In this document: one piece after another, positions 1 through 64,000 of the stretch | Layout of the letters: each line of letters starts with the position of its first letter | Numbering within the stretch: the stretch's first letter is position 1 | Assembly (NCBI GenBank): GCA_025359915.1 | Contig: JANYDE010000084.1 | Coordinates: 1-64,000 of the forward strand | Length of the DNA stretch: 64,000 nucleotides | Source: Chamaesiphon sp. 336R_metabinner_41 | Lineage (GTDB): Bacteria > Cyanobacteriota > Cyanobacteriia > Cyanobacteriales > Chamaesiphonaceae | Direction of reading: 5' to 3' | Position numbers and translations under genes: made by a program | The notes under the pieces: model-generated | Seen by the model: the letters and a program-made list of their open reading frames with translations, nothing else | Database searches by the model: none | Told to the model about the DNA's origin: nothing

Positions 1-83
1 TTCTGCACTTCTTCCCACAGCGCAACTATCAGAGCATCTTTTGCTTCTGCGTCTAGTTGTTTGATGTCGGGCAGTTCTTTCAT
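1..83 (-). mobile_element. IS66-family transposase, N-terminal fragment at the window edge
   Basis: An ATG at 81-83 on the minus strand opens a frame that runs off the window start. Its first residues (MKELPDIKQLDAEAKDALI, then VALWEEVQ) resemble the conserved N terminus of IS66-type transposases: a Leu-Pro/Leu/Asp-rich opening followed by KDALI and ALW, leading into a coiled-coil region. Only about 27 residues are visible, so I cannot say whether the element is intact. Its 5' side lies next to a decayed lipoprotein copy, which suggests the element may have damaged that gene. Terminal inverted repeats were not identified. Confidence 0.55.
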
Positions 84-157
84 AAGCTCACTCTATCGTT
101 TTTTCCGGTTTTGTCAACCTCCCCCTAGTTGAGCAATTACAACAAAACTCAACAGTT

Positions 158-520
158 ATGGTGAGAATTTGGAAATTGTTGCTGAATATAGCAAACGGTA
201 AAAATCACACAAGTACTACTTCAGCAGCAATTTCAATTGCTGTGCCAGAAACTGCAGTTGCTTCTACCGACCAAGGTGCTACAGATAGAAGATCGGAATT
301 AGTTGCTCTACAGCAACTAATTCGATCTACCAATGATGCGATTGAGGCAGATAAATTAAATGCAATAAAAACCGAACAGGCTAGATTTAAGGCAGCCGCA
401 ACAACGGTGGCGGCTGACGTAAAATCTCAACCTCAAGAGGCGAATCGATCTGGTGAGGACATACCACAAACTCCAACATCCTCAGCAAATACAACGCTTC
501 TGAATCCAGCAAACAAATAA
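158..520 (+). pseudogene. decayed paralogue of the downstream lipoprotein
   Basis: This 120-residue frame aligns in its middle with the next gene: VALQQLIRST/TALQGVVSST, EADKLNAIKTEQARFKAA/EAGKLDTAKTELAKFEAS and ADVKSQ/DDVKSK match in order. It lacks the signal peptide and lipobox cysteine; its N terminus (MVRIWKLLLN) is unrelated. After the DVKSQ block the C terminus is low-complexity Ser/Thr/Asn. The start lies about 75 bp from the transposase start, so the 5' end was probably replaced by insertion. It could still be expressed as a cytoplasmic protein, but I judge it a tandem duplicate in decay. The function of the family is unknown to me. Confidence 0.5.
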
Positions 521-651
521 ATCTACTCTTTAGAATTATAATCTTTACAGTCGATTGCTCTTGGCACGCTGCACCTAACGGCAGATTTCCGCCACTGCAA
601 ACGGAAGATCGTTCTAGATTAACATCCCGAAAACCCTACTCAATAGTTATT

Positions 652-1068
652 ATGCGAACCGTACAATTTTTATGTGGCAGCTTACTAGTACTAAGTATGA
701 CTAGCTGTGCGAATAAAACAACTCCAGTTGAAAATTCGGCTACAACATCAGAAACTTCCACCGCGTCTGCGGCGAAAGGCTCTCCAGATAAAACCGCTGG
801 TTTTACTGCGCTACAGGGAGTAGTTAGTTCGACTAAAAAAGAAGTTGAAGCAGGTAAATTAGATACGGCAAAAACTGAACTGGCTAAGTTTGAGGCATCT
901 TGGAAAACTGTGGAAGATGATGTAAAGTCAAAATCGCCGGAGACTTATAAGGCCGTTGAAGATGGCGTAGAAGCCGTGGATACTGGTATTACCAAAAAGC
1001 AAAGTAAAGATGCTCTATTAGCTAGCTTGCAAAAGCTCAGTCAGAGTGTTGACAAAGCTAGCAAATAG
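652..1068 (+). CDS. small putative lipoprotein, helical
   Basis: The 138-residue protein begins with a short hydrophobic signal (FLCGSLLVLSMTSC) whose Cys20 is the likely lipidated residue, followed by a Ser/Thr-rich linker (residues 21-50) and a charged helical domain rich in Lys, Glu and Ala. The compact helical part resembles small DUF4363-like lipoproteins, but I cannot name the family securely. It lies 8-23 bp upstream of a PepSY-type membrane protein and, further on, a porin, all on the same strand. This suggests a shared role in the envelope, possibly in metal uptake. A partial paralogue precedes it. Confidence 0.6.
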   Translation: MRTVQFLCGSLLVLSMTSCANKTTPVENSATTSETSTASAAKGSPDKTAGFTALQGVVSSTKKEVEAGKLDTAKTELAKFEASWKTVEDDVKSKSPETYKAVEDGVEAVDTGITKKQSKDALLASLQKLSQSVDKASK

Positions 1069-1091
1069 CAACGTTATTGGATGCTGAATAT

Positions 1092-1388
1092 ATGACTTAC
1101 TTCGTTCATTTAAGAAAAGCATTTCGTAAGTATCATCGTACTTTAGCTTCGATTATTTTTTTACCGCTGATTCTAACCACGCTGACGGGGATGGCTACCA
1201 CCACGATTGCAGAATGGCGATGGAATTTTGGTATTTCTCGAAGTCTGCTACTGTCGATTCATACAGGCGAAATCTTTCACCTCCAGGCAATTTACCCCAT
1301 ACTCAATGGCTTGGGTACGCTAGGACTGTTAATTACGGGAATTACCATGACTGGTATCTTCAACCGTAAACAACAGCATCAGAAGTAA
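1092..1388 (+). CDS. PepSY-associated TM helix family protein
   Basis: A small membrane protein of about 98 residues. I prefer the ATG at 1092 (MTYFVHLRKAFRKYHR) over the TTG at 1077. An N-terminal basic LRKAFRKYHR segment precedes a first hydrophobic helix (ASIIFLPLILTTLTGMATT), a loop with a SIHTGEIFHL stretch, and a second helix (LNGLGTLGLLITGITMTGIF). Helix-HTGE-helix is the pattern of PepSY-associated TM proteins, several of which occur beside iron uptake genes. Its position between a lipoprotein gene and an iron-uptake-type porin supports an envelope or iron role, which is inference. Confidence 0.6.
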   Translation: MTYFVHLRKAFRKYHRTLASIIFLPLILTTLTGMATTTIAEWRWNFGISRSLLLSIHTGEIFHLQAIYPILNGLGTLGLLITGITMTGIFNRKQQHQK

Positions 1389-1417
1389 CAAGTTTCAAAT
1401 AATTACAAAACTATAAG

Positions 1418-2851
1418 ATGAATCAAAAGTTAAACTGGCTCACCACAATCGCCTGTGGGATTTTCACGACTTTTTTACTGAATACTACCGTCAAAGCCGC
1501 AGAATTAATCACGGCTAGTACATCGACAGAAACAATAACTCAACCTAGTTCTCATCTGATTGCCTCAAGACAAAAAAAAAGATTTAAGAAAAAAGTCAGA
1601 CGCAGAGTAAAATCCACCGTCACCAAAACTTCCCTACCAACTGAATCGAGTCAAGCTCCAACAGCTCCAGAACCAACACCGCCACCCACGCCACCTGCAC
1701 CGCCAATCGAACCCCCCACGCCACCAGTTGTACCACCACCAGTCACACCGCCTTCAGTCGCCCCAGAACCACCAAAAGCAGCAGCTCCCAATCAATTTTC
1801 GACTACAACTAAATTGCAAGGGCAAGTTATTTTTGGCGTAGCTGGCACTGTCGCTGGTGATTTCAGTCGCAATACCGCCTTTGGAAATCGGACTCGACTA
1901 GAACTCAAAACCGATATCAATGGTGGTACCCTGACTACACGTCTGCAAGCAGTGGGATTGGGTGCTTATAACCAAAACCCGACGAAGGCTACGACTGTTC
2001 CTACCCCTGAAGGCGGTTTATCCTGGACAGATGGAACTACGACTAATAGTATTGGGATTGATTCACTCAAGTATGAATTTGCCCTCAGCCCCCAAACCCA
2101 GATGGTAGTTGCCGCTAATGCTGGGGCATCCGATGACTTTGCCGATACCATCAACCCTTACTTTGATGGCGATGGTGCTAGTGGCTCGATTTCTGCCTTT
2201 GGTAATCGTCCCTCGATCTACTATACAGTTCAAGGTGCAGGCGCAGGCATCCGTCACAAGTTGAGCGATAGTACCGAACTTAGTCTTGGTTATTTAGGTC
2301 GCAATAGCAACACTCCCGCAGTTAATAATGGGTTATTCGGCGGTGCTTATGGTGCGCTGGCTCAACTCACTTTTAAAACTGGCGAAAATTCTAAAGTCGG
2401 CGTAACTTATACTCGCACTTTAAATTCCGATCTTGGTACAGGTAGTACGAAGGCGAATGTAGGTGGTAATAGCAATAACTTTGGCGTTCAAGGTTCGTTC
2501 CAACTAAATCCTCAGCTTGCTTTGGGTGGTTGGGCTGGCTACACTCAAAACCAAGTAGCTGGTAGCGACAGACAGATCTGGAATTGGGCGGTGACTGCGG
2601 CAGCTCCAGATTTTGGTGGCAAAGGTAATCTGGCTGGTTTATTAGTCGGGCAAGAACCGAGAGTGACTGCGGCGACTAATGGCGGCGTGACAGATTCTAA
2701 AAGTGGATTGCATATTGAAGGTTTCTATCAGATCAAAGTCAATGATAGTGTCAGCATTACACCAGGGTTGATTTATCTCACCGCACCAAATCAAGACGTT
2801 AATAGTACTGGTGCCGTAATTGGTGCTCTACGAACTACCTTTAGTTTCTAA
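1418..2851 (+). CDS. OprB-like outer membrane porin (iron-uptake-porin type) with Pro-rich linker
   Basis: 477 residues. A signal peptide (LTTIACGIFTTFLLNTTVKAAE) is followed by a strongly basic stretch (KKRFKKKVRRRVK, near residues 53-65) and a proline-rich linker to about residue 125. The rest is a beta-barrel: alternating polar/hydrophobic strands, Gly/Thr/Asn-rich turns and a terminal Phe (TTFSF), the usual outer-membrane insertion signal. The barrel resembles cyanobacterial OprB/iron-uptake porins. Those normally carry an N-terminal SLH domain that binds the cell wall; none is visible here, and the basic and Pro-rich segment occupies its place. The ATG at 1418 follows the PepSY-type gene by 29 bp. 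The substrate cannot be inferred from sequence alone. Confidence 0.7.
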   Translation: MNQKLNWLTTIACGIFTTFLLNTTVKAAELITASTSTETITQPSSHLIASRQKKRFKKKVRRRVKSTVTKTSLPTESSQAPTAPEPTPPPTPPAPPIEPPTPPVVPPPVTPPSVAPEPPKAAAPNQFSTTTKLQGQVIFGVAGTVAGDFSRNTAFGNRTRLELKTDINGGTLTTRLQAVGLGAYNQNPTKATTVPTPEGGLSWTDGTTTNSIGIDSLKYEFALSPQTQMVVAANAGASDDFADTINPYFDGDGASGSISAFGNRPSIYYTVQGAGAGIRHKLSDSTELSLGYLGRNSNTPAVNNGLFGGAYGALAQLTFKTGENSKVGVTYTRTLNSDLGTGSTKANVGGNSNNFGVQGSFQLNPQLALGGWAGYTQNQVAGSDRQIWNWAVTAAAPDFGGKGNLAGLLVGQEPRVTAATNGGVTDSKSGLHIEGFYQIKVNDSVSITPGLIYLTAPNQDVNSTGAVIGALRTTFSF

Positions 2852-2860
2852 CATTGTGGC

Positions 2861-2895
2861 TAGATCCCCGACTTATTGGAGAAGTCGGGGATCTA
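2861..2895. terminator. stem-loop downstream of the porin gene
   Basis: A perfect 14-bp inverted repeat (TAGATCCCCGACTT and its complement) with a 7-nt loop begins ten bases after the porin stop. There is no clear U-run, so it may act as a transcription stop, an mRNA-stabilising 3' hairpin, or be a copy of the short GATCCCCGACTT-type palindromes scattered through many cyanobacterial genomes. Confidence 0.55.
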
Positions 2896-3028
2896 TTACT
2901 GACCTTTTGGTGAATGCTACCAATTAATAAACTACCAATCTCTTGCTAGCAATTGAGATTAATTCATCCTAAATCTTTTAAACTAGTACCAATATCCGAT
3001 CGAAAGTTTATTGAAATCAGATATATTC

Positions 3029-3997
3029 ATGAATATTTTATTGACAAGTGTCGGTCGAAGAGTCGAACTATTAAAAGCTTTTCGAGAATCAATCTATCAG
3101 CCGAAAATTATCACTGCTGATTCAAAAAGAAATGCTCCAGCTTCTTTCTTAGCGGATACTGCCGAACTTGTTCCCAAAATTAATGACCCTAATTATATCG
3201 ATAGTTTACTGGATATCTGCGATCGACATAGGATCGATCTACTTATTCCATTAATCGATCCAGAGCTGCCGCTATTATCATTACATCAGCAACAGTTTCG
3301 AGACAGAGGAGTTACTGTCCTCGTTTCATCATCAGCGACAAATGCAATTTGTCATAGCAAAAAAAAGACGAGTCTGTTCTTTAAGCAAATTGGTGTGAAA
3401 TCACCTAGAATATATGAATTAAACGAAATTACGGATCTAGATTTTCCACTAATTATCAAGCCAGATACGGGTAGTTCTAGCGTTGGGGTCTGCAATGTCA
3501 AAGATCGAGTAGAATTAAATTTCTTAATAAATTATGTCGAAAATCCGATCGTCCAACAGCTTATTGTTGGTGAAGAATACACAATTGATGTTTTGGTCGA
3601 TTTTCAAGGCAAGGTAATATCGATAGTTCCTCGCTTGAGAATAGAAACTAGATCGGGGGAAATTAGTAAAGGTATTACTGTCAAAAATCCAGCTTTAATT
3701 GCTGCGGCAAAACAAGTAGTTGAATCTTTACCTGGCGTAATTGGTTGCATTACCGTTCAGTGCTTTTTACAGTCAGATGGTGAAATTATCTTTCTTGAAA
3801 TCAACCCACGTTTTGGCGGTGGTTATCCCTTAGCTCATCGAGCTGGAGCAGATTTTCCTAGTTGGTTGATTCAGTCATTGATCGGTGGAATTCCTAATAT
3901 TGCGATCGATGAATGGGAAGATGGTTTGACAATGCTCCGTTATGATAATGCCATTTTTATCAAGGCTGATGAAATGTCCTTTGCATTGAAAAACTGA
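3029..3997 (+). CDS. ATP-grasp enzyme (CarB/PylC-like)
   Basis: 322 residues from the ATG at 3029; the family starts with MNILLTSVGRR, so the upstream TTG at 3011 is rejected. A Rossmann-like N-terminal domain (NILLTSVGRRVELLKAF) is followed by an ATP-grasp fold: PLIIKPDTGSSSVGV is the ATP-binding Lys/Gly-rich loop, and IIFLEINPRFGGGYPLA is the metal- and phosphate-binding ExNPRxGGG segment. Such enzymes ligate a carboxylate to an amine through an acyl phosphate. The sequence does not reveal the substrate. It stands alone, converging on lpxB with 10 bp between stops. Confidence 0.75.
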   Translation: MNILLTSVGRRVELLKAFRESIYQPKIITADSKRNAPASFLADTAELVPKINDPNYIDSLLDICDRHRIDLLIPLIDPELPLLSLHQQQFRDRGVTVLVSSSATNAICHSKKKTSLFFKQIGVKSPRIYELNEITDLDFPLIIKPDTGSSSVGVCNVKDRVELNFLINYVENPIVQQLIVGEEYTIDVLVDFQGKVISIVPRLRIETRSGEISKGITVKNPALIAAAKQVVESLPGVIGCITVQCFLQSDGEIIFLEINPRFGGGYPLAHRAGADFPSWLIQSLIGGIPNIAIDEWEDGLTMLRYDNAIFIKADEMSFALKN

Positions 3998-4007
3998 GAT
4001 ATCAAAA

Positions 4008-5192
4008 TCAGGCTGAAAATCTAGCTAAGATTTCTTTGGCGACTCGATCGCAGACACCTGTTTCGCCTAAAGCAGCCCGCATGTCGCTATAATCAGAGAA
4101 CATCTGATCCCGTCGCTCTTTGTTCAAGAGTAATTCGAGACTTTCAGTGGCAATTCGATCGGGTGTAGCTTCATCTTGCAATAATTCTGGCACGACTTCT
4201 TTCATTTCTACCAGATTGACTGGTGACATAAATGGAATTGAGAATTTAACAATATTTTTGGCAATCCAGGCAGTCGATTGACTAACTCGGTAAATCACTA
4301 CTTGCGGAACATTTAGCAATCCCAATTCTAAACTTACTGTCCCACATTTAGTAATTGCAAAATCTCCTGCTGATAGGACGAGATCGGCATTTTCAGTTAC
4401 TAAGGTGGCATTAATTCGATACGCTTTAATTTGGCTTTCGATCTCTTCTTTAAAGTCTTGGCGTGAGAGGGGAATCCAAAAGCGGATATCAGGTAATTTA
4501 GCCTGAATCTGTTGAGCGGCTTCAAACATCGCCGGTAATAGATATTTTAATTCTTGTTTACGGGATGCTGGAATTAGTGCAACGGCGGTTTGATCATCAC
4601 TAATGCCTAACTTTTCGCGGGCAATTTCACGACTCGGCAACGCTGCCATTCGATCAACTAATGGATGCCCGACAAATGTAACTTTCGCGCCCCGTTCCTC
4701 AAAATATCGCGCTTCAGCGGGGAAAACTGAAAAGATTTCATCAGTAAAGCTAACTAGTAAATTAGCTCTTTTATTGGCTCTCGGCCATACCCAATCTTGA
4801 GGGGCAATATAGTAAACTATCGGTATATTTGGTAGGATACTTCTGGCATATCTACCGACACCGATATTAGGATCTACATAATCAATTAAGACGATGAGAT
4901 CTGGCGGAGTGGCTTTTAAATACTTTTTGCCAATATCGCGAGCCTGAAATGAGGGTCGAAGATAGCCTACAGCCTCTACAATTCCGATCGAACTGATCAG
5001 TTCAGTGTCCGCGATGATTGTCGCCCCTGCTGCGGCCATTTTGCTGCCACCGAGGGCAACAATATTCAGTTCGATCCCTGACTTCTGGGCTAGTTGTTTG
5101 AGTGCTGTGACAAGTAATGCCCCCTGAAGATCGCCAGATACGTCTCCAGTGCTAATGAAGATGGTTTTTGAGATAGGGGGGAGAGATGCCAC
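4008..5192 (-). CDS. lpxB: lipid-A-disaccharide synthase
   Basis: LpxB joins UDP-2,3-diacylglucosamine and lipid X into the lipid A disaccharide at the inner face of the cytoplasmic membrane. The sequence has the family opening TIFISTGDVSGDLQGALL, then IDYVDPNIGVGRYAR, IVYYIAPQDWVWP and FVGHPLVD, and a C-terminal GT-B donor site with TKCGTVSLELGLLNVPQVVIYR. I place the start at GTG 5190-5192, close to the conserved N terminus. A TTG at 5250-5252 is also in frame but would add a Pro/Phe-rich peptide encoded by a purine/pyrimidine repeat tract. It is the last gene of the lpxC-fabZ-lpxA-lpxB group. Confidence 0.9.
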   Translation of the reverse strand: MASLPPISKTIFISTGDVSGDLQGALLVTALKQLAQKSGIELNIVALGGSKMAAAGATIIADTELISSIGIVEAVGYLRPSFQARDIGKKYLKATPPDLIVLIDYVDPNIGVGRYARSILPNIPIVYYIAPQDWVWPRANKRANLLVSFTDEIFSVFPAEARYFEERGAKVTFVGHPLVDRMAALPSREIAREKLGISDDQTAVALIPASRKQELKYLLPAMFEAAQQIQAKLPDIRFWIPLSRQDFKEEIESQIKAYRINATLVTENADLVLSAGDFAITKCGTVSLELGLLNVPQVVIYRVSQSTAWIAKNIVKFSIPFMSPVNLVEMKEVVPELLQDEATPDRIATESLELLLNKERRDQMFSDYSDMRAALGETGVCDRVAKEILARFSA

Positions 5193-5194
5193 AG

Positions 5195-5243
5195 ATGAGG
5201 GGGGAGGGGGGAGGGGAAAAGGGGAAAGGGGAAAGGGGAAAAA
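5195..5243. repeat. low-complexity GGGAAAG-type tract between lpxA and lpxB
   Basis: The plus strand carries a G/A-only tract made of irregular GAGGGGG and GGGGAAA units between the lpxA stop and the preferred lpxB start. It is the only long purine-only run I noticed in the window. It resembles the heptamer-type short repeats elsewhere here but is more degenerate. It may slip in length and so alter lpxA-lpxB spacing. Confidence 0.6.
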
Positions 5244-5258
5244 TGGCGACAATCGTTA

Positions 5259-6092
5259 TCAATTATCTTTCGAGTTCCCTGGAATCGGTCCTCTACGTTT
5301 ATTATCTTTCTTACCATCGATCGATAGTCTTAGAAATCTTTGCAGATATTGGACTCGTTCGCAACTGGGTAATAAATCTAAATCGTCTAAAGCTTCGTTG
5401 ATGGTTTTGTCAGAATAGTAAATAGTACGGAAGGCTTTTTTGAGAATTGCCAGTTCCGCTGGAGTACATCCAGCCCGTTCTAGTCCAACCAGATTGAGCG
5501 AGCGTACCCGTGCAGGAGTACCTTCAACGATGGTAAATGGGGGGACATCTCGCTGGATCCTAGTCATGCCACCAATCATCGCCAATCTACCAACCCGAAC
5601 AAATTGATGGATGCCTAAGACACCACTAATTACCGCTTCTGACTCCACATGAACATCGCCAGCTAAAGATGTAGCGTTGGCAATTTTAACATTATCCTCG
5701 ATCGTGCAATTGTGAGCGATGTGGACATAAGCCATCAATAGATTATGATTACCGATGACAGTGGCTTCCCCACTACCTGTAGCGCGATTGATCGTGACAT
5801 ATTCGCGAATCCGATTGTAATTACCAATTTTGACCCAAGTTTCGCCGCCTTTATATTTTAAATCCTGACTGTCTAAACCGATCGCCGCCCCTGGGAAAAT
5901 CTGATTGCCAACACCAATAATCGTCGGCCCTTCAATTATGGCATGGGCACCAACTGTCGTCCCCGCGCCAATTTTGACATTCTCGCCAATGATAGCATAG
6001 GGACCAATTTGCACAGTCGGGTCGAGTTCCGCACTGGGATGCACCACAGCGGTAGGATGAATTCGTGTCATTAACATTGCTACTCCAGCCAT
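5259..6092 (-). CDS. lpxA: acyl-ACP--UDP-N-acetylglucosamine O-acyltransferase
   Basis: LpxA carries out the first step of lipid A synthesis, moving a 3-hydroxyacyl chain from ACP to UDP-GlcNAc. The protein is a left-handed beta-helix of hexapeptide repeats (IHPTAVVHPSAEL, VQIGPYAIIGENVKIG and many more). Catalytic His lies in AYVHIAHNC, the family signature. The helical C-terminal part (AELAILKKAFRTIYYS) binds ACP. Length of about 270-277 is normal. The start may be the GTG-free ATG at 6071 (MTRIHPTAV) rather than 6092, since the first seven residues are atypical. It lies between fabZ and lpxB. Confidence 0.92.
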   Translation of the reverse strand: MAGVAMLMTRIHPTAVVHPSAELDPTVQIGPYAIIGENVKIGAGTTVGAHAIIEGPTIIGVGNQIFPGAAIGLDSQDLKYKGGETWVKIGNYNRIREYVTINRATGSGEATVIGNHNLLMAYVHIAHNCTIEDNVKIANATSLAGDVHVESEAVISGVLGIHQFVRVGRLAMIGGMTRIQRDVPPFTIVEGTPARVRSLNLVGLERAGCTPAELAILKKAFRTIYYSDKTINEALDDLDLLPSCERVQYLQRFLRLSIDGKKDNKRRGPIPGNSKDN

Positions 6093-6382
6093 CTTGTCAT
6101 TTTCCTACAGTTGGGTTATCGGTGATGCAGATGCTTTGTGTTCGTGAGCGCACAGCGTCGGCAGTGCCAAATCGTTTTACACAGTGTGAACGATCTCACT
6201 CTCTGTACAATCGATGGCACAAGCTGTTCCAGCGATCGATTTGAGTTGTAAGTTTAGTTACTAGCATTAGACTAGTGCCTTACACCCTATTGTGCCCACG
6301 TTTGAAAGAAGCTTACGCTTTGCATCTGCAAAGATCCCCTTGTTGGCAAAGCCGCTCCCACGGAGAATTGCCAACACTCCAA
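6093..6382. other. intergenic region lpxA-fabZ
   Basis: 290 bp without a credible gene. A TTGGCA/TGCCAA inverted repeat lies near 6343-6374 and encloses a diverged copy of the GGGAGCGGCTCCGCCAACGA short repeat, on the minus strand. The gap is larger than usual inside an lpx operon, so lpxA-lpxB may have their own promoter here. I could not pick one confidently. Confidence 0.4.
6342..6359 (-). repeat. short interspersed repeat copy 1 (diverged)
   Basis: On the minus strand this reads GGGAGCGGCTTTGCCAACA, matching the core GGGAGCGGCTCCGCCAACGA seen in four megasynthase genes with a TT in place of CC. It is intergenic here. Confidence 0.45.
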
Positions 6383-6901
6383 TTACACTTCTACTAGAGC
6401 AAACGTGAGATCTCCAGATGCGGCTAGTTGACCATCGACTTCGGCGCGAGCGTGCATCTTGGCAAATCGACGACGTTTAAAGGCTTGGAGTTCCACTGTC
6501 ATGATTAATTGGTCTCCAGGAACTACTTGATGGCGAAATTTCACACCGTCGATACCTGTGAATACGAATAATCCCCCATTATATTCGGGGAGTTGGGTGA
6601 GAATAATCCCGCCAACTTGAGCCATAGCTTCAATAATCATCACTCCAGGCATCAGTGGATGTCCGGGAAAGTGTCCTTGGAAAAAAGGTTCGTTAAAGGT
6701 GACGTTTTTTAAACCAATCGCTTTTTCTCCAGGCACATAGTCGATAATTTTATCTACGAGGGCAAAAGGATAACGATGGGGCAGGAGTTTGTGAATCTCC
6801 TGGATATTAAAGGTAGTTTTCACTGGCTCTGAAATATTTGACGGTGCTGGCTCGACAACAGTAGTCATCGTTGCTTGAGATCGATCAAGTGTAGTAGACA
6901 T
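6383..6901 (-). CDS. fabZ: 3-hydroxyacyl-[acyl-carrier-protein] dehydratase
   Basis: FabZ dehydrates 3-hydroxyacyl-ACP in fatty acid synthesis and competes with LpxA for the hydroxyacyl substrate, which explains the common fabZ-lpx linkage. The hot-dog fold signatures are [14 protein letters not shown], with the catalytic His, and [20 protein letters not shown], with the catalytic acidic residue (Glu in place of Asp is usual for FabZ). At 172 residues it has a poorly conserved N-terminal extension of about 30 residues; an internal Met12 start would shorten it. Downstream of lpxC by 98 bp. Confidence 0.92.
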
Positions 6902-6999
6902 TAGACCTAATATATATTTATTTCTTTCTTAATTGCTTTTCACCGAATATAGCCGATAATCCTAACTGTCAACTATTTACTATTCACTGTTCACTGCAT

Positions 7000-7824
7000 T
7001 TAATATCCCATTTCATGTAGCCTTTGCGCCAGTTGAACATGTAATTGGTGACTAGCTTTATAAGCGAGGAAATGCGCCTGGGGAAATTTGCCGAGCAGAC
7101 TAAGATCGCCGATTAAGTCTAATAGTTTATGACGACATGGCTCATTGGGGAATCGCAGCGGCGGATTTAGCCACTGATGTTCGTCACAGACTAGGGCATT
7201 ATCTAAACTACCACCTTTGATCAGTCCTGCCGATCGGAGTTGTTCGATCTGATGTGCCAGTGCAAATGTCCGCGCGGGGGCAATTTCAGTGATAAAGTCT
7301 TCTTTGTCAGGTTGCCAACTATGCCATTGATTCCCGATGGGAGCTACGTCAAAATCAATACCATAGGTAAATCTCAGTACAGTAGAAGGTAGTGCCGCCA
7401 CAAAAGCATCACCATGATGAATCCAGACTGGCTCAGTTAGCACTCCAGAGGTCGCTAAATTGACCGTGATCGGCTCGATGTTCGTTCTGATGAGTTCATC
7501 TACCCAAACCTGGGCAGAACCATCTAGCAGGGGCAATTCAGCCCCATCGATTTCAATCCGAGTATTTTCAATTCCCAGCGCAGTTAAGGCGGCGAGTAAA
7601 TGTTCGACAGTCCGAACGGATGCGCCATTTTCGGTTAGTTCGGTAGAAAGAGTTGTCTGACTAACATTGGCAATATCTGCAAAAATCTTCGGTCTACCAG
7701 GTAAATCTACGCGCACGAAAAAACGTCCCGTGCCAGGAAGTGTCGGCATAATCCTGACGGTGGTGGTGACTCCAGAATGAAGCCCGATGCCTTTAACTTC
7801 GCAAATATTTGAGACTGTAGACAT
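7000..7824 (-). CDS. lpxC: UDP-3-O-acyl-N-acetylglucosamine deacetylase
   Basis: LpxC is the zinc amidase catalysing the committed step of lipid A synthesis. The sequence opens with the family motif [11 protein letters not shown], has [15 protein letters not shown], in which His is a zinc ligand, and carries the second zinc site in [17 protein letters not shown] (H..D). The [13 protein letters not shown] segment is also typical. 274 residues is the normal length. First gene of the lpxC-fabZ-lpxA-lpxB set on the minus strand. The Omp85/bamA gene often found upstream in cyanobacteria is absent; a small secreted protein gene is there instead. Confidence 0.93.
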
Positions 7825-7932
7825 TAAGACTGTCTGAATGTGCTGTAAGCGATCGATGTTAATTATGACACAATAGACCGTCTTTTAAGTTTTATTTCGA
7901 CGATCATCGCGATCGATGGCGAATATTTATAG

Positions 7933-8499
7933 TTATTTCGCTAGTACGCCCAGACCATTTTGACCATTGGCATTCAACCAAATCTGGCAAGAATTCTGGG
8001 CTATATTTGATAGAATGTTGGGATCGGCTGTCGATTCACAAGCATAATCAGCGAGGGCAATTTTTTGACTGTTGCATATTTTCAGATTATATCCATAGCC
8101 TTGAGCCACGCGACCAAACTTATCGATCGTCCGATAGCGATCGACATAATCTAATATATTCCAATATTGACTATTGACTAATAAATAAATTTGTTTCTGA
8201 CTGCGATTAGCAACCCAATTTGTCACCAACTTTGGTGAAAATTGTTCGCTCGTCCACCACAAGCTCGGTGTGGTCGTGCCCTGCGCTGACACCGTATCTG
8301 CCGTAACAATATTTCGATCCGGCTCGATATCTACAGGCTTTAATGAGGCAAGATCTAGATCGCAAACTGCTGGACTAGGCGGGAGCAGATTTGACTGGGC
8401 TAATCCGCTATTGTTTAACCCGATTGTCAGCGAGAAACTAGTACCAAAAACGATTGTATAGCATTTCAATTGATCGAAGATCGAACTAAATTTTCTCAT
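7933..8499 (-). CDS. hypothetical secreted protein
   Basis: 188 residues. The N terminus has a typical signal peptide: basic start, hydrophobic core (TIVFGTSFSLTIGL) and a likely cleavage after GLAQS. The mature part has several cysteines (in AVCDLD, LKICNS, DYACES and NSCQIW) that could form disulphides in the periplasm, and a WNILDYVDRYRTIDKFGRV segment that suggests a globular domain. I recognise no family. It lies 108 bp upstream of lpxC on the same strand and is divergent from the next gene. Confidence 0.55.
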   Translation of the reverse strand: MRKFSSIFDQLKCYTIVFGTSFSLTIGLNNSGLAQSNLLPPSPAVCDLDLASLKPVDIEPDRNIVTADTVSAQGTTTPSLWWTSEQFSPKLVTNWVANRSQKQIYLLVNSQYWNILDYVDRYRTIDKFGRVAQGYGYNLKICNSQKIALADYACESTADPNILSNIAQNSCQIWLNANGQNGLGVLAK

Positions 8500-8564
8500 G
8501 TCAATGATACTTTATTTACTTGCCTGGGTACTCTAGACCATGTGGTAATAGTATAGAAAATTTC

Positions 8565-9044
8565 ATGGCATATTGGCTGACAATCGAACTCGAACAAGGT
8601 ACAATCGCGCCACTTCCTCGCACAATGGATGCTCAAGAAGAAGGGCTAGTCTATGGCACAACAGTACCACAATTACTCAGACAACTCGATCGAATCACCC
8701 AAAATTTGGGCGTAGAAGGAATCAACAACTTTATCCATAAAGATACCAGAGGATACAGTATGCTGCTTCAAGAAGCTGAAGCTGAAGGTAATGCTGTTTT
8801 AGCCTCGGCAATGCGGGCGGAAATTGCCACCATCGCCGAGCAACCTCGCTGGCACGAACCAACAGCAGCACGGCAGACTATCCATAGCTTGAAGGAGTTT
8901 CTAGCCACCAATCCACACATTCTACCAGGACAAGATCCTCAGGCTACCGCCAAGTGGACACTATGGGATCTCGAAGCATACGATCGCATTCTCACCGATC
9001 TCGAAGACCAAGGTGCGAAATTTGCCTTCGTCGAACGGAATTAG
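8565..9044 (+). CDS. conserved hypothetical cytosolic protein
   Basis: 159 residues from the ATG at 8565 (MAYWLTIELEQGTIAPLPRT). The frame is open from 8520, but the first 15 residues lack a hydrophobic signal and look spurious. The protein is acidic, soluble and largely helical, with a WTLWDLEAYDRILTDLEDQGAKF C-terminal stretch. I do not recognise a named domain. It converges with the HAD gene downstream across a 160-bp gap holding repeat elements. Confidence 0.55.
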   Translation: MAYWLTIELEQGTIAPLPRTMDAQEEGLVYGTTVPQLLRQLDRITQNLGVEGINNFIHKDTRGYSMLLQEAEAEGNAVLASAMRAEIATIAEQPRWHEPTAARQTIHSLKEFLATNPHILPGQDPQATAKWTLWDLEAYDRILTDLEDQGAKFAFVERN

Positions 9045-9118
9045 GCTAGATAGTTTTAGGCTTTAGGCTGCGAGTTTATAGAACCCATTTGAGATCTTGA
9101 TTAGATGCTACTGGAGGA

Positions 9119-9201
9119 GGGTGGGTTTTGTTTGATATCGAATAGTAATATTCTCGTTCCGAGAGGCTACGCCAACGACATTAGATTGCATAAACCCACC
9201 C
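9119..9201. repeat. inverted repeat element between convergent genes
   Basis: GGGTGGGTTT at 9119-9128 is exactly complementary to AAACCCACCC at 9192-9201. The 63-nt spacer contains a copy of the short interspersed repeat (9151-9178). The structure may be a small non-autonomous element or a bidirectional terminator between the convergent genes. Confidence 0.5.
9151..9178 (+). repeat. short interspersed repeat copy 2
   Basis: This copy matches 34779-34806 (TTCTCG..CCGAGAGGCT.CGCCAACGA) with three mismatches in 28 bases, showing that the element can extend upstream of the shorter core. It is intergenic and sits inside the larger inverted repeat. Confidence 0.55.
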
Positions 9202-9212
9202 CTACAGATTCC

Positions 9213-9980
9213 CTAACATGGTTGGAGCGAATTAATCCCGACTAGATAGTGAGCGGCGCAGAGTAAATCAGCTTTAACCAGTGTTGGTTGAAACTGACTG
9301 AGTTGGCGTTCGCTGCGAATACCGCAGGTGAGGGCAATAGTGGGAATTCCCATTGCTCTTCCAGCCAGAAGATCCGCTTCAGTATCGCCAATCATCCAAC
9401 TCCAGTCTGCATCCATCTGGGTGACATGATGCTCACGCATCGCCTTTTCTAGCAGTTGGGTTTTGACTTCGGCATAGTTTTGGTATGCGGCTTGACTATT
9501 GTCGGTACCGTAAATACCACTAAATAACTGTCTGAGTCCATATTGTTCTAGAATACGAATAGCTTCATCTCGATCGCGTAATGTGACCAAAATGAGCTTA
9601 CGTCCTTGAGATCTCAGTAAACCTAGTGCCCAAGTTACTCCAGGTTGAATTTTGTCTTGGTGAAGTAAGTCGGCAGAATTGACAATTTCCATCACCCGTT
9701 GGAGGAAAAAATCCATCTGTTCATCGCCTAATCCAGACTGACGAGCTATTTCTCGATCTGGAACACGATTTTGTTTCATTTGCCAAAACTGGGCTTTGGT
9801 TAAAACTGAGAGCTGAGTCTGATGAGATGGTGGGGTTGATAATTCGCGGTAAAATTCGGCAGTATCAGTCAAAGCTTGATGATAAGTACTGTAATATCGA
9901 TCGGATACATCGACGATCGGACCATCAAAGTCACAGAATACGGTAATCGGTTTGGGAAAGTGACGGGAGAAACCTGGCAT
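9213..9980 (-). CDS. HAD-superfamily hydrolase (phosphoglycolate-phosphatase-like)
   Basis: About 255 residues from Met at 9980 (MPGFSRHFPKP). An upstream ATG at 10052 adds 24 unlikely residues. HAD motif I is FCDFDGPIVD with both nucleophile and acid/base Asp; motif II lies in LILVTLRDRDEA; motif III/IV is WMIGDTEADLLAGRAMG. The long helical cap between motifs I and II gives a C1-cap phosphatase. The likely substrate is a small phosphate ester such as phosphoglycolate, but that is not readable from sequence. Monocistronic, next to ribD on the opposite strand. Confidence 0.8.
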   Translation of the reverse strand: MPGFSRHFPKPITVFCDFDGPIVDVSDRYYSTYHQALTDTAEFYRELSTPPSHQTQLSVLTKAQFWQMKQNRVPDREIARQSGLGDEQMDFFLQRVMEIVNSADLLHQDKIQPGVTWALGLLRSQGRKLILVTLRDRDEAIRILEQYGLRQLFSGIYGTDNSQAAYQNYAEVKTQLLEKAMREHHVTQMDADWSWMIGDTEADLLAGRAMGIPTIALTCGIRSERQLSQFQPTLVKADLLCAAHYLVGINSLQPC

Positions 9981-10206
9981 AAGTTTTATATTACCAGAAG
10001 GATTTGCGACGCAATATTTCTTAACAATAACAGCTTCTTGATAAGTTGTCATTGGTGTTGGTGCGATCTAATTATCAGTAAAAGTTATATTAGTAAATAG
10101 GGGATAAAGAATCGACGATAGTGAATTAATGACGTGGATGGGCAGATCGTCGATCGCAAACATCCGATCCCCGCGAATAGGTACATATCACTATTTCTTA
10201 TTTCTT

Positions 10207-11307
10207 ATGCCCAATTTAATAAAATCTACAGAATTCGATCGACGGATGATGCAGCGATGTGTAGATCTTGCCAAAAAAGGTTGGGGTAAAACAGCACCAA
10301 ATCCTCTGGTAGGTGCGGTAATTGTCAAAGACGGCGAAATTGTGGGCGAGGGTTTCCATCCTGGTGCAGGACAACCTCACGCAGAAGTATTCGCCTTGCG
10401 GGAAGCGGGCGAGCAGGCGGCTGGAGCGACGATTTATGTCAGTCTTGAGCCGTGCAATCATTATGGCAGAACGCCACCCTGTGCGGCGGCTCTGGTGGCG
10501 GCTGGGGTGAAGAAGGTAGTGGTGGGAATGGTAGATCCAAATCCGCTGGTGGCGGGTGGGGGAATTAAGACGCTGGAGCAAGCGGGAATTGAGGTAGTTG
10601 TTGGGGTGGAGACTGCTCTGTGCGAGGAGTTGAACGAGGGATTTATTCAGCGGATTGTCCATCATCGTCCGTTGGGGATCTTAAAATATGCGATGACGCT
10701 GGATGGTAAAATCGCTACTGATAGCGGACATAGTACTTGGGTAAGTAGTGAGACTTCTCGCCAATATGTTCACCATCTACGCGCAGGTTGTGATGCGGTG
10801 ATTATCGGCGGAAATACATTACGCAAGGATAATCCCCATCTGACTAGTCATCATTCCGATACACCCAATCCATTGCGGGTAGTAATGAGTCGAAATTTGG
10901 AGGTACCAGCGAATGCTATTTTGTGGGATATCAGTGTGGCTCCTACCTTAGTCGTTACCACCACAGGCGCGAATCCACGGCTACGAGACTTATTGATCGA
11001 TCGAGGTGTGGAGGTGTTAGAGTTGGATACACTCGGCCCTAAGCTAGTGATGCAGCATTTATTCGATCGCGGCTTTCTCTCAGTACTATGGGAATGTGGG
11101 GGTACTTTAGCGGCGAGTGCGATTGCTGATGGTGCTATTCAGAAAGTATTAGCTTTTATCGCTCCCAAAATTGTGGGAGGAGTTTTTGCGCCTTCGCCAG
11201 TTGGGGATATGAATATTCGATCGATGACAGATGCTCTAGTATTAGAACGAGTGAGTTATCGACAAATAGGCATAGACATCCTCATTCAAGGGTATTTAGG
11301 TAGTTGA
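10207..11307 (+). CDS. ribD: bifunctional riboflavin deaminase/reductase
   Basis: RibD deaminates and then reduces the pyrimidine intermediate in riboflavin synthesis. The N-terminal deaminase holds the zinc motifs PHAEVFALREAG and EPCNHYGRTPPC; the C-terminal reductase has GILKYAMTLDGKIAT, AVIIGGNTLRKDNP and LWECGGTLAASAI. I start at ATG 10207 (MPNLIKSTEFDRRMMQRCVDLA), which fits the family; the frame extends upstream to 10129 without conservation. Its last codons and stop are formed by the beginning of a GTTGATA heptamer array, so the original C terminus may have been slightly altered. Confidence 0.9.
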   Translation: MPNLIKSTEFDRRMMQRCVDLAKKGWGKTAPNPLVGAVIVKDGEIVGEGFHPGAGQPHAEVFALREAGEQAAGATIYVSLEPCNHYGRTPPCAAALVAAGVKKVVVGMVDPNPLVAGGGIKTLEQAGIEVVVGVETALCEELNEGFIQRIVHHRPLGILKYAMTLDGKIATDSGHSTWVSSETSRQYVHHLRAGCDAVIIGGNTLRKDNPHLTSHHSDTPNPLRVVMSRNLEVPANAILWDISVAPTLVVTTTGANPRLRDLLIDRGVEVLELDTLGPKLVMQHLFDRGFLSVLWECGGTLAASAIADGAIQKVLAFIAPKIVGGVFAPSPVGDMNIRSMTDALVLERVSYRQIGIDILIQGYLGS

Positions 11308-11337
11308 TAGTTGATAGTTGATAGTTGATAGTTGATA
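11303..11337 (+). repeat. heptamer array GTTGATA x5 (left arm)
   Basis: Five tandem copies of GTTGATA begin inside the final ribD codons. The same unit in inverted orientation (TATCAAC) lies at 11699-11726, so the two arrays bracket the four-helix-bundle gene. Confidence 0.85.
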
Positions 11338-11340
11338 GTG

Positions 11341-11691
11341 TTAACTTTGCTTAGATGTTTTGATGATAGAGGTTAGTAACTTGATTAACTCTTCTACATC
11401 TGTATGTATAGATGCATAACTTTTTTGTTCTATATATTCAGAATGAAACAGAAAATCTAACCAATATTCTGCTTCTTTGGCTTCTTTGAGAGCAATTGCA
11501 AGCTTATGAATAAAATCAGCCTTACTTTCACCCTGTTCAGCTTCTCTAATCATTGCACCAACTGCTGTTCCACTTCTGAGGACTTGCTTGCTTAGAACAT
11601 ATTCTCTTTTCTCTTCCACCAGATACTTATACAGTTTTATTATTCGCAATGCAAAAGAGAATGATTTATCCCTGACAATATGTTTACTCAT
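11341..11691 (-). CDS. four-helix bundle protein (23S rRNA intervening sequence/bAvd-like family)
   Basis: 116 residues, all helical, with the family pattern DKSFSFALRIIKLYKYLVEEKREYVLSKQVLRSGTAVGAMIREAE, KADFIHKLAIALKEAKEAEYWLDFL and a last helix ending in lysines. Proteins of this type are encoded in 23S rRNA intervening sequences and many genomic islands, and are related to the Avd accessory protein of diversity-generating retroelements; no reverse transcriptase is nearby. The gene sits tightly between inverted GTTGATA/TATCAAC arrays and between the stop codons of ribD and the PIN/TRAM gene. This looks like a moved cassette. Molecular function is unknown. Confidence 0.8.
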   Translation of the reverse strand: MSKHIVRDKSFSFALRIIKLYKYLVEEKREYVLSKQVLRSGTAVGAMIREAEQGESKADFIHKLAIALKEAKEAEYWLDFLFHSEYIEQKSYASIHTDVEELIKLLTSIIKTSKQS

Positions 11692-11698
11692 AGCTAAC

Positions 11699-11726
11699 TA
11701 TCAACTATCAACTATCAACTATCAAC
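11699..11726 (+). repeat. heptamer array TATCAAC x4 (right arm)
   Basis: Four tandem TATCAAC units, the reverse complement of the left array, lie between the start codon of the four-helix-bundle gene and the stop codon of the PIN/TRAM gene. Confidence 0.85.
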
Positions 11727-11730
11727 TAAT

Positions 11731-12816
11731 CTACGCCATCATAGAAGCGTAAGGGCGTGCAAAAATCATACGTCCAGCAGAAGTTTGGATGGCAGAGGTG
11801 ACGATAATTTTTAGATCTACACCAACGTGTTTGCGACCTTCTTCTACGACTACCATCGTACCATCATCTAGATAACCGATTCCTTGGGCGGCTTCCTTAC
11901 CGTCTTTAATAATTTTTATTTCGAGACAGTCACCAGGTAGATAAATCGGACGCACCGCGTGAGCTAAATCGTTGACATTTAACACCGAAACTTCTTGAAG
12001 CTTGGCGACTTTGCTCAGATTATAATCATTCGTGAGTAAGGTTGCGTTGATTTCACTCGAAAAGTGAACTAATTTGGCATCAACAGTAGTAATATCTTGA
12101 TAGTCGATCGGGTGAATGATAATCCGATCGGGAAAACCATCTTTCATCCGATTTAGAATATCCAATCCCCTACGCCCACGACTGCGTTTCATATCATTAG
12201 CTGCATCGGCTAATGTCTGCAACTCCTGGATCACAAACTGAGGAACTAAAATTTGTCCTTCGACGAATCCAGTATTTAATAACTCTTCAATCCGCCCATC
12301 GATGATACAACTAGTATCGATGACTTTCGGCGCGATCGCTTTTAAAGTTCCTTCCGCCACCAACATTGTTTCGACATTTTGGGGATTGAGCAAGCGTAAA
12401 AATGCCCCACCATGAGTATCAGCTAAGGTGACACCCAAATAGCAAAACATCACACTTCCCAAAATTGCCAATAGGGGTTTAAGAAATGTAAACTCCAACG
12501 GCATCGGCAACAGAAACACTGGTGCTAACATCAAATTGGCAATCAATAACCCGATGACTAAACCAACAGCCCTGGTTAATAGTACATCTACAGGTAACTC
12601 CCGCACTTGGGATTCCAATCTGCGGTAAGCAGTCTTGATCGCAAACCCGACGATGCCGCCGAATACTGCTGCACCCCCAGCGGAGACAATCCTTAACCCT
12701 TCCTGATTGGTGACTTGTGCCAACATCTCACTGGGTAATATATCCACGATATCATAGCCAATCCCTGCCGCTGCGAGGATTAGTAGGAGGATAATTGTAA
12801 AGTCGAGCATGGGCAA
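11731..12816 (-). CDS. PIN/TRAM-domain membrane protein
   Basis: 361 residues. N-terminal hydrophobic segments (DFTIILLLILAAAGIGY and others to about residue 140) anchor the protein. A PIN nuclease-like domain follows, with VIDTSCIIDGRIEELL and ATLLTNDYNLSKVA contributing the acidic residues, then a C-terminal TRAM domain (LEIKIIKDGKEAAQGIGYLDDGTMVVVEEGRK) that probably binds RNA. This arrangement matches the YacL/PIN-TRAM family. A role in RNA processing at the membrane is inferred from domains. Either the start at 12816 or Met3 at 12810 is possible. Confidence 0.85.
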   Translation of the reverse strand: MPMLDFTIILLLILAAAGIGYDIVDILPSEMLAQVTNQEGLRIVSAGGAAVFGGIVGFAIKTAYRRLESQVRELPVDVLLTRAVGLVIGLLIANLMLAPVFLLPMPLEFTFLKPLLAILGSVMFCYLGVTLADTHGGAFLRLLNPQNVETMLVAEGTLKAIAPKVIDTSCIIDGRIEELLNTGFVEGQILVPQFVIQELQTLADAANDMKRSRGRRGLDILNRMKDGFPDRIIIHPIDYQDITTVDAKLVHFSSEINATLLTNDYNLSKVAKLQEVSVLNVNDLAHAVRPIYLPGDCLEIKIIKDGKEAAQGIGYLDDGTMVVVEEGRKHVGVDLKIIVTSAIQTSAGRMIFARPYASMMA

Positions 12817-12916
12817 GCTTCCGATCGAGTTGAGTATGAGTAGATCTCTCTATAGCTATTATATCCGGTGCCAATCGGTTATTTTAAGTATCGACTCTAG
12901 ACTTAACGATCGAGAA

Positions 12917-12986
12917 GATGGGAGATGGGAGATGGGAGATGGGAGATGGGTAGATAATCATTATCAAGGAGCTATCAACTATCAAC
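12917..12986. repeat. heptamer arrays GATGGGA (about 5 copies) and TATCAAC (2 copies)
   Basis: The gap between the DUF3288-like gene and the PIN/TRAM gene holds nearly five GATGGGA units at 12917-12950 and two TATCAAC units at 12973-12986. The second array runs into the stop codon of the downstream-facing gene, as at the ribD end. Confidence 0.8.
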
Positions 12987-13288
12987 TAATTCCAGTCTTC
13001 TTGCTCTTGATATTTTTTTGCTTTGACTTGATAGACTTGCTCGGTGCTATGTAAGGCGCGAGTTTTGGCGAATAATTGTTCTTCTGTCAAATGCCATTCC
13101 AGTAATAATCGATCGAGATTTTCCTGAATATCAGTAGCACCAGGAAAGCCATTGTAGCGAATTCTCAGTCTGGCAAGTTCTGATAGAGCCATCGCTTCAT
13201 GAGGATCGCTTTCTAATAATAGATCGACAATGGCTCGATCGATCTTCTCTTGCGGATGTCTTTGCGGTAGTCTACTCTGTTCTGCCAT
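12986..13288 (-). CDS. DUF3288-like cyanobacterial protein
   Basis: 100 residues, soluble. The conserved pattern is HPQEKIDRAIVDLLLE, LSELARLRIRYNGFPGATDIQENLDRLLLEW and LTEEQLFAKTRALH, ending in EDW. I recall this as the cyanobacterial DUF3288 family, whose function is unknown. The ATG at 13288 is the natural start. A heptamer array abuts its stop codon. It is divergent from the antiporter gene. Confidence 0.65.
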   Translation of the reverse strand: MAEQSRLPQRHPQEKIDRAIVDLLLESDPHEAMALSELARLRIRYNGFPGATDIQENLDRLLLEWHLTEEQLFAKTRALHSTEQVYQVKAKKYQEQEDWN

Positions 13289-13374
13289 AGGATTAGGTTT
13301 TAGGTTTTAACTATCGATCGATGTTAGAAATGAAAGATAGACATTTGAATATTTTACGTCTTAATAGCTAGCCC

Positions 13375-14742
13375 ATGCTTTCGTTAACATCTCATTTTGG
13401 ACTATTTACACCGATACCGATTCTGGCTGTCGTTGAAGCTGAAAATGCGCCGATTCTACTGACAGGAGTACTCCTGAGCCTCGTGATAATTTACCTAGCT
13501 AGCAAAATCGGCGGAGAGGTTTCCCAAAAATTAAATTTACCGCCCGTTTTAGGTGAATTAGTTGGTGGGGTAATTGTCGGGGTATCTGCTTTGCACCTAA
13601 TTGTGTTTGCTGACAGCGGTTTACCCGTAACTGATTCTGGTGTGATGTCGGTAATGCAATGGATTTATCACATTTCCCCTGTCGCGCTGAATAATGTGTT
13701 TGAATCTCAGAGCGAAGTTATCTCAGTATTATCAGAATTAGGCGTAATTATTCTGTTATTTGAGATTGGGTTAGAGTGCGATTTGCGCCAACTCAAAGAG
13801 GTAGGTGTACAAGCTGTTGTTGTCGCTTGTGTGGGAGTTGCTGCACCTTTCGCCGCAGGTACAATTGGATTGATGACAATCTTTCATGTAGCTGCAATTC
13901 CAGCCATTTTTGCCGGAGCTGCACTGACTGCAACTAGTATTGGAATTACGTCTAAAGTATTGGCAGAATTAGGACAACTTAAATCGAAAGAAGGTCAAAT
14001 TATCGTCGGTGCGGCGGTGATTGATGATGTACTAGGAATTATTGTGTTAGCTGTTGTTGCGAGTTTAGCGAAAACTGGAGAAGTTGATGTTAGTAACGTT
14101 GTTTCTCTAATTATCAGCGCGACAGTCTTCTTAATTGGTTCTGTTCTATTGGGTGGTGTTTTCAACCGAGGATTTGTTTTAGTTGTCGAAGGACTAAAGA
14201 CTCGCGGTAATATTGTGATTCCGGCATTTATCTTTGCTTTCTTCATGGCATTCTTAGGGAATGCAATTCACCTCGAAGCAATTCTTGGAGCGTTTGCGGC
14301 TGGATTGGTATTAGATGAAACTGATACTCGAAATGAACTAGACGAATTGATCAAACCAGTCGCCGATTTACTCGTGCCAATTTTCTTTGTGACAGTCGGG
14401 GCGAGAGCAGATTTAGGCGTATTAAATCCAGCAGTTGCGGCAAATCAGAGTGGATTAATAATTGCTATATTTTTGATTGCGATCGCAATTATTGGTAAAC
14501 TAATAACAGGATGGGTCGTATTCGGACAACCAGGAATAAATCGTCTGGCGATTGGAGTTGGGATGATTCCCCGTGGTGAAGTGGGATTAGTATTTGCAGG
14601 CATCGGTTCGGCTAGTGGGGCGATCGATAAACCCTTAGAAGTTGCGATCATTGTCATGGTAATTCTCACCACATTTTTAGCTCCACCATTTTTACGAATT
14701 GCATTCGATCGATCTACAGATTCACTTCCTGAAATAGAGTAA
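13375..14742 (+). CDS. Na+/H+ antiporter of the CPA2 family, NhaS3-like
   Basis: 455 residues with 12 or so membrane segments. The ion-binding acidic pair is in VGAAVIDDVLGIIVLAVVA; other CPA2 hallmarks are LPPVLGELVGGVIVG near residue 55, LGAFAAGLVLDE and RGEVGLVFAGIG. There is no TrkA regulatory domain. It resembles cyanobacterial NhaS3, which serves ion balance in thylakoid or plasma membrane; assignment to NhaS3 itself needs a phylogeny. Followed after 6 bp by a GFA-family gene on the same strand. Confidence 0.8.
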   Translation: MLSLTSHFGLFTPIPILAVVEAENAPILLTGVLLSLVIIYLASKIGGEVSQKLNLPPVLGELVGGVIVGVSALHLIVFADSGLPVTDSGVMSVMQWIYHISPVALNNVFESQSEVISVLSELGVIILLFEIGLECDLRQLKEVGVQAVVVACVGVAAPFAAGTIGLMTIFHVAAIPAIFAGAALTATSIGITSKVLAELGQLKSKEGQIIVGAAVIDDVLGIIVLAVVASLAKTGEVDVSNVVSLIISATVFLIGSVLLGGVFNRGFVLVVEGLKTRGNIVIPAFIFAFFMAFLGNAIHLEAILGAFAAGLVLDETDTRNELDELIKPVADLLVPIFFVTVGARADLGVLNPAVAANQSGLIIAIFLIAIAIIGKLITGWVVFGQPGINRLAIGVGMIPRGEVGLVFAGIGSASGAIDKPLEVAIIVMVILTTFLAPPFLRIAFDRSTDSLPEIE

Positions 14743-14748
14743 CTAACC

Positions 14749-15138
14749 GTGAATCAATTAACAACATATACTGGTGGCTGTCACTGCGGAGCCGTTCGAT
14801 ATCAAGTCCAAATAGAAAAACTTGAAGCAGTTGAATGTAATTGCTCAATCTGTTACAAGAAAGGATTTATTCATCTGATCGTTCCCGAATCTCGATTTAC
14901 CTTACTTCAAGGACAAGATTCACTGAGTACTTATACCTTCAATACAGGTATTGCTAAACATCATTTTTGCCGCAATTGTGGAATTCATGCTTTTTATCGT
15001 CCGAGATCGCATCCAGACGGATATGATATTAATCTTCGCTGTTTAGATGGAGATCCAATCGAACAATTTCAGATTACTTCCTTTGATGGTAAACATTGGG
15101 AAGAACAAATAAATCAAATTCAAAACAAATATAGTTAA
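14749..15138 (+). CDS. GFA/CENP-V-fold zinc protein
   Basis: 129 residues from GTG 14749. Zinc-binding cysteines fit the GFA fold: GGCHCGAVRYQV, VECNCSICYKKG and HHFCRNCGIHAFYRPRS. The family is named for glutathione-dependent formaldehyde activation, but most members lack a tested activity. It lies 6 bp after the antiporter stop and 27 bp before dusA, so the three are probably co-transcribed. Confidence 0.8.
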   Translation: MNQLTTYTGGCHCGAVRYQVQIEKLEAVECNCSICYKKGFIHLIVPESRFTLLQGQDSLSTYTFNTGIAKHHFCRNCGIHAFYRPRSHPDGYDINLRCLDGDPIEQFQITSFDGKHWEEQINQIQNKYS

Positions 15139-15165
15139 GCTGTATTAATCGAACCCAATCAAATA

Positions 15166-16170
15166 ATGATAGCAGTTAGTCCCGAATTAACAATTAATAA
15201 ATCTAGTGTAGAGATACATCGTCTAAGTGTAGCTCCAATGATGGATCGAACCGATCGACATTGCCGTTATTTCCTGCGCCAAATTAGTCGCCGTACCTTG
15301 CTATACACCGAAATGGTAACAAGCATGGCAATTTTACATGGAGACAAACAGAAACTCTTAGGATGCGACAAATTAGAACATCCATTATCATTGCAAATCG
15401 GTGGTGATAATCCTAACGACTTAGCTAAATGCGCCCAAATTGCTGAAGAATTTGGCTATGATGAAATCAACCTTAACGTTGGATGTCCGAGTAGTCGCGT
15501 TCAAAGTGGGAACTTCGGAGCCTGTCTGATGCTCCAACCCGAACACGTCGCCGAATGTATCGCCGCGATGATCGGGGCGACAAAACTCCCCGTCACCATC
15601 AAACATCGCATCGGCGTAGATGAAGTCGATAGTTACGAAGATCTGGTGAAATTTGTATCGATCGTTTCCCAGACAGGCTGTCAACGCTTCTCCGTTCATG
15701 CCCGCAAAGCCTGGTTACAGGGCTTGAGTCCCAAAGAAAACAGAGAAGTACCTCCCCTGCGATATGAGGACGTACACCGCCTTAAAAGCGATTTTCCCCA
15801 ACTCTCGATCGAGATTAATGGGGGCTTTACTAGCCTAGAACAAGTCCAAACCCAACTAAAAGTCGTCGATGCGGTAATGATTGGGAGAGCCATATATGAC
15901 AACCCCTATCTTCTCGCACTCGCAGATAATGAAATATATGGCGAATCAACCTCACCCCCCAGCCGACATCAAATCGCTACCGCCATGCTTCCCTACATCG
16001 ATAATTGGGTGAGTCAAGGCGGAAGACTAAACAGCATCACCCGCCATATGTTGCAACTATTTCACGGACAGCCAGGTAGTCGAGTTTGGCGACGATTAAT
16101 CACCGAGCAATCAGTTTTACCAGGCGCGGGAGTAAATGTGGTGGCGCAAGCATTGGCGGAAATACTATGA
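15166..16170 (+). CDS. dusA: tRNA-dihydrouridine synthase A
   Basis: 334 residues. DusA reduces U20/U20a in the D-loop of tRNA using FMN and NADPH. Signatures are LSVAPMMDRTDRHCRYFLRQ at the N terminus (DusA-specific), INLNVGCPSSRVQSGNFGACLM with the catalytic Cys, and the FMN phosphate loop around INGGFTSLEQ and MIGRAIYDNPYLL. The C-terminal helical domain with RHMLQLFHGQPGSRVWRR is typical. A heptamer array begins two bases after the stop codon. Confidence 0.92.
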   Translation: MIAVSPELTINKSSVEIHRLSVAPMMDRTDRHCRYFLRQISRRTLLYTEMVTSMAILHGDKQKLLGCDKLEHPLSLQIGGDNPNDLAKCAQIAEEFGYDEINLNVGCPSSRVQSGNFGACLMLQPEHVAECIAAMIGATKLPVTIKHRIGVDEVDSYEDLVKFVSIVSQTGCQRFSVHARKAWLQGLSPKENREVPPLRYEDVHRLKSDFPQLSIEINGGFTSLEQVQTQLKVVDAVMIGRAIYDNPYLLALADNEIYGESTSPPSRHQIATAMLPYIDNWVSQGGRLNSITRHMLQLFHGQPGSRVWRRLITEQSVLPGAGVNVVAQALAEIL

Positions 16171-16172
16171 TT

Positions 16173-16200
16173 AAGTAATAAGTAATAAGTAATAAGTAAT
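16173..16200 (+). repeat. heptamer array AAGTAAT x4
   Basis: Four perfect AAGTAAT units fill the space between the dusA stop and the start of a 45-residue gene. The array would form the 5' leader or spacer of that gene. Confidence 0.85.
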
Positions 16201-16203
16201 AAT

Positions 16204-16341
16204 ATGACGATCGATCTTCCACCTAATCAGCCGCCAGTTAACGAATCAAAAGAAGAGCCAATTCTTTGTCCTTACTGTAAACGTACTGCGACTAACGGAA
16301 TTAAATGCAAGGGGATTTGTGTGGCTGAAAGTGATTATTGA
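16204..16341 (+). CDS. small Cys-rich protein, 45 residues
   Basis: A short frame from ATG 16204 to TGA 16339-16341. After a Pro-rich N terminus (LPPNQPPVNESKEE) it has CPYCKRTATNGIKCKGIC, a four-cysteine CxxC...CxxxC pattern suited to one metal ion, and ends VAESDY. I believe similar small proteins occur in other cyanobacteria next to dusA-like genes, but I cannot verify that here. Function unknown; the pattern suggests a mini zinc ribbon. Confidence 0.6.
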   Translation: MTIDLPPNQPPVNESKEEPILCPYCKRTATNGIKCKGICVAESDY

Positions 16342-16385
16342 TGTTGAATCTCGATCAATTGGGGTATGCCCATTAAAAAATAAAA

Positions 16386-16402
16386 TGTATCGCTACGATA
16401 CA
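16386..16402 (-). terminator. hairpin with U-run, probably bidirectional
   Basis: TGTATCG-CTA-CGATACA forms a perfect 7-bp stem with a 3-nt loop. On the minus strand it is followed by TTTTATTTTTT, a good intrinsic terminator for the kinase gene ending at 16629; on the plus strand CTTTATT follows. The rest of 16342-16628 shows no gene that I can support. Confidence 0.55.
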
Positions 16403-16628
16403 CTTTATTGAAGACCAGCTTAAAAAACATAGCCAGAGAGCCTGCTATTTTCGCTCATAACCGACTATCGTTCCACTAAATGATAAATAGACCAAAAAAT
16501 TAGCGAACACAAGTTATAGACAATCGCAAAAAACATTCAAATAATAGATACCCATCACCGCTCAAGTGTCAGCGATAGAATAAGAAAGTAGATTAGATTT
16601 GTCGCTCCATATTAACCTTCAAGCTAGT

Positions 16629-18893
16629 CTAGAACAGTGTTTTTGGTCGAACTCGATTAGCCTCATCCACCAATAAAACTTTCTCAGCCCCAGTACTTAG
16701 AAATGCGATCGATCTCAACACCTTTTCCAACCCTTGACGAAGTTTAATCTCCTCCAACGGTTGTCCTAAAATCATCAGATTATTCTGAGCCGTAATTGCT
16801 TTGGACGTGATCAAACTCAGAGCAGTTTCCAAGACTTGTCGATCGAGTCGATGTTTTTCGATCCCTTCTAAAGTGAGGGATTCTAATGTTTGGGTAGCTG
16901 TCTGAAGTTCGGCGAGAGTAGGCTGAGGATGGTTGGGAATATTGATCGCTACAGGTAATTGTCGATCGACTAAAATGCGGGCGATTTCCACTTTTGCTCT
17001 AGTATAGAGATTAGATGTCGGCGGAACTTTTTGTAAGGCGGTAACAGCTCCATTTCGATCTCCTTGCATCAACCGACAACGAGCTAAACCAAAGGCTGAG
17101 GTAGGATAATTGAGATCTGTTCGCTCGACTAATTCATACATTTGCGCCGCGAGTACATAGTTCTTTCCCTGCTCGGCGGCGATCGCAAAAGCTAGTTTTG
17201 GTGCGAGTTCGCCAGGTAAATCGAAGTATACTCGATCGAATGCTGCTTGCGCTTCCTGAGGACGATGTTGAGCGAGCAGAGATTTACCACGATACCAGTC
17301 TACTCGCCAATCCCACCCATCTTGGATGGCTACTCTTTCGAGCACTATTTCCGCTTCTGTATAGTCACTGGCGGCGATGTGTCCTCGATCGATTAAACTA
17401 TTAGCTAATCGGAGTTTAGCCTCGATCGATGTTGGTAATTGTTTGACTAGTTGAGTTAACTGTTCGATCCGTCGATCGATATCGGTAGTCATACTAGCAT
17501 TCAGAACGACATTGAAGCCTGGATCTTTGGCATCGATGAGTAGATTCGGTAAATGTAAATAACTCGGCTTAATCGGACTGAAATCACCCCCCGCCGTAGT
17601 TGATAATCGATCGCCATCGAATAAACTACTATTAGCAGGGCGAGGAGTATTAGTTTCGACAGCGACAACTTCCCTTAATACGCCCAAAAGTTGTTCCGCC
17701 ATCTCCTCTGCTGACTGAAACCTGTCGTCTGCGGCTGGTGCAGTAGCCTTGAGCAGAAACCGATAGAGAGATTCTTGCTTAGAGAAGACACTATCCGACT
17801 GGGCACTGGGTAAAGTATACTGATGCTCCGTACTAAAGCCCGAAATATTCGTCACTAATACAGCTAAAGTTCTGCCGATCGTAAATAAATCTGTAACAAT
17901 TGTCGGCCCTTCCCCAGCCTCAGGAGCAGTATAACCGATCGTCCCATAGATATCCCCATCGGGGTCGTCAAGCCGTCTCGCACCGCCCAAATCGATTAAT
18001 TTGATGTCATCTCCCTCCAGCATGATATTGTCCGGTTTAAAGTCACAATAGACCAAACCTTGCTGATGGAGATAGCCAAAAGCTCCGAGCACCCGATGAA
18101 TGTAAGCGATGGCTTCCGATACAGGTAAAATTCCCCGCTCCTTCCGAATTTCCTTGAGCGTTTTACCCCCCACATATTCCATCACGATATACCCCTCCGC
18201 ATCATGGGTGACAAAGTTATAAATCCCCACAATATTCGGATGTTTAACCGCCGCCAAAAATTGTCGCTCCGCTAATGCTACCGCCGCACTCGCCGCATCC
18301 TCGCTATTTAATAACCCCTTGAGCACCACATAACGGGATAATAATCGATCGAACCCTAAATAAATCCAGCCTAAACCACCATACGAGATCGCCCCCTTCA
18401 CCTCATACTGTGCGCCGACAACATCCCCAGGTGCTAAACTGGGTACAAAATTATATTTCTGTCCGCACTTAGTACAAAAGCCTTTATCTCTTTTCGCAGC
18501 CTGATTGCACCCCGCACAAAACCGTTTATTTTCCGGTACCTTCGCCTCTACCAAAATCGCTAATTCAGGAGCAGTAGAAGGTAATTCAGGAATCGAAATC
18601 AATCCCGCACCCAATTGACGACGGCTAGTCTTCGCCACTGTCGGGGTACTGCGTCGCGTTCCACGATCCGATCTATTGTTAGTCGGACTCGAACCCATTC
18701 CCGTGATAGAAGCACTATTAGCCGCCGTTTTGAGGCTTTGGGAGCTACTTTTAATCGGTTGATTGCTTGCCGTCGCAGCCAGCGCAAGATCGAGTTCTGA
18801 TTGAGATTTTAACGCTGCCATCCCACAGCTATCGCAGTAACCATCATCGATCGAACCATTGCAATTGTTGCGAAGACAGGTCAATTGTGACAT
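16629..18893 (-). CDS. PknG-like serine/threonine protein kinase with zinc ribbons and TPR-type tail
   Basis: 754 residues. Two CxxC pairs at the N terminus (Cys6/Cys11 with Cys20/Cys23, and Cys126/Cys129 with Cys140/Cys143) suggest zinc ribbons comparable to the rubredoxin part of PknG. The kinase domain covers roughly 160-420: YGGLGWIYLG loop, Lys192 in VVLKG, VYCDFKPDN with catalytic Asp284 in place of the usual HRD, and IDLGGAR with Asp301 (DLG for DFG). Residues 470-750 are helical repeats resembling TPRs. This order matches PknG-type kinases, which sense metabolism in actinobacteria. Partner and substrate are unknown. Confidence 0.85.
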   Translation of the reverse strand: MSQLTCLRNNCNGSIDDGYCDSCGMAALKSQSELDLALAATASNQPIKSSSQSLKTAANSASITGMGSSPTNNRSDRGTRRSTPTVAKTSRRQLGAGLISIPELPSTAPELAILVEAKVPENKRFCAGCNQAAKRDKGFCTKCGQKYNFVPSLAPGDVVGAQYEVKGAISYGGLGWIYLGFDRLLSRYVVLKGLLNSEDAASAAVALAERQFLAAVKHPNIVGIYNFVTHDAEGYIVMEYVGGKTLKEIRKERGILPVSEAIAYIHRVLGAFGYLHQQGLVYCDFKPDNIMLEGDDIKLIDLGGARRLDDPDGDIYGTIGYTAPEAGEGPTIVTDLFTIGRTLAVLVTNISGFSTEHQYTLPSAQSDSVFSKQESLYRFLLKATAPAADDRFQSAEEMAEQLLGVLREVVAVETNTPRPANSSLFDGDRLSTTAGGDFSPIKPSYLHLPNLLIDAKDPGFNVVLNASMTTDIDRRIEQLTQLVKQLPTSIEAKLRLANSLIDRGHIAASDYTEAEIVLERVAIQDGWDWRVDWYRGKSLLAQHRPQEAQAAFDRVYFDLPGELAPKLAFAIAAEQGKNYVLAAQMYELVERTDLNYPTSAFGLARCRLMQGDRNGAVTALQKVPPTSNLYTRAKVEIARILVDRQLPVAINIPNHPQPTLAELQTATQTLESLTLEGIEKHRLDRQVLETALSLITSKAITAQNNLMILGQPLEEIKLRQGLEKVLRSIAFLSTGAEKVLLVDEANRVRPKTLF

Positions 18894-19005
18894 AAATTTA
18901 GGAGTTGGGAGCGAAAGCCAACAGTCTCACCATCGAATCAAATCGGTGGAATTGTTTTGTCTACCATTATAATTCAGATCGAATCATTCAAAAATATCGA
19001 TCGAT

Positions 19006-20235
19006 TTACAGTTTGGGTTTAGATATCTGTTCTTGACCTGTATCTGTAACTCGCCAACTTAGCTTTAGGTTAAACCAAAAATTCCAAAAAGTAACGATGG
19101 CGATCGCGATTAATTTAGCTACATATTCATTGACGTGAAAGGCATTGAAGAGCAAATTAACAATTAAGGTATTGATAACCAAGCCAGAGAAACAGATTAA
19201 ATTAAACTTTAGGAATCTCCGCAATCGTTGACGCTTCCCCTGTTGAGCCTTGGCAAGATCGCGAAAAGTCCAAATATCGTTCCACAGGAAATTATTAAAG
19301 ATCGCGATCTCTGACGAAAACATTGTGCTACGAGTCAAACCTAGTCCGAACATCGTCCTGAGTAGATAAAACACTCCCATATCAATAAAAACACCACTAA
19401 AACCCACCACCCCAAACCGGAGAAAACGAGCGATTGGCCACAAAGAACAACGTAATTCGATCAAATGTTGAAGATACTCTAGATACTGTTTCCAAGTAAC
19501 CTTGCTCGTCCCTGTCACCCGCTCTCTAAATACATATCCTACTTCTGCAATCCACCGAATTTGACCTCTAGCAACTACCTCAATTAAGATCTTATAACCA
19601 ATTGGGCTTAGACGTTTATTGGCAATAGCACTACGCCGCACCATAAAATAGCCACTCATCGGATCGGAAAGACGACCGATGACTTCTGGGAGAATCACCA
19701 AACCCAACATTTGCGCACCACGGGATAAAAATCTCCGCAGGATACTCCATTCGCTGACACCACCGCCATCTACGTTTCGACTCGCAACTGCTAAGTCAGC
19801 ACCCCTAGCCATTTCATCCCACAACTGGAACAAAATTTCTGGGGGGTGTTGCAAATCGGCATCAATTACGCCTAAAATCTCGCCGCTAGCAGCTTGCCAG
19901 CCACGAACTACTGCTGTTGACAGTCCCCGCTCTGTTGCTCGACGCATTACTCGCAACTGGGGATAACTAGACATCAATTCGCCAGCCAATTTCCAGGTGA
20001 GATCGGGACTATCATCATCAACCACGATTAGTTCGTAATCTGCTGGAATAGTACGATCTAGTAATTCACTCAAAACAACTATTATCTCTCTAATATTTTG
20101 ACTTTCATTAAATGTCGGAATTATTAGCGAAAATTTCAGTAGTTTTTGTCCGGTAGCTGTGAGAGATGATCGATCGACAATTACTGCTGAACCGACAGGA
20201 ACTGGCAATAATAGATGAGTCTGACGATCGCTCAT
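19006..20235 (-). CDS. GT2 glycosyltransferase fused to GtrA-like membrane domain
   Basis: 409 residues. The N-terminal half is a DPM1/GtrB-type GT2: FSLIIPTFNESQNI, VVDDDSPDLT, ATERGLSTAVVRGW and GVIDADLQHPPE with its metal-binding DxD. The C-terminal part (about 265-395) is a GtrA domain with four membrane helices (FGVVGFSGVFIDMGVFYLL and following). Such fusions make polyprenyl-phosphate-linked sugars and flip them for envelope glycosylation. It is the last gene of the minus-strand polysaccharide run, 41 bp after the tyrosine kinase. Confidence 0.85.
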   Translation of the reverse strand: MSDRQTHLLLPVPVGSAVIVDRSSLTATGQKLLKFSLIIPTFNESQNIREIIVVLSELLDRTIPADYELIVVDDDSPDLTWKLAGELMSSYPQLRVMRRATERGLSTAVVRGWQAASGEILGVIDADLQHPPEILFQLWDEMARGADLAVASRNVDGGGVSEWSILRRFLSRGAQMLGLVILPEVIGRLSDPMSGYFMVRRSAIANKRLSPIGYKILIEVVARGQIRWIAEVGYVFRERVTGTSKVTWKQYLEYLQHLIELRCSLWPIARFLRFGVVGFSGVFIDMGVFYLLRTMFGLGLTRSTMFSSEIAIFNNFLWNDIWTFRDLAKAQQGKRQRLRRFLKFNLICFSGLVINTLIVNLLFNAFHVNEYVAKLIAIAIVTFWNFWFNLKLSWRVTDTGQEQISKPKL

Positions 20236-20276
20236 GAGAATTTAACCCTGCTAAACGTATCGACGAAAAAGCGATA

Positions 20277-22595
20277 TTATTTTTTAAAATTTTCCGATTT
20301 TTTGAGAGTTGTTGAGGCTTTTAGATCTGTGAATTTTGTATCCTGTGTAGATTGATTGGCGATTGTTGTTCCTAGTTGGGTCATATAGTCAATCCAAGGT
20401 GCTTCTGGATCTTGTTCGTCAGTAAAGTAGTCATTTGCCGCAGCGAAATGATCTTCACTTTCATTTTGTTCGATTACTCCATTCACAATCAATCCCAAGA
20501 TATTTGCACTTGCCATTCTGAATTGATCTTTGGCAACACGAGCACTATTGGCATCGATTACGCCAGGTCGGGATACGAGTAGAGTTCCATCCGTCATTTT
20601 ACCAACACTCAGGGTGTCAGTAGCAACAAGTATTGGTGCTGTGTCGATAATCACGAAGTCATAGGCATCTGAAACCTCTTGCAGCAAAGATTTCATTTGC
20701 GGTGATTCTAGGCAAGATAGCGGATTTTGCGGTCTAGATCCAGCCGTTAATATATCCAAATTATTCATCACTGTCCAAGAAATTTGTTTAAACTTGGATT
20801 TTCCCGCGATGATATCACTCAAGCCTTTTCTCAGTGGTAATTTCCAGAATTGATGCTGATATGGAACGCGCATGTCGGCATCGATTAATAAAACTTTTTG
20901 ACCCATTCCTGCAATAGCCGCCGCTAAATTAGCGGCAACTTTGGACTTACCTTCATTCGCAATTGAGCTGGTAATTGTAATAGTTCTTAGTTGTTTGTTC
21001 ATACTGAGAAATCTCAGATTAGCTTGGATCGATCGAGACATTTCACTAGTCACCGACTGAGGGGTATCTCTCACCGAGACTTCTAATGTCGTTGACATGG
21101 GAGTACGATCTCCAGCCGCAACTTTTTTCTTGCTATTTTTCTTGGCAGCAGGAATTGCACCAAGTAATGTATAACCAAATAATGTATCGATCTCTTTGAC
21201 AGTTTTTAGCGACTTATCCTTGATTTCTAAATAAGCAATAGCACTCGTGCCAAATAACGCACCCAAAAGCACCCCTAAACTTCCAACCACAGTTTTCATC
21301 GTGTTATCTGGCTTTTCAGGTACGACAGCACTAGTAATAATTCTAGCCGCAGATGTATTTTTAGTTTTTACTAATTGTAACTCCTGAACCTTTTTTAATA
21401 AACTCTGATGTGTGGTTTGAGATACTTCTAGTTGCCGTTCTAACTGACGTTGAGTTTGAACCAACTGGGGCATCACCTTTACTCTTTTTTCATAGGCAGC
21501 ACGCGAATTTTGGAGTGAAGCCAATTTTTGAATCAATCCATCTCGCTGCATTTCTAATTGCAGTGAATCTTTGATCATATTTTGCTTTAAGTCACCGATT
21601 CGCAATAATCCTTGTGGAACTTTTGTCTTGTTGCCAACGGTACTGTGAACTTGCTGTTCTAATAGAGTTTTTAATGTAGCTTGTTTCTCTTTGAGACTAA
21701 TAATAATTGGGTTACTATCAGAAAAACGACTACTTTCAGTTGCCAACTGTCGCTCGACATCCTGCTGTTGAGTAAGAATTCCTTGGATTGCTGGCGATTG
21801 GCTAATTGCACTAACGACAATCGCATCTTGAGAATTTAGATTGACCTTTTTTTGTAGTTCTTTAGACTGTGCAGTTGCCTCATCTAGTTGAGCCTGCGTA
21901 GTATTAATGGTTGTTTCTAAATTCCCGATAATCCCAACCGCTGATTTTCCTTCCTCACCTAAATCCACAACATTATTTTGCTGTTTGAATTTGCGTAATG
22001 ATTCTTCCGCTTCATTGACTGCACGTTGAGTTATTGGCAACTGCTTACCCATAAATTCGCGGGCTGATTCTGCCTCGGTACTATTTGTCAAAACATCATT
22101 TTCTAAGTATAGATTCATCAATGTGTTGACGACCTGAGCTGCCTGTTTGCGATCTTTGTTTTTGTAAGCTACTTGCAATACGTCAGATCCGCCCAGAATT
22201 TTAACCGATAAGGCTGCCTGTAAATCAATAGCTTTAACTGTTTTACCTTTATCGTCCTTAAGTGCTAATTGGTTAATTAATTTCTGCAATAAAGGGCGAG
22301 ATGTCAGTAATTCCATCTGGGTACTGATGGGGTTTTGAGTTGACACTAATGGTTTCAAATCGCCTGTTTCACCACCTTCTAGATTATTAGGTGAGAGACT
22401 AGATCCAACTACTTTAAATGATGGATTTTTAAATAATAATTTTCCTTCTGCTTGATAAGATGGTTTCACCAAAGAAGAAGCTAAAAGACCGAGTGCAACT
22501 GTCGCAGCAAAGAGACTAACAGCAGGGATCCACCGTCGTTTCACTGCAAATATATAATTACTCAAGTCTAAGTCGATCGATTCTTTGGATTCCAT
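20277..22595 (-). CDS. Wzc-like chain-length determinant and tyrosine autokinase
   Basis: 772 residues. A Wzz domain has a first membrane helix near 23-43, a long periplasmic coiled coil (about 180-410) and a second helix near 436-457. The cytoplasmic BY-kinase carries Walker A SSIANEGKSK (Lys550), Walker A' LLIDADMR and Walker B FVIIDTAP. The C terminus has only two or three tyrosines (DYFTDEQ, WIDYMTQ) rather than the usual dense cluster. It would control polymer length and export with the Wzx and Wzy proteins encoded upstream. Spacing to the neighbouring GH10 gene is 95 bp. Confidence 0.88.
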   Translation of the reverse strand: MESKESIDLDLSNYIFAVKRRWIPAVSLFAATVALGLLASSLVKPSYQAEGKLLFKNPSFKVVGSSLSPNNLEGGETGDLKPLVSTQNPISTQMELLTSRPLLQKLINQLALKDDKGKTVKAIDLQAALSVKILGGSDVLQVAYKNKDRKQAAQVVNTLMNLYLENDVLTNSTEAESAREFMGKQLPITQRAVNEAEESLRKFKQQNNVVDLGEEGKSAVGIIGNLETTINTTQAQLDEATAQSKELQKKVNLNSQDAIVVSAISQSPAIQGILTQQQDVERQLATESSRFSDSNPIIISLKEKQATLKTLLEQQVHSTVGNKTKVPQGLLRIGDLKQNMIKDSLQLEMQRDGLIQKLASLQNSRAAYEKRVKVMPQLVQTQRQLERQLEVSQTTHQSLLKKVQELQLVKTKNTSAARIITSAVVPEKPDNTMKTVVGSLGVLLGALFGTSAIAYLEIKDKSLKTVKEIDTLFGYTLLGAIPAAKKNSKKKVAAGDRTPMSTTLEVSVRDTPQSVTSEMSRSIQANLRFLSMNKQLRTITITSSIANEGKSKVAANLAAAIAGMGQKVLLIDADMRVPYQHQFWKLPLRKGLSDIIAGKSKFKQISWTVMNNLDILTAGSRPQNPLSCLESPQMKSLLQEVSDAYDFVIIDTAPILVATDTLSVGKMTDGTLLVSRPGVIDANSARVAKDQFRMASANILGLIVNGVIEQNESEDHFAAANDYFTDEQDPEAPWIDYMTQLGTTIANQSTQDTKFTDLKASTTLKKSENFKK

Positions 22596-22690
22596 AATAT
22601 TATTTCTCTATATCTCACTATTATAACAAACACGACCCTACTGTAATCCGCCAAACTGCCTACTCTCAAATGAATAGGCTCATCTAGCGG

Positions 22691-23890
22691 CTATCGTTTT
22701 GGTGCTCGATCAAATGCTCCTGCAATCGCATTCCAAGCTAATTTAGGCTTCATGTCTCGATCCAACGGTAAAGATCGAGAGGGAGATCGATCTTTTCGAG
22801 GGAAGAATTCATTTAACCAAGTATATTGATCGCTTAAGCCCCAGTTAATCACAGCAATTATTGCTTTTTCTGCTAAGGCAGCATTCAGATATTCGTTGTA
22901 GGCTGTGGCAATAATTCGATCTCGTTTTTCTGCTTCGATTGGCAAATTTGTATCGATAATATCTAGCTCGGTAATTATAATTTTTAATCCTAAGTTAGCG
23001 ACCTCTTTGAGAAATTTTCTGAATTGGGAGGGGTTAAATTTCTTGCGCCCTACTTCTATATGTGATTGAATCCCCAACGCATGGAGTGGGGTACCTTTTG
23101 ATTGGAGATTTCTGAGTAGCTTGAGAACAGCCTCTTGATGAGCCTCGTTTGATTCCAGTCCCCACTCATTGTAAACAAGCAAAGCTTTAGGATCGGATTT
23201 TGCAGCTAATCGAAATGCAAGTTCGACATAATCTTGACCCAAAAACTTCAACCAAGGTGTGTTTCGGAAACCATCAGGTCTTCGATCTCCTAATTCGATT
23301 GCTTCATTAACTACATCCCATGAATGCATTTTTCCAGCATAACGTTTCATGACAGTTTCAATATGATATGTCAAAATATTTTCAGCATTTTGATGGTTCA
23401 AAGTGTGTTTCAACCAGTCAGGTAATCCCAGATGCCAAACTAAAGGATGACCTCTTAATAATAGCTTATTTGTCGATGCAAATTTTGCAAAATAGTCAGT
23501 TCCACTAAAATCAAAAGTATTGACAGTCGGACGAACTTGACTCCAATAAAATCCAGCAACTACGAGATCGCACTCTCGGAGAAAACTAGACTTGAATTTT
23601 AAATTTTTGTCAAAGTTTTGCCGATCTGCTTGTGGGAAGGCTCCATAAATTAATCCTTTTGCCTGCGCTCTAGCCTTCAGCGAACTCTTACCCACCACTG
23701 TAAAAGTTTTTTGGTCACTATTTTTAATTCTACTGCGATCTGTCAATGTATAAATTAGATAGCTCAACACCTTTAAATTATATATTGATAAAATAGCAAG
23801 TGTTGTGACTACGCCAATACCTATTCTTAATGCTTGCCGTCTGGATACTAGCCGCTTTCGATAAGATTCGATTGTTTTAGGTAGTTTCAT
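22691..23890 (-). CDS. GH10 endo-1,4-beta-xylanase-like enzyme, copy A
   Basis: 399 residues. The N terminus has a possible Tat motif (SRRQALRIG) followed by a hydrophobic helix (about 23-40), so it is probably exported and membrane-tethered. The GH10 barrel shows LRGHPLVWHLGLPDWL, WDVVNEAIE (acid/base Glu196), GIQSHIE and IIITELDI (nucleophile Glu308). GH10 enzymes cut beta-1,4-xylan, but within a polysaccharide cluster the enzyme more likely trims or releases the polymer made here. A close paralogue lies at 25373-26569, and the 3' flanks of both genes are also nearly identical, which shows a local duplication. Confidence 0.88.
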   Translation of the reverse strand: MKLPKTIESYRKRLVSRRQALRIGIGVVTTLAILSIYNLKVLSYLIYTLTDRSRIKNSDQKTFTVVGKSSLKARAQAKGLIYGAFPQADRQNFDKNLKFKSSFLRECDLVVAGFYWSQVRPTVNTFDFSGTDYFAKFASTNKLLLRGHPLVWHLGLPDWLKHTLNHQNAENILTYHIETVMKRYAGKMHSWDVVNEAIELGDRRPDGFRNTPWLKFLGQDYVELAFRLAAKSDPKALLVYNEWGLESNEAHQEAVLKLLRNLQSKGTPLHALGIQSHIEVGRKKFNPSQFRKFLKEVANLGLKIIITELDIIDTNLPIEAEKRDRIIATAYNEYLNAALAEKAIIAVINWGLSDQYTWLNEFFPRKDRSPSRSLPLDRDMKPKLAWNAIAGAFDRAPKR

Positions 23891-23978
23891 CTGTTGAAGA
23901 TACGAAGTTAATTCAATTATTATATTAATCTAATCGAAGTATCAAAGACTATATTATCTATGTAGATACATGATATCT

Positions 23979-25235
23979 TTAATCTTCTGATAACTGTCGA
24001 ATTTCTTTAATTTGATAGTTTTGATGGAGTGAAAAAGCTACTGCAATATATAAAATCCAGTTGATATTGTTGGATACTAATAATTGCGATTCAGCCAAGC
24101 TATTCAACACTAATTGAACCAGATGAATTAGTGGCCATGTCGCGTCAACTGTATTGCTAGATCTCACCAGCCCGATAGCTCTAATGAATGTAATGCTAAA
24201 CCCAATCAAAAATACGACAAGCCCTAAAATTCCTAAATCAAGCAAAATCTCTAAAAAGCCATTGTGTGGATGTGAAGGAGTCCAGTTGCTTGCCCGCCAA
24301 ACATAGGCAGATTCTGCCCCATTTAACCCCTGCCAGAATCCGCCGTAACCATAACCAATCCAAGGGTGCTTCCCAATCATTTCAATTACCGCTGGCCACA
24401 AGGCTGTTCGACCAGTCAGGGTCGCATCTTTACCCACTAGCGAAAAGACACTATCGGCATTATTACTGAACCAAAATTGAAATAATTCGCCGGTAGTTAC
24501 GATCAGCACAATTGTTGGAATCATCAATAAATATTGCAGCCGAAAGACGTGACAGACAAGGAATACACAGATGAGAATGAACAAATTTAGGATCGAGGTA
24601 GTTGATGCAGATAATAAGAGTAGAAGAATTGATAATGCCAAGCAGAATGACATCAACAATCTATATTTTTTATTCAGATAGATTAAGAATATAAAAACCA
24701 TGCTACTATAAACCATCATCTGTCCCAGACCATTTTTATGGGTGAAGACTCCACGCCATTTTCCCTGGTGAATACCGCCCATAATTCCATATTTTGGTAG
24801 GGCTACAACAAAAACAAAAGACAAGAGCATAATAATCCCAGAGGCCCAGGCAATCAATTCTATTTGCTGTTTTAAACTATAACGAGATGCTATGTACAAG
24901 CCAAATAAGCTAGATCCAAGAAGTGTAATCCCATCTTTGAATGTTACTGCTTTGTCTGCAGACCAGAATATGGAGATAATAGCAAGAAATATCAGCGGGA
25001 AAATAAGATTTTCCTGCCGAAGAGTTACGAGGGTATTTTTCCAACGAACAGCTAATAGAATGGCTATAATTATATAGATTATAAAGTAAATAATTCTAAT
25101 CAAAGAACTATCATAAGTAACATCTTCATACTCTTGTTGTCCACCTGATAAAATCACCATGACAATCGCACCAACAAAAATAATTATTGATGTGACCGTA
25201 AAACTAGTTTCCAAGTATTTTAATGACTTATTCAC
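23979..25235 (-). CDS. O-antigen ligase/polymerase (Wzy-like), copy A
   Basis: 418 residues with 10-12 hydrophobic segments and the large periplasmic loop typical of O-antigen ligase-type proteins. SLVGKDATLTGRTALWP and HPWIGYGYGGFW, then PSHPHNGFLEILLDLGILG, contain the conserved Arg, Gly and His used in this family. It would polymerise undecaprenol-linked repeat units or transfer them. It is a paralogue of 28638-29918 with the same motif order. Located between the two GH10 genes. Confidence 0.82.
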   Translation of the reverse strand: MNKSLKYLETSFTVTSIIIFVGAIVMVILSGGQQEYEDVTYDSSLIRIIYFIIYIIIAILLAVRWKNTLVTLRQENLIFPLIFLAIISIFWSADKAVTFKDGITLLGSSLFGLYIASRYSLKQQIELIAWASGIIMLLSFVFVVALPKYGIMGGIHQGKWRGVFTHKNGLGQMMVYSSMVFIFLIYLNKKYRLLMSFCLALSILLLLLSASTTSILNLFILICVFLVCHVFRLQYLLMIPTIVLIVTTGELFQFWFSNNADSVFSLVGKDATLTGRTALWPAVIEMIGKHPWIGYGYGGFWQGLNGAESAYVWRASNWTPSHPHNGFLEILLDLGILGLVVFLIGFSITFIRAIGLVRSSNTVDATWPLIHLVQLVLNSLAESQLLVSNNINWILYIAVAFSLHQNYQIKEIRQLSED

Positions 25236-25372
25236 AACGTAGTAATTAACTCCAAATTAATTCTTTGGGGATTGCAATGATTGGGGGAATGTTGCTACTT
25301 TATTACACCAAAAACGACCCTAGTGTAATCTGCCAAACTGCCTACTCTCAAACGAATAGACTTATCTAGCGG

Positions 25373-26569
25373 CTATCGTTTTGGTGCTCGATCGAAAGAT
25401 CTGGCAATCGCATTCCAAGCTAATTTAGGTTTCATCTCTCGATCGAGTGGTAAAGGTCTAACTGGAGCTAGATCTTCACGTGGCACAAATTCTGACAACC
25501 AACTATAACGATCGCTTAAACCCCAATTAATCACTGTAGTTACTGATTTTTCAGCTAATACAGCATTCAGATAATCTTCGTATATTCCAGCAACGATTCG
25601 ATCCCGCTGGTTTGTATCTCTGGGCAGATGTTTATCAACTACATCTAGCTCAGTAATCATAATCTTTAGTCCCAAGTCAGCTACATTTTTGAGGAATTTA
25701 GCAAATTTTCGAGGATTAAAATCATCCCGATAGCTGATTAGGTGGGATTGAATTCCCAACGCATGAATTGGCGTACCTTTTGATTGTAGCTGTTCAAGCA
25801 ATTTGAGGACTGCCGTCTGATGAACTTCGCTGTATTCAAGGTCAGTTTCATTGTAAACTAGCAAAGCTGTTGGATCCAATCGAGCAACCGTCCTAAATGC
25901 CAATTCAATATAGTCTGAACCTACAAACTTCAACCAGACATCTTTTCGTAATTCTGATCGACCATTTTTTAGTTCTAATCCCTCATTGACTACATCCCAT
26001 GAGTGCATTTTTCCAGCATAACGTTTGACGATGGTTTGGAGATGATTTGTTAATATGTTTTTGGCATTTTGATGATCTAGTTTTTCTTCTAACCATTGAG
26101 GCAATGATAGATGCCAAACTAACGGGTGCCCTCGTAATAGCATTTTGTTCGTAGATGCAAATTTTGCGAAATAGTCAGTCCCTCTAAAATCAAAATTACT
26201 AGCAGTTGGCTGGGTTTTATTCCAATAAAATCCGGCAACAACCATATCACATTCTCGAATGAAACTGGATTTAAATTTTAAATTTTTGTCAAAATTCTGT
26301 CGATCTGCTTGGGGAAAAGCTCCATATATTAGTCCTTTAGCCCTCGCTCTCTGTTTGAGAGAATTTTTACCTACTACTTGAAAAGTTCGCTGCTTACTGT
26401 TTTTAATCTTATTTCTATTTTCTAATGTATGAAATAGATAACTTAGCACTTTAAAGTTATTTGTCAATAAAATAGCGGTAGTAATAATAGCACCAATACC
26501 TATTCTCAATGCTTGCCGTCTGGATATTAATCGATTTCGAGAAAATTTGATAGTTTTAAGTAATTTCAT
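25373..26569 (-). CDS. GH10 endo-1,4-beta-xylanase-like enzyme, copy B
   Basis: 398 residues, sharing most motifs with copy A: SRRQALRIG with hydrophobic anchor, LRGHPLVWHLSLPQWL, WDVVNEGLE (Glu196) and IMITELDV (Glu307). All catalytic residues are kept in both copies. Differences cluster in surface loops, for example EVGRKKF versus SYRDDF near residue 280, close to the active site, so the copies may differ in chain preference. The role is inferred: trimming or turnover of the polymer made by this locus. Confidence 0.88.
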   Translation of the reverse strand: MKLLKTIKFSRNRLISRRQALRIGIGAIITTAILLTNNFKVLSYLFHTLENRNKIKNSKQRTFQVVGKNSLKQRARAKGLIYGAFPQADRQNFDKNLKFKSSFIRECDMVVAGFYWNKTQPTASNFDFRGTDYFAKFASTNKMLLRGHPLVWHLSLPQWLEEKLDHQNAKNILTNHLQTIVKRYAGKMHSWDVVNEGLELKNGRSELRKDVWLKFVGSDYIELAFRTVARLDPTALLVYNETDLEYSEVHQTAVLKLLEQLQSKGTPIHALGIQSHLISYRDDFNPRKFAKFLKNVADLGLKIMITELDVVDKHLPRDTNQRDRIVAGIYEDYLNAVLAEKSVTTVINWGLSDRYSWLSEFVPREDLAPVRPLPLDREMKPKLAWNAIARSFDRAPKR

Positions 26570-26640
26570 GTCTTGTCAAGAGTAAAAATATCTTATCTGT
26601 TCAATTAAAATTTCAAGTACTTAATAGTTATTTAGTCTGT

Positions 26641-27408
26641 TTATCGAACCTTTTTCCCTTGAAAAACTCTTTGTTTTAGTACTCGATATAAAAATAATGG
26701 ATTACCCACGATGTATCTTTCCCATAGTTTCATCGGTTCGGTAATTAATCTTGTCAACCATTCAAAACCATTATCAGTTAGCCATCTTGGGCCACGAGCT
26801 ACGGCACCAGTATAAAAATCTAAACAAGCACCTAGTGGTAAGAAAACACGAGCTTCAATCCGATCTGAATTATCTAAAATCCAGCGTTCCTGTAATGGCA
26901 TCCCAAACCCAATATATAGAACATCAGGTTTGAATTGATTAATTTTTTCGATTACTGCATCATTCTCACGACCATTTTTATCAAAGTAACCATGATGTCC
27001 GGTGACGGACAAATTGGGTGCGATGGCTTTTAACTTCTTGATTGCTTTTTCTGTTATACCTGGTTCACCAGCGAGTAAAAACAAAGAAATATTTTTTTGT
27101 TCGCAAGCTAATGCTAAATTTTCGATGTAATCGGGGCAAGTCATTCGATGTATAGATTCAATTTCATAGCCCAAAATCTTTGCGCCAAATATTACACCGA
27201 TCCCATCACAAAATACTAAGTCAGCCTTGTTGATAAAATTACGATACCAAGGAAACTGACAGGCAAAATTCATCCCTCGCACATTTGTATGCGCTATGAT
27301 TGTTTTTTTGTCAATACTTCCTGCTGCTACGATATATTCGATTAATTCTCGAACTGTTAACTTATGAAATCTGGTGTCTAAGATATTTATTTCGGGGAAA
27401 TTTCGCAT
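26641..27408 (-). CDS. WecG/TagA/CpsF-family glycosyltransferase (GT26)
   Basis: 255 residues. Family motifs are TIIAHTNVRGMNFACQ, DLVFCDGIGVIFGAKILG (with the catalytic Asp), FLLAGEPGITEKA and DVLYIGFGMPLQERWILDN, followed by LPLGACLDFYTGAVARGPRWL. These enzymes add a ManNAc-type or other sugar to a polyprenyl-diphosphate-linked acceptor. In this context it would extend the polysaccharide repeat unit. Monotopic attachment by the C-terminal helix (LITEPMKLWERYIVGNPLF) is typical. Confidence 0.87.
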   Translation of the reverse strand: MRNFPEINILDTRFHKLTVRELIEYIVAAGSIDKKTIIAHTNVRGMNFACQFPWYRNFINKADLVFCDGIGVIFGAKILGYEIESIHRMTCPDYIENLALACEQKNISLFLLAGEPGITEKAIKKLKAIAPNLSVTGHHGYFDKNGRENDAVIEKINQFKPDVLYIGFGMPLQERWILDNSDRIEARVFLPLGACLDFYTGAVARGPRWLTDNGFEWLTRLITEPMKLWERYIVGNPLFLYRVLKQRVFQGKKVR

Positions 27409-27462
27409 TTTTGATAAATTTTAAATAAACAAACTATAGTAATTAATTTTTAGTTAATTGCC

Positions 27463-28536
27463 TCAACTTAAGACAGATTGGTAAATATCGGATAAGTTAA
27501 CAAAATAATTGCCAATATCTAAAGATCTAACACTCTCCCTGGCATTTTCACCTAATTGCTGCTTTAATTGTCGATCGAGGATTAGGGATTGCATGGCTAT
27601 TGATAGCCCTTGAATATCCCCAGGCTCTACCAGTAAACCATTCTTGCCAGAAATAACCAACTCAGGTATCCCACCCACTGGTGTCGTAATCGGAGCCAAG
27701 CCCCAACTCATTGCTTCAAGCAATGCCATTGGTAATCCTTCGTTGTAAGAAGGCAATACAAATATATTTGCTTTACTTAACAGCTCATCTCGTTGCTGTT
27801 CGTCTACCCAATCCAAAATATGAATATATTCACTTAAATTGAGTTTTTCAATTATATCTCTAGCTTTTTGTCCTTCCCCATCTCCTGCGATAACTAAATT
27901 TGCGCTTTGCCTGCAATCCATTGGCATTGTCGCAAAAGCATCAATTAAATCAAAAGCTCCTTTCCGTTCGCCAATTCGCCCTAAAAACAAAAAATTGACT
28001 TTTCCGTCATCGATCCGTCTGGTGATTTCGAGCGGAAATCTCACTGGATTTGGTAAAATAATTACTTGTTTTGCCTTCAGTCCCAGGTTCTCCATGTAGA
28101 ATTTTTGCCAACTATGTGATAGGACAATAAATCGAGTCGATCTACAAAAAGCCCAACTTAGTCCAATTTTGAGAACCTTTGGCAAATTGGCATAGAATAC
28201 ATGAAACTCAGCACTATGAGTATGAATAATTACTGGTTTGCGTAGCAACCAGACGATGATGGTCGTAACTGCTTGACGGAAAGCACTGCCTCTCTCTGAA
28301 ACATGAATATGTACAACATCTAGATCTTGCCTCAAAATTCTCCAGCACAACACGCCTAGAGCCTGAACAAAAATTAATACTTTATGTATTGTCGATCCAT
28401 TTGGTAAAGTAGCTACATGGCTAATTTTAATTTGATCATCAGCCTGTTTCAAGATTGCTTTCTCAACAGAGACTATCCCGCCTTGCCGATCTAAACCTTC
28501 TCCTAACATTAGAACTCTGATTGTATTCATAGCCAA
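27463..28536 (-). CDS. GT4 family glycosyltransferase
   Basis: 357 residues in two Rossmann domains (GT-B). The N-terminal acceptor domain has LMLGEGLDRQGGIVSVEKAI; the C-terminal donor domain has NFLFLGRIGERKGAFDLIDA and the E-x7-E motif in PSYNEGLPMALLEAMSWGLAPI. This is a retaining sugar-nucleotide transferase. Donor and acceptor are not identifiable. It lies between the GT26 gene (54 bp) and a Wzy-like gene (101 bp) on the same strand. Confidence 0.87.
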   Translation of the reverse strand: MAMNTIRVLMLGEGLDRQGGIVSVEKAILKQADDQIKISHVATLPNGSTIHKVLIFVQALGVLCWRILRQDLDVVHIHVSERGSAFRQAVTTIIVWLLRKPVIIHTHSAEFHVFYANLPKVLKIGLSWAFCRSTRFIVLSHSWQKFYMENLGLKAKQVIILPNPVRFPLEITRRIDDGKVNFLFLGRIGERKGAFDLIDAFATMPMDCRQSANLVIAGDGEGQKARDIIEKLNLSEYIHILDWVDEQQRDELLSKANIFVLPSYNEGLPMALLEAMSWGLAPITTPVGGIPELVISGKNGLLVEPGDIQGLSIAMQSLILDRQLKQQLGENARESVRSLDIGNYFVNLSDIYQSVLS

Positions 28537-28637
28537 TTTGTTTGCTGTGGGGATAGTTAATTAATTCAGTCTTGTCTATTCAAAGAAAATGAAATTAAAT
28601 TTTTGTCATTCAACACTCATCATGGGAAAATTAGACT

Positions 28638-29918
28638 CTATTCTTGTTTCAAAACTAACTTACGACTTCTAATTGATGGCAGCGAATAAAGGGAGAAAAA
28701 CATTGATACCTGCATTGTCCATAAAAAGTTATTTTGAATTATTAGTGAACTTTCAGTTAAGTTAGATAGAACGATATAGAAGAGAAATAGTATTGGCCAG
28801 AAGGCATCTGCTGTCTTTCCTGTTCTAGCATATACTATTGCTTTTTTAACGCTGACAATAAAGTTGACTAAATAGATCGAAAGTCCCACAAAGCCAAGCT
28901 CAAGACAAAGATCTAAATAACCATTATGACCATTCGGCATTTTAAAACTTGAGGCGTGCCAGATTGCGGCAGATGGTCCCTCTAACTCTCTCCAAAATGC
29001 TCCAAATCCATATCCAAATAGCGGCTTTTTCCAGATCATATCTAGCATTAATGGCCAAAAATCGGTACGACCAGTTAGTGTCAAACTTTTACCGAAACCA
29101 CCGACAATTTGCTCTGCATTAGCTATAAATAATGAATACAAAACTAATACAACTGATGATATTGCAATTAACACTGGAATCATCACTAGATAGTTCCAGC
29201 GGATAACATGCAGCATGACAAACACAAGCAACAAAATTATGAGATTAACTAAAGGTGATGACGATTTGGAGAGAATTAGCAATCCAACTGACCCAGCAAG
29301 CATAGTCCAGAAAATCCATTTTTGCTTTGCTGCTGTTAGTGCTAAGAGTAAAAATACAAGAATACTAGGAACCATAATTTTACCGAGCACATTCTTGTGA
29401 TTGTAAATTCCTCTCCAAGCTCCAGCATGAAGGTTGCCCATTATTCCATAAAAGGGTAATACTATAGCCAAAAAATAGCTTGTAACTACAATTATCCCAA
29501 ATATCCAGCCAAATAAATGTAACTGTTCTTTTAAACTATAACGACTGGCGAGATACAATGAGAACATCATCGTGCCAGTCAAAGCAATCACACGAGTCCT
29601 GGTTAGATCTGGTAAAGATGACCAAAATACCGAAGATATAGCTAATCCTAATAGGATCCAAAATAACCAACTCTTTAGAACTATTGAAATTACTTTTTTC
29701 CATCTTAATAGCAATAATACAAAAATAACAACATAGGTTGCTGAAAGTATATTAACAATTAATGGTACCTCAGGAGTTGTATCTGGAAATTCGCCTTCGC
29801 TATAACCATTAGTAAAAAACACTAATAATGGTCCCCCAGAACAATGTATAAAAGAGATAATGATAAATATTTTCTCAATTAGTATTAATAGTTTCCTGAT
29901 AGCTATAGAGTTGCTCAT
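28638..29918 (-). CDS. O-antigen ligase/polymerase (Wzy-like), copy B
   Basis: 426 residues, multiple membrane helices with the family loop: SLTLTGRTDFWPLMLDM, KPLFGYGFGAFWRE and MPNGHNGYLDLCLELGFVG. It parallels copy A throughout. Two Wzy-like proteins in one locus suggest either one polymerase plus one ligase, or two different polymers. Wzy genes vary greatly, so substrate cannot be assigned. Confidence 0.82.
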   Translation of the reverse strand: MSNSIAIRKLLILIEKIFIIISFIHCSGGPLLVFFTNGYSEGEFPDTTPEVPLIVNILSATYVVIFVLLLLRWKKVISIVLKSWLFWILLGLAISSVFWSSLPDLTRTRVIALTGTMMFSLYLASRYSLKEQLHLFGWIFGIIVVTSYFLAIVLPFYGIMGNLHAGAWRGIYNHKNVLGKIMVPSILVFLLLALTAAKQKWIFWTMLAGSVGLLILSKSSSPLVNLIILLLVFVMLHVIRWNYLVMIPVLIAISSVVLVLYSLFIANAEQIVGGFGKSLTLTGRTDFWPLMLDMIWKKPLFGYGFGAFWRELEGPSAAIWHASSFKMPNGHNGYLDLCLELGFVGLSIYLVNFIVSVKKAIVYARTGKTADAFWPILFLFYIVLSNLTESSLIIQNNFLWTMQVSMFFSLYSLPSIRSRKLVLKQE

Positions 29919-29968
29919 AGAGATAGTCTTTCATTTTGGGTATAACAATCTTTACTTTTAGTAAAAGG

Positions 29969-31060
29969 CTATTTCATTGACTTTTGATACGTTGCTACTG
30001 TTTGTTTGGCAATATTTGACCAGGCTAAATCTTGTTGACAGCGAGCCAATAGTTCCTGTCGCATCTGTTCTTGCAAGGGGAGATCGCTCAATAGTCGAAT
30101 AATAGCTTCCGCTAGCGCAGGGGCGTTTCTTGGCGGCACAAGTAGCCCCTCTCGCTCGTGTCTGATGACCTCAGATAAACCGCCGACATCAGAGGCAACT
30201 ATCGGTGTGCCGATTCCATAAGCGATGGCAGCTACCCCACTTTGAGATGCTTCGATATAAGGAAGAATAGATAGTGTACTTCTTTGAAACAACGTGGCTA
30301 TTTCATCCGATCCAATAAATCGATTCAGAATTTCAAACCGACTGGCATCATAACCTGCTGGAAAATATTGCTCGATATTTTCGCCGCGTCCAGCAATAAT
30401 TAGCTTAATGTCTGGAATCCTCTCGGCAACTAGTGGAATTGCTTCTATCAAATATTTGAGACCTTTGTAAGGCCAAATCCTGCCCATGAATAGTAGTGTA
30501 TGTGGATCTCTAACTACAGCATTTTGATTTTTTGCCAACCGCTGAAAAAATGTGCCAAGTTCTCCATGTGGAATGACATTTAATCTCTGTTCAGGTACGT
30601 TGAACTGCTCGATCATCACATTTTTGAGATGATTTGCATGAATGATAATCTGTTGAGAACGGTGGAAGGCAATTCGCCGAGTATATTCAGAACCAAAGAC
30701 ACTCTGTTTATCGCCAGGGTGCCGAAATACATCATGAATTGTTGTCACGAGTGGTGGCATTTTATTCATCATTAGAGTGAGATCGTACCAAGGATCGTTC
30801 GTTTCTTGAACATGCAATACATCTGGCTGGATGTCTCTAATAATCTCGATCATTTTAGCCATTGAGGATATATTGCGGGGGTCTCGCATCCGTGGCTTTT
30901 CAAAACTAATCGTGCGGATTTTGGGGTCGAGAGCATCTCGACAGACTGTAAATACTTTTTCTGGTTGAATAAGAGTTAACTCAACATGTTTTACAAGACT
31001 ATTTGCTAATTCGATTGTGTAATCTTCAAAGCCAAAATGTAACAAAGCAACTTTTATCAT
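29969..31060 (-). CDS. GT4 family glycosyltransferase
   Basis: 363 residues, GT-B. Donor-side motifs are TLLFMGRIWPYKGLKYLIEAI and SILPYIEASQSGVAAIAYGIGTPIV, with DVGGLSEVI next. Compared with the other GT4, the E-x7-E motif begins with EASQSGVAA. It overlaps the upstream flippase gene by 4 bp (ATGA), which indicates translational coupling. It should add one sugar of the repeat unit on the cytoplasmic face. Confidence 0.87.
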   Translation of the reverse strand: MIKVALLHFGFEDYTIELANSLVKHVELTLIQPEKVFTVCRDALDPKIRTISFEKPRMRDPRNISSMAKMIEIIRDIQPDVLHVQETNDPWYDLTLMMNKMPPLVTTIHDVFRHPGDKQSVFGSEYTRRIAFHRSQQIIIHANHLKNVMIEQFNVPEQRLNVIPHGELGTFFQRLAKNQNAVVRDPHTLLFMGRIWPYKGLKYLIEAIPLVAERIPDIKLIIAGRGENIEQYFPAGYDASRFEILNRFIGSDEIATLFQRSTLSILPYIEASQSGVAAIAYGIGTPIVASDVGGLSEVIRHEREGLLVPPRNAPALAEAIIRLLSDLPLQEQMRQELLARCQQDLAWSNIAKQTVATYQKSMK

Positions 31061-32472
31061 GAAATTTTCCTCGATTTACGAAAAATGATTAAACCAGCAA
31101 AACATACGTAGGCAAAAGATGCGACTAATAAAGTCAGTAAAAAGTCTAGATGGATTTGCTCCAGTAGAAAAAAGACGATCGACATTAATAAACTAATTAA
31201 TAACGGACGATAAAGAATCTTTAATAGTTGGAGATGAAACAGGCGACTGTACACAAAATACATCATCACACTAAAGTTGGTGATACATATTGATAATGTC
31301 ATAAATGCCGCACCTATTAATTTGTATTGATAAATTAAGAGTATTCCGGTCAAACTGCCCACCAGTGTGGTGATCACAACTTCAATTAAATTTAATTTTT
31401 CTAATCCATTGGCAATTAGTAAATAGCTAAACGATCGAGAAAAAGCTGCTGTAATTAGTGACATCGAAATGATCTGAAGCACAATTGCTTCTTTGGCAAA
31501 ATCAGGGCTATCATAGATGAATAATAGTAATCGATCCCCAGTGAAAATCATCCCAACTAAAAAAGGCAAGCTAATAGATAGCAAGATTTCAATCACATTT
31601 TCTGTTGCCTTGCGCTGTTTCTCCTTTCCTTCCGCTACTGCTTTTGACATGCCGGGAAAAGCTGCTAAAGCGACACTACTAGAAACTATATAATATGGTT
31701 GGAGCAATTGACCGATGGCACCATAAATACCAACCAGAACCTCGCTGCCCAGCAGGGAAAGAATTAATATATCAATTCTACTTGCAATAATACCAATTCC
31801 TTCGATCGCAAAAAACGTTCTAGCAGTACCGATTGTCTTCCAGATAAAATCTCGATCTATCTGCCACACTGGTTTAACTATCCCGATCAGTAATAACCAT
31901 TGAATTATCAAAATTAAGGTTTCTGATATAACTAAGATGCCGATAACATCAGTTACTCCGTAATCTAATTGAATGATTCCAATGATTGCCAACAACCGCA
32001 AAATATAAACGGGTACTGTCGAAATTGCAATGAGGTGCATTTTCTCTTGTGATTGAAAAATTGCCTCTGTAATATTAGATAGGGCAAATGGGATAATCAT
32101 CACTGCCGCTATGTAACAAATCGAAGAAGTTTTCTCATTGTAGGGTAAGATAAATACTAGGATTGTCATCGAAATACATCCGAGTATTCCAAATGCTAAT
32201 TGCAATAAAGTACCACTGACTAAATAGACTGGTGTTATTTCGGGATTGCGGCTAAGTTCTCTCGTAAATAAAGTTTTAAATCCTTGTGAAGCAAGATTGA
32301 CAAAGATATAGTAGTAGTTAATAGCTAATAAGTATTGACCCAATGCTTCAGCCCCCAACGTCCGAGCAATAGCGGCAGTTAATACAAAGGTTGCAATACC
32401 TTGTGTTAATCTATTCGCTAGCAGGGAAATCGAATTAAGAGTTAATTTTTTTTGGTCTGAGATCGGGGGCAT
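31057..32472 (-). CDS. Wzx-type polysaccharide flippase
   Basis: 471 residues with about 14 membrane helices. SISLLANRLTQGIATFVLTAAIARTLGAEALGQYLLA is the usual start of MOP-superfamily polysaccharide transporters. It would flip lipid-linked repeat units to the periplasm. Its start lies only 21 bp after the stop of the thioesterase-bearing NRPS, on the same strand, and its 3' end overlaps a GT4 gene. This directly joins the peptide and sugar gene sets, so the flippase could carry a substrate that bears both. Confidence 0.87.
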   Translation of the reverse strand: MPPISDQKKLTLNSISLLANRLTQGIATFVLTAAIARTLGAEALGQYLLAINYYYIFVNLASQGFKTLFTRELSRNPEITPVYLVSGTLLQLAFGILGCISMTILVFILPYNEKTSSICYIAAVMIIPFALSNITEAIFQSQEKMHLIAISTVPVYILRLLAIIGIIQLDYGVTDVIGILVISETLILIIQWLLLIGIVKPVWQIDRDFIWKTIGTARTFFAIEGIGIIASRIDILILSLLGSEVLVGIYGAIGQLLQPYYIVSSSVALAAFPGMSKAVAEGKEKQRKATENVIEILLSISLPFLVGMIFTGDRLLLFIYDSPDFAKEAIVLQIISMSLITAAFSRSFSYLLIANGLEKLNLIEVVITTLVGSLTGILLIYQYKLIGAAFMTLSICITNFSVMMYFVYSRLFHLQLLKILYRPLLISLLMSIVFFLLEQIHLDFLLTLLVASFAYVCFAGLIIFRKSRKIS

Positions 32473-32493
32473 ACTTTTTTGATAAACCTGGAA

Positions 32494-35400
32494 TTACTCG
32501 ATCGACAAATGATAATTTGCTTGTGCTTTGTCGATACAAAGTTTTAATTTTTCAGCTAACGATTGGACATGAGGTTCTAACAGTAACTCGTAGTGAGGTG
32601 CCGCAATCGAATAGATTTCGACGTTTCCAGCCACCAGATCTCGCCATCCCAGATCGGGAGAAAGTGCTTGATTTGGAGGCTGGATTTGGCAACGAAATAA
32701 AGTCAAGTTTCCAGGATACGGTTGCGTTTGGTAATCATCACTAGCTTGTAGATTAGCATCAAAGACATCTATATATGCCGGAGGGAGAGAATTATTCCAT
32801 TCTCCAATCATATAGTCTCTGAAATTTCCTTTATAAATAGATCTATATTTAATTCGATCGATAATATATCTAATCCGCCCTTTTGAATTTAGCAGCGAGA
32901 GATTATATGCATGAATTTTGATTAGCTCGCTAAATGATGGTGATTGATAGGGGACAAATGTCGGGGAAAGGCGATCGAGCAGCGCGAGCAAAGCTACTTT
33001 TTCACCTTGACGATAAAGCTGTTGAGCGATCTCATATACTACCAAGCCAGCAAAGGAATAACCTACTAAAAAATAAGGACCATTCGGCTGAATTGTCTTC
33101 ATTTCCACGATGTAGTGTGCAGCCATATCTTCGATGCTCCGCAGCGGAACTTCTTTCCCATCCAAGCCTAATGATTGTATCCCATAAACGGTCTGATCCT
33201 TGCCTAAATAAGCTGCCAAATTATAATACTCTAGGACATTGCCACCAATGGGATGAACGCAAAATAATGGTGGTTTTGTGCCACCAGATTGAATTTGGAC
33301 TAAGGAAGAGTATGGCGCAGACCAGCCTTCTTGACGAAGAATATTTGCGAGTTGTTCGATTGTTTGGGCTTCAAATAGAGTAGCTAATGGGAGGTTTTTG
33401 TCCCAGACTCGCTCGATTTCGCTGAATAAGCGAATAGCTAAAAGGGAGTGACCGCCTAATTCAAAGAAATTATCAGTAATACTAATCGCGCGAACACCTA
33501 AAACTTGTTGCCAGATTTTGATAAGTTGAACTTCAAATTCGTCTCTAGCAGCCACAAAATTAGGAGTGGATTCTTCTCTATTTAGATCGGGTGCTGGTAG
33601 TGCGCGGCTATCTATTTTACCATTAGCTGTTAGGGGTAAAGTTTTCAGCATCACAAATGCTGATGGCATCATATAATCTGGTAGTTGCTGTTTGAGAAAT
33701 TGGCGCAGTTGGCTAGTTGTGGGAATCTTGCTCTGTTTGGGTACACAATAGGCAACTAATCGTTTATCGCCGGGGATATCTTCTCTGGCGATAACTACAG
33801 TTACTTGGATTTCGGGATGTTTGTCAAGCACTGCGGCGATTTCGCCCGGTTCGATCCGGACACCCCGAATCTTGATTTGACGATCGATCCGACCGAGAAT
33901 TTCTAGTGTACCATCGGGAAGATATCTACCGCGATCGCCTGTTAGATAGATGAGGTCGTCTTGGGCATCAGCTCTAAATGGATTATTGATAAACTGGGAC
34001 TGATTTGCTGCCGAGCCATTGAGATAGCCGTTGGTGCGGAATGGTGTCCGAATGGCAATTTCGCCAGTTTCACCAATGCCGCAGACTTGACGATCTGGTT
34101 TAAAGAGTAATGCTTGGGTTTGGGGTAATGTTCTACCTACGGGTTGGATGCCAGCGCGGATATTTTGGGGCAGTCTATAGTAACATTTCGCGAGTGTTGT
34201 CTCGGTTGGGCCATAAAGATTGATGATTTCTCCAGCGGCGGGGAATGTTTTGCGCCATTGGTGAATTAGGGTATCTCGGAGCGGTTCGCCTGCAAAGAAG
34301 ATCCGGCGCAAAGTTCGGAGTGATACACCTGGGGGGACATTCATCAGCCAGGATTGGGCGAGAGTGGGGACGGTGTGGAGGATCGTAATCTGCTGGCTTT
34401 CCATCCAGGGTAAAATTCTTCCAGGGGTAAGATCTTCAGTACTTGAGGGCAAGCATAAGGTTGCGCCGCTGGTGAGTGGGAGGAAGATATCTCTAAGTAC
34501 TACGTCAAAAGATAAACCAGTGAGCTGTGCAGCACGATCTTCCGGTACGATCGAGAATGTCTCCCGTTGCCAATGGAGGAAGTGGGCTAATCCTTGATGT
34601 GTACCTAAAACTCCTTTGGGTACGCCTGTTGTGCCTGATGTAAAAAAGATGTATGCGGCGGCATCGAGTGGTAGGGTGATCGGTGCCGGATTTGGGTCAA
34701 GAATTGGCTCTGGGCAGCTCGTTTTCCCTGTATCGGGGTTGATAGTCAAAATCTCGAAATCTGCGCCGAGATTGACGATTCTCGAACCGAGAGGCTCCGC
34801 CAACGAACCTTCTGTCCCAACAGCTAAGAGATATTTAGCTTTGGCGGTAGACAGCATTAGTTGCTGCCTAGCTGCTGGCAGATTGGGATCGAGGTTGAGC
34901 AGTACGCCGCCGCTGATGAGTACGCCGAGCATACTGGCGATCAGTCCAAAACTGCGATCGCCAGAAACTGCTACAGTGTTACCGATCGAGAGATTGTTCG
35001 CGCTCAATATTTGGGCGATATTTTGAGCTGCTGTGGCTAATTCTTGATAAGTCCAGGTGCGGGCAGCTTGAATGATGGCAGCTTGGTTCGGTGTTTGGGT
35101 TGCCCAATTGGTGAAGGTAGTGGTAATTGGGACAAATTCCGGCTGGAGTAAAGCGATCTGAGGATTGGGCAGGAAAGCTTGAGCTGCGGGAGTAACGAGA
35201 GAATATGATTGGATTTGGCGATCGGGATTAGCAACGATTTGGGTCAGGAGTTGCTCGAATTGGGCGAGCATTTCGACCATTCTGGCTGGTGCAAATAAGT
35301 CGGTATTGTAGGCGAGATCGAAATGGATTTGGCGATCTTGTTCTTTAACGTAGAGAGTTAGGTCAAATTTAGAATTAGCTTCAGCAATGGCGATTGGTGC

Positions 35401-36720
35401 TACCGTCAGTCCATCGAGATCCAAGTTTAGATCCTCAATGTTGAGCATATTAAATAATACTTGAAATAAGGGATTGCGACTGAGATCGCGGCGGGGGTTG
35501 AGTTCTTCGATCAGTTTTTCAAACGGAACATCTTGATGACTGTAGGCACCTAGTGCAATTTTGCGGACGCGCCCTAGTAATGCTTGGAAACTGGGATTGC
35601 CAGATAAATCGGCATTTAATAATAAGGTATTGATAAAAAAGCCAATTAAGCTTTCTACTTCGGTGCGATTGCGGCAAGCGATCGGCGAAGCAATGATAAA
35701 ATCTTCTTGTCCGCTATGGCGGGACATGAGCATTTGGAATGCTGCGAGGAGCGTCATAAACAGCGTAGTGCCCTCCTGACGACAGAGAGCCTTGAGATCT
35801 GTGGTGAGCTTGGGGGATAGACTTATGCTGGTAATTGCACCAGCATAAGTCTGAATTGCCGGACGGGGATAATCTGTTGGTAATTCTAAGACGGGATTGA
35901 CATTGACTAGCTGTTGTTTCCAGTAGTCGAGTTGCTGGGCGATAACTTCGCCAGAAAGCCACTCACGCTGCCATACAGCATAGTCTGCATACTGAATTTG
36001 GAGGGGGAGTAAGGGATTGGGTTTGTGAGCTGAGAAGGCATTGTAGACTTGTCCCAATTGCTGCCAAAATAGTCCCATTGACCAAGCATCGGAAGTAATA
36101 TGGTGCATCGTCGCCAGAAAAATATGCTGGTTGGGTGCTAATTGGACTAAGCAACAGCGCAACATCAAATCAGTGGCTAGATCGAACGGTTTTCGACTAG
36201 CTTGATAGAGATATGCTTGGACTGATGCTTGTTGCTCGGTGGGTGGGGACTGCTGGAGATCGAGGATCTCTACTTTTACTGGAGTAGGTGGATTGATGAC
36301 TTGGATTGGATTGCCATCTACCGTGAGATAATTAGTACGGATCGCTTCATGTTGGACGACAATCGCATCGAGAGCTTGTTGGAGGATCTGAACATCCAAG
36401 GTGCCTGCCAACTTTACAGCTTCAGGAATGTTGTAGGAAGAGCTATTTGGTTCGATCCGATCGAGAAACCACAATCTTTGTTGAGCGAAAGACAATGGCA
36501 AATCTTGATCGCGAGAAACAGTTGGAATCGGTTCTACTGTCGATCCGATCCCTTCGCCTTGATGTAAAAAGGTAATAATTTCCGCTTTGCGATCTGCGAG
36601 TGCCGATCGCAATCGAGGTGTAAGAGCATCATTAGGTGCCTTACATTTGAGCTTTTCACCATCGGTAGAAAGCTGAATGCCGAGTAGACGTAGTTCGGAT
36701 AATAATTCTAGTGTACTCAT
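32494..36720 (-). CDS. NRPS, TubC-type docking-C-A-PCP-TE (terminal module)
   Basis: 1408 residues. Residues 1-52 resemble a TubC N-terminal docking domain (STLELLSELRLLGIQLS). A condensation domain spans about 70-510 with MHHITSDAWS at 205-214; the usual DG is DA. The A domain runs about 535-1045 (A3 FFTSGTTGVPKG, A5 LYGPTETT, A10 GKIDSRAL). The specificity pocket, read by eye, is DVRHFALLAK, which I cannot assign. A PCP has Ser1092 in LGGHSLL. A type I thioesterase covers about 1145-1400 with GYSFAG (Ser1222) and a late PHYELL His. It would release the finished chain. The start overlaps the upstream NRPS by 4 bp. Confidence 0.93.
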   Translation of the reverse strand: MSTLELLSELRLLGIQLSTDGEKLKCKAPNDALTPRLRSALADRKAEIITFLHQGEGIGSTVEPIPTVSRDQDLPLSFAQQRLWFLDRIEPNSSSYNIPEAVKLAGTLDVQILQQALDAIVVQHEAIRTNYLTVDGNPIQVINPPTPVKVEILDLQQSPPTEQQASVQAYLYQASRKPFDLATDLMLRCCLVQLAPNQHIFLATMHHITSDAWSMGLFWQQLGQVYNAFSAHKPNPLLPLQIQYADYAVWQREWLSGEVIAQQLDYWKQQLVNVNPVLELPTDYPRPAIQTYAGAITSISLSPKLTTDLKALCRQEGTTLFMTLLAAFQMLMSRHSGQEDFIIASPIACRNRTEVESLIGFFINTLLLNADLSGNPSFQALLGRVRKIALGAYSHQDVPFEKLIEELNPRRDLSRNPLFQVLFNMLNIEDLNLDLDGLTVAPIAIAEANSKFDLTLYVKEQDRQIHFDLAYNTDLFAPARMVEMLAQFEQLLTQIVANPDRQIQSYSLVTPAAQAFLPNPQIALLQPEFVPITTTFTNWATQTPNQAAIIQAARTWTYQELATAAQNIAQILSANNLSIGNTVAVSGDRSFGLIASMLGVLISGGVLLNLDPNLPAARQQLMLSTAKAKYLLAVGTEGSLAEPLGSRIVNLGADFEILTINPDTGKTSCPEPILDPNPAPITLPLDAAAYIFFTSGTTGVPKGVLGTHQGLAHFLHWQRETFSIVPEDRAAQLTGLSFDVVLRDIFLPLTSGATLCLPSSTEDLTPGRILPWMESQQITILHTVPTLAQSWLMNVPPGVSLRTLRRIFFAGEPLRDTLIHQWRKTFPAAGEIINLYGPTETTLAKCYYRLPQNIRAGIQPVGRTLPQTQALLFKPDRQVCGIGETGEIAIRTPFRTNGYLNGSAANQSQFINNPFRADAQDDLIYLTGDRGRYLPDGTLEILGRIDRQIKIRGVRIEPGEIAAVLDKHPEIQVTVVIAREDIPGDKRLVAYCVPKQSKIPTTSQLRQFLKQQLPDYMMPSAFVMLKTLPLTANGKIDSRALPAPDLNREESTPNFVAARDEFEVQLIKIWQQVLGVRAISITDNFFELGGHSLLAIRLFSEIERVWDKNLPLATLFEAQTIEQLANILRQEGWSAPYSSLVQIQSGGTKPPLFCVHPIGGNVLEYYNLAAYLGKDQTVYGIQSLGLDGKEVPLRSIEDMAAHYIVEMKTIQPNGPYFLVGYSFAGLVVYEIAQQLYRQGEKVALLALLDRLSPTFVPYQSPSFSELIKIHAYNLSLLNSKGRIRYIIDRIKYRSIYKGNFRDYMIGEWNNSLPPAYIDVFDANLQASDDYQTQPYPGNLTLFRCQIQPPNQALSPDLGWRDLVAGNVEIYSIAAPHYELLLEPHVQSLAEKLKLCIDKAQANYHLSIE
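34777..34806 (+). repeat. short interspersed repeat copy 3, inside an adenylation domain
   Basis: GAGAGGCTCCGCCAACGA with upstream extension, similar to the copy at 9151-9178. It lies within the NRPS gene on the opposite strand and is translated there as GSLAEPLGSRI, in a loop between A2 and A3 of the adenylation domain. Confidence 0.6.
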
Positions 36721-39700
36721 ATTTCGATCTCCTCCATCTCACCCACTATTTCGACGGAACTCTGTTGACTACTATCTTTGAACCAGATCGATGTATCGAT
36801 GCGGCTGGCTAATCCGGCAATTGTCGGTTGCTCGAATAATGATTGCAGTTGAATGTCAATTGCAAATGCTTGACGAGCACGAGAAATAACTTGAGTCGCT
36901 AATAAAGAATGCCCACCCAGCTCGAAAAAATCATCATTAGTGCCAACTTTATCGATTCTCAGCACTTGCATCCAGATCTGGGCGAGGGTAATTTCGGTGG
37001 GTGTTGAAGGAGCGACAAAGCTAGTCTGGAGCTGAAAACTACCGGAATCGGGGGCAGGTAGAGCTTTGCGATCGATCTTACCGTTTGGAGTTAGGGGTAA
37101 TGCTGGGAGGATCACCATCGCCGAGGGGAGGAAATAATCGGGTAATTTCTGTTGCAGAAATTGCCTCAATTCGCCCGGAATTGGAGCTGTTAAGGCTTGA
37201 GGATTGGCGACAAGATACGCTACCAAGCGACGATCTCCAGGGAGATCTTCTCTAATAATTACTGTTGCTTGAGCGACGGTGGGATGTTGACAGAGCAAGG
37301 ATTCGATCTCGCCTAGTTCGATTCTAAAGCCGCGTAGTTTGACTTGAAAATCCGCTCTGCCCAAGCATTCAATCTTGCCATCAGGTAAATACCGCGCTAA
37401 GTCACCTGTCTGATAAATTCGAGCGGCGGGATGATGGCTAAATAGATTGGGGATAAATTTATCTTTAGTTAAATTCGGTTGTTGCCAATAGCCGCTAGCT
37501 AATCCCACGCCACCAATATATAGTTCACCAGGAATGCCGATCGGTAATGGTTGCAGCTCTTCGTCTAGAATATAAATCTCGGTATTGGCGATCGGTCTGC
37601 CGATCGGGATCCGCTGTTCAGCTCCGGTAATCTGGTAAACTGTAGACCAAATTGTTGTCTCAGTTGGGCCATACATATTCCAAACAGCGGCACTTTTGGC
37701 AAGTAATTGAGCTGCCAAGTCGCTGGTAATTGCTTCGCCCCCACAGAGGATTTTTAGCTGTCGATTACCTACCCATTCCGCTTCGAGTAAGAGCCGCCAA
37801 GTTGAGGGGGTAGCCTGCATGATCGTAATTCCAGCATCCTCAATCGTAGCTGCCAATTTACGCCCATCCATGCCATCTTCGCGACTGAGTAATACTACCC
37901 GCGCGCCGACAGTGATTGGTAAGAAAATTTCCAGTACCGCAATATCAAAGGATAGCGTCGTCACAGACAAGAGAATATCTGTTGCCGTCATCCCTGGTTG
38001 CTGTTGCATCGAAGTCAGGAAATTTACCACGCCGCGATGTAAGACTTCGACTCCCTTGGGTTTACCTGTAGAGCCGGAAGTATAGATGATGTAGGCAATA
38101 TTGTCAGGACTAATCTCGACTTGTGGCGCAGTTGTCGAAGATTGAGCGATTTTGTCCCAATCTGTATCGAGACAAACTCGCTGTTTAACCTGAGTCGGTA
38201 AGTGTTCGATTAAAGGCTGTTGAGTTAACAGCACATTAATTTGAGCATCTGCGAGCATATACTCGATCCGATCGAGTGGATAATGAGGATCGATCGGCAC
38301 ATAGGCTGCACCTGCTTTGAGAATGCCCAGCAATCCAACTACCATCGCCAGAGAACGCTCGATGCAAATCCCGACAAAGGTTTCCGGTTGCACGCCCAAA
38401 TCAATCAGATAATTGGCGACTTGATTTGCTTGCAGATCTAGCTCGGCATAGGTGAGCTGTTGTCCTGCATACACCACAGCCACAGCATCAGGAGTCAATT
38501 TAACTTGCGTCTCAACTAACTGATGTAGACATTGTGTATCGGGATAATCCGCCTGAGTCGCATTCCAATCTACCAGTAACTGTTGTCTCGCCGCTGTTGT
38601 CAGCAGGGGTAATTGGGAAATTAACTGTTCGGGATTAGCGATGATGCCCAGCAACAACGTTTCAAATTCGGACAGATGCCGCCGAATTGTTGATCGATCG
38701 AATAAATTGGTATTATACTGACACTCCAAGACGATCTTGTCACTAAGTTCTACCGCATTGATAAATAGCTCAAACGTCTCAAACTCACGCGGGTTGAGAT
38801 GACTAGATAGCTCCAATCCGCTAAATAACTGACTATTACTTGCCGCAGCTCTGTCTAGATTAAACATAATCGGCACTAGCGGAATCCGGCTCGGATCTCG
38901 CGGTAGAGCTAATTTACTCACCAGGCTACCAAAGGTAAATTGTTGGTGTTCATAAGCATCTAGAATAGTCGATCGACGCTGTTGTAAATAGTCTGTAAAC
39001 GAACGTTTGGGATCGATTTGACTTCGTAGCGGTAATAAGTTGGTACAGTGTCCTACCAGCCGATCTTGCCCTGAGGCAACTTGCCCACAAGCAGGAATGC
39101 CGACGACTAAATCGGACTGCCCCGTCAGGCGATGCAGCAACACCTCAAATCCCGCCAGGATCGTCGTCGCAAAACTACAACCAAATTTTTTACCGAGTTG
39201 TTTCAATCCCTCGCCGACTTCAGCATCCAGATCATAATCTTCCCGCGCTGCATTGAACGTGCGGAATGGTGGGCGGGATCGATCGGTGGGAAAATCAACT
39301 ACAGGCACAGCATCGGCAAACTGTGTCAACCAGTATTGTTCAGTTTCAACGGCATCAGGCTGTTGTGCTGCGGCAATTTCGGCAATCGCATAGTCACTAA
39401 ATTTTTCAGCAACTGGCAGATTTGGATTAATGCCCTGAGCTTGAGCCGAATATAACGCGCCCAAATCTTCGATCAGAATCGTCCAAGACCAACCATCACA
39501 GATGATATGGTGGGCATTGAGCAGTAGTAAATGCTCTTGCTGTGCTAATTTGATAATTTGTGCCCGAAATAGGGTTCCTTGCTCGATATTGAAAGGCTGG
39601 TTGAGATCTTGCTTGACGATCTGGGCTAACTGAAAATCTCGTTCTGGTGGTGGTAGGGGAGTAAGATCGATCGTCGGAATATCGATCGGTAAATCGGCAA

Positions 39701-39995
39701 TAATACAGAGTGATTCGCCGTTTGAGCTGAAGGTGGTTCTAAGTGATTCGTGCCTGCTGACTAATTGTTGGAGAGCCGATGCTAGAGCCGATTGATTGAG
39801 CGTTCCAGTCAATCGGAATGACTGAGATAAATTGTAAGCACAATTAGCCGCGTCACCCATTTGAACAGACAGCCAAATTTCCGTTTGAGAGGGAGTTGCT
39901 GGTGCCGTGAGTAGCAATTCTCCATCCGCAAATGGATCGAAATCAACAGCCAGGAAGTTAGAGTGGGAATCGATCGAGATTGAGTTAGTATTCAT
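36717..39995 (-). CDS. NRPS C-A-PCP, glycine-type adenylation domain
   Basis: 1092 residues. The first 35 residues (DFDPFADGELLLTAPAT) resemble the segment that links aminotransferase domains to condensation domains in single-chain cyanobacterial PKS/NRPS proteins. C domain about 35-470 with intact AHHIICDGWS (161-170). A domain about 490-980; the pocket reads DILQLGMIWK, close to the known glycine code. PCP Ser1030 in LGGHSLL. It would condense glycine onto the beta-amino acyl product of the aminotransferase PKS. It overlaps the next NRPS gene by 4 bp and is separated from that PKS by an acyltransferase gene. Confidence 0.92.
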   Translation of the reverse strand: MNTNSISIDSHSNFLAVDFDPFADGELLLTAPATPSQTEIWLSVQMGDAANCAYNLSQSFRLTGTLNQSALASALQQLVSRHESLRTTFSSNGESLCIIADLPIDIPTIDLTPLPPPERDFQLAQIVKQDLNQPFNIEQGTLFRAQIIKLAQQEHLLLLNAHHIICDGWSWTILIEDLGALYSAQAQGINPNLPVAEKFSDYAIAEIAAAQQPDAVETEQYWLTQFADAVPVVDFPTDRSRPPFRTFNAAREDYDLDAEVGEGLKQLGKKFGCSFATTILAGFEVLLHRLTGQSDLVVGIPACGQVASGQDRLVGHCTNLLPLRSQIDPKRSFTDYLQQRRSTILDAYEHQQFTFGSLVSKLALPRDPSRIPLVPIMFNLDRAAASNSQLFSGLELSSHLNPREFETFELFINAVELSDKIVLECQYNTNLFDRSTIRRHLSEFETLLLGIIANPEQLISQLPLLTTAARQQLLVDWNATQADYPDTQCLHQLVETQVKLTPDAVAVVYAGQQLTYAELDLQANQVANYLIDLGVQPETFVGICIERSLAMVVGLLGILKAGAAYVPIDPHYPLDRIEYMLADAQINVLLTQQPLIEHLPTQVKQRVCLDTDWDKIAQSSTTAPQVEISPDNIAYIIYTSGSTGKPKGVEVLHRGVVNFLTSMQQQPGMTATDILLSVTTLSFDIAVLEIFLPITVGARVVLLSREDGMDGRKLAATIEDAGITIMQATPSTWRLLLEAEWVGNRQLKILCGGEAITSDLAAQLLAKSAAVWNMYGPTETTIWSTVYQITGAEQRIPIGRPIANTEIYILDEELQPLPIGIPGELYIGGVGLASGYWQQPNLTKDKFIPNLFSHHPAARIYQTGDLARYLPDGKIECLGRADFQVKLRGFRIELGEIESLLCQHPTVAQATVIIREDLPGDRRLVAYLVANPQALTAPIPGELRQFLQQKLPDYFLPSAMVILPALPLTPNGKIDRKALPAPDSGSFQLQTSFVAPSTPTEITLAQIWMQVLRIDKVGTNDDFFELGGHSLLATQVISRARQAFAIDIQLQSLFEQPTIAGLASRIDTSIWFKDSSQQSSVEIVGEMEEIEI

Positions 39996-40064
39996 TGGAT
40001 TAGATAGCTTTAAAATAAATATAGGTTTTAAAAATGTCTTTCAATCTAATTTTTGATCGATAAT

Positions 40065-41198
40065 CTAACTTGAAAGTTGTGGCTTGGGCTTAAGGAAATT
40101 TCGCGTCGGCACTTCGATGAAATGATATGTCAACGCTGCTACAAGTAGAGATATTGGGATGAATAGAGCTAGAGCTAATAAACAGCTATCTAGATCGAAA
40201 TCACTACCAAATGCGCTATGAAATTTGTACATCCAGAATGTTTCCAAGCACTCGATCAGACACCAATGCACCATGTAAATTGAATAAGAAATCTTCCCCA
40301 AATATAACATTGGCGGAGAATTCAATATTTTCGATACAAATCCATTGGTTGAAATAGATAAGGATATAATCAGCAGTGAGAATGCTGGTAGCGTCAACCA
40401 ATCAAAAGTTACCCGCCGCCGAATCCCTATGTGCATCAGAAATACAACCAGGATCGTAGATATAATCTCCAGTAAATTAAAATTTAGATAATTCTGATAT
40501 TTTCCCCATTGATAAACTTTGTAAGTAATAATCCCCAAGACACATTCTAGAGCGCATCTCGCGATCGACGGAATGCCAATAATTGATTCTAGTGTACCTC
40601 TCGTAACTTTGATTAAGATCAAGAGCAGAATCAATGTGACAATATAAACAATCCAGTCAGTTTTAGGTTTGGTTTTGAGCAGCGCAAACAAGATAAATGG
40701 AAAGATACAGTAAATCAAAAATTCGACACTAATCGACCAGGCAGGCTCATTCCAACTACTTTTACACCATAATAGCGGCGGACAATTGAAGTCAAAAGCT
40801 TGGAGCATAAACACATTGGCAAACAGAGCCGTGATATTAAACTTCCCTGTAAATGCTGAAAAATTTGGCAAGGATAATTTTAATAATTCTAAGCCAAATA
40901 ATATTGCTAGTGTAAATAGATGCAGTGGATAAACCCTGGCAAATCGAGCACGAAGATAGCCCCAGTAATTAGCTTTGTTCACACCCAAACAAAAACTATT
41001 TAGATAGACATGGGTCATGATAAACCCACTCAGCATAAAGAATAAATCGACAAATAAATATCCATCCCGAAAAAAGCGAGTGTAGCGTGATATAAATATC
41101 CCTGCTTCAGGTAAAGTTGAATAAGCAAAATGAAGGATCACCACGACTATTGCCGCAATACCGCGTAGAGATGTCAGTGTACCGATTTGCTTATTCAT
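40065..41198 (-). CDS. acyltransferase 3 family membrane protein (OafA-like)
   Basis: 377 residues with about ten membrane helices. SLRGIAAIVVVILH contains the R-x10-H motif of the family, followed by FVDLFFMLSGFIMTHVY. Such proteins O-acylate sugars or other extracytoplasmic acceptors. Its start overlaps the end of the PKS gene by 8 bp, so it is coupled to the NRPS/PKS set and not only to the sugar genes. The acceptor could be the peptide or the polysaccharide; sequence does not decide. Confidence 0.85.
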   Translation of the reverse strand: MNKQIGTLTSLRGIAAIVVVILHFAYSTLPEAGIFISRYTRFFRDGYLFVDLFFMLSGFIMTHVYLNSFCLGVNKANYWGYLRARFARVYPLHLFTLAILFGLELLKLSLPNFSAFTGKFNITALFANVFMLQAFDFNCPPLLWCKSSWNEPAWSISVEFLIYCIFPFILFALLKTKPKTDWIVYIVTLILLLILIKVTRGTLESIIGIPSIARCALECVLGIITYKVYQWGKYQNYLNFNLLEIISTILVVFLMHIGIRRRVTFDWLTLPAFSLLIISLSISTNGFVSKILNSPPMLYLGKISYSIYMVHWCLIECLETFWMYKFHSAFGSDFDLDSCLLALALFIPISLLVAALTYHFIEVPTRNFLKPKPQLSS

Positions 41199-44100
41199 GA
41201 GTTTGTACCTGCAAATACTTACCCGCTCGATCCGGATCGGGAATAAACCAAGCTGGGTTGCCCTGACGATCTCGACCTAATTTTGCTCCAGGTTGTGGAG
41301 GTTGATTTTCGAGGGTAGGCGCGATATTACGAGGCGGTTCGAGATCGCCATTGAGTGCAATCTTCGATACTGGTTGTCGATCTGATGAATCTAATAAACC
41401 AGATGTTTGCAGCTCGGCGATACACTCTTTAAAAGCTGTCATCACGACTGCCAGATCGCCGTCAGTATGGGCTGTCGTCAAGAAACAAGGACGACGATCG
41501 TAGATATGAATTCCGTTCAATCGCATCAAGTAAAATAACAAATCTCCAGCTAGGAAATTGGGCGGATATTTGACCATAAATAGCGAACCAAAATTATGGG
41601 CGGTAAATGGTACGCCTACCTGCTGGAAATAAGCCATCAATTCGGCGACAAATCGATCGGTCTTGGCATTAAGCTGTTGTTGTAAACTAGCACCACTCTG
41701 TTTGAGATGTGTGAGTACTGCTTTGGCGGCGGCGAGGGCGAGGGGATGACGGACAAATGTACCTGCAAAATAAGTTACTCCCACCTCTGGAATCGAGTCA
41801 TCGCCAAATTGCCAGTAGCCACCATCGAGGGCGTCCATATATTTGGAGGTACCCGCAATTACGCCAATCGGCAATCCGCCGCCGACGATTTTGCCATAGG
41901 TAGCGATGTCGGCTTTGACTCCAAAGTGTGCCTGTGCGCCGCCAGGATGAATCCGAAATCCTGTAACAACTTCGTCAAAAATTAACGCGATCCCAGCTTC
42001 CTGGGTAAATTCGCGCAGTTGGTGGAGTAATTCGCGTGGCTGGTATTCAGGAGATCGACTTTGGACGGGTTCGACCATCACCGCCGCTAATTCATCCGCC
42101 CGACTCCTAAGAATATCGAGTGCGTCGGGCGCGTCGTAATCAATCACCAGAATATTGGCGACCATTTCAGGTGGAATGCCTGGAGCCGCAGGAATCGATC
42201 GCAATTGCTTGGTACCGCGCACGACAACTTCATCTAAAATGCCATGATAAGATCCGGCAAAAATGGCGATTAAATCTCTCCCTGTGACCGTTCGGGCGAT
42301 CCGCATCGCTCCCAGTACAGCTTCCGAGCCAGTATTGCAGAAGGCGGCTCGATCGAAATTAGTCAGTTCGCACATCAATTTGGCAACCTCGCCGACTAAG
42401 GGAGACTGTGGCCCAATTTCCATACCGAGTTGGAGTTGAGTGGTAATTGCTGAGGTGACAAATGCTGGCGACCACCCAAATAGATTCAAGCCAAAGCCAC
42501 TAACTAAATCGACATACTCATTACCATCGATATCCCAGAGCTTCGAGCCACTGGATCGATCGACTACAATCGGATATACCATCTCCTTGATCGTGGGATT
42601 AAAGCCCGACACTGTGCGCGGATCTGCGAGATAAGCTCGATGCGCTGCCGCAAACTGTTTGGATTTCTGCGTCCGCTGAGTATATTTAACAATAATTTTG
42701 TCCAGATGAGCGCGTTGTCCATCGGTCAGGGTTTTAGCTTGGTTTTTAGCTGCATTTGGTAACTCGATCCGACTGCGTAATAGTTCGTGAGTCTGGGCGG
42801 AAGGAGGAGCTACAGTACTAATCACCACAGGGGCTTCAGATTTGATATTTTGGCGCGAATTACCATGCTCAGGCTCAATTGCGGGGGTTGGTGCCGAGGA
42901 ATGATGCTGACCCAATAAAGCTAGTTGTTGAGCCATTAATTGTAACTGCTGACCGATGACAGTTTCTACCAAACTCGATCCAGCTAGTTGGGGTGTAATC
43001 GTCGGGGAAACGTTGACGGGGCGATGATGATTGTCATTGTGTGGCAGAACTGGGACAGCGGCGATGATCGGAGTGACAATTGCGGGAGCAACTGGTACCA
43101 CTGGCACTGGCAAAACATCTGCTGGTAACGTCGCGATCAGAAAATTGGCGAATGTGTCGAAAGTAGGATAAAGTTCGAGCAACTGTCGGAGTGTGACTTT
43201 GACTCGAAACTTTTTCTTGAGCGCGATCCCAATTTGAGTGAGCGATAAAGAATCTAGCCCCATTTCGAGAAATGTTGTCGATTCAGCTACATTAATCATT
43301 TCCAGCCCTGATGTTGCTGCAAAAATTTCTTTCAGGAGGTCAATCAGCAAACGATTTGGTGCTTCTGTCTTCAACATGGGTAACGATGGCTGAGGTTGCG
43401 GCTGCGATGTAGATGCTCGATCGATAACTGACGAATCAGGTGAATGATGATTGTGATGGGGGAGTGAATCGATCCAAAAACGTTGGCGTTCAAAGGGATA
43501 TGTCGATAGGGGCACTCGCCGGCGAGTTTCATGTCGATCGAATTTGTCCCAATTGCTGGTAGAGCCTACTTCTTGGTTAATGGCAACACCTGCCAACCAG
43601 AGTTGTCCGACAGCTTGGAGTAAGACTTTCCACTCATTTTCTGGCGCATCATTCAGGGAAGAAATAGCGATTTGCTGCTGGAGATCTTTGGCTTGTTGGC
43701 GGGCTAGAGTCGCTGTGGTTGATCGAGGGCCAACTTCCAGCAATACCCGCTCTGGCTGCTGCCAAATTGTTTGAATTCCTGGTGCGAATTTAACCGTCTG
43801 GCGGATCTGCGTTGCCCAGTATAGTGGATTAGTTGCTTGCTGATCAGTGATCCAATCACCAGTAACTGTCGAAACAAATGGAATTTGGGGCGGTGATAGT
43901 TTCACCTGTCCGACTAAATTGGCAAATGGATCGATCATCGGATCCATCATTGATGAGTGAAAAGCGTGAGAAGCATGTAGTAACCGACAGACAATTTCTT
44001 TGTCAGTTAACTGGGCTTGTAAGCTCTCGATCTCTGCTGTTGGGCCAGATACGACGCATAGCGTGGGGCTATTAATTGCCGCAATCGTCAGATTGCCGCT

Positions 44101-46146
44101 CAAATGAGCCTCAATTTCGGCGGCTGGCAACCGCACCGACAGCATCGATCCGCGTGGTAAATCCCACATCAATTGACTGCGAGTTGCGACCAGTTTCAAG
44201 GCATCTTCTAAACTAAATACGCCCCCCAAACAAGCAGAGACAAATTCGCCAATACTATGTCCGATTGTCGCAGTGGGAATCACGCCCCAGCTTTGCCATA
44301 GTTGGGCGAGAGCGTATTCAGTGATGAATAGAGCGGGCTGGGTAAAACAGGTTTGCGCCAAGGTAATTGCCGCCGCTTCTATATCCGTCGTGGGATAGAT
44401 AATCGATCGAATGTCCACACCCATCAATGGCTCTAGGACGTTGGCACAGCGATCGATTATTTCTCGATAAACAGGTTCATCACGATAGAGATTTATGCCC
44501 ATGTTCACGTATTGCGAACCTTGTCCAGGAAACATAAATACGACTTCGGGATTTCGGACTTTTCGTTCGCGCGAGATTGTCCGGCGAGACTCACTCGACA
44601 GTGCTGGTAGCGCATCTGCGACATTTTCACAAACGACACAACTGCGATAATTAAATTCTTTGCGTCCGTGTCGGAGCGTATAGGCGACATCGGCAAGATC
44701 GAGATCGGGATTGGACTTTAGATGTGCCTGTAAATTACTGGTAGCAGTGGCTAACGCTGTACTAGTTTTCGCCGATAGCAACAGTAACTGTTGGGGGCGA
44801 GATTTACCAGCAGGCTGGGCGGCAGGAGCTTCTTCGAGAACGATATGGACATTGGTACCGCCAACTCCAAACGAACTCACACCCGCTCGACGCGGACTCG
44901 ATCCTGCTGGCCAATCTGTCAACTGAGTATTGACATAAAAAGGACTATTCCCTAGATCCAGCTTGGGATTGGGAGTTTCAAAATTAATACTGGGCGGAAG
45001 TTGCTTTTTGTCTAAAGCCAGCGCGATCTTCATCAACCCAACAACTCCAGCCGCATCAGCTAAATGCCCGATATTAGCTTTGATCGAGCCTAGTGCGCAA
45101 AATTGTTTAGCCTCAGTTTGGAGTCGGAATGCTTGAGTCAGAGCAGCAACTTCGATCGGATCGCCCATCGGTGTCCCCGTTCCATGTGCCTCAATATAAG
45201 CAAACGTCTCAGGATGAAAATCAGCATAAGCTTGTGCCATCGCGATCGCTTCAGCTTGTCCATCCACACTGGGAGCCGAAAAGCTGACCTTAGCAGCCCC
45301 ATCATTATTGACTCCTACGCCGCGAATTACCGCATAAATGTGGTCTCGATCGGCAACTGCTTCTTCCAGCCGTTTGAGGACAACCAAGCCCCCACCATTG
45401 CCAAATACTGTGCCACTCGATCGAGCATCAAAGGGACGACAATGACCATCTTGGGAAAAAATGCTCCCCTCTTGGTAGAGATAACCACTATGCTGAGGTA
45501 CGGCGATCGATACAGCACCCGTTACCGCCAAATCGCACTGATAACTATTTAAGGCTTGAACAGCTTGGGCAATCGCCACCAGGGAGCTAGAACAAGCCGT
45601 ACTGACACTGAGGCTCGGCCCTTTGAGATCCAGCTTATAAGACGCACGAGTAGTCAGATAGTCCTTTTCACTGGCGAACATCATCTGCAATTGACCAATG
45701 CGATCGAGAATATCCTGACGACCGTGGAGATTGTTTGTATAGTAAGTATTTTGACTGCATCCTGCGTATAAACCGATCGAGCCATCAAATCGATCGGGAT
45801 CGTAACCAGCCTGTTCTAGTCCACTAAATACTAGCTCTAAGAACACTCGCGCCTGAGGATCGATCACCTCCGCCTCACGAGGACTAATCCCAAAAAAAGC
45901 CGCATCCAAATACTCGGCATCCGCCAGCACACCTCTAGCTTTCACATAACTAGGATCTTGAGTCAACTGTCGATCCAGACTCGGATCCAGCTCTCCATCT
46001 TCAAAAAATGAGACCGACTCTACCCCCTGACAAAGATTGTCCCAAAGCTGCTCGATACTATCAGCTCCAGGAAATTTGCCAACCATCCCAATAATCGCAA
46101 TCCCATCAAGGGCATCTTGGTTTTCTACTGTGTGGATGTCACTCAT
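41191..46146 (-). CDS. type I PKS with aminotransferase: KS-AT-ACP-AMT
   Basis: 1651 residues. KS 15-440 has Cys185 in STACSSSL, His321 in EAHGTGT and His361 in NIGH. AT about 534-840 has GHSIGEF (Ser631) and HAFH (727-730), the malonyl-CoA signature. ACP about 930-1005 has Ser966 in GLDSLSL. A Gln-rich linker leads to a class III aminotransferase (about 1150-1580) with PLP Lys1419 in ATYGKIVGGG. There is no KR, DH or ER, so the beta-keto group should be aminated to a beta-amine. The C terminus ends with NPAWFIPDPDRAGKYLQV, a linker that in related proteins continues into a C domain. Confidence 0.93.
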   Translation of the reverse strand: MSDIHTVENQDALDGIAIIGMVGKFPGADSIEQLWDNLCQGVESVSFFEDGELDPSLDRQLTQDPSYVKARGVLADAEYLDAAFFGISPREAEVIDPQARVFLELVFSGLEQAGYDPDRFDGSIGLYAGCSQNTYYTNNLHGRQDILDRIGQLQMMFASEKDYLTTRASYKLDLKGPSLSVSTACSSSLVAIAQAVQALNSYQCDLAVTGAVSIAVPQHSGYLYQEGSIFSQDGHCRPFDARSSGTVFGNGGGLVVLKRLEEAVADRDHIYAVIRGVGVNNDGAAKVSFSAPSVDGQAEAIAMAQAYADFHPETFAYIEAHGTGTPMGDPIEVAALTQAFRLQTEAKQFCALGSIKANIGHLADAAGVVGLMKIALALDKKQLPPSINFETPNPKLDLGNSPFYVNTQLTDWPAGSSPRRAGVSSFGVGGTNVHIVLEEAPAAQPAGKSRPQQLLLLSAKTSTALATATSNLQAHLKSNPDLDLADVAYTLRHGRKEFNYRSCVVCENVADALPALSSESRRTISRERKVRNPEVVFMFPGQGSQYVNMGINLYRDEPVYREIIDRCANVLEPLMGVDIRSIIYPTTDIEAAAITLAQTCFTQPALFITEYALAQLWQSWGVIPTATIGHSIGEFVSACLGGVFSLEDALKLVATRSQLMWDLPRGSMLSVRLPAAEIEAHLSGNLTIAAINSPTLCVVSGPTAEIESLQAQLTDKEIVCRLLHASHAFHSSMMDPMIDPFANLVGQVKLSPPQIPFVSTVTGDWITDQQATNPLYWATQIRQTVKFAPGIQTIWQQPERVLLEVGPRSTTATLARQQAKDLQQQIAISSLNDAPENEWKVLLQAVGQLWLAGVAINQEVGSTSNWDKFDRHETRRRVPLSTYPFERQRFWIDSLPHHNHHSPDSSVIDRASTSQPQPQPSLPMLKTEAPNRLLIDLLKEIFAATSGLEMINVAESTTFLEMGLDSLSLTQIGIALKKKFRVKVTLRQLLELYPTFDTFANFLIATLPADVLPVPVVPVAPAIVTPIIAAVPVLPHNDNHHRPVNVSPTITPQLAGSSLVETVIGQQLQLMAQQLALLGQHHSSAPTPAIEPEHGNSRQNIKSEAPVVISTVAPPSAQTHELLRSRIELPNAAKNQAKTLTDGQRAHLDKIIVKYTQRTQKSKQFAAAHRAYLADPRTVSGFNPTIKEMVYPIVVDRSSGSKLWDIDGNEYVDLVSGFGLNLFGWSPAFVTSAITTQLQLGMEIGPQSPLVGEVAKLMCELTNFDRAAFCNTGSEAVLGAMRIARTVTGRDLIAIFAGSYHGILDEVVVRGTKQLRSIPAAPGIPPEMVANILVIDYDAPDALDILRSRADELAAVMVEPVQSRSPEYQPRELLHQLREFTQEAGIALIFDEVVTGFRIHPGGAQAHFGVKADIATYGKIVGGGLPIGVIAGTSKYMDALDGGYWQFGDDSIPEVGVTYFAGTFVRHPLALAAAKAVLTHLKQSGASLQQQLNAKTDRFVAELMAYFQQVGVPFTAHNFGSLFMVKYPPNFLAGDLLFYLMRLNGIHIYDRRPCFLTTAHTDGDLAVVMTAFKECIAELQTSGLLDSSDRQPVSKIALNGDLEPPRNIAPTLENQPPQPGAKLGRDRQGNPAWFIPDPDRAGKYLQVQTHE

Positions 46147-46245
46147 TGGAGATGGGGGATAAGGATTTAACAGATAAAGTGTAGTTTTATTTTATACTTA
46201 ATTTTTGAGAAAACCATAAGTATCTATCTATGGTCATGGTTTTAG

Positions 46246-49200
46246 CTATCTCCGGCGACGAGCATTAGCAGCTTTTTGCTGTTCTGCTCGATTTTTGAGT
46301 TGACTATTTGACTGTTGAACTGGTTGTACTCCATTCAAATAGGCTGCCAACTTCGCAATCGTGGGATACTGAAACAGCTTCACCACAGGTATTTCGATTC
46401 CCCCCAATTTTTGCTGGACTCCAGCCGCCACTCGAAGAATGGAGATCGAATGTCCTCCCAATTCAAAGAAATTTTCATGAACGCCAATCTGATTTCGTCC
46501 TAAAACTTCCGACCAAATTGTGACTAAAATTGCTTCTGTCGAGTTACTAGATTTAGAGCTACCAACTACATCAACAGTCGTTGAATTGGTGGTGATGTGC
46601 CAGGGCAGCGGCTCCGCCAACGAACTATTGGTTACTAAATTATTATTCCCACTGATTGTCTGAATATCGACTTTATTCGCCAAAAATGCTCGACGATCGA
46701 CCTTACCATTTACAGTAAGTGGAACAGCAGCGACAACTACAAATACCACCGGAATCATGTAGGTAGGGATGCGATCGACTAGAAAATCTCGTAATTCGGT
46801 CGTTGTAAAGTGGCGATTCTTTGTGACCAGATAAGCCTCCAACCGCTTGTCCCCATTTACTTCTCTCACGATTACCACGCTATCTTCAATGGCTGGATGT
46901 TGGCTCAGTGCGGCTTCAATCTCGCCGAGTTCGATCCGAAATCCCCGAATTTTGACCTGGTTATCGATCCGTCCAATATATTCTAGGTTTCCATCTGGCA
47001 AATACCGAGCTAAGTCACCAGTCTTATATAGACGTGCATCTCTAGATATTGCGGAGTTCGCTGTAGTGGTTGAGTGCAGGGAGAAAGACGATTGTGAAGC
47101 TTCAATCAAGGGGTTTGGAATAAATCGTTCCTGTGTTAATTCAGCTCGTTGCCAATAGCCTTGGGTGACACCAGCTCCACCGACATACATTTCGCCAATA
47201 ACGCCGATGGGGACAGGTTGAAGATCGGCATCTAAGATATAGACTTGAAGATCGGGAATTGGGCGACCGATGAGACTACCCGTAGATTGCAGATCTGCAC
47301 GGGTGAGCGGACGATAGGTGACATGAACGGTAGTTTCGGTAATGCCATACATATTGACCAATTGGGGTGTCGTGTCCCCATGTCGATCGAACCACGGCTC
47401 TAAACTAGGTAGATTCAATGCTTCACCTCCAAAAATTATCAGCCGGAGGCTTAATTGTGCGCTTAGATGTAATCTTTCATCTATTCTACTCAATTGCGCA
47501 AAAGCTGACGGTGTTTGATTGAGGACTGTAACTTTTTCAGATCCTAATAATCGATAAAATTCCACCGGATCTCGACTGACGAAATAGGGGACGATGATCA
47601 GTTTTCCACCATATAATAATGCCCCCCAAATTTCCCAAACCGAGAAATCAAAAGCAAAGGAATGAAATAACGTCCAAACATCCTGTTCGTTAAAATGGTA
47701 CCAATCATCTGTCGCGGCAAATAAGCGGCTCACATTTTGATGGTTTACCAATACTCCCTTTGGCTGTCCGGTGGAACCAGAGGTGTAAATAACGTAGGCT
47801 AGATCGTCAGATTTGCCACTGGGGGCTGGATTTTCGATTGAATATTCACCAATTGTCTGAATATCTCGATCTAAACAAATAATTTGAGCGCAACTAGTCA
47901 AATTAGCTACTAAATCAGCGGTAGTGATGAGGATCGTAACTTGGGCATCGTTTAAGATAGATGCCGAACGTTCTGGCGGATTGCTCGGATCGATCGGTAA
48001 GTAAGCTCCCCCTGCTTTGAGAATTCCTAAAATTCCGACGATTGTCTCGATCGATCGCTCGACACAAAGTCCGACTAATACATTCGATTCCACACCCAAA
48101 CTTTGTAAGTAGTGTGCTAATTGATTGGCGCGATGATTTAACTCTCGATAAGTTAATTTTTGGTCGGCAAATACTAAGGCAATGCGATCTGGATTTTGAG
48201 CTACCTGGCGTTCAAATAAGTGATGAAGACAGATCTCTGACTGGTAATTTGACGACGATTGTTGGGCGAATCCTACTAACTGCTGTCGCTCTGCCTCCGT
48301 CAACATCGGTAACTGTGAAATTGACTGTTGAGGGTTCGCGACAATTCCCGCTAACAACTGCTGAAAATGACCATTCAATCGATCGATCGTCGCCGCATCA
48401 AATAAGTCCGAATTATATACCCACTGTCCGGCTAGTCCATCGCTAGCTGGTTTGAGATATAACGTCAGATCAAATTTGGCGGTATTCGCTTCAATCGTCC
48501 AAGGAATGGCTGTGAGTCGATCGAGTTCGATGGTGTCAAATCGGATATTTTCTTCAAATACCAAGGTGAATTGGAGCTGTAAGCCCTCAATCAGCTCGAT
48601 CGGCACTGCCTGATGCTGCCTTGCCAACTTAGCAACCCGATTCACTTGTTGTAGTAATGCGGCAAACTCAGGATTGCCAGCTAAGTCGCTGCGTACAGCG
48701 ACTGCATTCACAAAAATTTCGGCACCAATCAGATCGACAGTCGGCATTCCGACCATCAGATCCTCACTACCTGTATAACGATAAAGTAAGATCTGGAATA
48801 CTGCTAATAATGTTGTCGATAGCGAGACCCCTTGTTGCTGGCTGAGTGTCTCCAGTGCCGCAGTCAATGCTCGATCGATCTCAAAAGATCTAGCTTTACC
48901 GCGACAAATCGCTTGCGCCTGTCTGGGACGAGCCATTGGCAGCGATAATAATCCTGGTGCGCCGTCCAACTGCTGCTGCCAATAAGCCAATCCAGCTTGC
49001 AATGGTAATTCTCCCAATTGAGCAATTAGAGCCGATTTAGCTGATGCATAGACATCTCGATCGATCGACTCCAGCCGAGGATCGTAGTTTAACATCAACC
49101 GGAGATTTCCCAGCGCGGCGACCCAGTTATGCGCCTGAAGACAGCGCATCAGCTCATAAGGTAGTCGATCTCCAAAAAATTTGATCCACGCAGTTCGTCC

Positions 49201-49971
49201 GGTTTCATAGGCAATGAGATCTTCGGGTTTGCCACTTTGTCGGACATAATTCCACTCCAAACTGTGAACGGCTAAAGTCCCGATCAGCATTTTAGCTGAC
49301 GCACTAGAAACATTCCCACCGTGATATCGATATTCAGATACTACTCGATCGTGAAATTCGATCGGAAATGCCCGCGCAATCTCCAAAAATAGATGTAGAT
49401 CTTCCATCACCGTAAAACTGGGATCGAATCCGCCCCTAGACTCATTGGCGCAGAGTACCGCTGATCGGCGGAAGATTGCCGTAGCGCACTGGATTTTGTG
49501 TTGAGCGGCTAAAATCGTCGCATAACTAGCTACGGCTGGCGGATCCTCTGATAGTTGTTGGGTAGTATAGGAGCCATCGGGATTAATCGATCGAAATAAA
49601 TAATTGCCAAATCCAAACCCAGCTTCTGGAGAAGCTTTCAAGCACTCTACCCCAATCTCGATCGTCTCAGGAAACAGGCAGTCATCGCTATCAAGGAAAA
49701 TCAAATATTCGCCCTGACTGGCATGAATACCTGTATTCCGCGCACTAGCAGCACCTTGATTATCTTGGTAGATATATGTCACCGCTGGATAGCGAGCGCA
49801 AACTATTTTGGTATCATCGATCGAACCATCATCGACAACGATCATCTCGATCGCTGGATAAGTCTGGCTCAACACACTTTCAATTGCTGCTGGCAAAAAT
49901 TCACCGCTATTATAGGCGGGGATGATTACGGAAACACTGGATTTGTTTGAGTCAGACAAAAATAACTGCAT
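46246..49971 (-). CDS. GT2 glycosyltransferase-half condensation-A(Thr)-PCP fusion
   Basis: 1241 residues. Residues 1-320 are a complete GT2 with VSVIIPAYNSGEFL, VVDDGSIDDT, DSD at 94-96, SARNTGI and the MEDL catalytic-base region (Glu190-Asp191). Residues about 322-560 are only the C-terminal lobe of a condensation domain, starting at YWQQQL (330); the lobe with HHxxxDG is absent. The A domain (about 575-1098) has the pocket DFWNIGMVHK, the known threonine code. PCP Ser1175 in LGGHSIS. The C-terminal RAEQQKAANARRRR matches the NRPS-to-KS linker of the 53759 protein. It should load Thr for the next PKS, and may glycosylate it, which is inference. Confidence 0.92.
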   Translation of the reverse strand: MQLFLSDSNKSSVSVIIPAYNSGEFLPAAIESVLSQTYPAIEMIVVDDGSIDDTKIVCARYPAVTYIYQDNQGAASARNTGIHASQGEYLIFLDSDDCLFPETIEIGVECLKASPEAGFGFGNYLFRSINPDGSYTTQQLSEDPPAVASYATILAAQHKIQCATAIFRRSAVLCANESRGGFDPSFTVMEDLHLFLEIARAFPIEFHDRVVSEYRYHGGNVSSASAKMLIGTLAVHSLEWNYVRQSGKPEDLIAYETGRTAWIKFFGDRLPYELMRCLQAHNWVAALGNLRLMLNYDPRLESIDRDVYASAKSALIAQLGELPLQAGLAYWQQQLDGAPGLLSLPMARPRQAQAICRGKARSFEIDRALTAALETLSQQQGVSLSTTLLAVFQILLYRYTGSEDLMVGMPTVDLIGAEIFVNAVAVRSDLAGNPEFAALLQQVNRVAKLARQHQAVPIELIEGLQLQFTLVFEENIRFDTIELDRLTAIPWTIEANTAKFDLTLYLKPASDGLAGQWVYNSDLFDAATIDRLNGHFQQLLAGIVANPQQSISQLPMLTEAERQQLVGFAQQSSSNYQSEICLHHLFERQVAQNPDRIALVFADQKLTYRELNHRANQLAHYLQSLGVESNVLVGLCVERSIETIVGILGILKAGGAYLPIDPSNPPERSASILNDAQVTILITTADLVANLTSCAQIICLDRDIQTIGEYSIENPAPSGKSDDLAYVIYTSGSTGQPKGVLVNHQNVSRLFAATDDWYHFNEQDVWTLFHSFAFDFSVWEIWGALLYGGKLIIVPYFVSRDPVEFYRLLGSEKVTVLNQTPSAFAQLSRIDERLHLSAQLSLRLIIFGGEALNLPSLEPWFDRHGDTTPQLVNMYGITETTVHVTYRPLTRADLQSTGSLIGRPIPDLQVYILDADLQPVPIGVIGEMYVGGAGVTQGYWQRAELTQERFIPNPLIEASQSSFSLHSTTTANSAISRDARLYKTGDLARYLPDGNLEYIGRIDNQVKIRGFRIELGEIEAALSQHPAIEDSVVIVREVNGDKRLEAYLVTKNRHFTTTELRDFLVDRIPTYMIPVVFVVVAAVPLTVNGKVDRRAFLANKVDIQTISGNNNLVTNSSLAEPLPWHITTNSTTVDVVGSSKSSNSTEAILVTIWSEVLGRNQIGVHENFFELGGHSISILRVAAGVQQKLGGIEIPVVKLFQYPTIAKLAAYLNGVQPVQQSNSQLKNRAEQQKAANARRRR
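46605..46624 (+). repeat. short interspersed repeat copy 4, in an A-PCP linker
   Basis: GCAGCGGCTCCGCCAACGAA lies inside the GT2-NRPS gene and is read on the minus strand as SSLAEPLP in the unconserved linker between the adenylation and carrier domains. Confidence 0.6.
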
Positions 49972-50126
49972 GGGAGATCGGAGATTGGAGATCTGAGATT
50001 GGAGATTGGAGATGAGAGATCTGAGATTGGAGATTGGAGATTGGAGATTGGAGATTGGAGCTTGGAGCTTGGAGCTTGGAGCTAATCAACTATCAACTAT
50101 CAACTATCAACTATCAACTATCAACT
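49972..50126. repeat. composite heptamer array: GGAGATT, GGAGCTT and TATCAAC units
   Basis: The gap between the ugd stop and the GT2-NRPS start is almost wholly tandem heptamers: irregular GGAGATT/GAGATCT units to about 50056, three and a half GGAGCTT units at 50057-50083, then five TATCAAC units at 50091-50125. It forms the leader of the NRPS gene if ugd is co-transcribed. Confidence 0.85.
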
Positions 50127-50129
50127 AAC

Positions 50130-51533
50130 TTAAACCCCAATTCCTACATAGGTAAAACCAGCTTCGGTCATTTTTGCTGCGGATAGGAAATTGCGGCAAT
50201 CGATCGTTAGTGGACAGCGCATTAATGTGGCTAAATGTTGATAATCTAAAGATTGAAACTCCGCCCATTCTGTCATCAGGACGATCGCATCACAATCGGC
50301 TGCTAATAGTTCTGGACTATTCACTAACGTCGCCCCAGCTAGATTTACGTGTACATCAGTAACGATCGGATCGTATGCTTTAACTTTCACGCCCAATCGA
50401 ACTAGCATCGCGATCGTTTCCAGTGCTGGAGCATCACGCAAATCGTCAGTATCAGGCTTAAATGCTAACCCTAAAATCCCGACAGTTTTACCTTTCAAAA
50501 TCTTCAGATATTTTTGTAGCTTGTGAATCACTAGAGCGCGTTGTCCTTGATTGACACTTACTGTCGCTTTGAGTAGTTGAGCATCATAGCCATAATCCGC
50601 TCCAGTATGAATGAGTGCGGCTAAATCTTTGGGAAAACAAGAGCCACCCCAACCAATCCCCGCATTCAAGAATTTATTGCCAATCCGTGAATCCAAACCA
50701 ATTCCCTGAGAAACCTGCGTGACATCTGCACCCACCCGTTCGCAAATATTAGCAATTTCATTGATAAAACTAATTTTCGTAGCCAGGAAAGCATTTGCGG
50801 CGTACTTAATCATTTCAGCCGAACCCAAATCGGTAGTCAATACCGAAACAGGTGCCGGGACAGCTCGATCAGCTTGGCGTAACTCCTGGGTTTGGGGACA
50901 ACGATCGATAATTGGGGCATACAAATCTAGCATCAGATCGATCGCCCGTTGGCTACCACTACCCAATACAATCCGATCGGGATTGAGCGTATCGTAGATC
51001 GCCGAACCTTCACGCAAAAATTCAGGATTGCTGACTACATCGAACTGTACATTTGGCAGCCGCGATTGTATGTGATTTCCCGCACCAACTAAACTCAATT
51101 GGGGCTGATTTTCGATCACTCCATCAAGTACCAGCATTTTTACCCAATCGCCAGAGCCGATCGGTACGGTAGACTTATTTACAATCACTTTATAACTACC
51201 GTCGAGATGCTTACCAATTCCTTTGGCGACAGCTTCTACATATTTGGTATTAGTAGCTCCATTAGGTAAAGAAGGAGTTCCTACCGCAATAAATAAAATC
51301 TCCCCATGTTCCACACCCCGCGCGAGATCGGTGGTGAATTTCAGTCGATTGCTGGCCATTGCCGAACGCATAATCTCGGCTAAACCCGGCTCATAAATTG
51401 GTGACTGTCCAGACTGCAATAACTCTACCTTGGCAAGATCGTTATCTACACAGATCACGTCGTGACCGATATGTGCCAAACAAGCTCCAGTCACCAAACC
51501 TACATAACCAGTCCCGATCGTACAAACGCGCAT
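50130..51533 (-). CDS. ugd: UDP-glucose 6-dehydrogenase
   Basis: 467 residues. Ugd oxidises UDP-glucose twice to UDP-glucuronate with NAD. The N-terminal Rossmann fold has CTIGTGYVGLVTGACLAHIG; the catalytic Cys is in GIGWGGSCFPKDLAAL; the C-terminal UDP-binding domain has VGILGLAFKPDTDDLRDAPAL. An unconserved insert near 135-160 (LDGVIENQPQLSLVGAGNHI) is a known variable region. It provides an acidic sugar precursor for the polysaccharide, or UDP-xylose after decarboxylation, which would fit the GH10 enzymes in the locus. First gene of the minus-strand run. Confidence 0.92.
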   Translation of the reverse strand: MRVCTIGTGYVGLVTGACLAHIGHDVICVDNDLAKVELLQSGQSPIYEPGLAEIMRSAMASNRLKFTTDLARGVEHGEILFIAVGTPSLPNGATNTKYVEAVAKGIGKHLDGSYKVIVNKSTVPIGSGDWVKMLVLDGVIENQPQLSLVGAGNHIQSRLPNVQFDVVSNPEFLREGSAIYDTLNPDRIVLGSGSQRAIDLMLDLYAPIIDRCPQTQELRQADRAVPAPVSVLTTDLGSAEMIKYAANAFLATKISFINEIANICERVGADVTQVSQGIGLDSRIGNKFLNAGIGWGGSCFPKDLAALIHTGADYGYDAQLLKATVSVNQGQRALVIHKLQKYLKILKGKTVGILGLAFKPDTDDLRDAPALETIAMLVRLGVKVKAYDPIVTDVHVNLAGATLVNSPELLAADCDAIVLMTEWAEFQSLDYQHLATLMRCPLTIDCRNFLSAAKMTEAGFTYVGIGV

Positions 51534-51844
51534 TTGTTGTTTTTCCTAGTTTTATTTTTAATTTAGTTAGAGATTTATCCTGTTGGTGGCTGCCTAGAGC
51601 AGAATATTAGATATACCGGGCTGTTGCTGGATTCCTGCTTGCACGGCTTCCCGACCTCTATTGCCTAATTTGTTAACAGATAAATACTTTTTTTAACTAG
51701 ATATATTTAATCTTTCTCCAGAATTCATGAATTTTCAACAGCCAGATGACTGAATCTATTCTATTAATAAATTTGGCGGAAGTTTTTATGTTAGTCTACT
51801 TCGAGATCAAAGCTGATGGTGACAGAGAACCAGCCAAATGATTA

Positions 51845-51874
51845 TTGACATTACCTATATTTTTTCGTCATGAT
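51845..51874 (+). promoter_or_regulatory. candidate sigma-70-type promoter
   Basis: TTGACA at 51845-51850 and CATGAT at 51869-51874 are 18 bp apart. The -10 box matches consensus at four of six positions. The predicted 5' leader would be a little over 100 nt before the start at 51989. Confidence 0.3.
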
Positions 51875-51924
51875 AACAACATCTATTCGTCCAGAAAGAT
51901 CTCCTCCAAATATCACGAATTATT

Positions 51925-51940
51925 AGTGATCTTAATCACT
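51925..51940. promoter_or_regulatory. hairpin followed by T-run in the leader
   Basis: AGTGAT-CTTA-ATCACT is a perfect 6-bp stem with a 4-nt loop, followed by GCATTTTTTC. It lies in the leader upstream of 51989 and could be an attenuator-like terminator or an operator palindrome. Confidence 0.35.
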
Positions 51941-51988
51941 GCATTTTTTCTATTTATCCCCATATAGTTTACCTTCGGAGCGATCGTC

Positions 51989-53446
51989 ATGACCGATCTC
52001 AAAAAACCTGATAGCTTAGATGGTCTGCGACAAACAGAAGACATTCGGGCGACAAATCTATCAATGGACTGGTGGAGGGCCATGGATTGGCTCCAATCAC
52101 TCGTGCTGATCTGTTTAGATACTGCCATGCTATTTGTCTCGTGGACTTTGGCGGATCGGATCGGCACGCCCACAGTAGGACTTCATATTGCAGACTCGAT
52201 GTTGCCAATTTTGGCAGCTAGTCTTGCCACTCTTGCCGCTTCTGGATTTTATGGTACCGATGACAAATTCCATCGATTTGCCAAGTTGTTAAAATCGCTG
52301 ACATTAGCACATGTCGTAGTGTTAGTTGCGGCTTTTTTCTATCAGCCGGAATTTTGGGTGTCCCGCTCGGTGTTTGTAATTGCTTGGATTCTAAATTTTG
52401 TCTTGATTGCTACTGCCAGATTCCTGTTTGATGGCCTTGTAATTCAAATTCGGAAAAGCAATCCACTTTTTCAGCAAGCAATCGTGTTGGTGGGACAGCC
52501 TCAAGATATCGATCGAGCCAGAAAATTATTAAAGCGATCTCAACAATTTAGAATCGATAGTATTATCGATCTATCCATTTGGGATATGAGTAGTCAATTA
52601 GATGAAATTTTTGACCAGATTAAATCACGGAAAATCAGTGAAGTCTTTCTTTGTTCTCAACAATTAATCGACAATCAAATTGTCTTTTTCTGGAACTTGA
52701 AATCAGCAGGTATTCACCTGAGAATGGTGCCGACCGAGCTACAACTTCCCCAACGGTCGGCTGAAACAAAGATGATTGAAGAAATTCCAACACTGCGATT
52801 CAAATCTTTATCGATTTTTGGAATTAACTTTTGGTTGAAACGCACTCTCGATCGAATTGCCGCATTCTCGATTTTAGTAGTAATATCGCCAATTTTATTG
52901 TTAATTGCTATTTTAGTCAAAAAAACATCGACAGGGCCAATTTTCTATAGACAAGATCGCGTTGGCTTAAAAGGTCGCCGCTTTAAGGTCTGGAAATTTC
53001 GGACGATGGTCCAAAATGCTGGCGAATTACAAAAAGCACTGGAAGAGCAAAACGAAGTTAAAGGAGGCGTACTCTTTAAAATTAAACACGATCCTCGGAT
53101 TACGAAGATTGGTAAGTTTTTGCGTGATTATAGTTTGGATGAATTACCGCAGTTAATTAATGTGCTGCAAGGTGAAATGAGTCTGGTGGGACCGCGTCCG
53201 CTACCCATTAGAGACTATGAATTATCGATCCAAAATGCCGATGAATTTGCTAGAGATAAATTTTTGCGTTACGAGGTGTTACCTGGGATCACTGGGTTGT
53301 GGCAAGTCAAAGGTCGTGCTACTATTGATTCTGATGAAATCTTCTATTGGGATATGGTATATATCCTGGAATGGTCGCTGGTGCTAGATTTAAGAATATT
53401 ACTCCAAACGGTGAAGGTTGTATTGTTTAAGGAGGGATCTTATTAA
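51989..53446 (+). CDS. polyprenyl glycosylphosphotransferase (WcaJ-type initiating enzyme)
   Basis: 485 residues. The N-terminal half has about four membrane helices (to residue 150) and a CoA-binding-like cytosolic domain. The C-terminal catalytic part begins at LKRTLDRIAAFSILVVISPILLL, then GPIFYRQDRVGLKGRRFKVWKFRTM, SLDELPQLINVLQGEMSLVGPRP and LPGITGLWQVKGR. It transfers a sugar-1-phosphate to undecaprenyl phosphate and so starts the repeat unit. A Shine-Dalgarno GGAG lies 8 nt before the ATG. It is divergent from ugd and 312 bp upstream of the hybrid megasynthase. Confidence 0.92.
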   Translation: MTDLKKPDSLDGLRQTEDIRATNLSMDWWRAMDWLQSLVLICLDTAMLFVSWTLADRIGTPTVGLHIADSMLPILAASLATLAASGFYGTDDKFHRFAKLLKSLTLAHVVVLVAAFFYQPEFWVSRSVFVIAWILNFVLIATARFLFDGLVIQIRKSNPLFQQAIVLVGQPQDIDRARKLLKRSQQFRIDSIIDLSIWDMSSQLDEIFDQIKSRKISEVFLCSQQLIDNQIVFFWNLKSAGIHLRMVPTELQLPQRSAETKMIEEIPTLRFKSLSIFGINFWLKRTLDRIAAFSILVVISPILLLIAILVKKTSTGPIFYRQDRVGLKGRRFKVWKFRTMVQNAGELQKALEEQNEVKGGVLFKIKHDPRITKIGKFLRDYSLDELPQLINVLQGEMSLVGPRPLPIRDYELSIQNADEFARDKFLRYEVLPGITGLWQVKGRATIDSDEIFYWDMVYILEWSLVLDLRILLQTVKVVLFKEGSY

Positions 53447-53758
53447 TGAGCACAACCTTTGATCGTTGCGAAGAATAAGTCAATTTAATTACAATGAACC
53501 AAGCAATGATGGAAGCTCAATGATTCCGTCGCTCTGACTAGTGCATCATTCAAATACTGGCAGCAATAACTAGTGGTAAGCCCCTCATTGCTTGAATGGC
53601 CGATCGACCGTCCCACGCATATCATAATTTAAGATTTTACCCCAAATGATAGCGTAAATTTCTCTTCTTTAGCCGATGCAACTTGTTGAATCGATTTCAA
53701 ATTGCAAGTTGAGAGTTAATTCTTACTTTTTCCGTAAAGTTCTCATCTTCTATCTCCC
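53447..53758. other. intergenic region before the hybrid megasynthase
   Basis: 312 bp without a supportable gene. CAACTTG at 53679-53685 and CAAGTTG at 53705-53711 form an inverted repeat that may be an operator. The last bases before the start, ATCTCCC, are also found before the start of the paralogous GT2-NRPS at 49971. I see no strong -35/-10 pair. Confidence 0.45.
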
Positions 53759-56700
53759 ATGCAACCATCTTTGTCTAACTCGAATCAAAACAGCGTCTCG
53801 GTAATAATTACGGCAGATGATAGCAGTGAATTTTTACCAGCGATAATTGAAAGTGTTCTGAATCAGACTTATCCAGGCATCGAGGTGATGGTAGTCGATG
53901 ATGGTTCGACTGATGACACCAGAGTAGTTTGCAATCGTTACCCAGGCGTAATCTATATTTACCAGGAGCGACAGGGTACTGCTATTGCTCGAAATACGGG
54001 CATGGGAGCCAGTAAGAGCGAATATGTAGTTTTCCTCGATCGTCATGACTGCTTGCTGCCTGACGCGATCGAAGTTGGGGTAGAGAAGTTAAATGCTAGG
54101 TCAGAAGTTGGCTTTGTTTTTGGTAATGATGGATGTAGATCGAATTATCTGGACGGAATAGATAGGAGTCAACGACTGCCTGACGATCCGCCAGCCATCG
54201 CCAGCTATGCCACAGTTTTAGCCGCTCAACACAAAATCCCCTGCGCTACAGCGATATTTCGGCGAGTGGTAGTCGAATCTGTGGGTGGCTTTGATCCGAG
54301 TTTGGGCGAGATGACAGATCTGAACCTATTACTTAAGATTGCGCGGGTATTTTCGATCGAATGTCACGATCGAGTAGTGTTAGCAGATCGAGATCGTAGT
54401 GAGCATGTCTCGAGTGCCTACGGCAGGCCAGATCCCAACGACTCAGCCAAAATGCTGAATCTTATATTGGCAGTTCATAGTTTGGAATGGGATTATGTAA
54501 TCCAAAGCGGGCAGCCTGAATACTTGGTTGCGTATGAGCTTGGACGCGCTAATTGGGTGAAATCTTTCGCATCAACTACTCAAGAATATTCATCAAATCA
54601 TCAGTCAAAAATCTGTCTGCAACACTTATTTGAACGGCAAGTAACGCAACATCCAGACCGCATTGCGGTTGTATTTGAAGACCAAAAATTAACTTATCAG
54701 GAGTTAAATCATCGCGCCAATCAATTGGCTCACTACCTACAAAGTTTGGGTGTGAAACCAAATATGTTAGTAGGGTTGTGTGTCGAAAGATCGTTAGAAA
54801 CAATTATTGGCATTTTAGGCATTCTCAAAGCGGGTGGAGCTTATTTACCGATCGATCCAAGCAATCCACCCGAACGTTCGGAATATATCTTAAAAGATGC
54901 CCAAGTTACGATCTTAATAACTACCGCTGATTTGGTAGCTAGTTTGGCTAATTGCGACCGAGTGATTTGTTTAGATACAGATTTACCGACAATTACGACG
55001 TATTCGATCAATAATCTAGTTGAGTCTAGACAGTCGGATAATTTGGCTTATGTTATTTATACTTCTGGTTCTACTGGACAGCCAAAGGGTGTATTAGTAA
55101 ATCATCAAAATGTGATTCGGCTATTTACATCGACAGACAATTGGTATCACTTCAACGAGCAAGATGTCTGGACGCTGTTTCACTCTTTTGCCTTTGATTT
55201 CTCTGTTTGGGAAATCTGGGGTGCATTGTTATATGGCGGAAAATTGGTAGTTGTCCCCTATTTTGTCAGTCGAGATCCGGCGGAATTCTATCGATTATTA
55301 GCATCTGAAAAAGTTACAGTTCTCAATCAAACGCCGTCAGCTTTTTATCAATTAAGTACCGTCGATGAGCGACTATATTTGAGCGAAAAGTTAAGTTTAC
55401 GAATAATTATTTTTGGCGGTGAAGCTCTGAATTTACCTAGTTTAGAGCCTTGGTTCGATCGACATGGGGACACGACACCCCAATTGGTCAACATGTATGG
55501 CATTACCGAAACTACCGTTCATGTCACCTATCGTCCGCTCAATCGTGCCGATTTACAATCAAAAGGTAGTCTCATCGGCGTTCCGATTCCCGATCTTCAG
55601 GTTTATCTATTAGATGAAGATCTTCAGCCTGTACCAGTTGGCACCAGCGCAGAAATGTATGTAGGTGGTGCAGGAGTAACTCAAGGTTATTGGCAACGAG
55701 CAGAATTAACGCAATCGCGATTCATCGATCATCCCTTCAGTCCAGCGGCGAATGCCAAGCTATATAAAACAGGTGATCTCGCTCGGTATTTGCCAGATGG
55801 AAACCTAGAATATATTGGACGGATCGATAACCAGGTGAAGATTCGCGGATTTCGGATCGAACTCGGTGAGATTGAAGCCGCACTCAGTCGGCATCCCGAC
55901 ATTGAAACCAGTGTAGTAATTGTGCGCGAAGACGTACCAGGTGATAAACGCTTGGTTGCTTATCTTGTCACCCAAAATTCTCAGATTTCAGCGAATGAAT
56001 TGCGGGCATTGTTGGCAGAGACATTGCCCGCTTATATGATTCCTAGTGGTTTCGAGATTGTCGCTACGTTCCCGCTGACTGTGAATGGAAAGGTTGACAG
56101 GCGGGCATTGTTGGCGAATCAAGTTGAGAGCCAAGTAATTAAGAATATCAGCGTGACTAGTTCAGCCGAAACTGATGTGACGACTAGTACTTTACCAAAA
56201 ACTTCGATTGAAAGTATTCTGATTAAAATTTGGTCAGAAGTTTTAGGACAACCGCAGATTGGAATCAATGATAATTTCTTCGATCTGGGTGGAAGTTCCG
56301 TATTAATTATTAAAGTTGGCGAACGGATCCAATCAGAATTAGACATTAAAACTTTACCGATTGTCAAGCTATTTCAGCATTCGACAATTGCCAAATTAGC
56401 TAAATATTTGGATACCGCAGCTAATCCGCCTAGTACTGATGATAAATTCACTAGCCGCGCCCAACGTCAGCAAGCAGCTCAGGGAAAATCGCCGAGTATT
56501 AATGATGGCATTGCGATCGTCGGAATGGCGGGTAGATTTCCTGGCGCGAGGACTGTTGACCAATTGTGGCAGAATCTTTGCGCCGGAATTGAGTCAACAA
56601 CTTTCTTTGAGGATGATGAGTTAGATCCCAGTATCGATCCTCAACTCAGACAGGATAGTAGTTATGTCAAAGCGAGGGGAATTATTGAGGGTGGTGAAAC

Positions 56701-59700
56701 ATTTGATGCCGCTTTTTTTGGGATTAGCCCCCGTGAAGCGGAGGTAATGGATCCGCAAGCGCGGGTTTTCTTAGAATTGGTAGTTGAAGCCTTAGAAAAT
56801 GCAGCTTATACACCAGATAAATTTGACGGATTGATTGGTTTGTATGCTGGTTCTGGCAACAATACTTATTTTGCTCAAAATATTTGTGGTCGTCAGGAAA
56901 TTGTCGATCGAGTTGGCGAGTTCCTGATCATGTTGGCAAATGACAAAGACTTCATCCAGACTCGTGCTGCGTATAAGCTCGATCTGACTGGGCCTGTGGT
57001 CAATCTCAATACCGCCTGTTCGACATCCTTGGTCGCTGTCAGTCATGCCTTTCAATCCTTAATCAGCCATCAGTGCGATATTGCTTTAGCAGGCGGCATT
57101 TCTCTAACTACGCCACAAAATAGTGGTTATCTGTCCCAATCAGGGGGGATGTTGTCACCAGATGGGCATTGTCGCCCCTTTGATGTCAATGGTCAGGGGA
57201 CAATGTTCAATAATGGGGCGGGTCTAGTCGTCCTGAAACGGCTGGAAGAGGCGATCGACGATGGCGACCGCATTTATGCGGTGATTCGCGGCGTAGGGAT
57301 GAATAATGATGGGGCGGATAAGGTCAGTTTTACTGCGCCCAGCGTCGATGGACAAGCTCAATCGATCGCGATGGCACAAGCTTATGCTGGTTTGCCGATC
57401 GAGAGTATTTCCTATATTGAAACCCACGGCACAGCGACACCATTAGGCGATCCGATCGAAATCGCCGCTCTGACCCAAGTATTTCGGACTCAGACCGATG
57501 CAAAACAATTTTGCGCGATCGGATCGATCAAAAGTAATATCGGGCATGTCGTCGCCGCAGCAGGTGCCGCTGGACTGATCAAAACAGCTCTAGCTCTCTA
57601 CCACAAACAAATTCCGGCAAGTCTCAATTTTGAGTCACCCAACCCGAAACTCGATCTGGAGAATAGTCCATTTTACGTCAATACTCAACTACTCCCCTGG
57701 GCTGAGGGCAATACTCCTCGCCGCGCGGGAGTGAGTTCCTTTGGTGTCGGTGGGACAAATGCCCATGTAGTTTTAGAAGAAGCTCCCCAGGTGCAACCTA
57801 ATACAGCTTCCCGTCCCCGTCAGTTATTATTACTTTCCGCCAAAACTGAGACAGCATTAGCGGCAATAGCAGCCAATTTAGCCCAACATCTCATCCAACA
57901 TCCAGACATTAACTTAGCCGATGTCGCCTACACCCTCAAGCGCGGACGCAAAGACTATAATTACCGTCGCTGTGTCGTCGCGGCAGATGTAACTGAGGCG
58001 ATCGCCGAATTACAAGCAGATGCTCCTCGTGACATGACTCGCCACACCACAACAGTCGATCGACCTGTCGTATTTATGTTCCCCGGACAAGGTTCCCAAT
58101 ATGTGGGCATGGGACAGAATCTCTACGAGGCTGAACTACTATATCGGGAAATAGTCGATCGATGCGCGGAAATCCTCAAACCTCTACTGGGCAAAGATTT
58201 ACGCGAGATTATGTATCCGGCTGCTGACGATGTTGTCACAGCAGAAATCTCTCTCAAACAAACCTTATATACCCAGCCAGCTCTATTCGTCACCGAATAC
58301 GCTCTGGCTAAACTGTGGCAAAGCTGGGGAGTCCAGCCCACTGCTACCATCGGACATAGTATCGGTGAATTTGTCTCTGCTTGTATCGCGGGAGTCTTTA
58401 GTTTAGAAGATGCCTTGATGCTGGTAGCTGCTCGGGGCAAATTGATGTGGGATTTACCTGGTGGATCGATGCTCTCTGTCCGATTAGCAGCAGCCGAGCT
58501 GGAGCCACGATTGACGGGTACGATCGCTATTGCGGCGATTAATGGTCCCACTCTATGCGTTGTCGCTGGGGAAACCGCCGAGATCGAATTGCTTCGCCGT
58601 CATCTGGAAGCTGAAGAAATTGCCTGTCGCGAGTTGTATACTTCTCATGCGTTCCATTCATCGATGATGGATCCGATTATTGCGCCATTTGCGGAGGTTG
58701 TCCGACGGGTAAAATTATCGCCACCCCAAATTCCCTTTGTCTCCACCGTAACGGGTGATTGGATTACGAACAATCAAGCGATCGATCCATGCTACTGGGC
58801 GACACATTTGCGCCAGACAGTGAGATTTGCTGATGGAATTCAAACTCTATGGCAACAGTCAGACCGAATTTTATTAGAAGTTGGGCCGAGAACAACTGCG
58901 ACGACTTTAGCGCGTCAACAAGCCCAAGATCTTCAACAGCAAATCGCCATTTCATCTCTAGCTGATAATAATTCTGAATTGACAGCATTATTTCAGGCAT
59001 TAGGACAACTCTGGTTGGCGGGTGGATCGATGCTCCAGGGGAGCGGCTCCGCCAACGATTGGCAGCAGTTTTATCAGCATGAAATTCGATCGCGAATTCC
59101 CTTGCCGACCTATCCCTTTGATCGACAACGCTATTGGATCGAACCTGGTCAAGCAACGCAGAAAGCAATTGTAGATCGAGGTAAAAATCCCGATATTGCT
59201 GATTGGTTCCATGTCCCTAGTTGGAAATCCTCGATCGTCCCCCAAGCACCGATAGATATAGCTACACCAACGCTCGTATTTGTCGATCGATCTGGGTTTG
59301 GCAAGAAATTAGCCAACCAAATTAGCAACCAAGCTAAAACAGTAATTACCGTTGAAATTGGCAAGAAATTTAAGAAGTTCGATCGAGAGCATTATCAAAT
59401 CGATCCAGCCAATCGGAGTGACTACGACCAATTAATTAAATCCTTGGTTGTTGATAACGTTGCACCCAAAAATATTCTCCATCTCTGGAATATCACCGCC
59501 AATCGTCAGCCGAAATTATCGATCGAGACAGTCGATCGGACTCAAGCATTAGGCTTCTATAGTATTCTCTATCTGAGTCAAGCACTCGAACAACAATACG
59601 ATTTGGCGGCACTGAAGCTATTAGTTGTCTCCGATCGTTTGCACAACGTAACTGGTTCAGATATTACTTGTCCAGAAAAATCGACTGTTCTTGGCCCCAT

Positions 59701-61828
59701 TCGAGTCATTCCCCAAGAATACAATCACATCAACTGCGTCAGTATTGACGTGGTATTACCGCAGGCTGGCAGTAAGCAAGAGCACAAACTAATCGCTCAA
59801 TTAATCAGTGAAATTAGCCAGAAATCAACTGATAAAATAATTGCTTATCGTCAGGATCGCCGCTGGGTAGAAACATTTGAACCGATTCGATTAGATCGAG
59901 CAGATCCCCACAAGTCACAATTTAAAACAGGCGGTGTTTACCTAATTACTGGCGGTTTGGGCGGGATTGGCTTGATCATGGCTGAATATTTAGCCACCAC
60001 CTTCCAAGCGAAACTAGTCTTAACTGGACGTTCGACTTTACCCGATCGAGATCGCTGGGAACAATGGATCGCCAATCATCATGATGGAGATGTTACTACT
60101 GAAAAAATCAGAAAAATTCAGGAACTAGAAACCTTAGGAGCAGAAGTTTTAGTCTTGAGTGCTGATGTTGCCAATCTCCAACAAATGCAAGCAGCTCTCT
60201 CCACTACCCACCAAAAATTCGGTCAACTTAATGGCGCAATTCATGCGGCGGCATTCATCGATCCCAAATCATTTGTTGGTATTGATAACACGACTAAAAC
60301 TGAAGTTAATTATCATTTTCTCCCCAAAATTACTGGAACTTTAGTCCTGTCCAAGTTACTTGCTGCCGAACAACTAGACTTCTGTTTAGTGATGTCTTCG
60401 ATTTCCACGTTGTTAGGTGGGTTAGGCTATGTTGGTTATGCTGCTGCCAATCAGTTTCTCAATACCTGGACACAGCAACAAAATCAAATCAGTACAACCC
60501 CTTGGGTGAGTATTAATTGGGATTTATGGAAAGTCGGTCTATTTGATGAAAATACCAGTTTAGCCCAGTTAGCCATCTTACCTGATGAAGGGATGAATGC
60601 CATGACGCGGGTACTATCAGGTACTGGTGTTGATCATGTAATTATTTCCACTGGCGAATTGCAGCCTCGGATCGATCGATGGGTAAAATTAACCTCCTTA
60701 CGCACTCAGGATGACGATCCGAGTTTATTCTCTTCCCCTGCCGAACTGAGCCAAGCGGGTGAATCGAACCAAAATTCGATTCTCTACGGGAGCGGCTCCG
60801 CCACCGAGCAAGCCATCACGCAGATCTGGCAAAAAATCCTCGGCATCAACAATATCGGACTCAAAGATGATTTCTTTGATTTAGGTGGTGACTCTCTTGT
60901 TGCCGTCCAATTATTTAACCTCATTAAAAAGACTTTTGGGCGACAATTACCTTTAGCTACATTAGTTCAAAAAAGAACAATTTCTGAGCTAGCGGAGCTA
61001 CTGAAAGAGGAAGAATCACCAACAGCCCAAACTTGGTCATCGCTAGTCCCGATCCAAACTGGAGAACCTCAAAACCCACCATTATTCTTTATCCATCCAG
61101 TTGGCGGCAACATTTTAGAATATTATCCTGTCGCCAAATATATGGGCAGGGAATACTCAATTTATGGACTCCAATCTCAGGGCTTGGACGGCAAACAAGC
61201 ATTTTTGGAACGAATTGAAGATATGGCTAGCCACTACATCCGCGAAATTCAGACCATTCAGCCTGATGGACCTTATTTTCTGATCGGTTATTCGATGGGT
61301 GCGACTATCGCCTATGAGATGTCGATCCAACTAAATCGTCAAGATCAGAAAGTAGCACTACTAGGAATATTGGATCAACCGGCACCTCAGACACCCCAAA
61401 TCCGGCCATCATGGCTCGAATCCATGTCGATCCATGCTAGCAACCTCTCCCAACTACAGCCAGAGCGACGGCTAAATTATATCAAAAATCGCACTCTCGA
61501 TCGATTCAGAGATTTTACGGAAAAAGACTATATTCTCGATGGGGTAAATATTGACGATCTGAATCCAGAAATCCTCAATATGCTTGATGCAAACATTGAA
61601 TCCGGCGAACACTATACACCCACAACTTATTCAGGTGACGTTACTCTCTTTAGGTGCAAGGTTCAGCCGATCATCGATGCTATTCAGCCTCAATTGGGGT
61701 GGGATCGAATTGTAACTGGAAATATCAATGTTTGTCCGATGGAAGGAGATCACTTCACCTTATTAAGAGAACCCTTTACTCGATTGATGGCAGAAAAATT
61801 AATGATTACGATTAAATCAGTACATTAA
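53759..61828 (+). CDS. hybrid megasynthase: GT2-A(Thr)-PCP-KS-AT-KR-ACP-TE
   Basis: 2689 residues. GT2-like domain 1-265, but DSD is DRH (94-96) and the catalytic MED is MTD (187), so it is probably inactive. No condensation domain follows; A domain about 280-790, pocket DFWNIGMVHK (Thr). PCP Ser847. KS with Cys1087, His1223, His1263. AT with Ser1534 in GHSIGEF and HAFH 1630-1633 (malonyl). KR with GGLGGIG (2065) and Tyr2227/Asn2231. ACP Ser2379. Thioesterase with Ser2512 in GYSMG, Asp2539 and His2665. Predicted product: Thr extended by one malonyl unit and ketoreduced, a statine-like amino-dihydroxy acid, hydrolysed or cyclised by the TE. Confidence 0.93.
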   Translation: MQPSLSNSNQNSVSVIITADDSSEFLPAIIESVLNQTYPGIEVMVVDDGSTDDTRVVCNRYPGVIYIYQERQGTAIARNTGMGASKSEYVVFLDRHDCLLPDAIEVGVEKLNARSEVGFVFGNDGCRSNYLDGIDRSQRLPDDPPAIASYATVLAAQHKIPCATAIFRRVVVESVGGFDPSLGEMTDLNLLLKIARVFSIECHDRVVLADRDRSEHVSSAYGRPDPNDSAKMLNLILAVHSLEWDYVIQSGQPEYLVAYELGRANWVKSFASTTQEYSSNHQSKICLQHLFERQVTQHPDRIAVVFEDQKLTYQELNHRANQLAHYLQSLGVKPNMLVGLCVERSLETIIGILGILKAGGAYLPIDPSNPPERSEYILKDAQVTILITTADLVASLANCDRVICLDTDLPTITTYSINNLVESRQSDNLAYVIYTSGSTGQPKGVLVNHQNVIRLFTSTDNWYHFNEQDVWTLFHSFAFDFSVWEIWGALLYGGKLVVVPYFVSRDPAEFYRLLASEKVTVLNQTPSAFYQLSTVDERLYLSEKLSLRIIIFGGEALNLPSLEPWFDRHGDTTPQLVNMYGITETTVHVTYRPLNRADLQSKGSLIGVPIPDLQVYLLDEDLQPVPVGTSAEMYVGGAGVTQGYWQRAELTQSRFIDHPFSPAANAKLYKTGDLARYLPDGNLEYIGRIDNQVKIRGFRIELGEIEAALSRHPDIETSVVIVREDVPGDKRLVAYLVTQNSQISANELRALLAETLPAYMIPSGFEIVATFPLTVNGKVDRRALLANQVESQVIKNISVTSSAETDVTTSTLPKTSIESILIKIWSEVLGQPQIGINDNFFDLGGSSVLIIKVGERIQSELDIKTLPIVKLFQHSTIAKLAKYLDTAANPPSTDDKFTSRAQRQQAAQGKSPSINDGIAIVGMAGRFPGARTVDQLWQNLCAGIESTTFFEDDELDPSIDPQLRQDSSYVKARGIIEGGETFDAAFFGISPREAEVMDPQARVFLELVVEALENAAYTPDKFDGLIGLYAGSGNNTYFAQNICGRQEIVDRVGEFLIMLANDKDFIQTRAAYKLDLTGPVVNLNTACSTSLVAVSHAFQSLISHQCDIALAGGISLTTPQNSGYLSQSGGMLSPDGHCRPFDVNGQGTMFNNGAGLVVLKRLEEAIDDGDRIYAVIRGVGMNNDGADKVSFTAPSVDGQAQSIAMAQAYAGLPIESISYIETHGTATPLGDPIEIAALTQVFRTQTDAKQFCAIGSIKSNIGHVVAAAGAAGLIKTALALYHKQIPASLNFESPNPKLDLENSPFYVNTQLLPWAEGNTPRRAGVSSFGVGGTNAHVVLEEAPQVQPNTASRPRQLLLLSAKTETALAAIAANLAQHLIQHPDINLADVAYTLKRGRKDYNYRRCVVAADVTEAIAELQADAPRDMTRHTTTVDRPVVFMFPGQGSQYVGMGQNLYEAELLYREIVDRCAEILKPLLGKDLREIMYPAADDVVTAEISLKQTLYTQPALFVTEYALAKLWQSWGVQPTATIGHSIGEFVSACIAGVFSLEDALMLVAARGKLMWDLPGGSMLSVRLAAAELEPRLTGTIAIAAINGPTLCVVAGETAEIELLRRHLEAEEIACRELYTSHAFHSSMMDPIIAPFAEVVRRVKLSPPQIPFVSTVTGDWITNNQAIDPCYWATHLRQTVRFADGIQTLWQQSDRILLEVGPRTTATTLARQQAQDLQQQIAISSLADNNSELTALFQALGQLWLAGGSMLQGSGSANDWQQFYQHEIRSRIPLPTYPFDRQRYWIEPGQATQKAIVDRGKNPDIADWFHVPSWKSSIVPQAPIDIATPTLVFVDRSGFGKKLANQISNQAKTVITVEIGKKFKKFDREHYQIDPANRSDYDQLIKSLVVDNVAPKNILHLWNITANRQPKLSIETVDRTQALGFYSILYLSQALEQQYDLAALKLLVVSDRLHNVTGSDITCPEKSTVLGPIRVIPQEYNHINCVSIDVVLPQAGSKQEHKLIAQLISEISQKSTDKIIAYRQDRRWVETFEPIRLDRADPHKSQFKTGGVYLITGGLGGIGLIMAEYLATTFQAKLVLTGRSTLPDRDRWEQWIANHHDGDVTTEKIRKIQELETLGAEVLVLSADVANLQQMQAALSTTHQKFGQLNGAIHAAAFIDPKSFVGIDNTTKTEVNYHFLPKITGTLVLSKLLAAEQLDFCLVMSSISTLLGGLGYVGYAAANQFLNTWTQQQNQISTTPWVSINWDLWKVGLFDENTSLAQLAILPDEGMNAMTRVLSGTGVDHVIISTGELQPRIDRWVKLTSLRTQDDDPSLFSSPAELSQAGESNQNSILYGSGSATEQAITQIWQKILGINNIGLKDDFFDLGGDSLVAVQLFNLIKKTFGRQLPLATLVQKRTISELAELLKEEESPTAQTWSSLVPIQTGEPQNPPLFFIHPVGGNILEYYPVAKYMGREYSIYGLQSQGLDGKQAFLERIEDMASHYIREIQTIQPDGPYFLIGYSMGATIAYEMSIQLNRQDQKVALLGILDQPAPQTPQIRPSWLESMSIHASNLSQLQPERRLNYIKNRTLDRFRDFTEKDYILDGVNIDDLNPEILNMLDANIESGEHYTPTTYSGDVTLFRCKVQPIIDAIQPQLGWDRIVTGNINVCPMEGDHFTLLREPFTRLMAEKLMITIKSVH
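59038..59058 (+). repeat. short interspersed repeat copy 5, post-AT linker
   Basis: Perfect core GGGAGCGGCTCCGCCAACGA preceded by G, translated in frame as GSGSAND in the region after the acyltransferase domain, absent from the aligned region of the other PKS, which reads QEVGSTSNW. Confidence 0.65.
60787..60806 (+). repeat. short interspersed repeat copy 6, KR-ACP linker
   Basis: GGGAGCGGCTCCGCCACCGA, one mismatch to the core, translated as GSGSATE between the ketoreductase and the carrier domain. Confidence 0.6.
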
Positions 61829-61874
61829 TAAAATTTAGCAAACTGATAATTTTTTATGTCTGCGGCAAAAAATA

Positions 61875-64000
61875 ATGCTAGGAATTAGAGAGAATTCACT
61901 AAAAAGCTCGACTGAATTAGTTAGTTACTGGCAAAGTAAACTAGCTGGAAGCTTGCCATTACTAAATCTACCCACAGATAAACCACGCCAGTCTTCAATG
62001 ACTTGCAAACCTGAAATTCAAACAGTGTTTTTGTCTGAAGAACTAGTAAATTCACTCAGCCTAATCTCACAAGATCGAGATGTCGAAATATTTGTTACTC
62101 TATTAGCTGCTTTTAAGGTTTTAATTTACCGTTATTGCGATCGTCAAGATATCCTAATTGGTTCGCTAACTATTAGCAACGCTGGCACAATATTCGATCG
62201 AATTGTTTTGCGAACCGATCTATCCGGCAATCCAACTTTTTCACAAGTGTTGCAACGCATTAAAAAGGTTGTCGCCGATGCTTATGAGCACCAAGATTTG
62301 TCATTCGATCGATTAATCGAAGTATTAGAGATCGAGCGTTCGCCTAGCTATCATCCCTTATCTCAAGTATTGTTTAGTTTAGAGCAGCATCCAGCAGATT
62401 TAAAGATTTCATCTTTATCTTATGGAGATCTCTATTCTCATCCAGATCCGCGATCGAGTCCGCTGGATTTATTACTTAAACTGGAACAGACATCCGCAGG
62501 CATCTCTGGCTATTTTGAATACTCTACAGACTTATTTACCGCCACAACAATTGAACGAATGGCGATGCATTTCCAGACATTATTAGCTGGAGTAGTCGCC
62601 AATCCCGAACAGCCGATCGAGCAATTACCGCTGCTCACAGATCTAGAACGACAGCAATTATTAGTAGAGTGGAATCAGACTCAAGTAGACTATCCACATA
62701 AATGTATTCATCAGCTATTTGAAACACAAGTAGAACTTACCCCTACTAATGTTGCTGTCGTATTTGAAGGACAACAACTTACTTATCAGGAGTTAAATAA
62801 TCGATCGAATCAAGTCGCAAATTATCTCCGCAAGTTGGGAGTTGCTCCAGATGTGCCAGTTGGCATCTGCGTGGAACGTTCTATGGCAATGGTGGTGGGC
62901 TTATTGGGGATTCTCAAGGCGGGTGGAGCTTATGTGCCACTAGATCCGACTTATCCTCCAGATCGATTGAGTTACATGCTGGAAAACTCTCAGGTGAGAG
63001 TAATTCTTAGCAGTCAACAGTTGATAGCCTCACTACCAAAATCTACCGCTCAGGTTGTGTACTTAGATACCGATTGGAGTAAGATCGATCGAGAAAATGC
63101 AGATAATTTAAACTCTGAAGTTCGATTAGAAAATTTGGGCTATACGATCTATACATCCGGTTCCACGGGTTTACCCAAAGGTGTCGCGATGACACAACGT
63201 GCCTTATGTAATTTGATCGCTTGGCAAATCGCCCAGCCAACAGCGATGCCACGCGCAAAAACCTTACAATTTACACCAATTAGTTTTGATGTCTCCTTTC
63301 AGGAAATCTTTGCCACTTGGTGTACAGGTGGCACATTAGTCTTAGTTGCAGACGAAATCCGACGCGATCCATTCACCTTATTAAATTTACTCGATCGAGC
63401 CGCGATCGAGCGACTATTCCTGCCCTTTGTGGCATTGCAACAGTTAGCGGAAGTAGCTGTTAATCAGAACTTATTTCCGCAGCAGCTCAGAGAAGTGATT
63501 ACCGCAGGCGAGCAATTGCAGATTACACCCGCTATCCGCAAATTTTTTGGCATCCTTGCCAATTGCACCTTACACAATCATTATGGCCCGTCCGAAAGCC
63601 ATGTCGTCACCGCCTTTACGTTAACCAGCCCAGTTGAAAATTGGTCAGCATTGCCGCCGATCGGTCGTCCGATCTCCAATACGCAGATCTACGTGTTAGA
63701 CTCTCAAATGCAGCCAGTCCCGATCGGGATTACTGGAGAACTATATATTGGTGGTGATTGCCTCGCGCGGGAATACTTCCAGCGTCCCGAATTGACAGCA
63801 GAGAAATTCATCTCCAACCCTTTCGCTATCGCCTCTGAGCGTACAGATCTGAGCCGATTGTACAAAACTGGCGATTTGGTACGTTACTTGCCTGATGGCA
63901 ATATTGACTACCTAGGACGCATCGATAACCAAGTAAAAATTCGCGGCTTTCGGATCGAATTAGGCGAAATCGAAACTTTACTCAGCGAACATCCAGCGAT
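61875..64000 (+). CDS. NRPS starting with a half condensation domain, then A(Pro-type); partial at window end
   Basis: The frame from ATG 61875 stays open to the window end (about 708 residues). It begins LVSYWQSKLAG, the midpoint of a condensation domain, and continues with its C-terminal lobe (FVTLLAAFKVLIYRY, HQDLSFDRLIEVLEI) to about residue 265; no HHxxxDG lobe is encoded, and an in-frame stop at 61836 shows it is not upstream. The A domain starts near 285 (A3 YTSGSTGLPKG near 425); the pocket DVQFIAHVV plus the usual Lys corresponds to proline or 4-methylproline. It ends in the A8 region. It follows the hybrid megasynthase by 46 bp. Confidence 0.85.
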   Translation, partial: MLGIRENSLKSSTELVSYWQSKLAGSLPLLNLPTDKPRQSSMTCKPEIQTVFLSEELVNSLSLISQDRDVEIFVTLLAAFKVLIYRYCDRQDILIGSLTISNAGTIFDRIVLRTDLSGNPTFSQVLQRIKKVVADAYEHQDLSFDRLIEVLEIERSPSYHPLSQVLFSLEQHPADLKISSLSYGDLYSHPDPRSSPLDLLLKLEQTSAGISGYFEYSTDLFTATTIERMAMHFQTLLAGVVANPEQPIEQLPLLTDLERQQLLVEWNQTQVDYPHKCIHQLFETQVELTPTNVAVVFEGQQLTYQELNNRSNQVANYLRKLGVAPDVPVGICVERSMAMVVGLLGILKAGGAYVPLDPTYPPDRLSYMLENSQVRVILSSQQLIASLPKSTAQVVYLDTDWSKIDRENADNLNSEVRLENLGYTIYTSGSTGLPKGVAMTQRALCNLIAWQIAQPTAMPRAKTLQFTPISFDVSFQEIFATWCTGGTLVLVADEIRRDPFTLLNLLDRAAIERLFLPFVALQQLAEVAVNQNLFPQQLREVITAGEQLQITPAIRKFFGILANCTLHNHYGPSESHVVTAFTLTSPVENWSALPPIGRPISNTQIYVLDSQMQPVPIGITGELYIGGDCLAREYFQRPELTAEKFISNPFAIASERTDLSRLYKTGDLVRYLPDGNIDYLGRIDNQVKIRGFRIELGEIETLLSEHPA

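Follow-up and report, generated by a model that had tools for sequence, protein, structure and literature searches.

Beta-aminating aminotransferase (AMT) modules occur in the cyanobacterial puwainaphycin, microginin and microcystin Adda lines. A stretch of 64,000 nucleotides from a Chamaesiphon contig (hereafter, the window) was predicted to encode a related protein, P0001, and raises the question of what this module extends: threonine (Thr) or a fatty-acyl chain.

The module and its loading protein

The predicted KS-AT-ACP-aminotransferase at 41191-46146 is confirmed by an intact ORF, by the order of its Pfam domains and by their motifs.

41191-46146, minus strand: P0001, KS-AT-ACP-AMT protein (intact ORF, 1,651 aa)
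44827-46107, minus strand: P0001 ketosynthase (KS) domain, aa 14-440, amino-acid-fed clade (Pfam and KS tree)
43537-44559, minus strand: P0001 acyltransferase (AT) domain, HAFH motif, presumably malonyl type (Pfam and motif)
43129-43353, minus strand: P0001 acyl carrier protein (ACP) domain, GLDSL (Pfam and motif)
41377-42726, minus strand: P0001 class-III aminotransferase domain, PLP lysine present (Pfam, alignment and AMT tree)

Along P0001, the Pfam matches are KS (PF00109/PF02801), KS-AT linkers, AT (PF00698), ACP (PF00550) and aminotransferase (PF00202, 1.3e-44). The motifs of the KS (TACSSS at 183, EAHGTGT at 319, NIGH at 358), the AT (GHSIG at 629, HAFH at 727) and the ACP (GLDSL at 963) are intact, and the PLP lysine of the AMT (YGK, 1417) occupies a column that is invariant in an alignment of 17 AMTs. 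The protein has everything that defines a beta-aminating PKS module, namely KS, AT, ACP, class-III AMT and the catalytic residues. The Pfam scan found no KR, DH, ER or MT in P0001, and without KR, DH and ER a beta-ketone would reach the AMT. This architecture is not due to chance, since full-length orthologues are found in two congeners (78% and 75% identity).

The protein upstream, P0002, has a more unusual composition.

46246-49971, minus strand: P0002, loading protein, GT2 / C-lobe / A(Thr) / PCP (Pfam and A code)
49282-49944, minus strand: P0002 GT2 glycosyltransferase domain, LDSDD and MED motifs (Pfam and alignment)
48274-48999, minus strand: P0002 condensation-domain C-terminal lobe, profile positions 192-456 only, no HHxxxDG (Pfam)
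46696-48264, minus strand: P0002 adenylation (A) domain, code DFWNIGMVHK, predicted Thr (A code and model scores)
46339-46527, minus strand: P0002 peptidyl carrier protein (PCP) (Pfam)

The GT2 domain has an ED motif and a DxD-like motif, the latter being the nucleotide-sugar binding motif of such enzymes. P0002 lacks a functional condensation domain as judged by its sequence, where both HHxxxDG and the N-terminal lobe are absent. Its C-terminal tail is RAEQQKAANARRRR. An AlphaFold model of residues 1-566, computed from a 3-row alignment, has a mean pLDDT of 36, too low to be of use. Both P0001 and P0002 score below the cut-offs of the NCBIfam models inspected, a generic adenylation domain model excepted. 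On the amino-acid adenylation model, whose cut-off is 317.4, the A domain scores 447 bits, and the two fatty-acyl-AMP ligases scanned reach 170-180. The code of the A domain is an exact match to one given for Thr in the available part of PMC12283262, where DILQLGMIWK is the Gly code; this supports the predicted loading of Thr, and the Thr code may also be compatible with N-methyl-Thr or other variants.

Threonine or fatty-acyl starter

Phylogenies of the KS and aminotransferase domains had been suggested as checks on the starter. Both place P0001 apart from the fatty-acyl-fed modules. In the KS tree, whose rows were thinned to 72 of 110 by taking every third non-cyanobacterial KS, the clade of P0001 is made of amino-acid-fed modules (39/39) and is set off by a 100% split from most fatty-acyl-ligase-fed ones. 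Two KSs of this tree (G051_C87 and G013_C163) received their fatty-acyl-fed label manually, five keep the label 'none', and the amino-acid half holds two label exceptions, L180 (fatty-acyl-fed) and L172 (PKS-fed). The AMT of P0001 is likewise separate from the fatty-acyl-fed AMTs; G013_C18 is amino-acid-fed by architecture, and its AMT nonetheless groups with the latter.

It is very improbable that the KS of P0001 is supplied in trans with a fatty-acyl chain, or with another acyl chain, as in the microginin or puwainaphycin lines. The genus and family do contain AMT modules fed by fatty-acyl-AMP ligases (G003, G010), but the two types are kept apart by both trees. The reported lack of a fatty-acyl ligase in the window extends to the whole 4.2-Mb Chamaesiphon-type genome, where the best match has 63.7 bits, compared with 474-486 bits for two ligases scanned. 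Moreover, relatives carry A-PCP-KS-AT-ACP-AMT as a covalent fusion of what is here two proteins, and in 4 related genomes GT2-A-PCP-KS-AT-ACP-AMT is a single polypeptide. The locus thus has the A-PCP immediately upstream of the KS that characterises an amino-acid-primed KS-AMT family, split here at the linker, and neither the ligase starter nor the KS placement (in the fatty-acyl/PKS-fed half) of fatty-acyl-primed lipopeptide lines.

Judging from sequence, a Thr-primed beta-aminating step by P0002 and P0001 is probable, and we infer the chemistry of all the assembly steps as follows. L-Thr would be activated by P0002, loaded onto its own PCP and passed through the split PCP-KS linker to the KS of P0001, which would extend it with one malonyl unit. 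Because a reductive domain is absent, the AMT would then transaminate the beta-ketone, giving 3,4-diamino-5-hydroxyhexanoyl-ACP. This is the unit named in the original prediction, and the sequence supports it well as the likely product. The next residues would come from the rest of the line, where P0004 is expected to add Gly, and P0005 to add a third residue and to free the chain by its TE.

40065-41198, minus strand: membrane acyltransferase (PF01757), its start overlapping the end of P0001 (Pfam)
36717-39995, minus strand: P0004, C-A-PCP, code DILQLGMIW, predicted Gly (Pfam and A code)
32494-36720, minus strand: P0005, TubC_N-C-A-PCP-TE, code DVRHFALLA without an assigned residue, chain release (Pfam and A code)
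53759-61828, plus strand: P0003, paralogous line, GT2(degenerate)-A(Thr)-PCP-KS-AT-KR-ACP-TE (Pfam, A code and KS tree)

Among the published codes compared, the one closest to that of P0005 is DPRHLALLAK (alpha-aminoadipate), as far as the available source text goes. The KS of the paralogue P0003 is placed inside the AMT clade.

Family spread and exopolysaccharide setting

The unit had also been called uncommon, which fits the documented chemistry but not the genes: amino-acid-primed AMT modules are not uncommon, and one scan returned at least 569 AMT relatives. Their lines have varied starters, the next residue is usually Gly, and most complete lines terminate in a TE domain. While the core module was read correctly at the outset, this breadth of the family was overlooked, as were the GT2 domain and C-lobe of P0002 and the exopolysaccharide (EPS) genes around the line.

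50130-51533, minus strand: UDP-glucose/GDP-mannose dehydrogenase (Pfam)
51989-53446, plus strand: bacterial sugar transferase, EPS initiation (Pfam)
31057-32472, minus strand: Wzx-like polysaccharide flippase (Pfam)
20277-31060, minus strand: EPS genes, GT4 x2, Wzy x2, WecG, GH10 x2, Wzc (Pfam)

EPS seeds surround 10/13 amino-acid-fed loci in relatives, versus 0/7 other AMT loci (six fatty-acyl-fed ones and G013_C18); locus G033_C7 has no EPS match. Among the 150 sugar transferase (Bac_transf) matches listed, which make the observed counts lower bounds, at least 19 of 48 named genomes have one within 20 kb of the line (expected 1.13), the related genomes being non-independent samples. Five named genomes of cyanobacteria (two of Nostoc and one each of Calothrix, Leptolyngbya and Chlorogloea) have none near the line among the matches listed, and 3 of the 4 plasmid copies examined show no clear EPS cluster in the 18 kb around them. 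In 11 of 20 genomes, picked for having Bac_transf near, every condensation domain found falls in this cluster. The co-location with EPS genes is therefore conserved and not universal.

We infer that the line is part of the surrounding EPS operon, and that its peptide-polyketide decorates or caps the polysaccharide, or is exported with it; actual attachment to EPS has in our view a nearly even chance. The product could instead be a free secreted diamino-acid peptide (a signal, antibiotic or metal ligand) whose operon and exporter are merely shared with EPS genes, a reading that we find plausible and rather less probable. The terminal TE of most complete lines would suit it, as would the copies that stand alone in Spirosoma and on two Variovorax plasmids, and the commonest flanking gene encodes a PPTase (22 of 80 loci, the best 80 of at least 569 relatives, so that such shares of top-scoring relatives are not frequencies). 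Against it, Chamaesiphonaceae share the synteny of Wzx, Wzy, Wzc and sugar transferase, with identities of 57-78%, the loading protein is fused to GT2 in 7 genomes, and the sugar transferase lies 7-18 kb away in 12/12 genomes that have a single one among the matches listed. Copper genes beside three plasmid copies suggested a metal ligand at first. This idea was dropped, as no listed Cu-oxidase_3 occurs within 50 kb of the AMT in 48 genomes (the nearest on the same contig is at 107.7 kb), and the same distance test (0/48) provides a control for the association with EPS genes. The 10 large proteins near the clusters include one Plug-domain match and show no TonB receptor pattern.

The fused GT2 may glycosylate the Thr-derived hydroxyl. 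That GT2 and C-lobe are inert fusion relics, and the product an unglycosylated Thr-derived diamino peptide, is something we hold to be somewhat unlikely. The missing HHxxxDG of the C-lobe, the lost DxD-like motif of the P0003 GT2 and the lack of a GT2 fusion in most relatives outside Chamaesiphonaceae all point that way, but LDSDD and ED are kept in 8/9 aligned GT2 rows (two rows being the same contig), and the Thr code occurs in 6/7 GT2-fused versus 3/64 unfused starters, a comparison confounded by kinship.

We tentatively propose an unrecognised and widespread class of assembly lines (Cyanobacteria, Pseudomonadota, Bacteroidota) whose vicinal diamino-acid peptides would be made from an amino acid and malonate and built into EPS as substituents, the loading protein of Chamaesiphonaceae carrying a glycosyltransferase that would join a sugar to the Thr-derived unit. 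If true, this would add an undocumented building block, 3,4-diamino-5-hydroxyhexanoic acid (C6H14N2O3, calculated monoisotopic mass 162.100), with sister units on other starters in hundreds of genomes, and would tie NRPS-PKS chemistry to polysaccharide surfaces. The EPS link is directly testable in genomes whose sole NRPS line sits at the sole sugar-transferase locus.

Comparison with known systems

A full-text search, judged by titles and abstract openings and with subscription literature mostly outside it, gave no recognised description of an amino-acid-primed KS-AMT unit or of an NRPS-PKS line within an EPS operon, the sole near match being a 2013 domain survey (PMC3870968). It lists C6XWU5 of Pedobacter heparinus as A-CP-KS-AT-CP-PLP1 (cluster prediction Nrp-Mal-Gly-Pk), which is the domain order of the Chamaesiphon A-PCP-KS-AT-ACP-AMT line; in the available part of the survey the protein is only catalogued, with no product, EPS setting or GT2 fusion given. 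Athmu-type beta-amino polyketide lines, as described in the accessible text of PMC13252402, are also cyanobacterial, with a starter initiated by an A domain and an AMT in the PKS part. However, they start from an alpha-keto acid, which is reduced to a hydroxy acid, and amination follows several extensions.

Lipopeptide AMT modules resemble P0001 in having a class-III aminotransferase embedded in the KS-AT-ACP module to install the beta-amine, and in being followed by NRPS modules, but they are primed by a fatty-acyl-AMP ligase rather than by a PCP-bound amino acid, and their KS and AMT clades are separate. In amino-acid-fed KS-KR modules (statine-type units, and P0003), the KS accepts a PCP-bound amino acid and lengthens it by a single malonate, as predicted for P0001; having a KR instead of an AMT, these modules would yield a hydroxyl and not a second amine. 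Finally, the Chamaesiphon locus resembles Wzx/Wzy exopolysaccharide operons in its sugar transferase, Wzx, Wzy, Wzc, WecG and GT4 genes, and differs in harbouring an NRPS-PKS line, a combination for which the full-text search gave no description.

The aminotransferase line and its predicted threonine starter

The genome (4.23 Mb, estimated 100% complete) carries the window as part of its contig C74 (112,986 bases), where we identified the following proteins.

P0001, 41191-46146, minus: complete KS-AT-ACP-AMT protein (AMT, aminotransferase), every catalytic motif present
P0002, 46246-49971, minus: GT2, C-lobe, A and PCP; loading protein just upstream of P0001 and co-oriented
P0003, 53759-61828, plus: GT2(degenerate)-A(Thr)-PCP-KS-AT-KR-ACP-TE, paralogous line
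61875-64000, running on to 65291 of contig C74, plus: C-lobe-A-PCP-TE protein with code DVQFIAHVV, adjoining P0003

Downstream of P0001 lie, in order, a membrane acyltransferase whose start overlaps the end of P0001, a C-A(Gly)-PCP protein and a TubC_N-C-A-PCP-TE protein. The KS of P0003 is nested within the clade of AMT-module KSs, and a KR appears to stand in place of the AMT, so that the predicted product is 4-amino-3,5-dihydroxyhexanoate. A protein resembling the one that adjoins P0003 occurs near the cluster of the related genome G005.

The specificity code of the P0002 A domain, DFWNIGMVHK, is listed for threonine in PMC12283262. This domain scores 447 bits against TIGR01733, the model for amino-acid adenylation (cut-off 317.4); two fatty-acyl-AMP ligases (FAALs) from FAAL-led AMT lines score 170-180 bits on this model and 474-486 on the fatty-acid-AMP ligase model, for which the top score in the whole genome is 63.7 bits. 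Domain order, intact active sites, the Thr and Gly codes, clades and operon context are all read from sequence, and from them we infer the following pathway. Threonine would be loaded on P0002, extended once with malonyl and transaminated to 3,4-diamino-5-hydroxyhexanoyl-ACP; this unit would pass to Gly, one further residue would be added, and the TE would release the chain. The chemistry originally predicted (a Thr-primed 3,4-diamino-5-hydroxyhexanoyl chain) is well supported in silico.

Phylogeny and breadth of the family

The A-PCP-KS-AT-ACP-AMT chain is one protein in the majority of named loci whose proteins are full-length, and four related genomes (G003, G006, G009, G010) encode GT2-A-PCP-KS-AT-ACP-AMT as a single polypeptide. 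The chain is broken at the PCP-KS linker in the window, in G002, in G005 and in two Nostoc genomes. A-PCP precedes, and AMT follows, 73 of the 110 KS domains collected. In the KS tree (72 of these 110), a 100% branch splits 12 rows (7 fatty-acyl-fed, 3 PKS-fed, 2 without assigned feed) from 60 (55 amino-acid-fed, 1 fatty-acyl-fed, 1 PKS-fed, 3 without assigned feed), and the P0001 KS lies inside a 39-row branch (96%) of exclusively amino-acid-fed KSs. A 97% branch of the AMT tree (42 rows) has on one side all 6 fatty-acyl-fed AMTs, the amino-acid-fed row L145 and the AMT of G013 C18, which clusters there despite its amino-acid feed; on the other side is P0001, itself one of the 31 amino-acid-fed rows there, out of 32. 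Both trees therefore place P0001 with amino-acid-fed modules, and its KS does not fall in a fatty-acyl-accepting clade, the outcome that the original prediction had named as counter-evidence. The amino-acid-fed G013 C18 locus (L061) consists of separate C-A-PCP, KS-AT and ACP-AMT-C-A proteins.

Scanning genome contigs with the AMT alignment gave at least 587 pattern matches, at least 569 of them encoding relatives. The rarity originally expected of the building block is not well supported in silico. The best 80 of these relatives were retained and span Cyanobacteria, Xanthomonadales relatives, Burkholderiales, Bacteroidota and a few further phyla. We examined 85 AMT places with context, some genomes being counted twice. 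Starter codes were readable at 72 of them (22 DVQ-type, 21 Val/Ile-like, 10 Thr, 19 other), and the next A domain, readable at 69, was Gly-like in 50. The common logic of the family is thus amino acid, malonate and amine, then usually Gly. In Parapedobacter (L120:4907-18196), two A-PCP-KS-AT-ACP-AMT genes occur in tandem, the first Thr-coded and the second Ser-like-coded.

Exopolysaccharide setting and the GT2 domain

The line is flanked by a UDP-sugar dehydrogenase on one side and Wzx on the other, followed beyond Wzx by GT4, Wzy, WecG, GH10 and Wzc, with a sugar transferase at the opposite side. The exopolysaccharide (EPS) operon includes two GH10 (xylanase-type) proteins (22691-23890 and 25373-26569, both minus), and such matches recur among related EPS clusters; a PknG-like kinase that also has rubredoxin and TPR parts (16629-18893, minus) lies beside it. 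EPS seeds derived from the window match 10 of the 13 contigs that carry amino-acid-fed AMT lines in this genome and its relatives; the exceptions are G033_C7 and two contigs of 5.2 and 4.1 kb. None of the 7 contigs bearing other AMT lines is matched. Across 48 named genomes, the sugar transferase (PF02397) nearest to the AMT lies within 20 kb in at least 19 and within 50 kb in at least 31, against 1.13 and 2.76 expected under random placement. Among the matches listed, all 12 genomes with a single PF02397 copy have it 7-18 kb from the AMT, none of the 5 named cyanobacteria has one near it, and Cu-oxidase_3, treated identically, is within 50 kb in none of the 48. All condensation domains found (1e-30) are confined to the AMT cluster in 11 of 20 genomes selected for a sugar transferase near the AMT. 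The deposited annotation of Variovorax paradoxus VAI-C agrees with this: two NRPS/PKS genes, a PPTase and a hydrolase are followed by genes for polysaccharide export, tyrosine autokinase, sugar transferase and glycosyltransferase. In Larkinella, Mucilaginibacter and Dyella, the neighbours identified by Pfam scans include genes for export, flippase, polymerase, glycosyltransferase and UDP-sugar dehydrogenase. Against the link, three other plasmid copies have no clear EPS cluster within 18 kb. The plasmid A-KS-AMT copies of Spirosoma linguale pSLIN02, Variovorax RA8 and Variovorax WDL1 (L183, L184, L185) lie near copper-resistance genes, a link that does not hold across the 48 genomes, among the matches listed.

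Of its C domain, P0002 retains only profile positions 192-456, and the HHxxxDG motif is absent, so this region is probably not a normal condensation domain. The LDSDD and ED motifs of the GT2 are kept in 8 of 9 aligned fused rows (two from one contig); the P0003 copy reads LDRHD and TDL instead. A Thr code is found in 6 of 7 GT2-fused AMT starters versus 3 of 64 unfused ones. This bias is compatible with O-glycosylation of the Thr hydroxyl by the GT2, but the fused cases all come from one bacterial family. That the unit is glycosylated by the GT2 and attached to, or associated with, exopolysaccharide is a serious possibility, to which we give slightly less than even weight. What was unexpected in these results is how broad the family is and that it is tied to EPS operons, neither of which is described in the literature searched.

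Follow-up and report, generated by a model that had tools for sequence, protein, structure and literature searches.

The DNA analysed here, a stretch of 64,000 nucleotides referred to below as the window, carries a single ATG-started open reading frame of 1241 residues, in which a GT2 glycosyltransferase is followed by the C-terminal lobe of a condensation domain (the C-half), an adenylation (A) domain and a thiolation (T) domain. The positions of the gene, its domains and its neighbours are listed in Table 1.

Table 1. Positions of the fused gene, its domains and the surrounding genes in the window
Feature	Positions	Strand	Basis or remark
Fused gene GT2-C-half-A(Thr)-T, 1241 aa	46246..49971	-	Pfam, motifs, A-domain code
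GT2 catalytic domain, aa 12-237; VVDDGS, DSD, ED motifs	49261..49938	-	
GT2 C-terminal part, aa 238-327; common to solo sister GT2s	48991..49260	-	solo GT2s match up to model position 293-294
C-half: C-terminal lobe of LCL-like condensation domain, aa 328-580	48232..48990	-	
Adenylation domain, code DFWNIGMVHK (Thr)	46672..48231	-	
Thiolation (PCP) domain, LGGHS	46327..46539	-	
PKS module KS-AT-ACP-aminotransferase, predicted next step of the line	41191..46146	-	
Acyl_transf_3 (AT3) membrane acyltransferase, between PKS and NRPS genes	40065..41198	-	
NRPS C-A(Gly-type DILQLGMIWK)-T	36717..39995	-	
NRPS TubC docking-C-A-T-TE	32494..36720	-	
Wzx-type flippase	31057..32472	-	
GT4 glycosyltransferase	29969..31060	-	
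Wzy/O-antigen-ligase-type polymerase	28638..29918	-	
GT4 glycosyltransferase	27463..28536	-	
WecG/TagA-type glycosyltransferase	26641..27408	-	
Second Wzy_C protein	23979..25235	-	
Wzc-type chain-length/ATPase protein (Wzz, GNVR, AAA)	20277..22595	-	
UDP-glucose dehydrogenase family	50130..51533	-	possible UDP-GlcA supply
Polyprenyl-phosphate sugar-1-phosphate transferase (WcaJ/EPS type)	51989..53446	+	
Second fusion GT2(degenerate)-A(Thr)-T-KS-AT-KR-ACP-TE, 2689 aa, no C-half	53759..61828	+	
C-half-A(Pro-type code)-T-TE, 1138 aa, no GT2	61875..64000	+	continues to 65291, past the window

The fused gene and its neighbourhood

The Pfam matches along the protein comprise Glycos_transf_2 (aa 14-126; PF00535, E=8.2e-32), with Glyco_tranf_2_3 reaching residue 202, followed by Condensation (aa 325-566), AMP-binding (586-940), AMP-binding_C (1017-1090) and PP-binding (1149-1212). 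The PF00535 match and the VVDDGS, DSD and ED motifs together place the N-terminal domain in the GT2 family. The Condensation match covers profile positions 192-456 of 456 only, and the HHxxxDG motif of a two-lobed LCL domain is absent upstream of the A domain; the retained lobe also shows a deletion around the RDxSxxPL motif. The C-terminal lobe alone precedes the first A domain, an arrangement characteristic of C*-A-T starters with a truncated C domain, and the readable A-domain code and the carrier Ser in LGGHS conform to an NRPS initiation (A-T) module. A-domain codes were read by alignment to a reference segment of PheA, whose internal residue spacing was checked by script. The code thus obtained, DFWNIGMVHK, is that of the Thr position of the cyanopeptolin synthetase, OciA-A2 (PMC2533009). 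The preliminary description of this DNA, which had reported a GT2 with intact motifs fused to an NRPS module, a missing HHxxxDG lobe and a Thr pocket, is borne out in all of these respects.

Both N-terminal parts of the protein are under purifying selection, with omega values of 0.08-0.15 for the GT2 between Chamaesiphon species and of 0.13-0.24 for the retained C-half in every pair except the closest. The latter fits a structural role beside the A domain. Structure prediction of the GT2-C-half portion, from a ten-row alignment, yielded a mean pLDDT of 57.6 and a pTM of 0.42, values too low for conclusions on how the two parts pack.

The flippase, polymerase, polyprenyl sugar transferase and Wzc-type protein occur together in the window, as in Wzx/Wzy-dependent exopolysaccharide (EPS) loci. 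The cluster also contains two GH10 proteins.

Two further genes of the window, a second GT2-NRPS-PKS fusion and a half-C NRPS gene starting at 61875, had not been mentioned previously. In the second fusion the GT2 motifs are broken (DSD to DRH, ED to TD and YRYHG to DRDRS) and the GT2 branch has a length of 0.74, that of the intact copy one of 0.095. Comparison of the A domains of both fusions gives an omega of 0.13. Since the NRPS part of this second copy has been kept without an intact GT2, amino-acid loading is probably independent of the GT2. The gene at 61875 starts directly with the C-lobe (profile positions 195-456) and has no GT2; its A-domain code is of the Pro type according to the code tables.

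Distribution, architecture and origin of the fusion

Using a profile of the GT2 plus its C-terminal part, we found GT2s of the fusion clade in 16 cyanobacterial genomes from four families: each of the seven genomes of good quality in the window's family, in addition G002, six of 30 genomes in genus g3, as well as G025 and G648. Complete, intact fusion GT2s score 535-600 bits, the decayed second copy of the window 337 bits and solo sister GT2s 291-327 bits, as opposed to 170 bits or less for other cyanobacterial GT2s in a sample of 386 genomes. A pattern scan of genome contigs returned one close relative only, and a search of plasmids revealed no GT2-NRPS fusion. Maximum-likelihood analysis groups the fusion GT2s in a single, fully supported clade (100/100), and the fusion has one origin.

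The window genome (G000) is a draft of 169 contigs with 3.4% contamination, which in itself would allow for an assembly chimera or a frame error. The fusion, however, is present in 14 other genomes, including one of the window's genus (G005), and in one more (G004) the contig end cuts the gene before the NRPS part, leaving only the GT2 visible. The junction recurs in independent assemblies, some of them nearly closed (e.g., the 7.48-Mb contig of G422). This recurrence and the single origin rule out the artefact that the preliminary description had named as its refutation, and we assign it a negligible probability.

The architectures of the window proteins, of G389, of the N-terminal part of G025 and of G648 are backed by Pfam scans, and the others were read from sequence, alignment and homology. 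The order GT2-C-half-A(Thr)-T is found in G000, G002 and G005. A one-module enzyme, GT2-C-half-A(Gly)-T-TE, is encoded in five g3 genomes (G389, G371, G241, G422 and G430) and in G648; the copy of G011 is frameshifted. In G025, two complete C-A-T modules and a TE come after GT2-C-half-A(Gly)-T. Four genomes possess a GT2-A-T-KS-AT-ACP-aminotransferase protein, with no recognizable C-half in G006 and G003 and with a C-half remnant of about 50 residues in G009 and G010; the G009 protein additionally carries C-A-T-TE. The remnants in the one pair and the absence of a C-half from the other pair and from the second fusion of the window show that it was lost or eroded several times.

This distribution disfavours the earlier proposal that the GT2 had replaced the N-terminal lobe of a condensation domain. 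Half-C starts exist here without any GT2, namely in the gene at 61875 and in G576, in which an NRPS within a polysaccharide locus begins with a half C; the same locus encodes Wzx and a solo GT2 from the sister group. Truncated C* starters have also been published, as in ThdA of thermoactinoamide synthesis (PMC7253712). Given these cases and the solo GT2 neighbouring the NRPS in G576, the more likely course is that an NRPS already starting with a half C, and located in an EPS locus, joined a neighbouring GT2. The resolution of the C-lobe tree is too low to prove this order.

Adenylation specificity, genomic context and proposed function

Six Chamaesiphonaceae genomes with the fusion have the Thr code, with one Val-for-Ile change in G005, and the GT2 motifs are intact in the main copies of all six. 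The corresponding code in G006 is DVWCIAMVYK. Orthologous GT2s precede A domains with the code DILQLGMVWK in eight genomes (G025, G648 and the six of g3). The Gly code DILQLGMIWK differs from it by a single conservative substitution, at position 330, which is variable among Gly domains (PMC12283262). Across the Thr/Gly boundary the GT2s share 60-67% identity and the A cores 44-45%, which indicates that one type of GT2 has been paired with differing A domains and, judging from these sequences, has no need of a side-chain hydroxyl.

Glycine has no side-chain hydroxyl. Consequently, the cis glycosylation of carrier-bound Thr put forward in the preliminary description fails as a general role and could hold at most in the Thr lineage. 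There, the conserved Thr code, the intact GT2 motifs and the physical adjacency of the GT2 to the carrier would agree with an O-glycosyl-Thr starter for a secreted glycopeptide. The second Thr fusion of the window nevertheless combines a broken GT2 with a conserved A domain, and the relatives of the GT2 are polysaccharide glycosyltransferases, so that, with the Gly-type orthologues, we regard this reading as unlikely. The alternative offered with it, priming of the peptide on a sugar, lies nearer to the EPS context.

That context is recurrent. Outside g3, Wzx and/or Wzy and a polyprenyl-phosphate sugar transferase, usually with further glycosyltransferases, lie beside the fusion in nine of nine readable loci (G000, G002, G003, G005, G006, G009, G010, G025 and G648), including the locus of the one-module enzyme of G648. 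Of the four loci with solo sister GT2s that were read, three are rich in polysaccharide genes, and the closest solved and curated relatives (chondroitin synthase, TuaG and EpsD) are all polysaccharide enzymes. In the six g3 genomes no EPS locus surrounds the fusion within the 20-60 kb read. The AT3 gene is present in G000, G005 and G010 only. UDP-glucose dehydrogenase was considered as a conserved partner and rejected, as it adjoins the fusion in the window and was not found in the other loci.

We consider it quite possible, though short of probable, that the fusion links an EPS-type GT2 to the loading of aminoacyl or peptidyl groups, which the thioesterase then transfers to a glycan as an amino acid or a short peptide. 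From the domain content and motif integrity read in the sequence, we infer donor, acceptor, loading and transfer as follows. The fused gene would encode the initiation enzyme of a combined surface-polysaccharide and peptide pathway. Its A-T part would load Thr (Gly in relatives), and in the window the chain would then be built by the KS-AT-ACP-aminotransferase gene and two more NRPS modules ending in a thioesterase; in the one-module relatives a single Gly would remain on the T domain. The sugar acceptor of the GT2 would be the lipid-linked oligosaccharide under construction, not an amino-acid side chain, and the thioesterase would pass the aminoacyl or peptidyl group to the glycan, yielding a polymer with amino-acid or peptide ornaments. 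Housing the GT2 and the loader in one protein would keep peptide loading in step with glycan assembly. The C-lobe, without a condensation active site, may act as a spacer, retained in proteins whose A domain profits from its support and lost in the others.

The one-module Gly enzymes of G648 and of the five intact g3 genomes argue for glycan decoration. Since they lack a condensation domain, the loaded Gly could only be hydrolysed or transferred, and in the Wzx/Wzy locus transfer would be the sole useful fate besides hydrolysis. Against this interpretation, hydrolysis or cyclisation is the usual activity of thioesterases, the fusion loci have no dedicated acyl-to-glycan transferase in common, the g3 fusions lie outside EPS loci in the region read, and the UDP-glucose dehydrogenase neighbour is limited to the window.

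Two other explanations bear on the same evidence. The GT2 may instead glycosylate an intermediate further along the line, or the peptide after its release, yielding a soluble glycopeptide, with EPS genes that supply sugars or are incidental. NRPS lines with an adjacent GT2 gene do exist (e.g., on an Aulosira laxa plasmid, with a full C domain), and the predicted product of the window would bear hydroxyl and amino groups. This proposal leaves both the one-module Gly enzymes and the repeated Wzx/Wzy-locus placement unexplained, and we judge it somewhat unlikely. Alternatively, an ordinary EPS GT2 may have fused to an adjacent NRPS by chance, without functional coupling, as might be suspected from the solo GT2 and NRPS sharing one locus in G576 and from the paralogue whose GT2 decayed while its NRPS part was retained. 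We hold this to be very unlikely: the product of a single fusion event has persisted in four families, purifying selection acts on its GT2, and the fusion has outlasted both A-domain exchange and C-half loss.

Extending the preferred interpretation, glycan decoration, the fusions may form a cyanobacterial GT2-NRPS class that puts Gly, Thr-derived or short-peptide groups on Wzy-type EPS through nonribosomal or PKS-extended chemistry, with glycosyltransferase and loader in one protein; we advance this as a possibility, with some doubt. The usual location of the fusion gene inside a polysaccharide gene cluster suggests that the cyanobacteria carrying it modify their surface polysaccharide with amino acids or short peptides. 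If so, assembly-line enzymes would decorate bacterial surface polysaccharides, and the one-module Gly version is small enough for direct testing.

Comparison with known systems

A search of the open-access PMC literature for GT2-NRPS fusions, or for NRPS genes in EPS loci, returned nothing relevant, in agreement with the earlier remark that no enzyme of this order is known to have been characterised; other descriptions may exist outside that literature. In that corpus, the conserved combination of a GT2 with an NRPS loading module thus appears as an architecture without a description.

Several systems resemble parts of it. Like the fusion, ThdA-type C*-A-T starters have half of a C domain ahead of their first A domain; it is considered inactive and may tune the A domain. 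Neither a glycosyltransferase in front nor a polysaccharide locus is described for them (PMC7253712). The glycosyltransferase domains of TuaG, EpsD and chondroitin synthase share fold family, motifs and locus type with the fusion GT2, but have no NRPS modules attached, and the fusion GT2 scores far below the equivalog cut-offs (for TuaG, 98 versus 400 bits). On the plasmid of Aulosira laxa NIES-50 (AP018308.1), a GT2 gene lies immediately upstream of an NRPS gene; unlike in the fusion, the genes are separate, the C domain is full, with an HHxxxDA-type motif, and the GT2 is only distantly related.

The closest functional parallel is provided by two systems, Dlt for the D-alanylation of teichoic acid and Alm for the glycylation of lipid A, in which, as predicted for the fusion, an adenylating enzyme and a carrier load an amino acid. 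In Dlt and Alm it is destined for a surface glycopolymer or glycolipid, and Alm, too, uses Gly (PMC3783018, PMC4790380). This destination is established for Dlt and Alm, whereas for the fusion we infer it. The one-module GT2-C-half-A(Gly)-T-TE relatives match such single-amino-acid loading in their domain content. Dlt and Alm consist of separate proteins with dedicated membrane or LPLAT transferases and have no fused GT2, C-half or TE. Neither an MBOAT/DltD nor an AlmG-type transferase was found among the window genes scanned (19 to 62 kb), and the AT3 protein encoded at 40065 belongs to another family and is not conserved. Membership in the Dlt/Alm group therefore fails. By analogy, the fusion would do the same kind of work as these two systems, but with other components.

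The second fusion and the neighbouring genes

Besides the fused gene with the intact GT2, the window carries a paralogous second GT2-NRPS fusion, whose GT2 has lost both the DxD and the E-D motifs and has a branch about eight times as long as that of the intact copy. The NRPS gene that begins with a half condensation domain and has no GT2 has an orthologue in the same-genus genome G005. The exopolysaccharide (EPS) locus also includes GH10 genes and has a kinase gene at its edge; a homologue of the GH10 proteins adjoins the fusion in G006, another genome of the family.

Features of the window and of related loci
Feature	Location	Strand
Second GT2-NRPS fusion, also carrying PKS and TE	53759-61828	+
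NRPS, initial half C, Pro-type code, no GT2	61875-65291 (= L050:1876-5292)	+
Two GH10 glycoside hydrolase paralogues, inside cyanobacterial EPS locus	22691-23890 and 25373-26569	-
PknG-like protein kinase (rubredoxin, kinase, TPR), EPS locus edge	16629-18893	-
G011 fusion	L044:970-5345	
G576 solo sister GT2	L108:11493-12440	
G576 two-module NRPS, half-C start, with TE	L108/L109 13610-20257 (joined coordinates)	
Aulosira laxa NIES-50 plasmid, GT2 and NRPS genes	L098, 14998-24446	

Split and unfused arrangements

In G011, a genome of genus g3, a frameshift within the half C domain splits the fusion and its end is altered, reflecting either an assembly error or a pseudogene. On the conjugative plasmid of Aulosira laxa NIES-50, an NRPS gene whose C domain is complete starts about 18 bases downstream of a separate GT2 gene. 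In G576, the solo GT2, of the sister group to the fusion GT2s, adjoins the half-C-started NRPS in a locus containing Wzx, an arrangement resembling the state before fusion.
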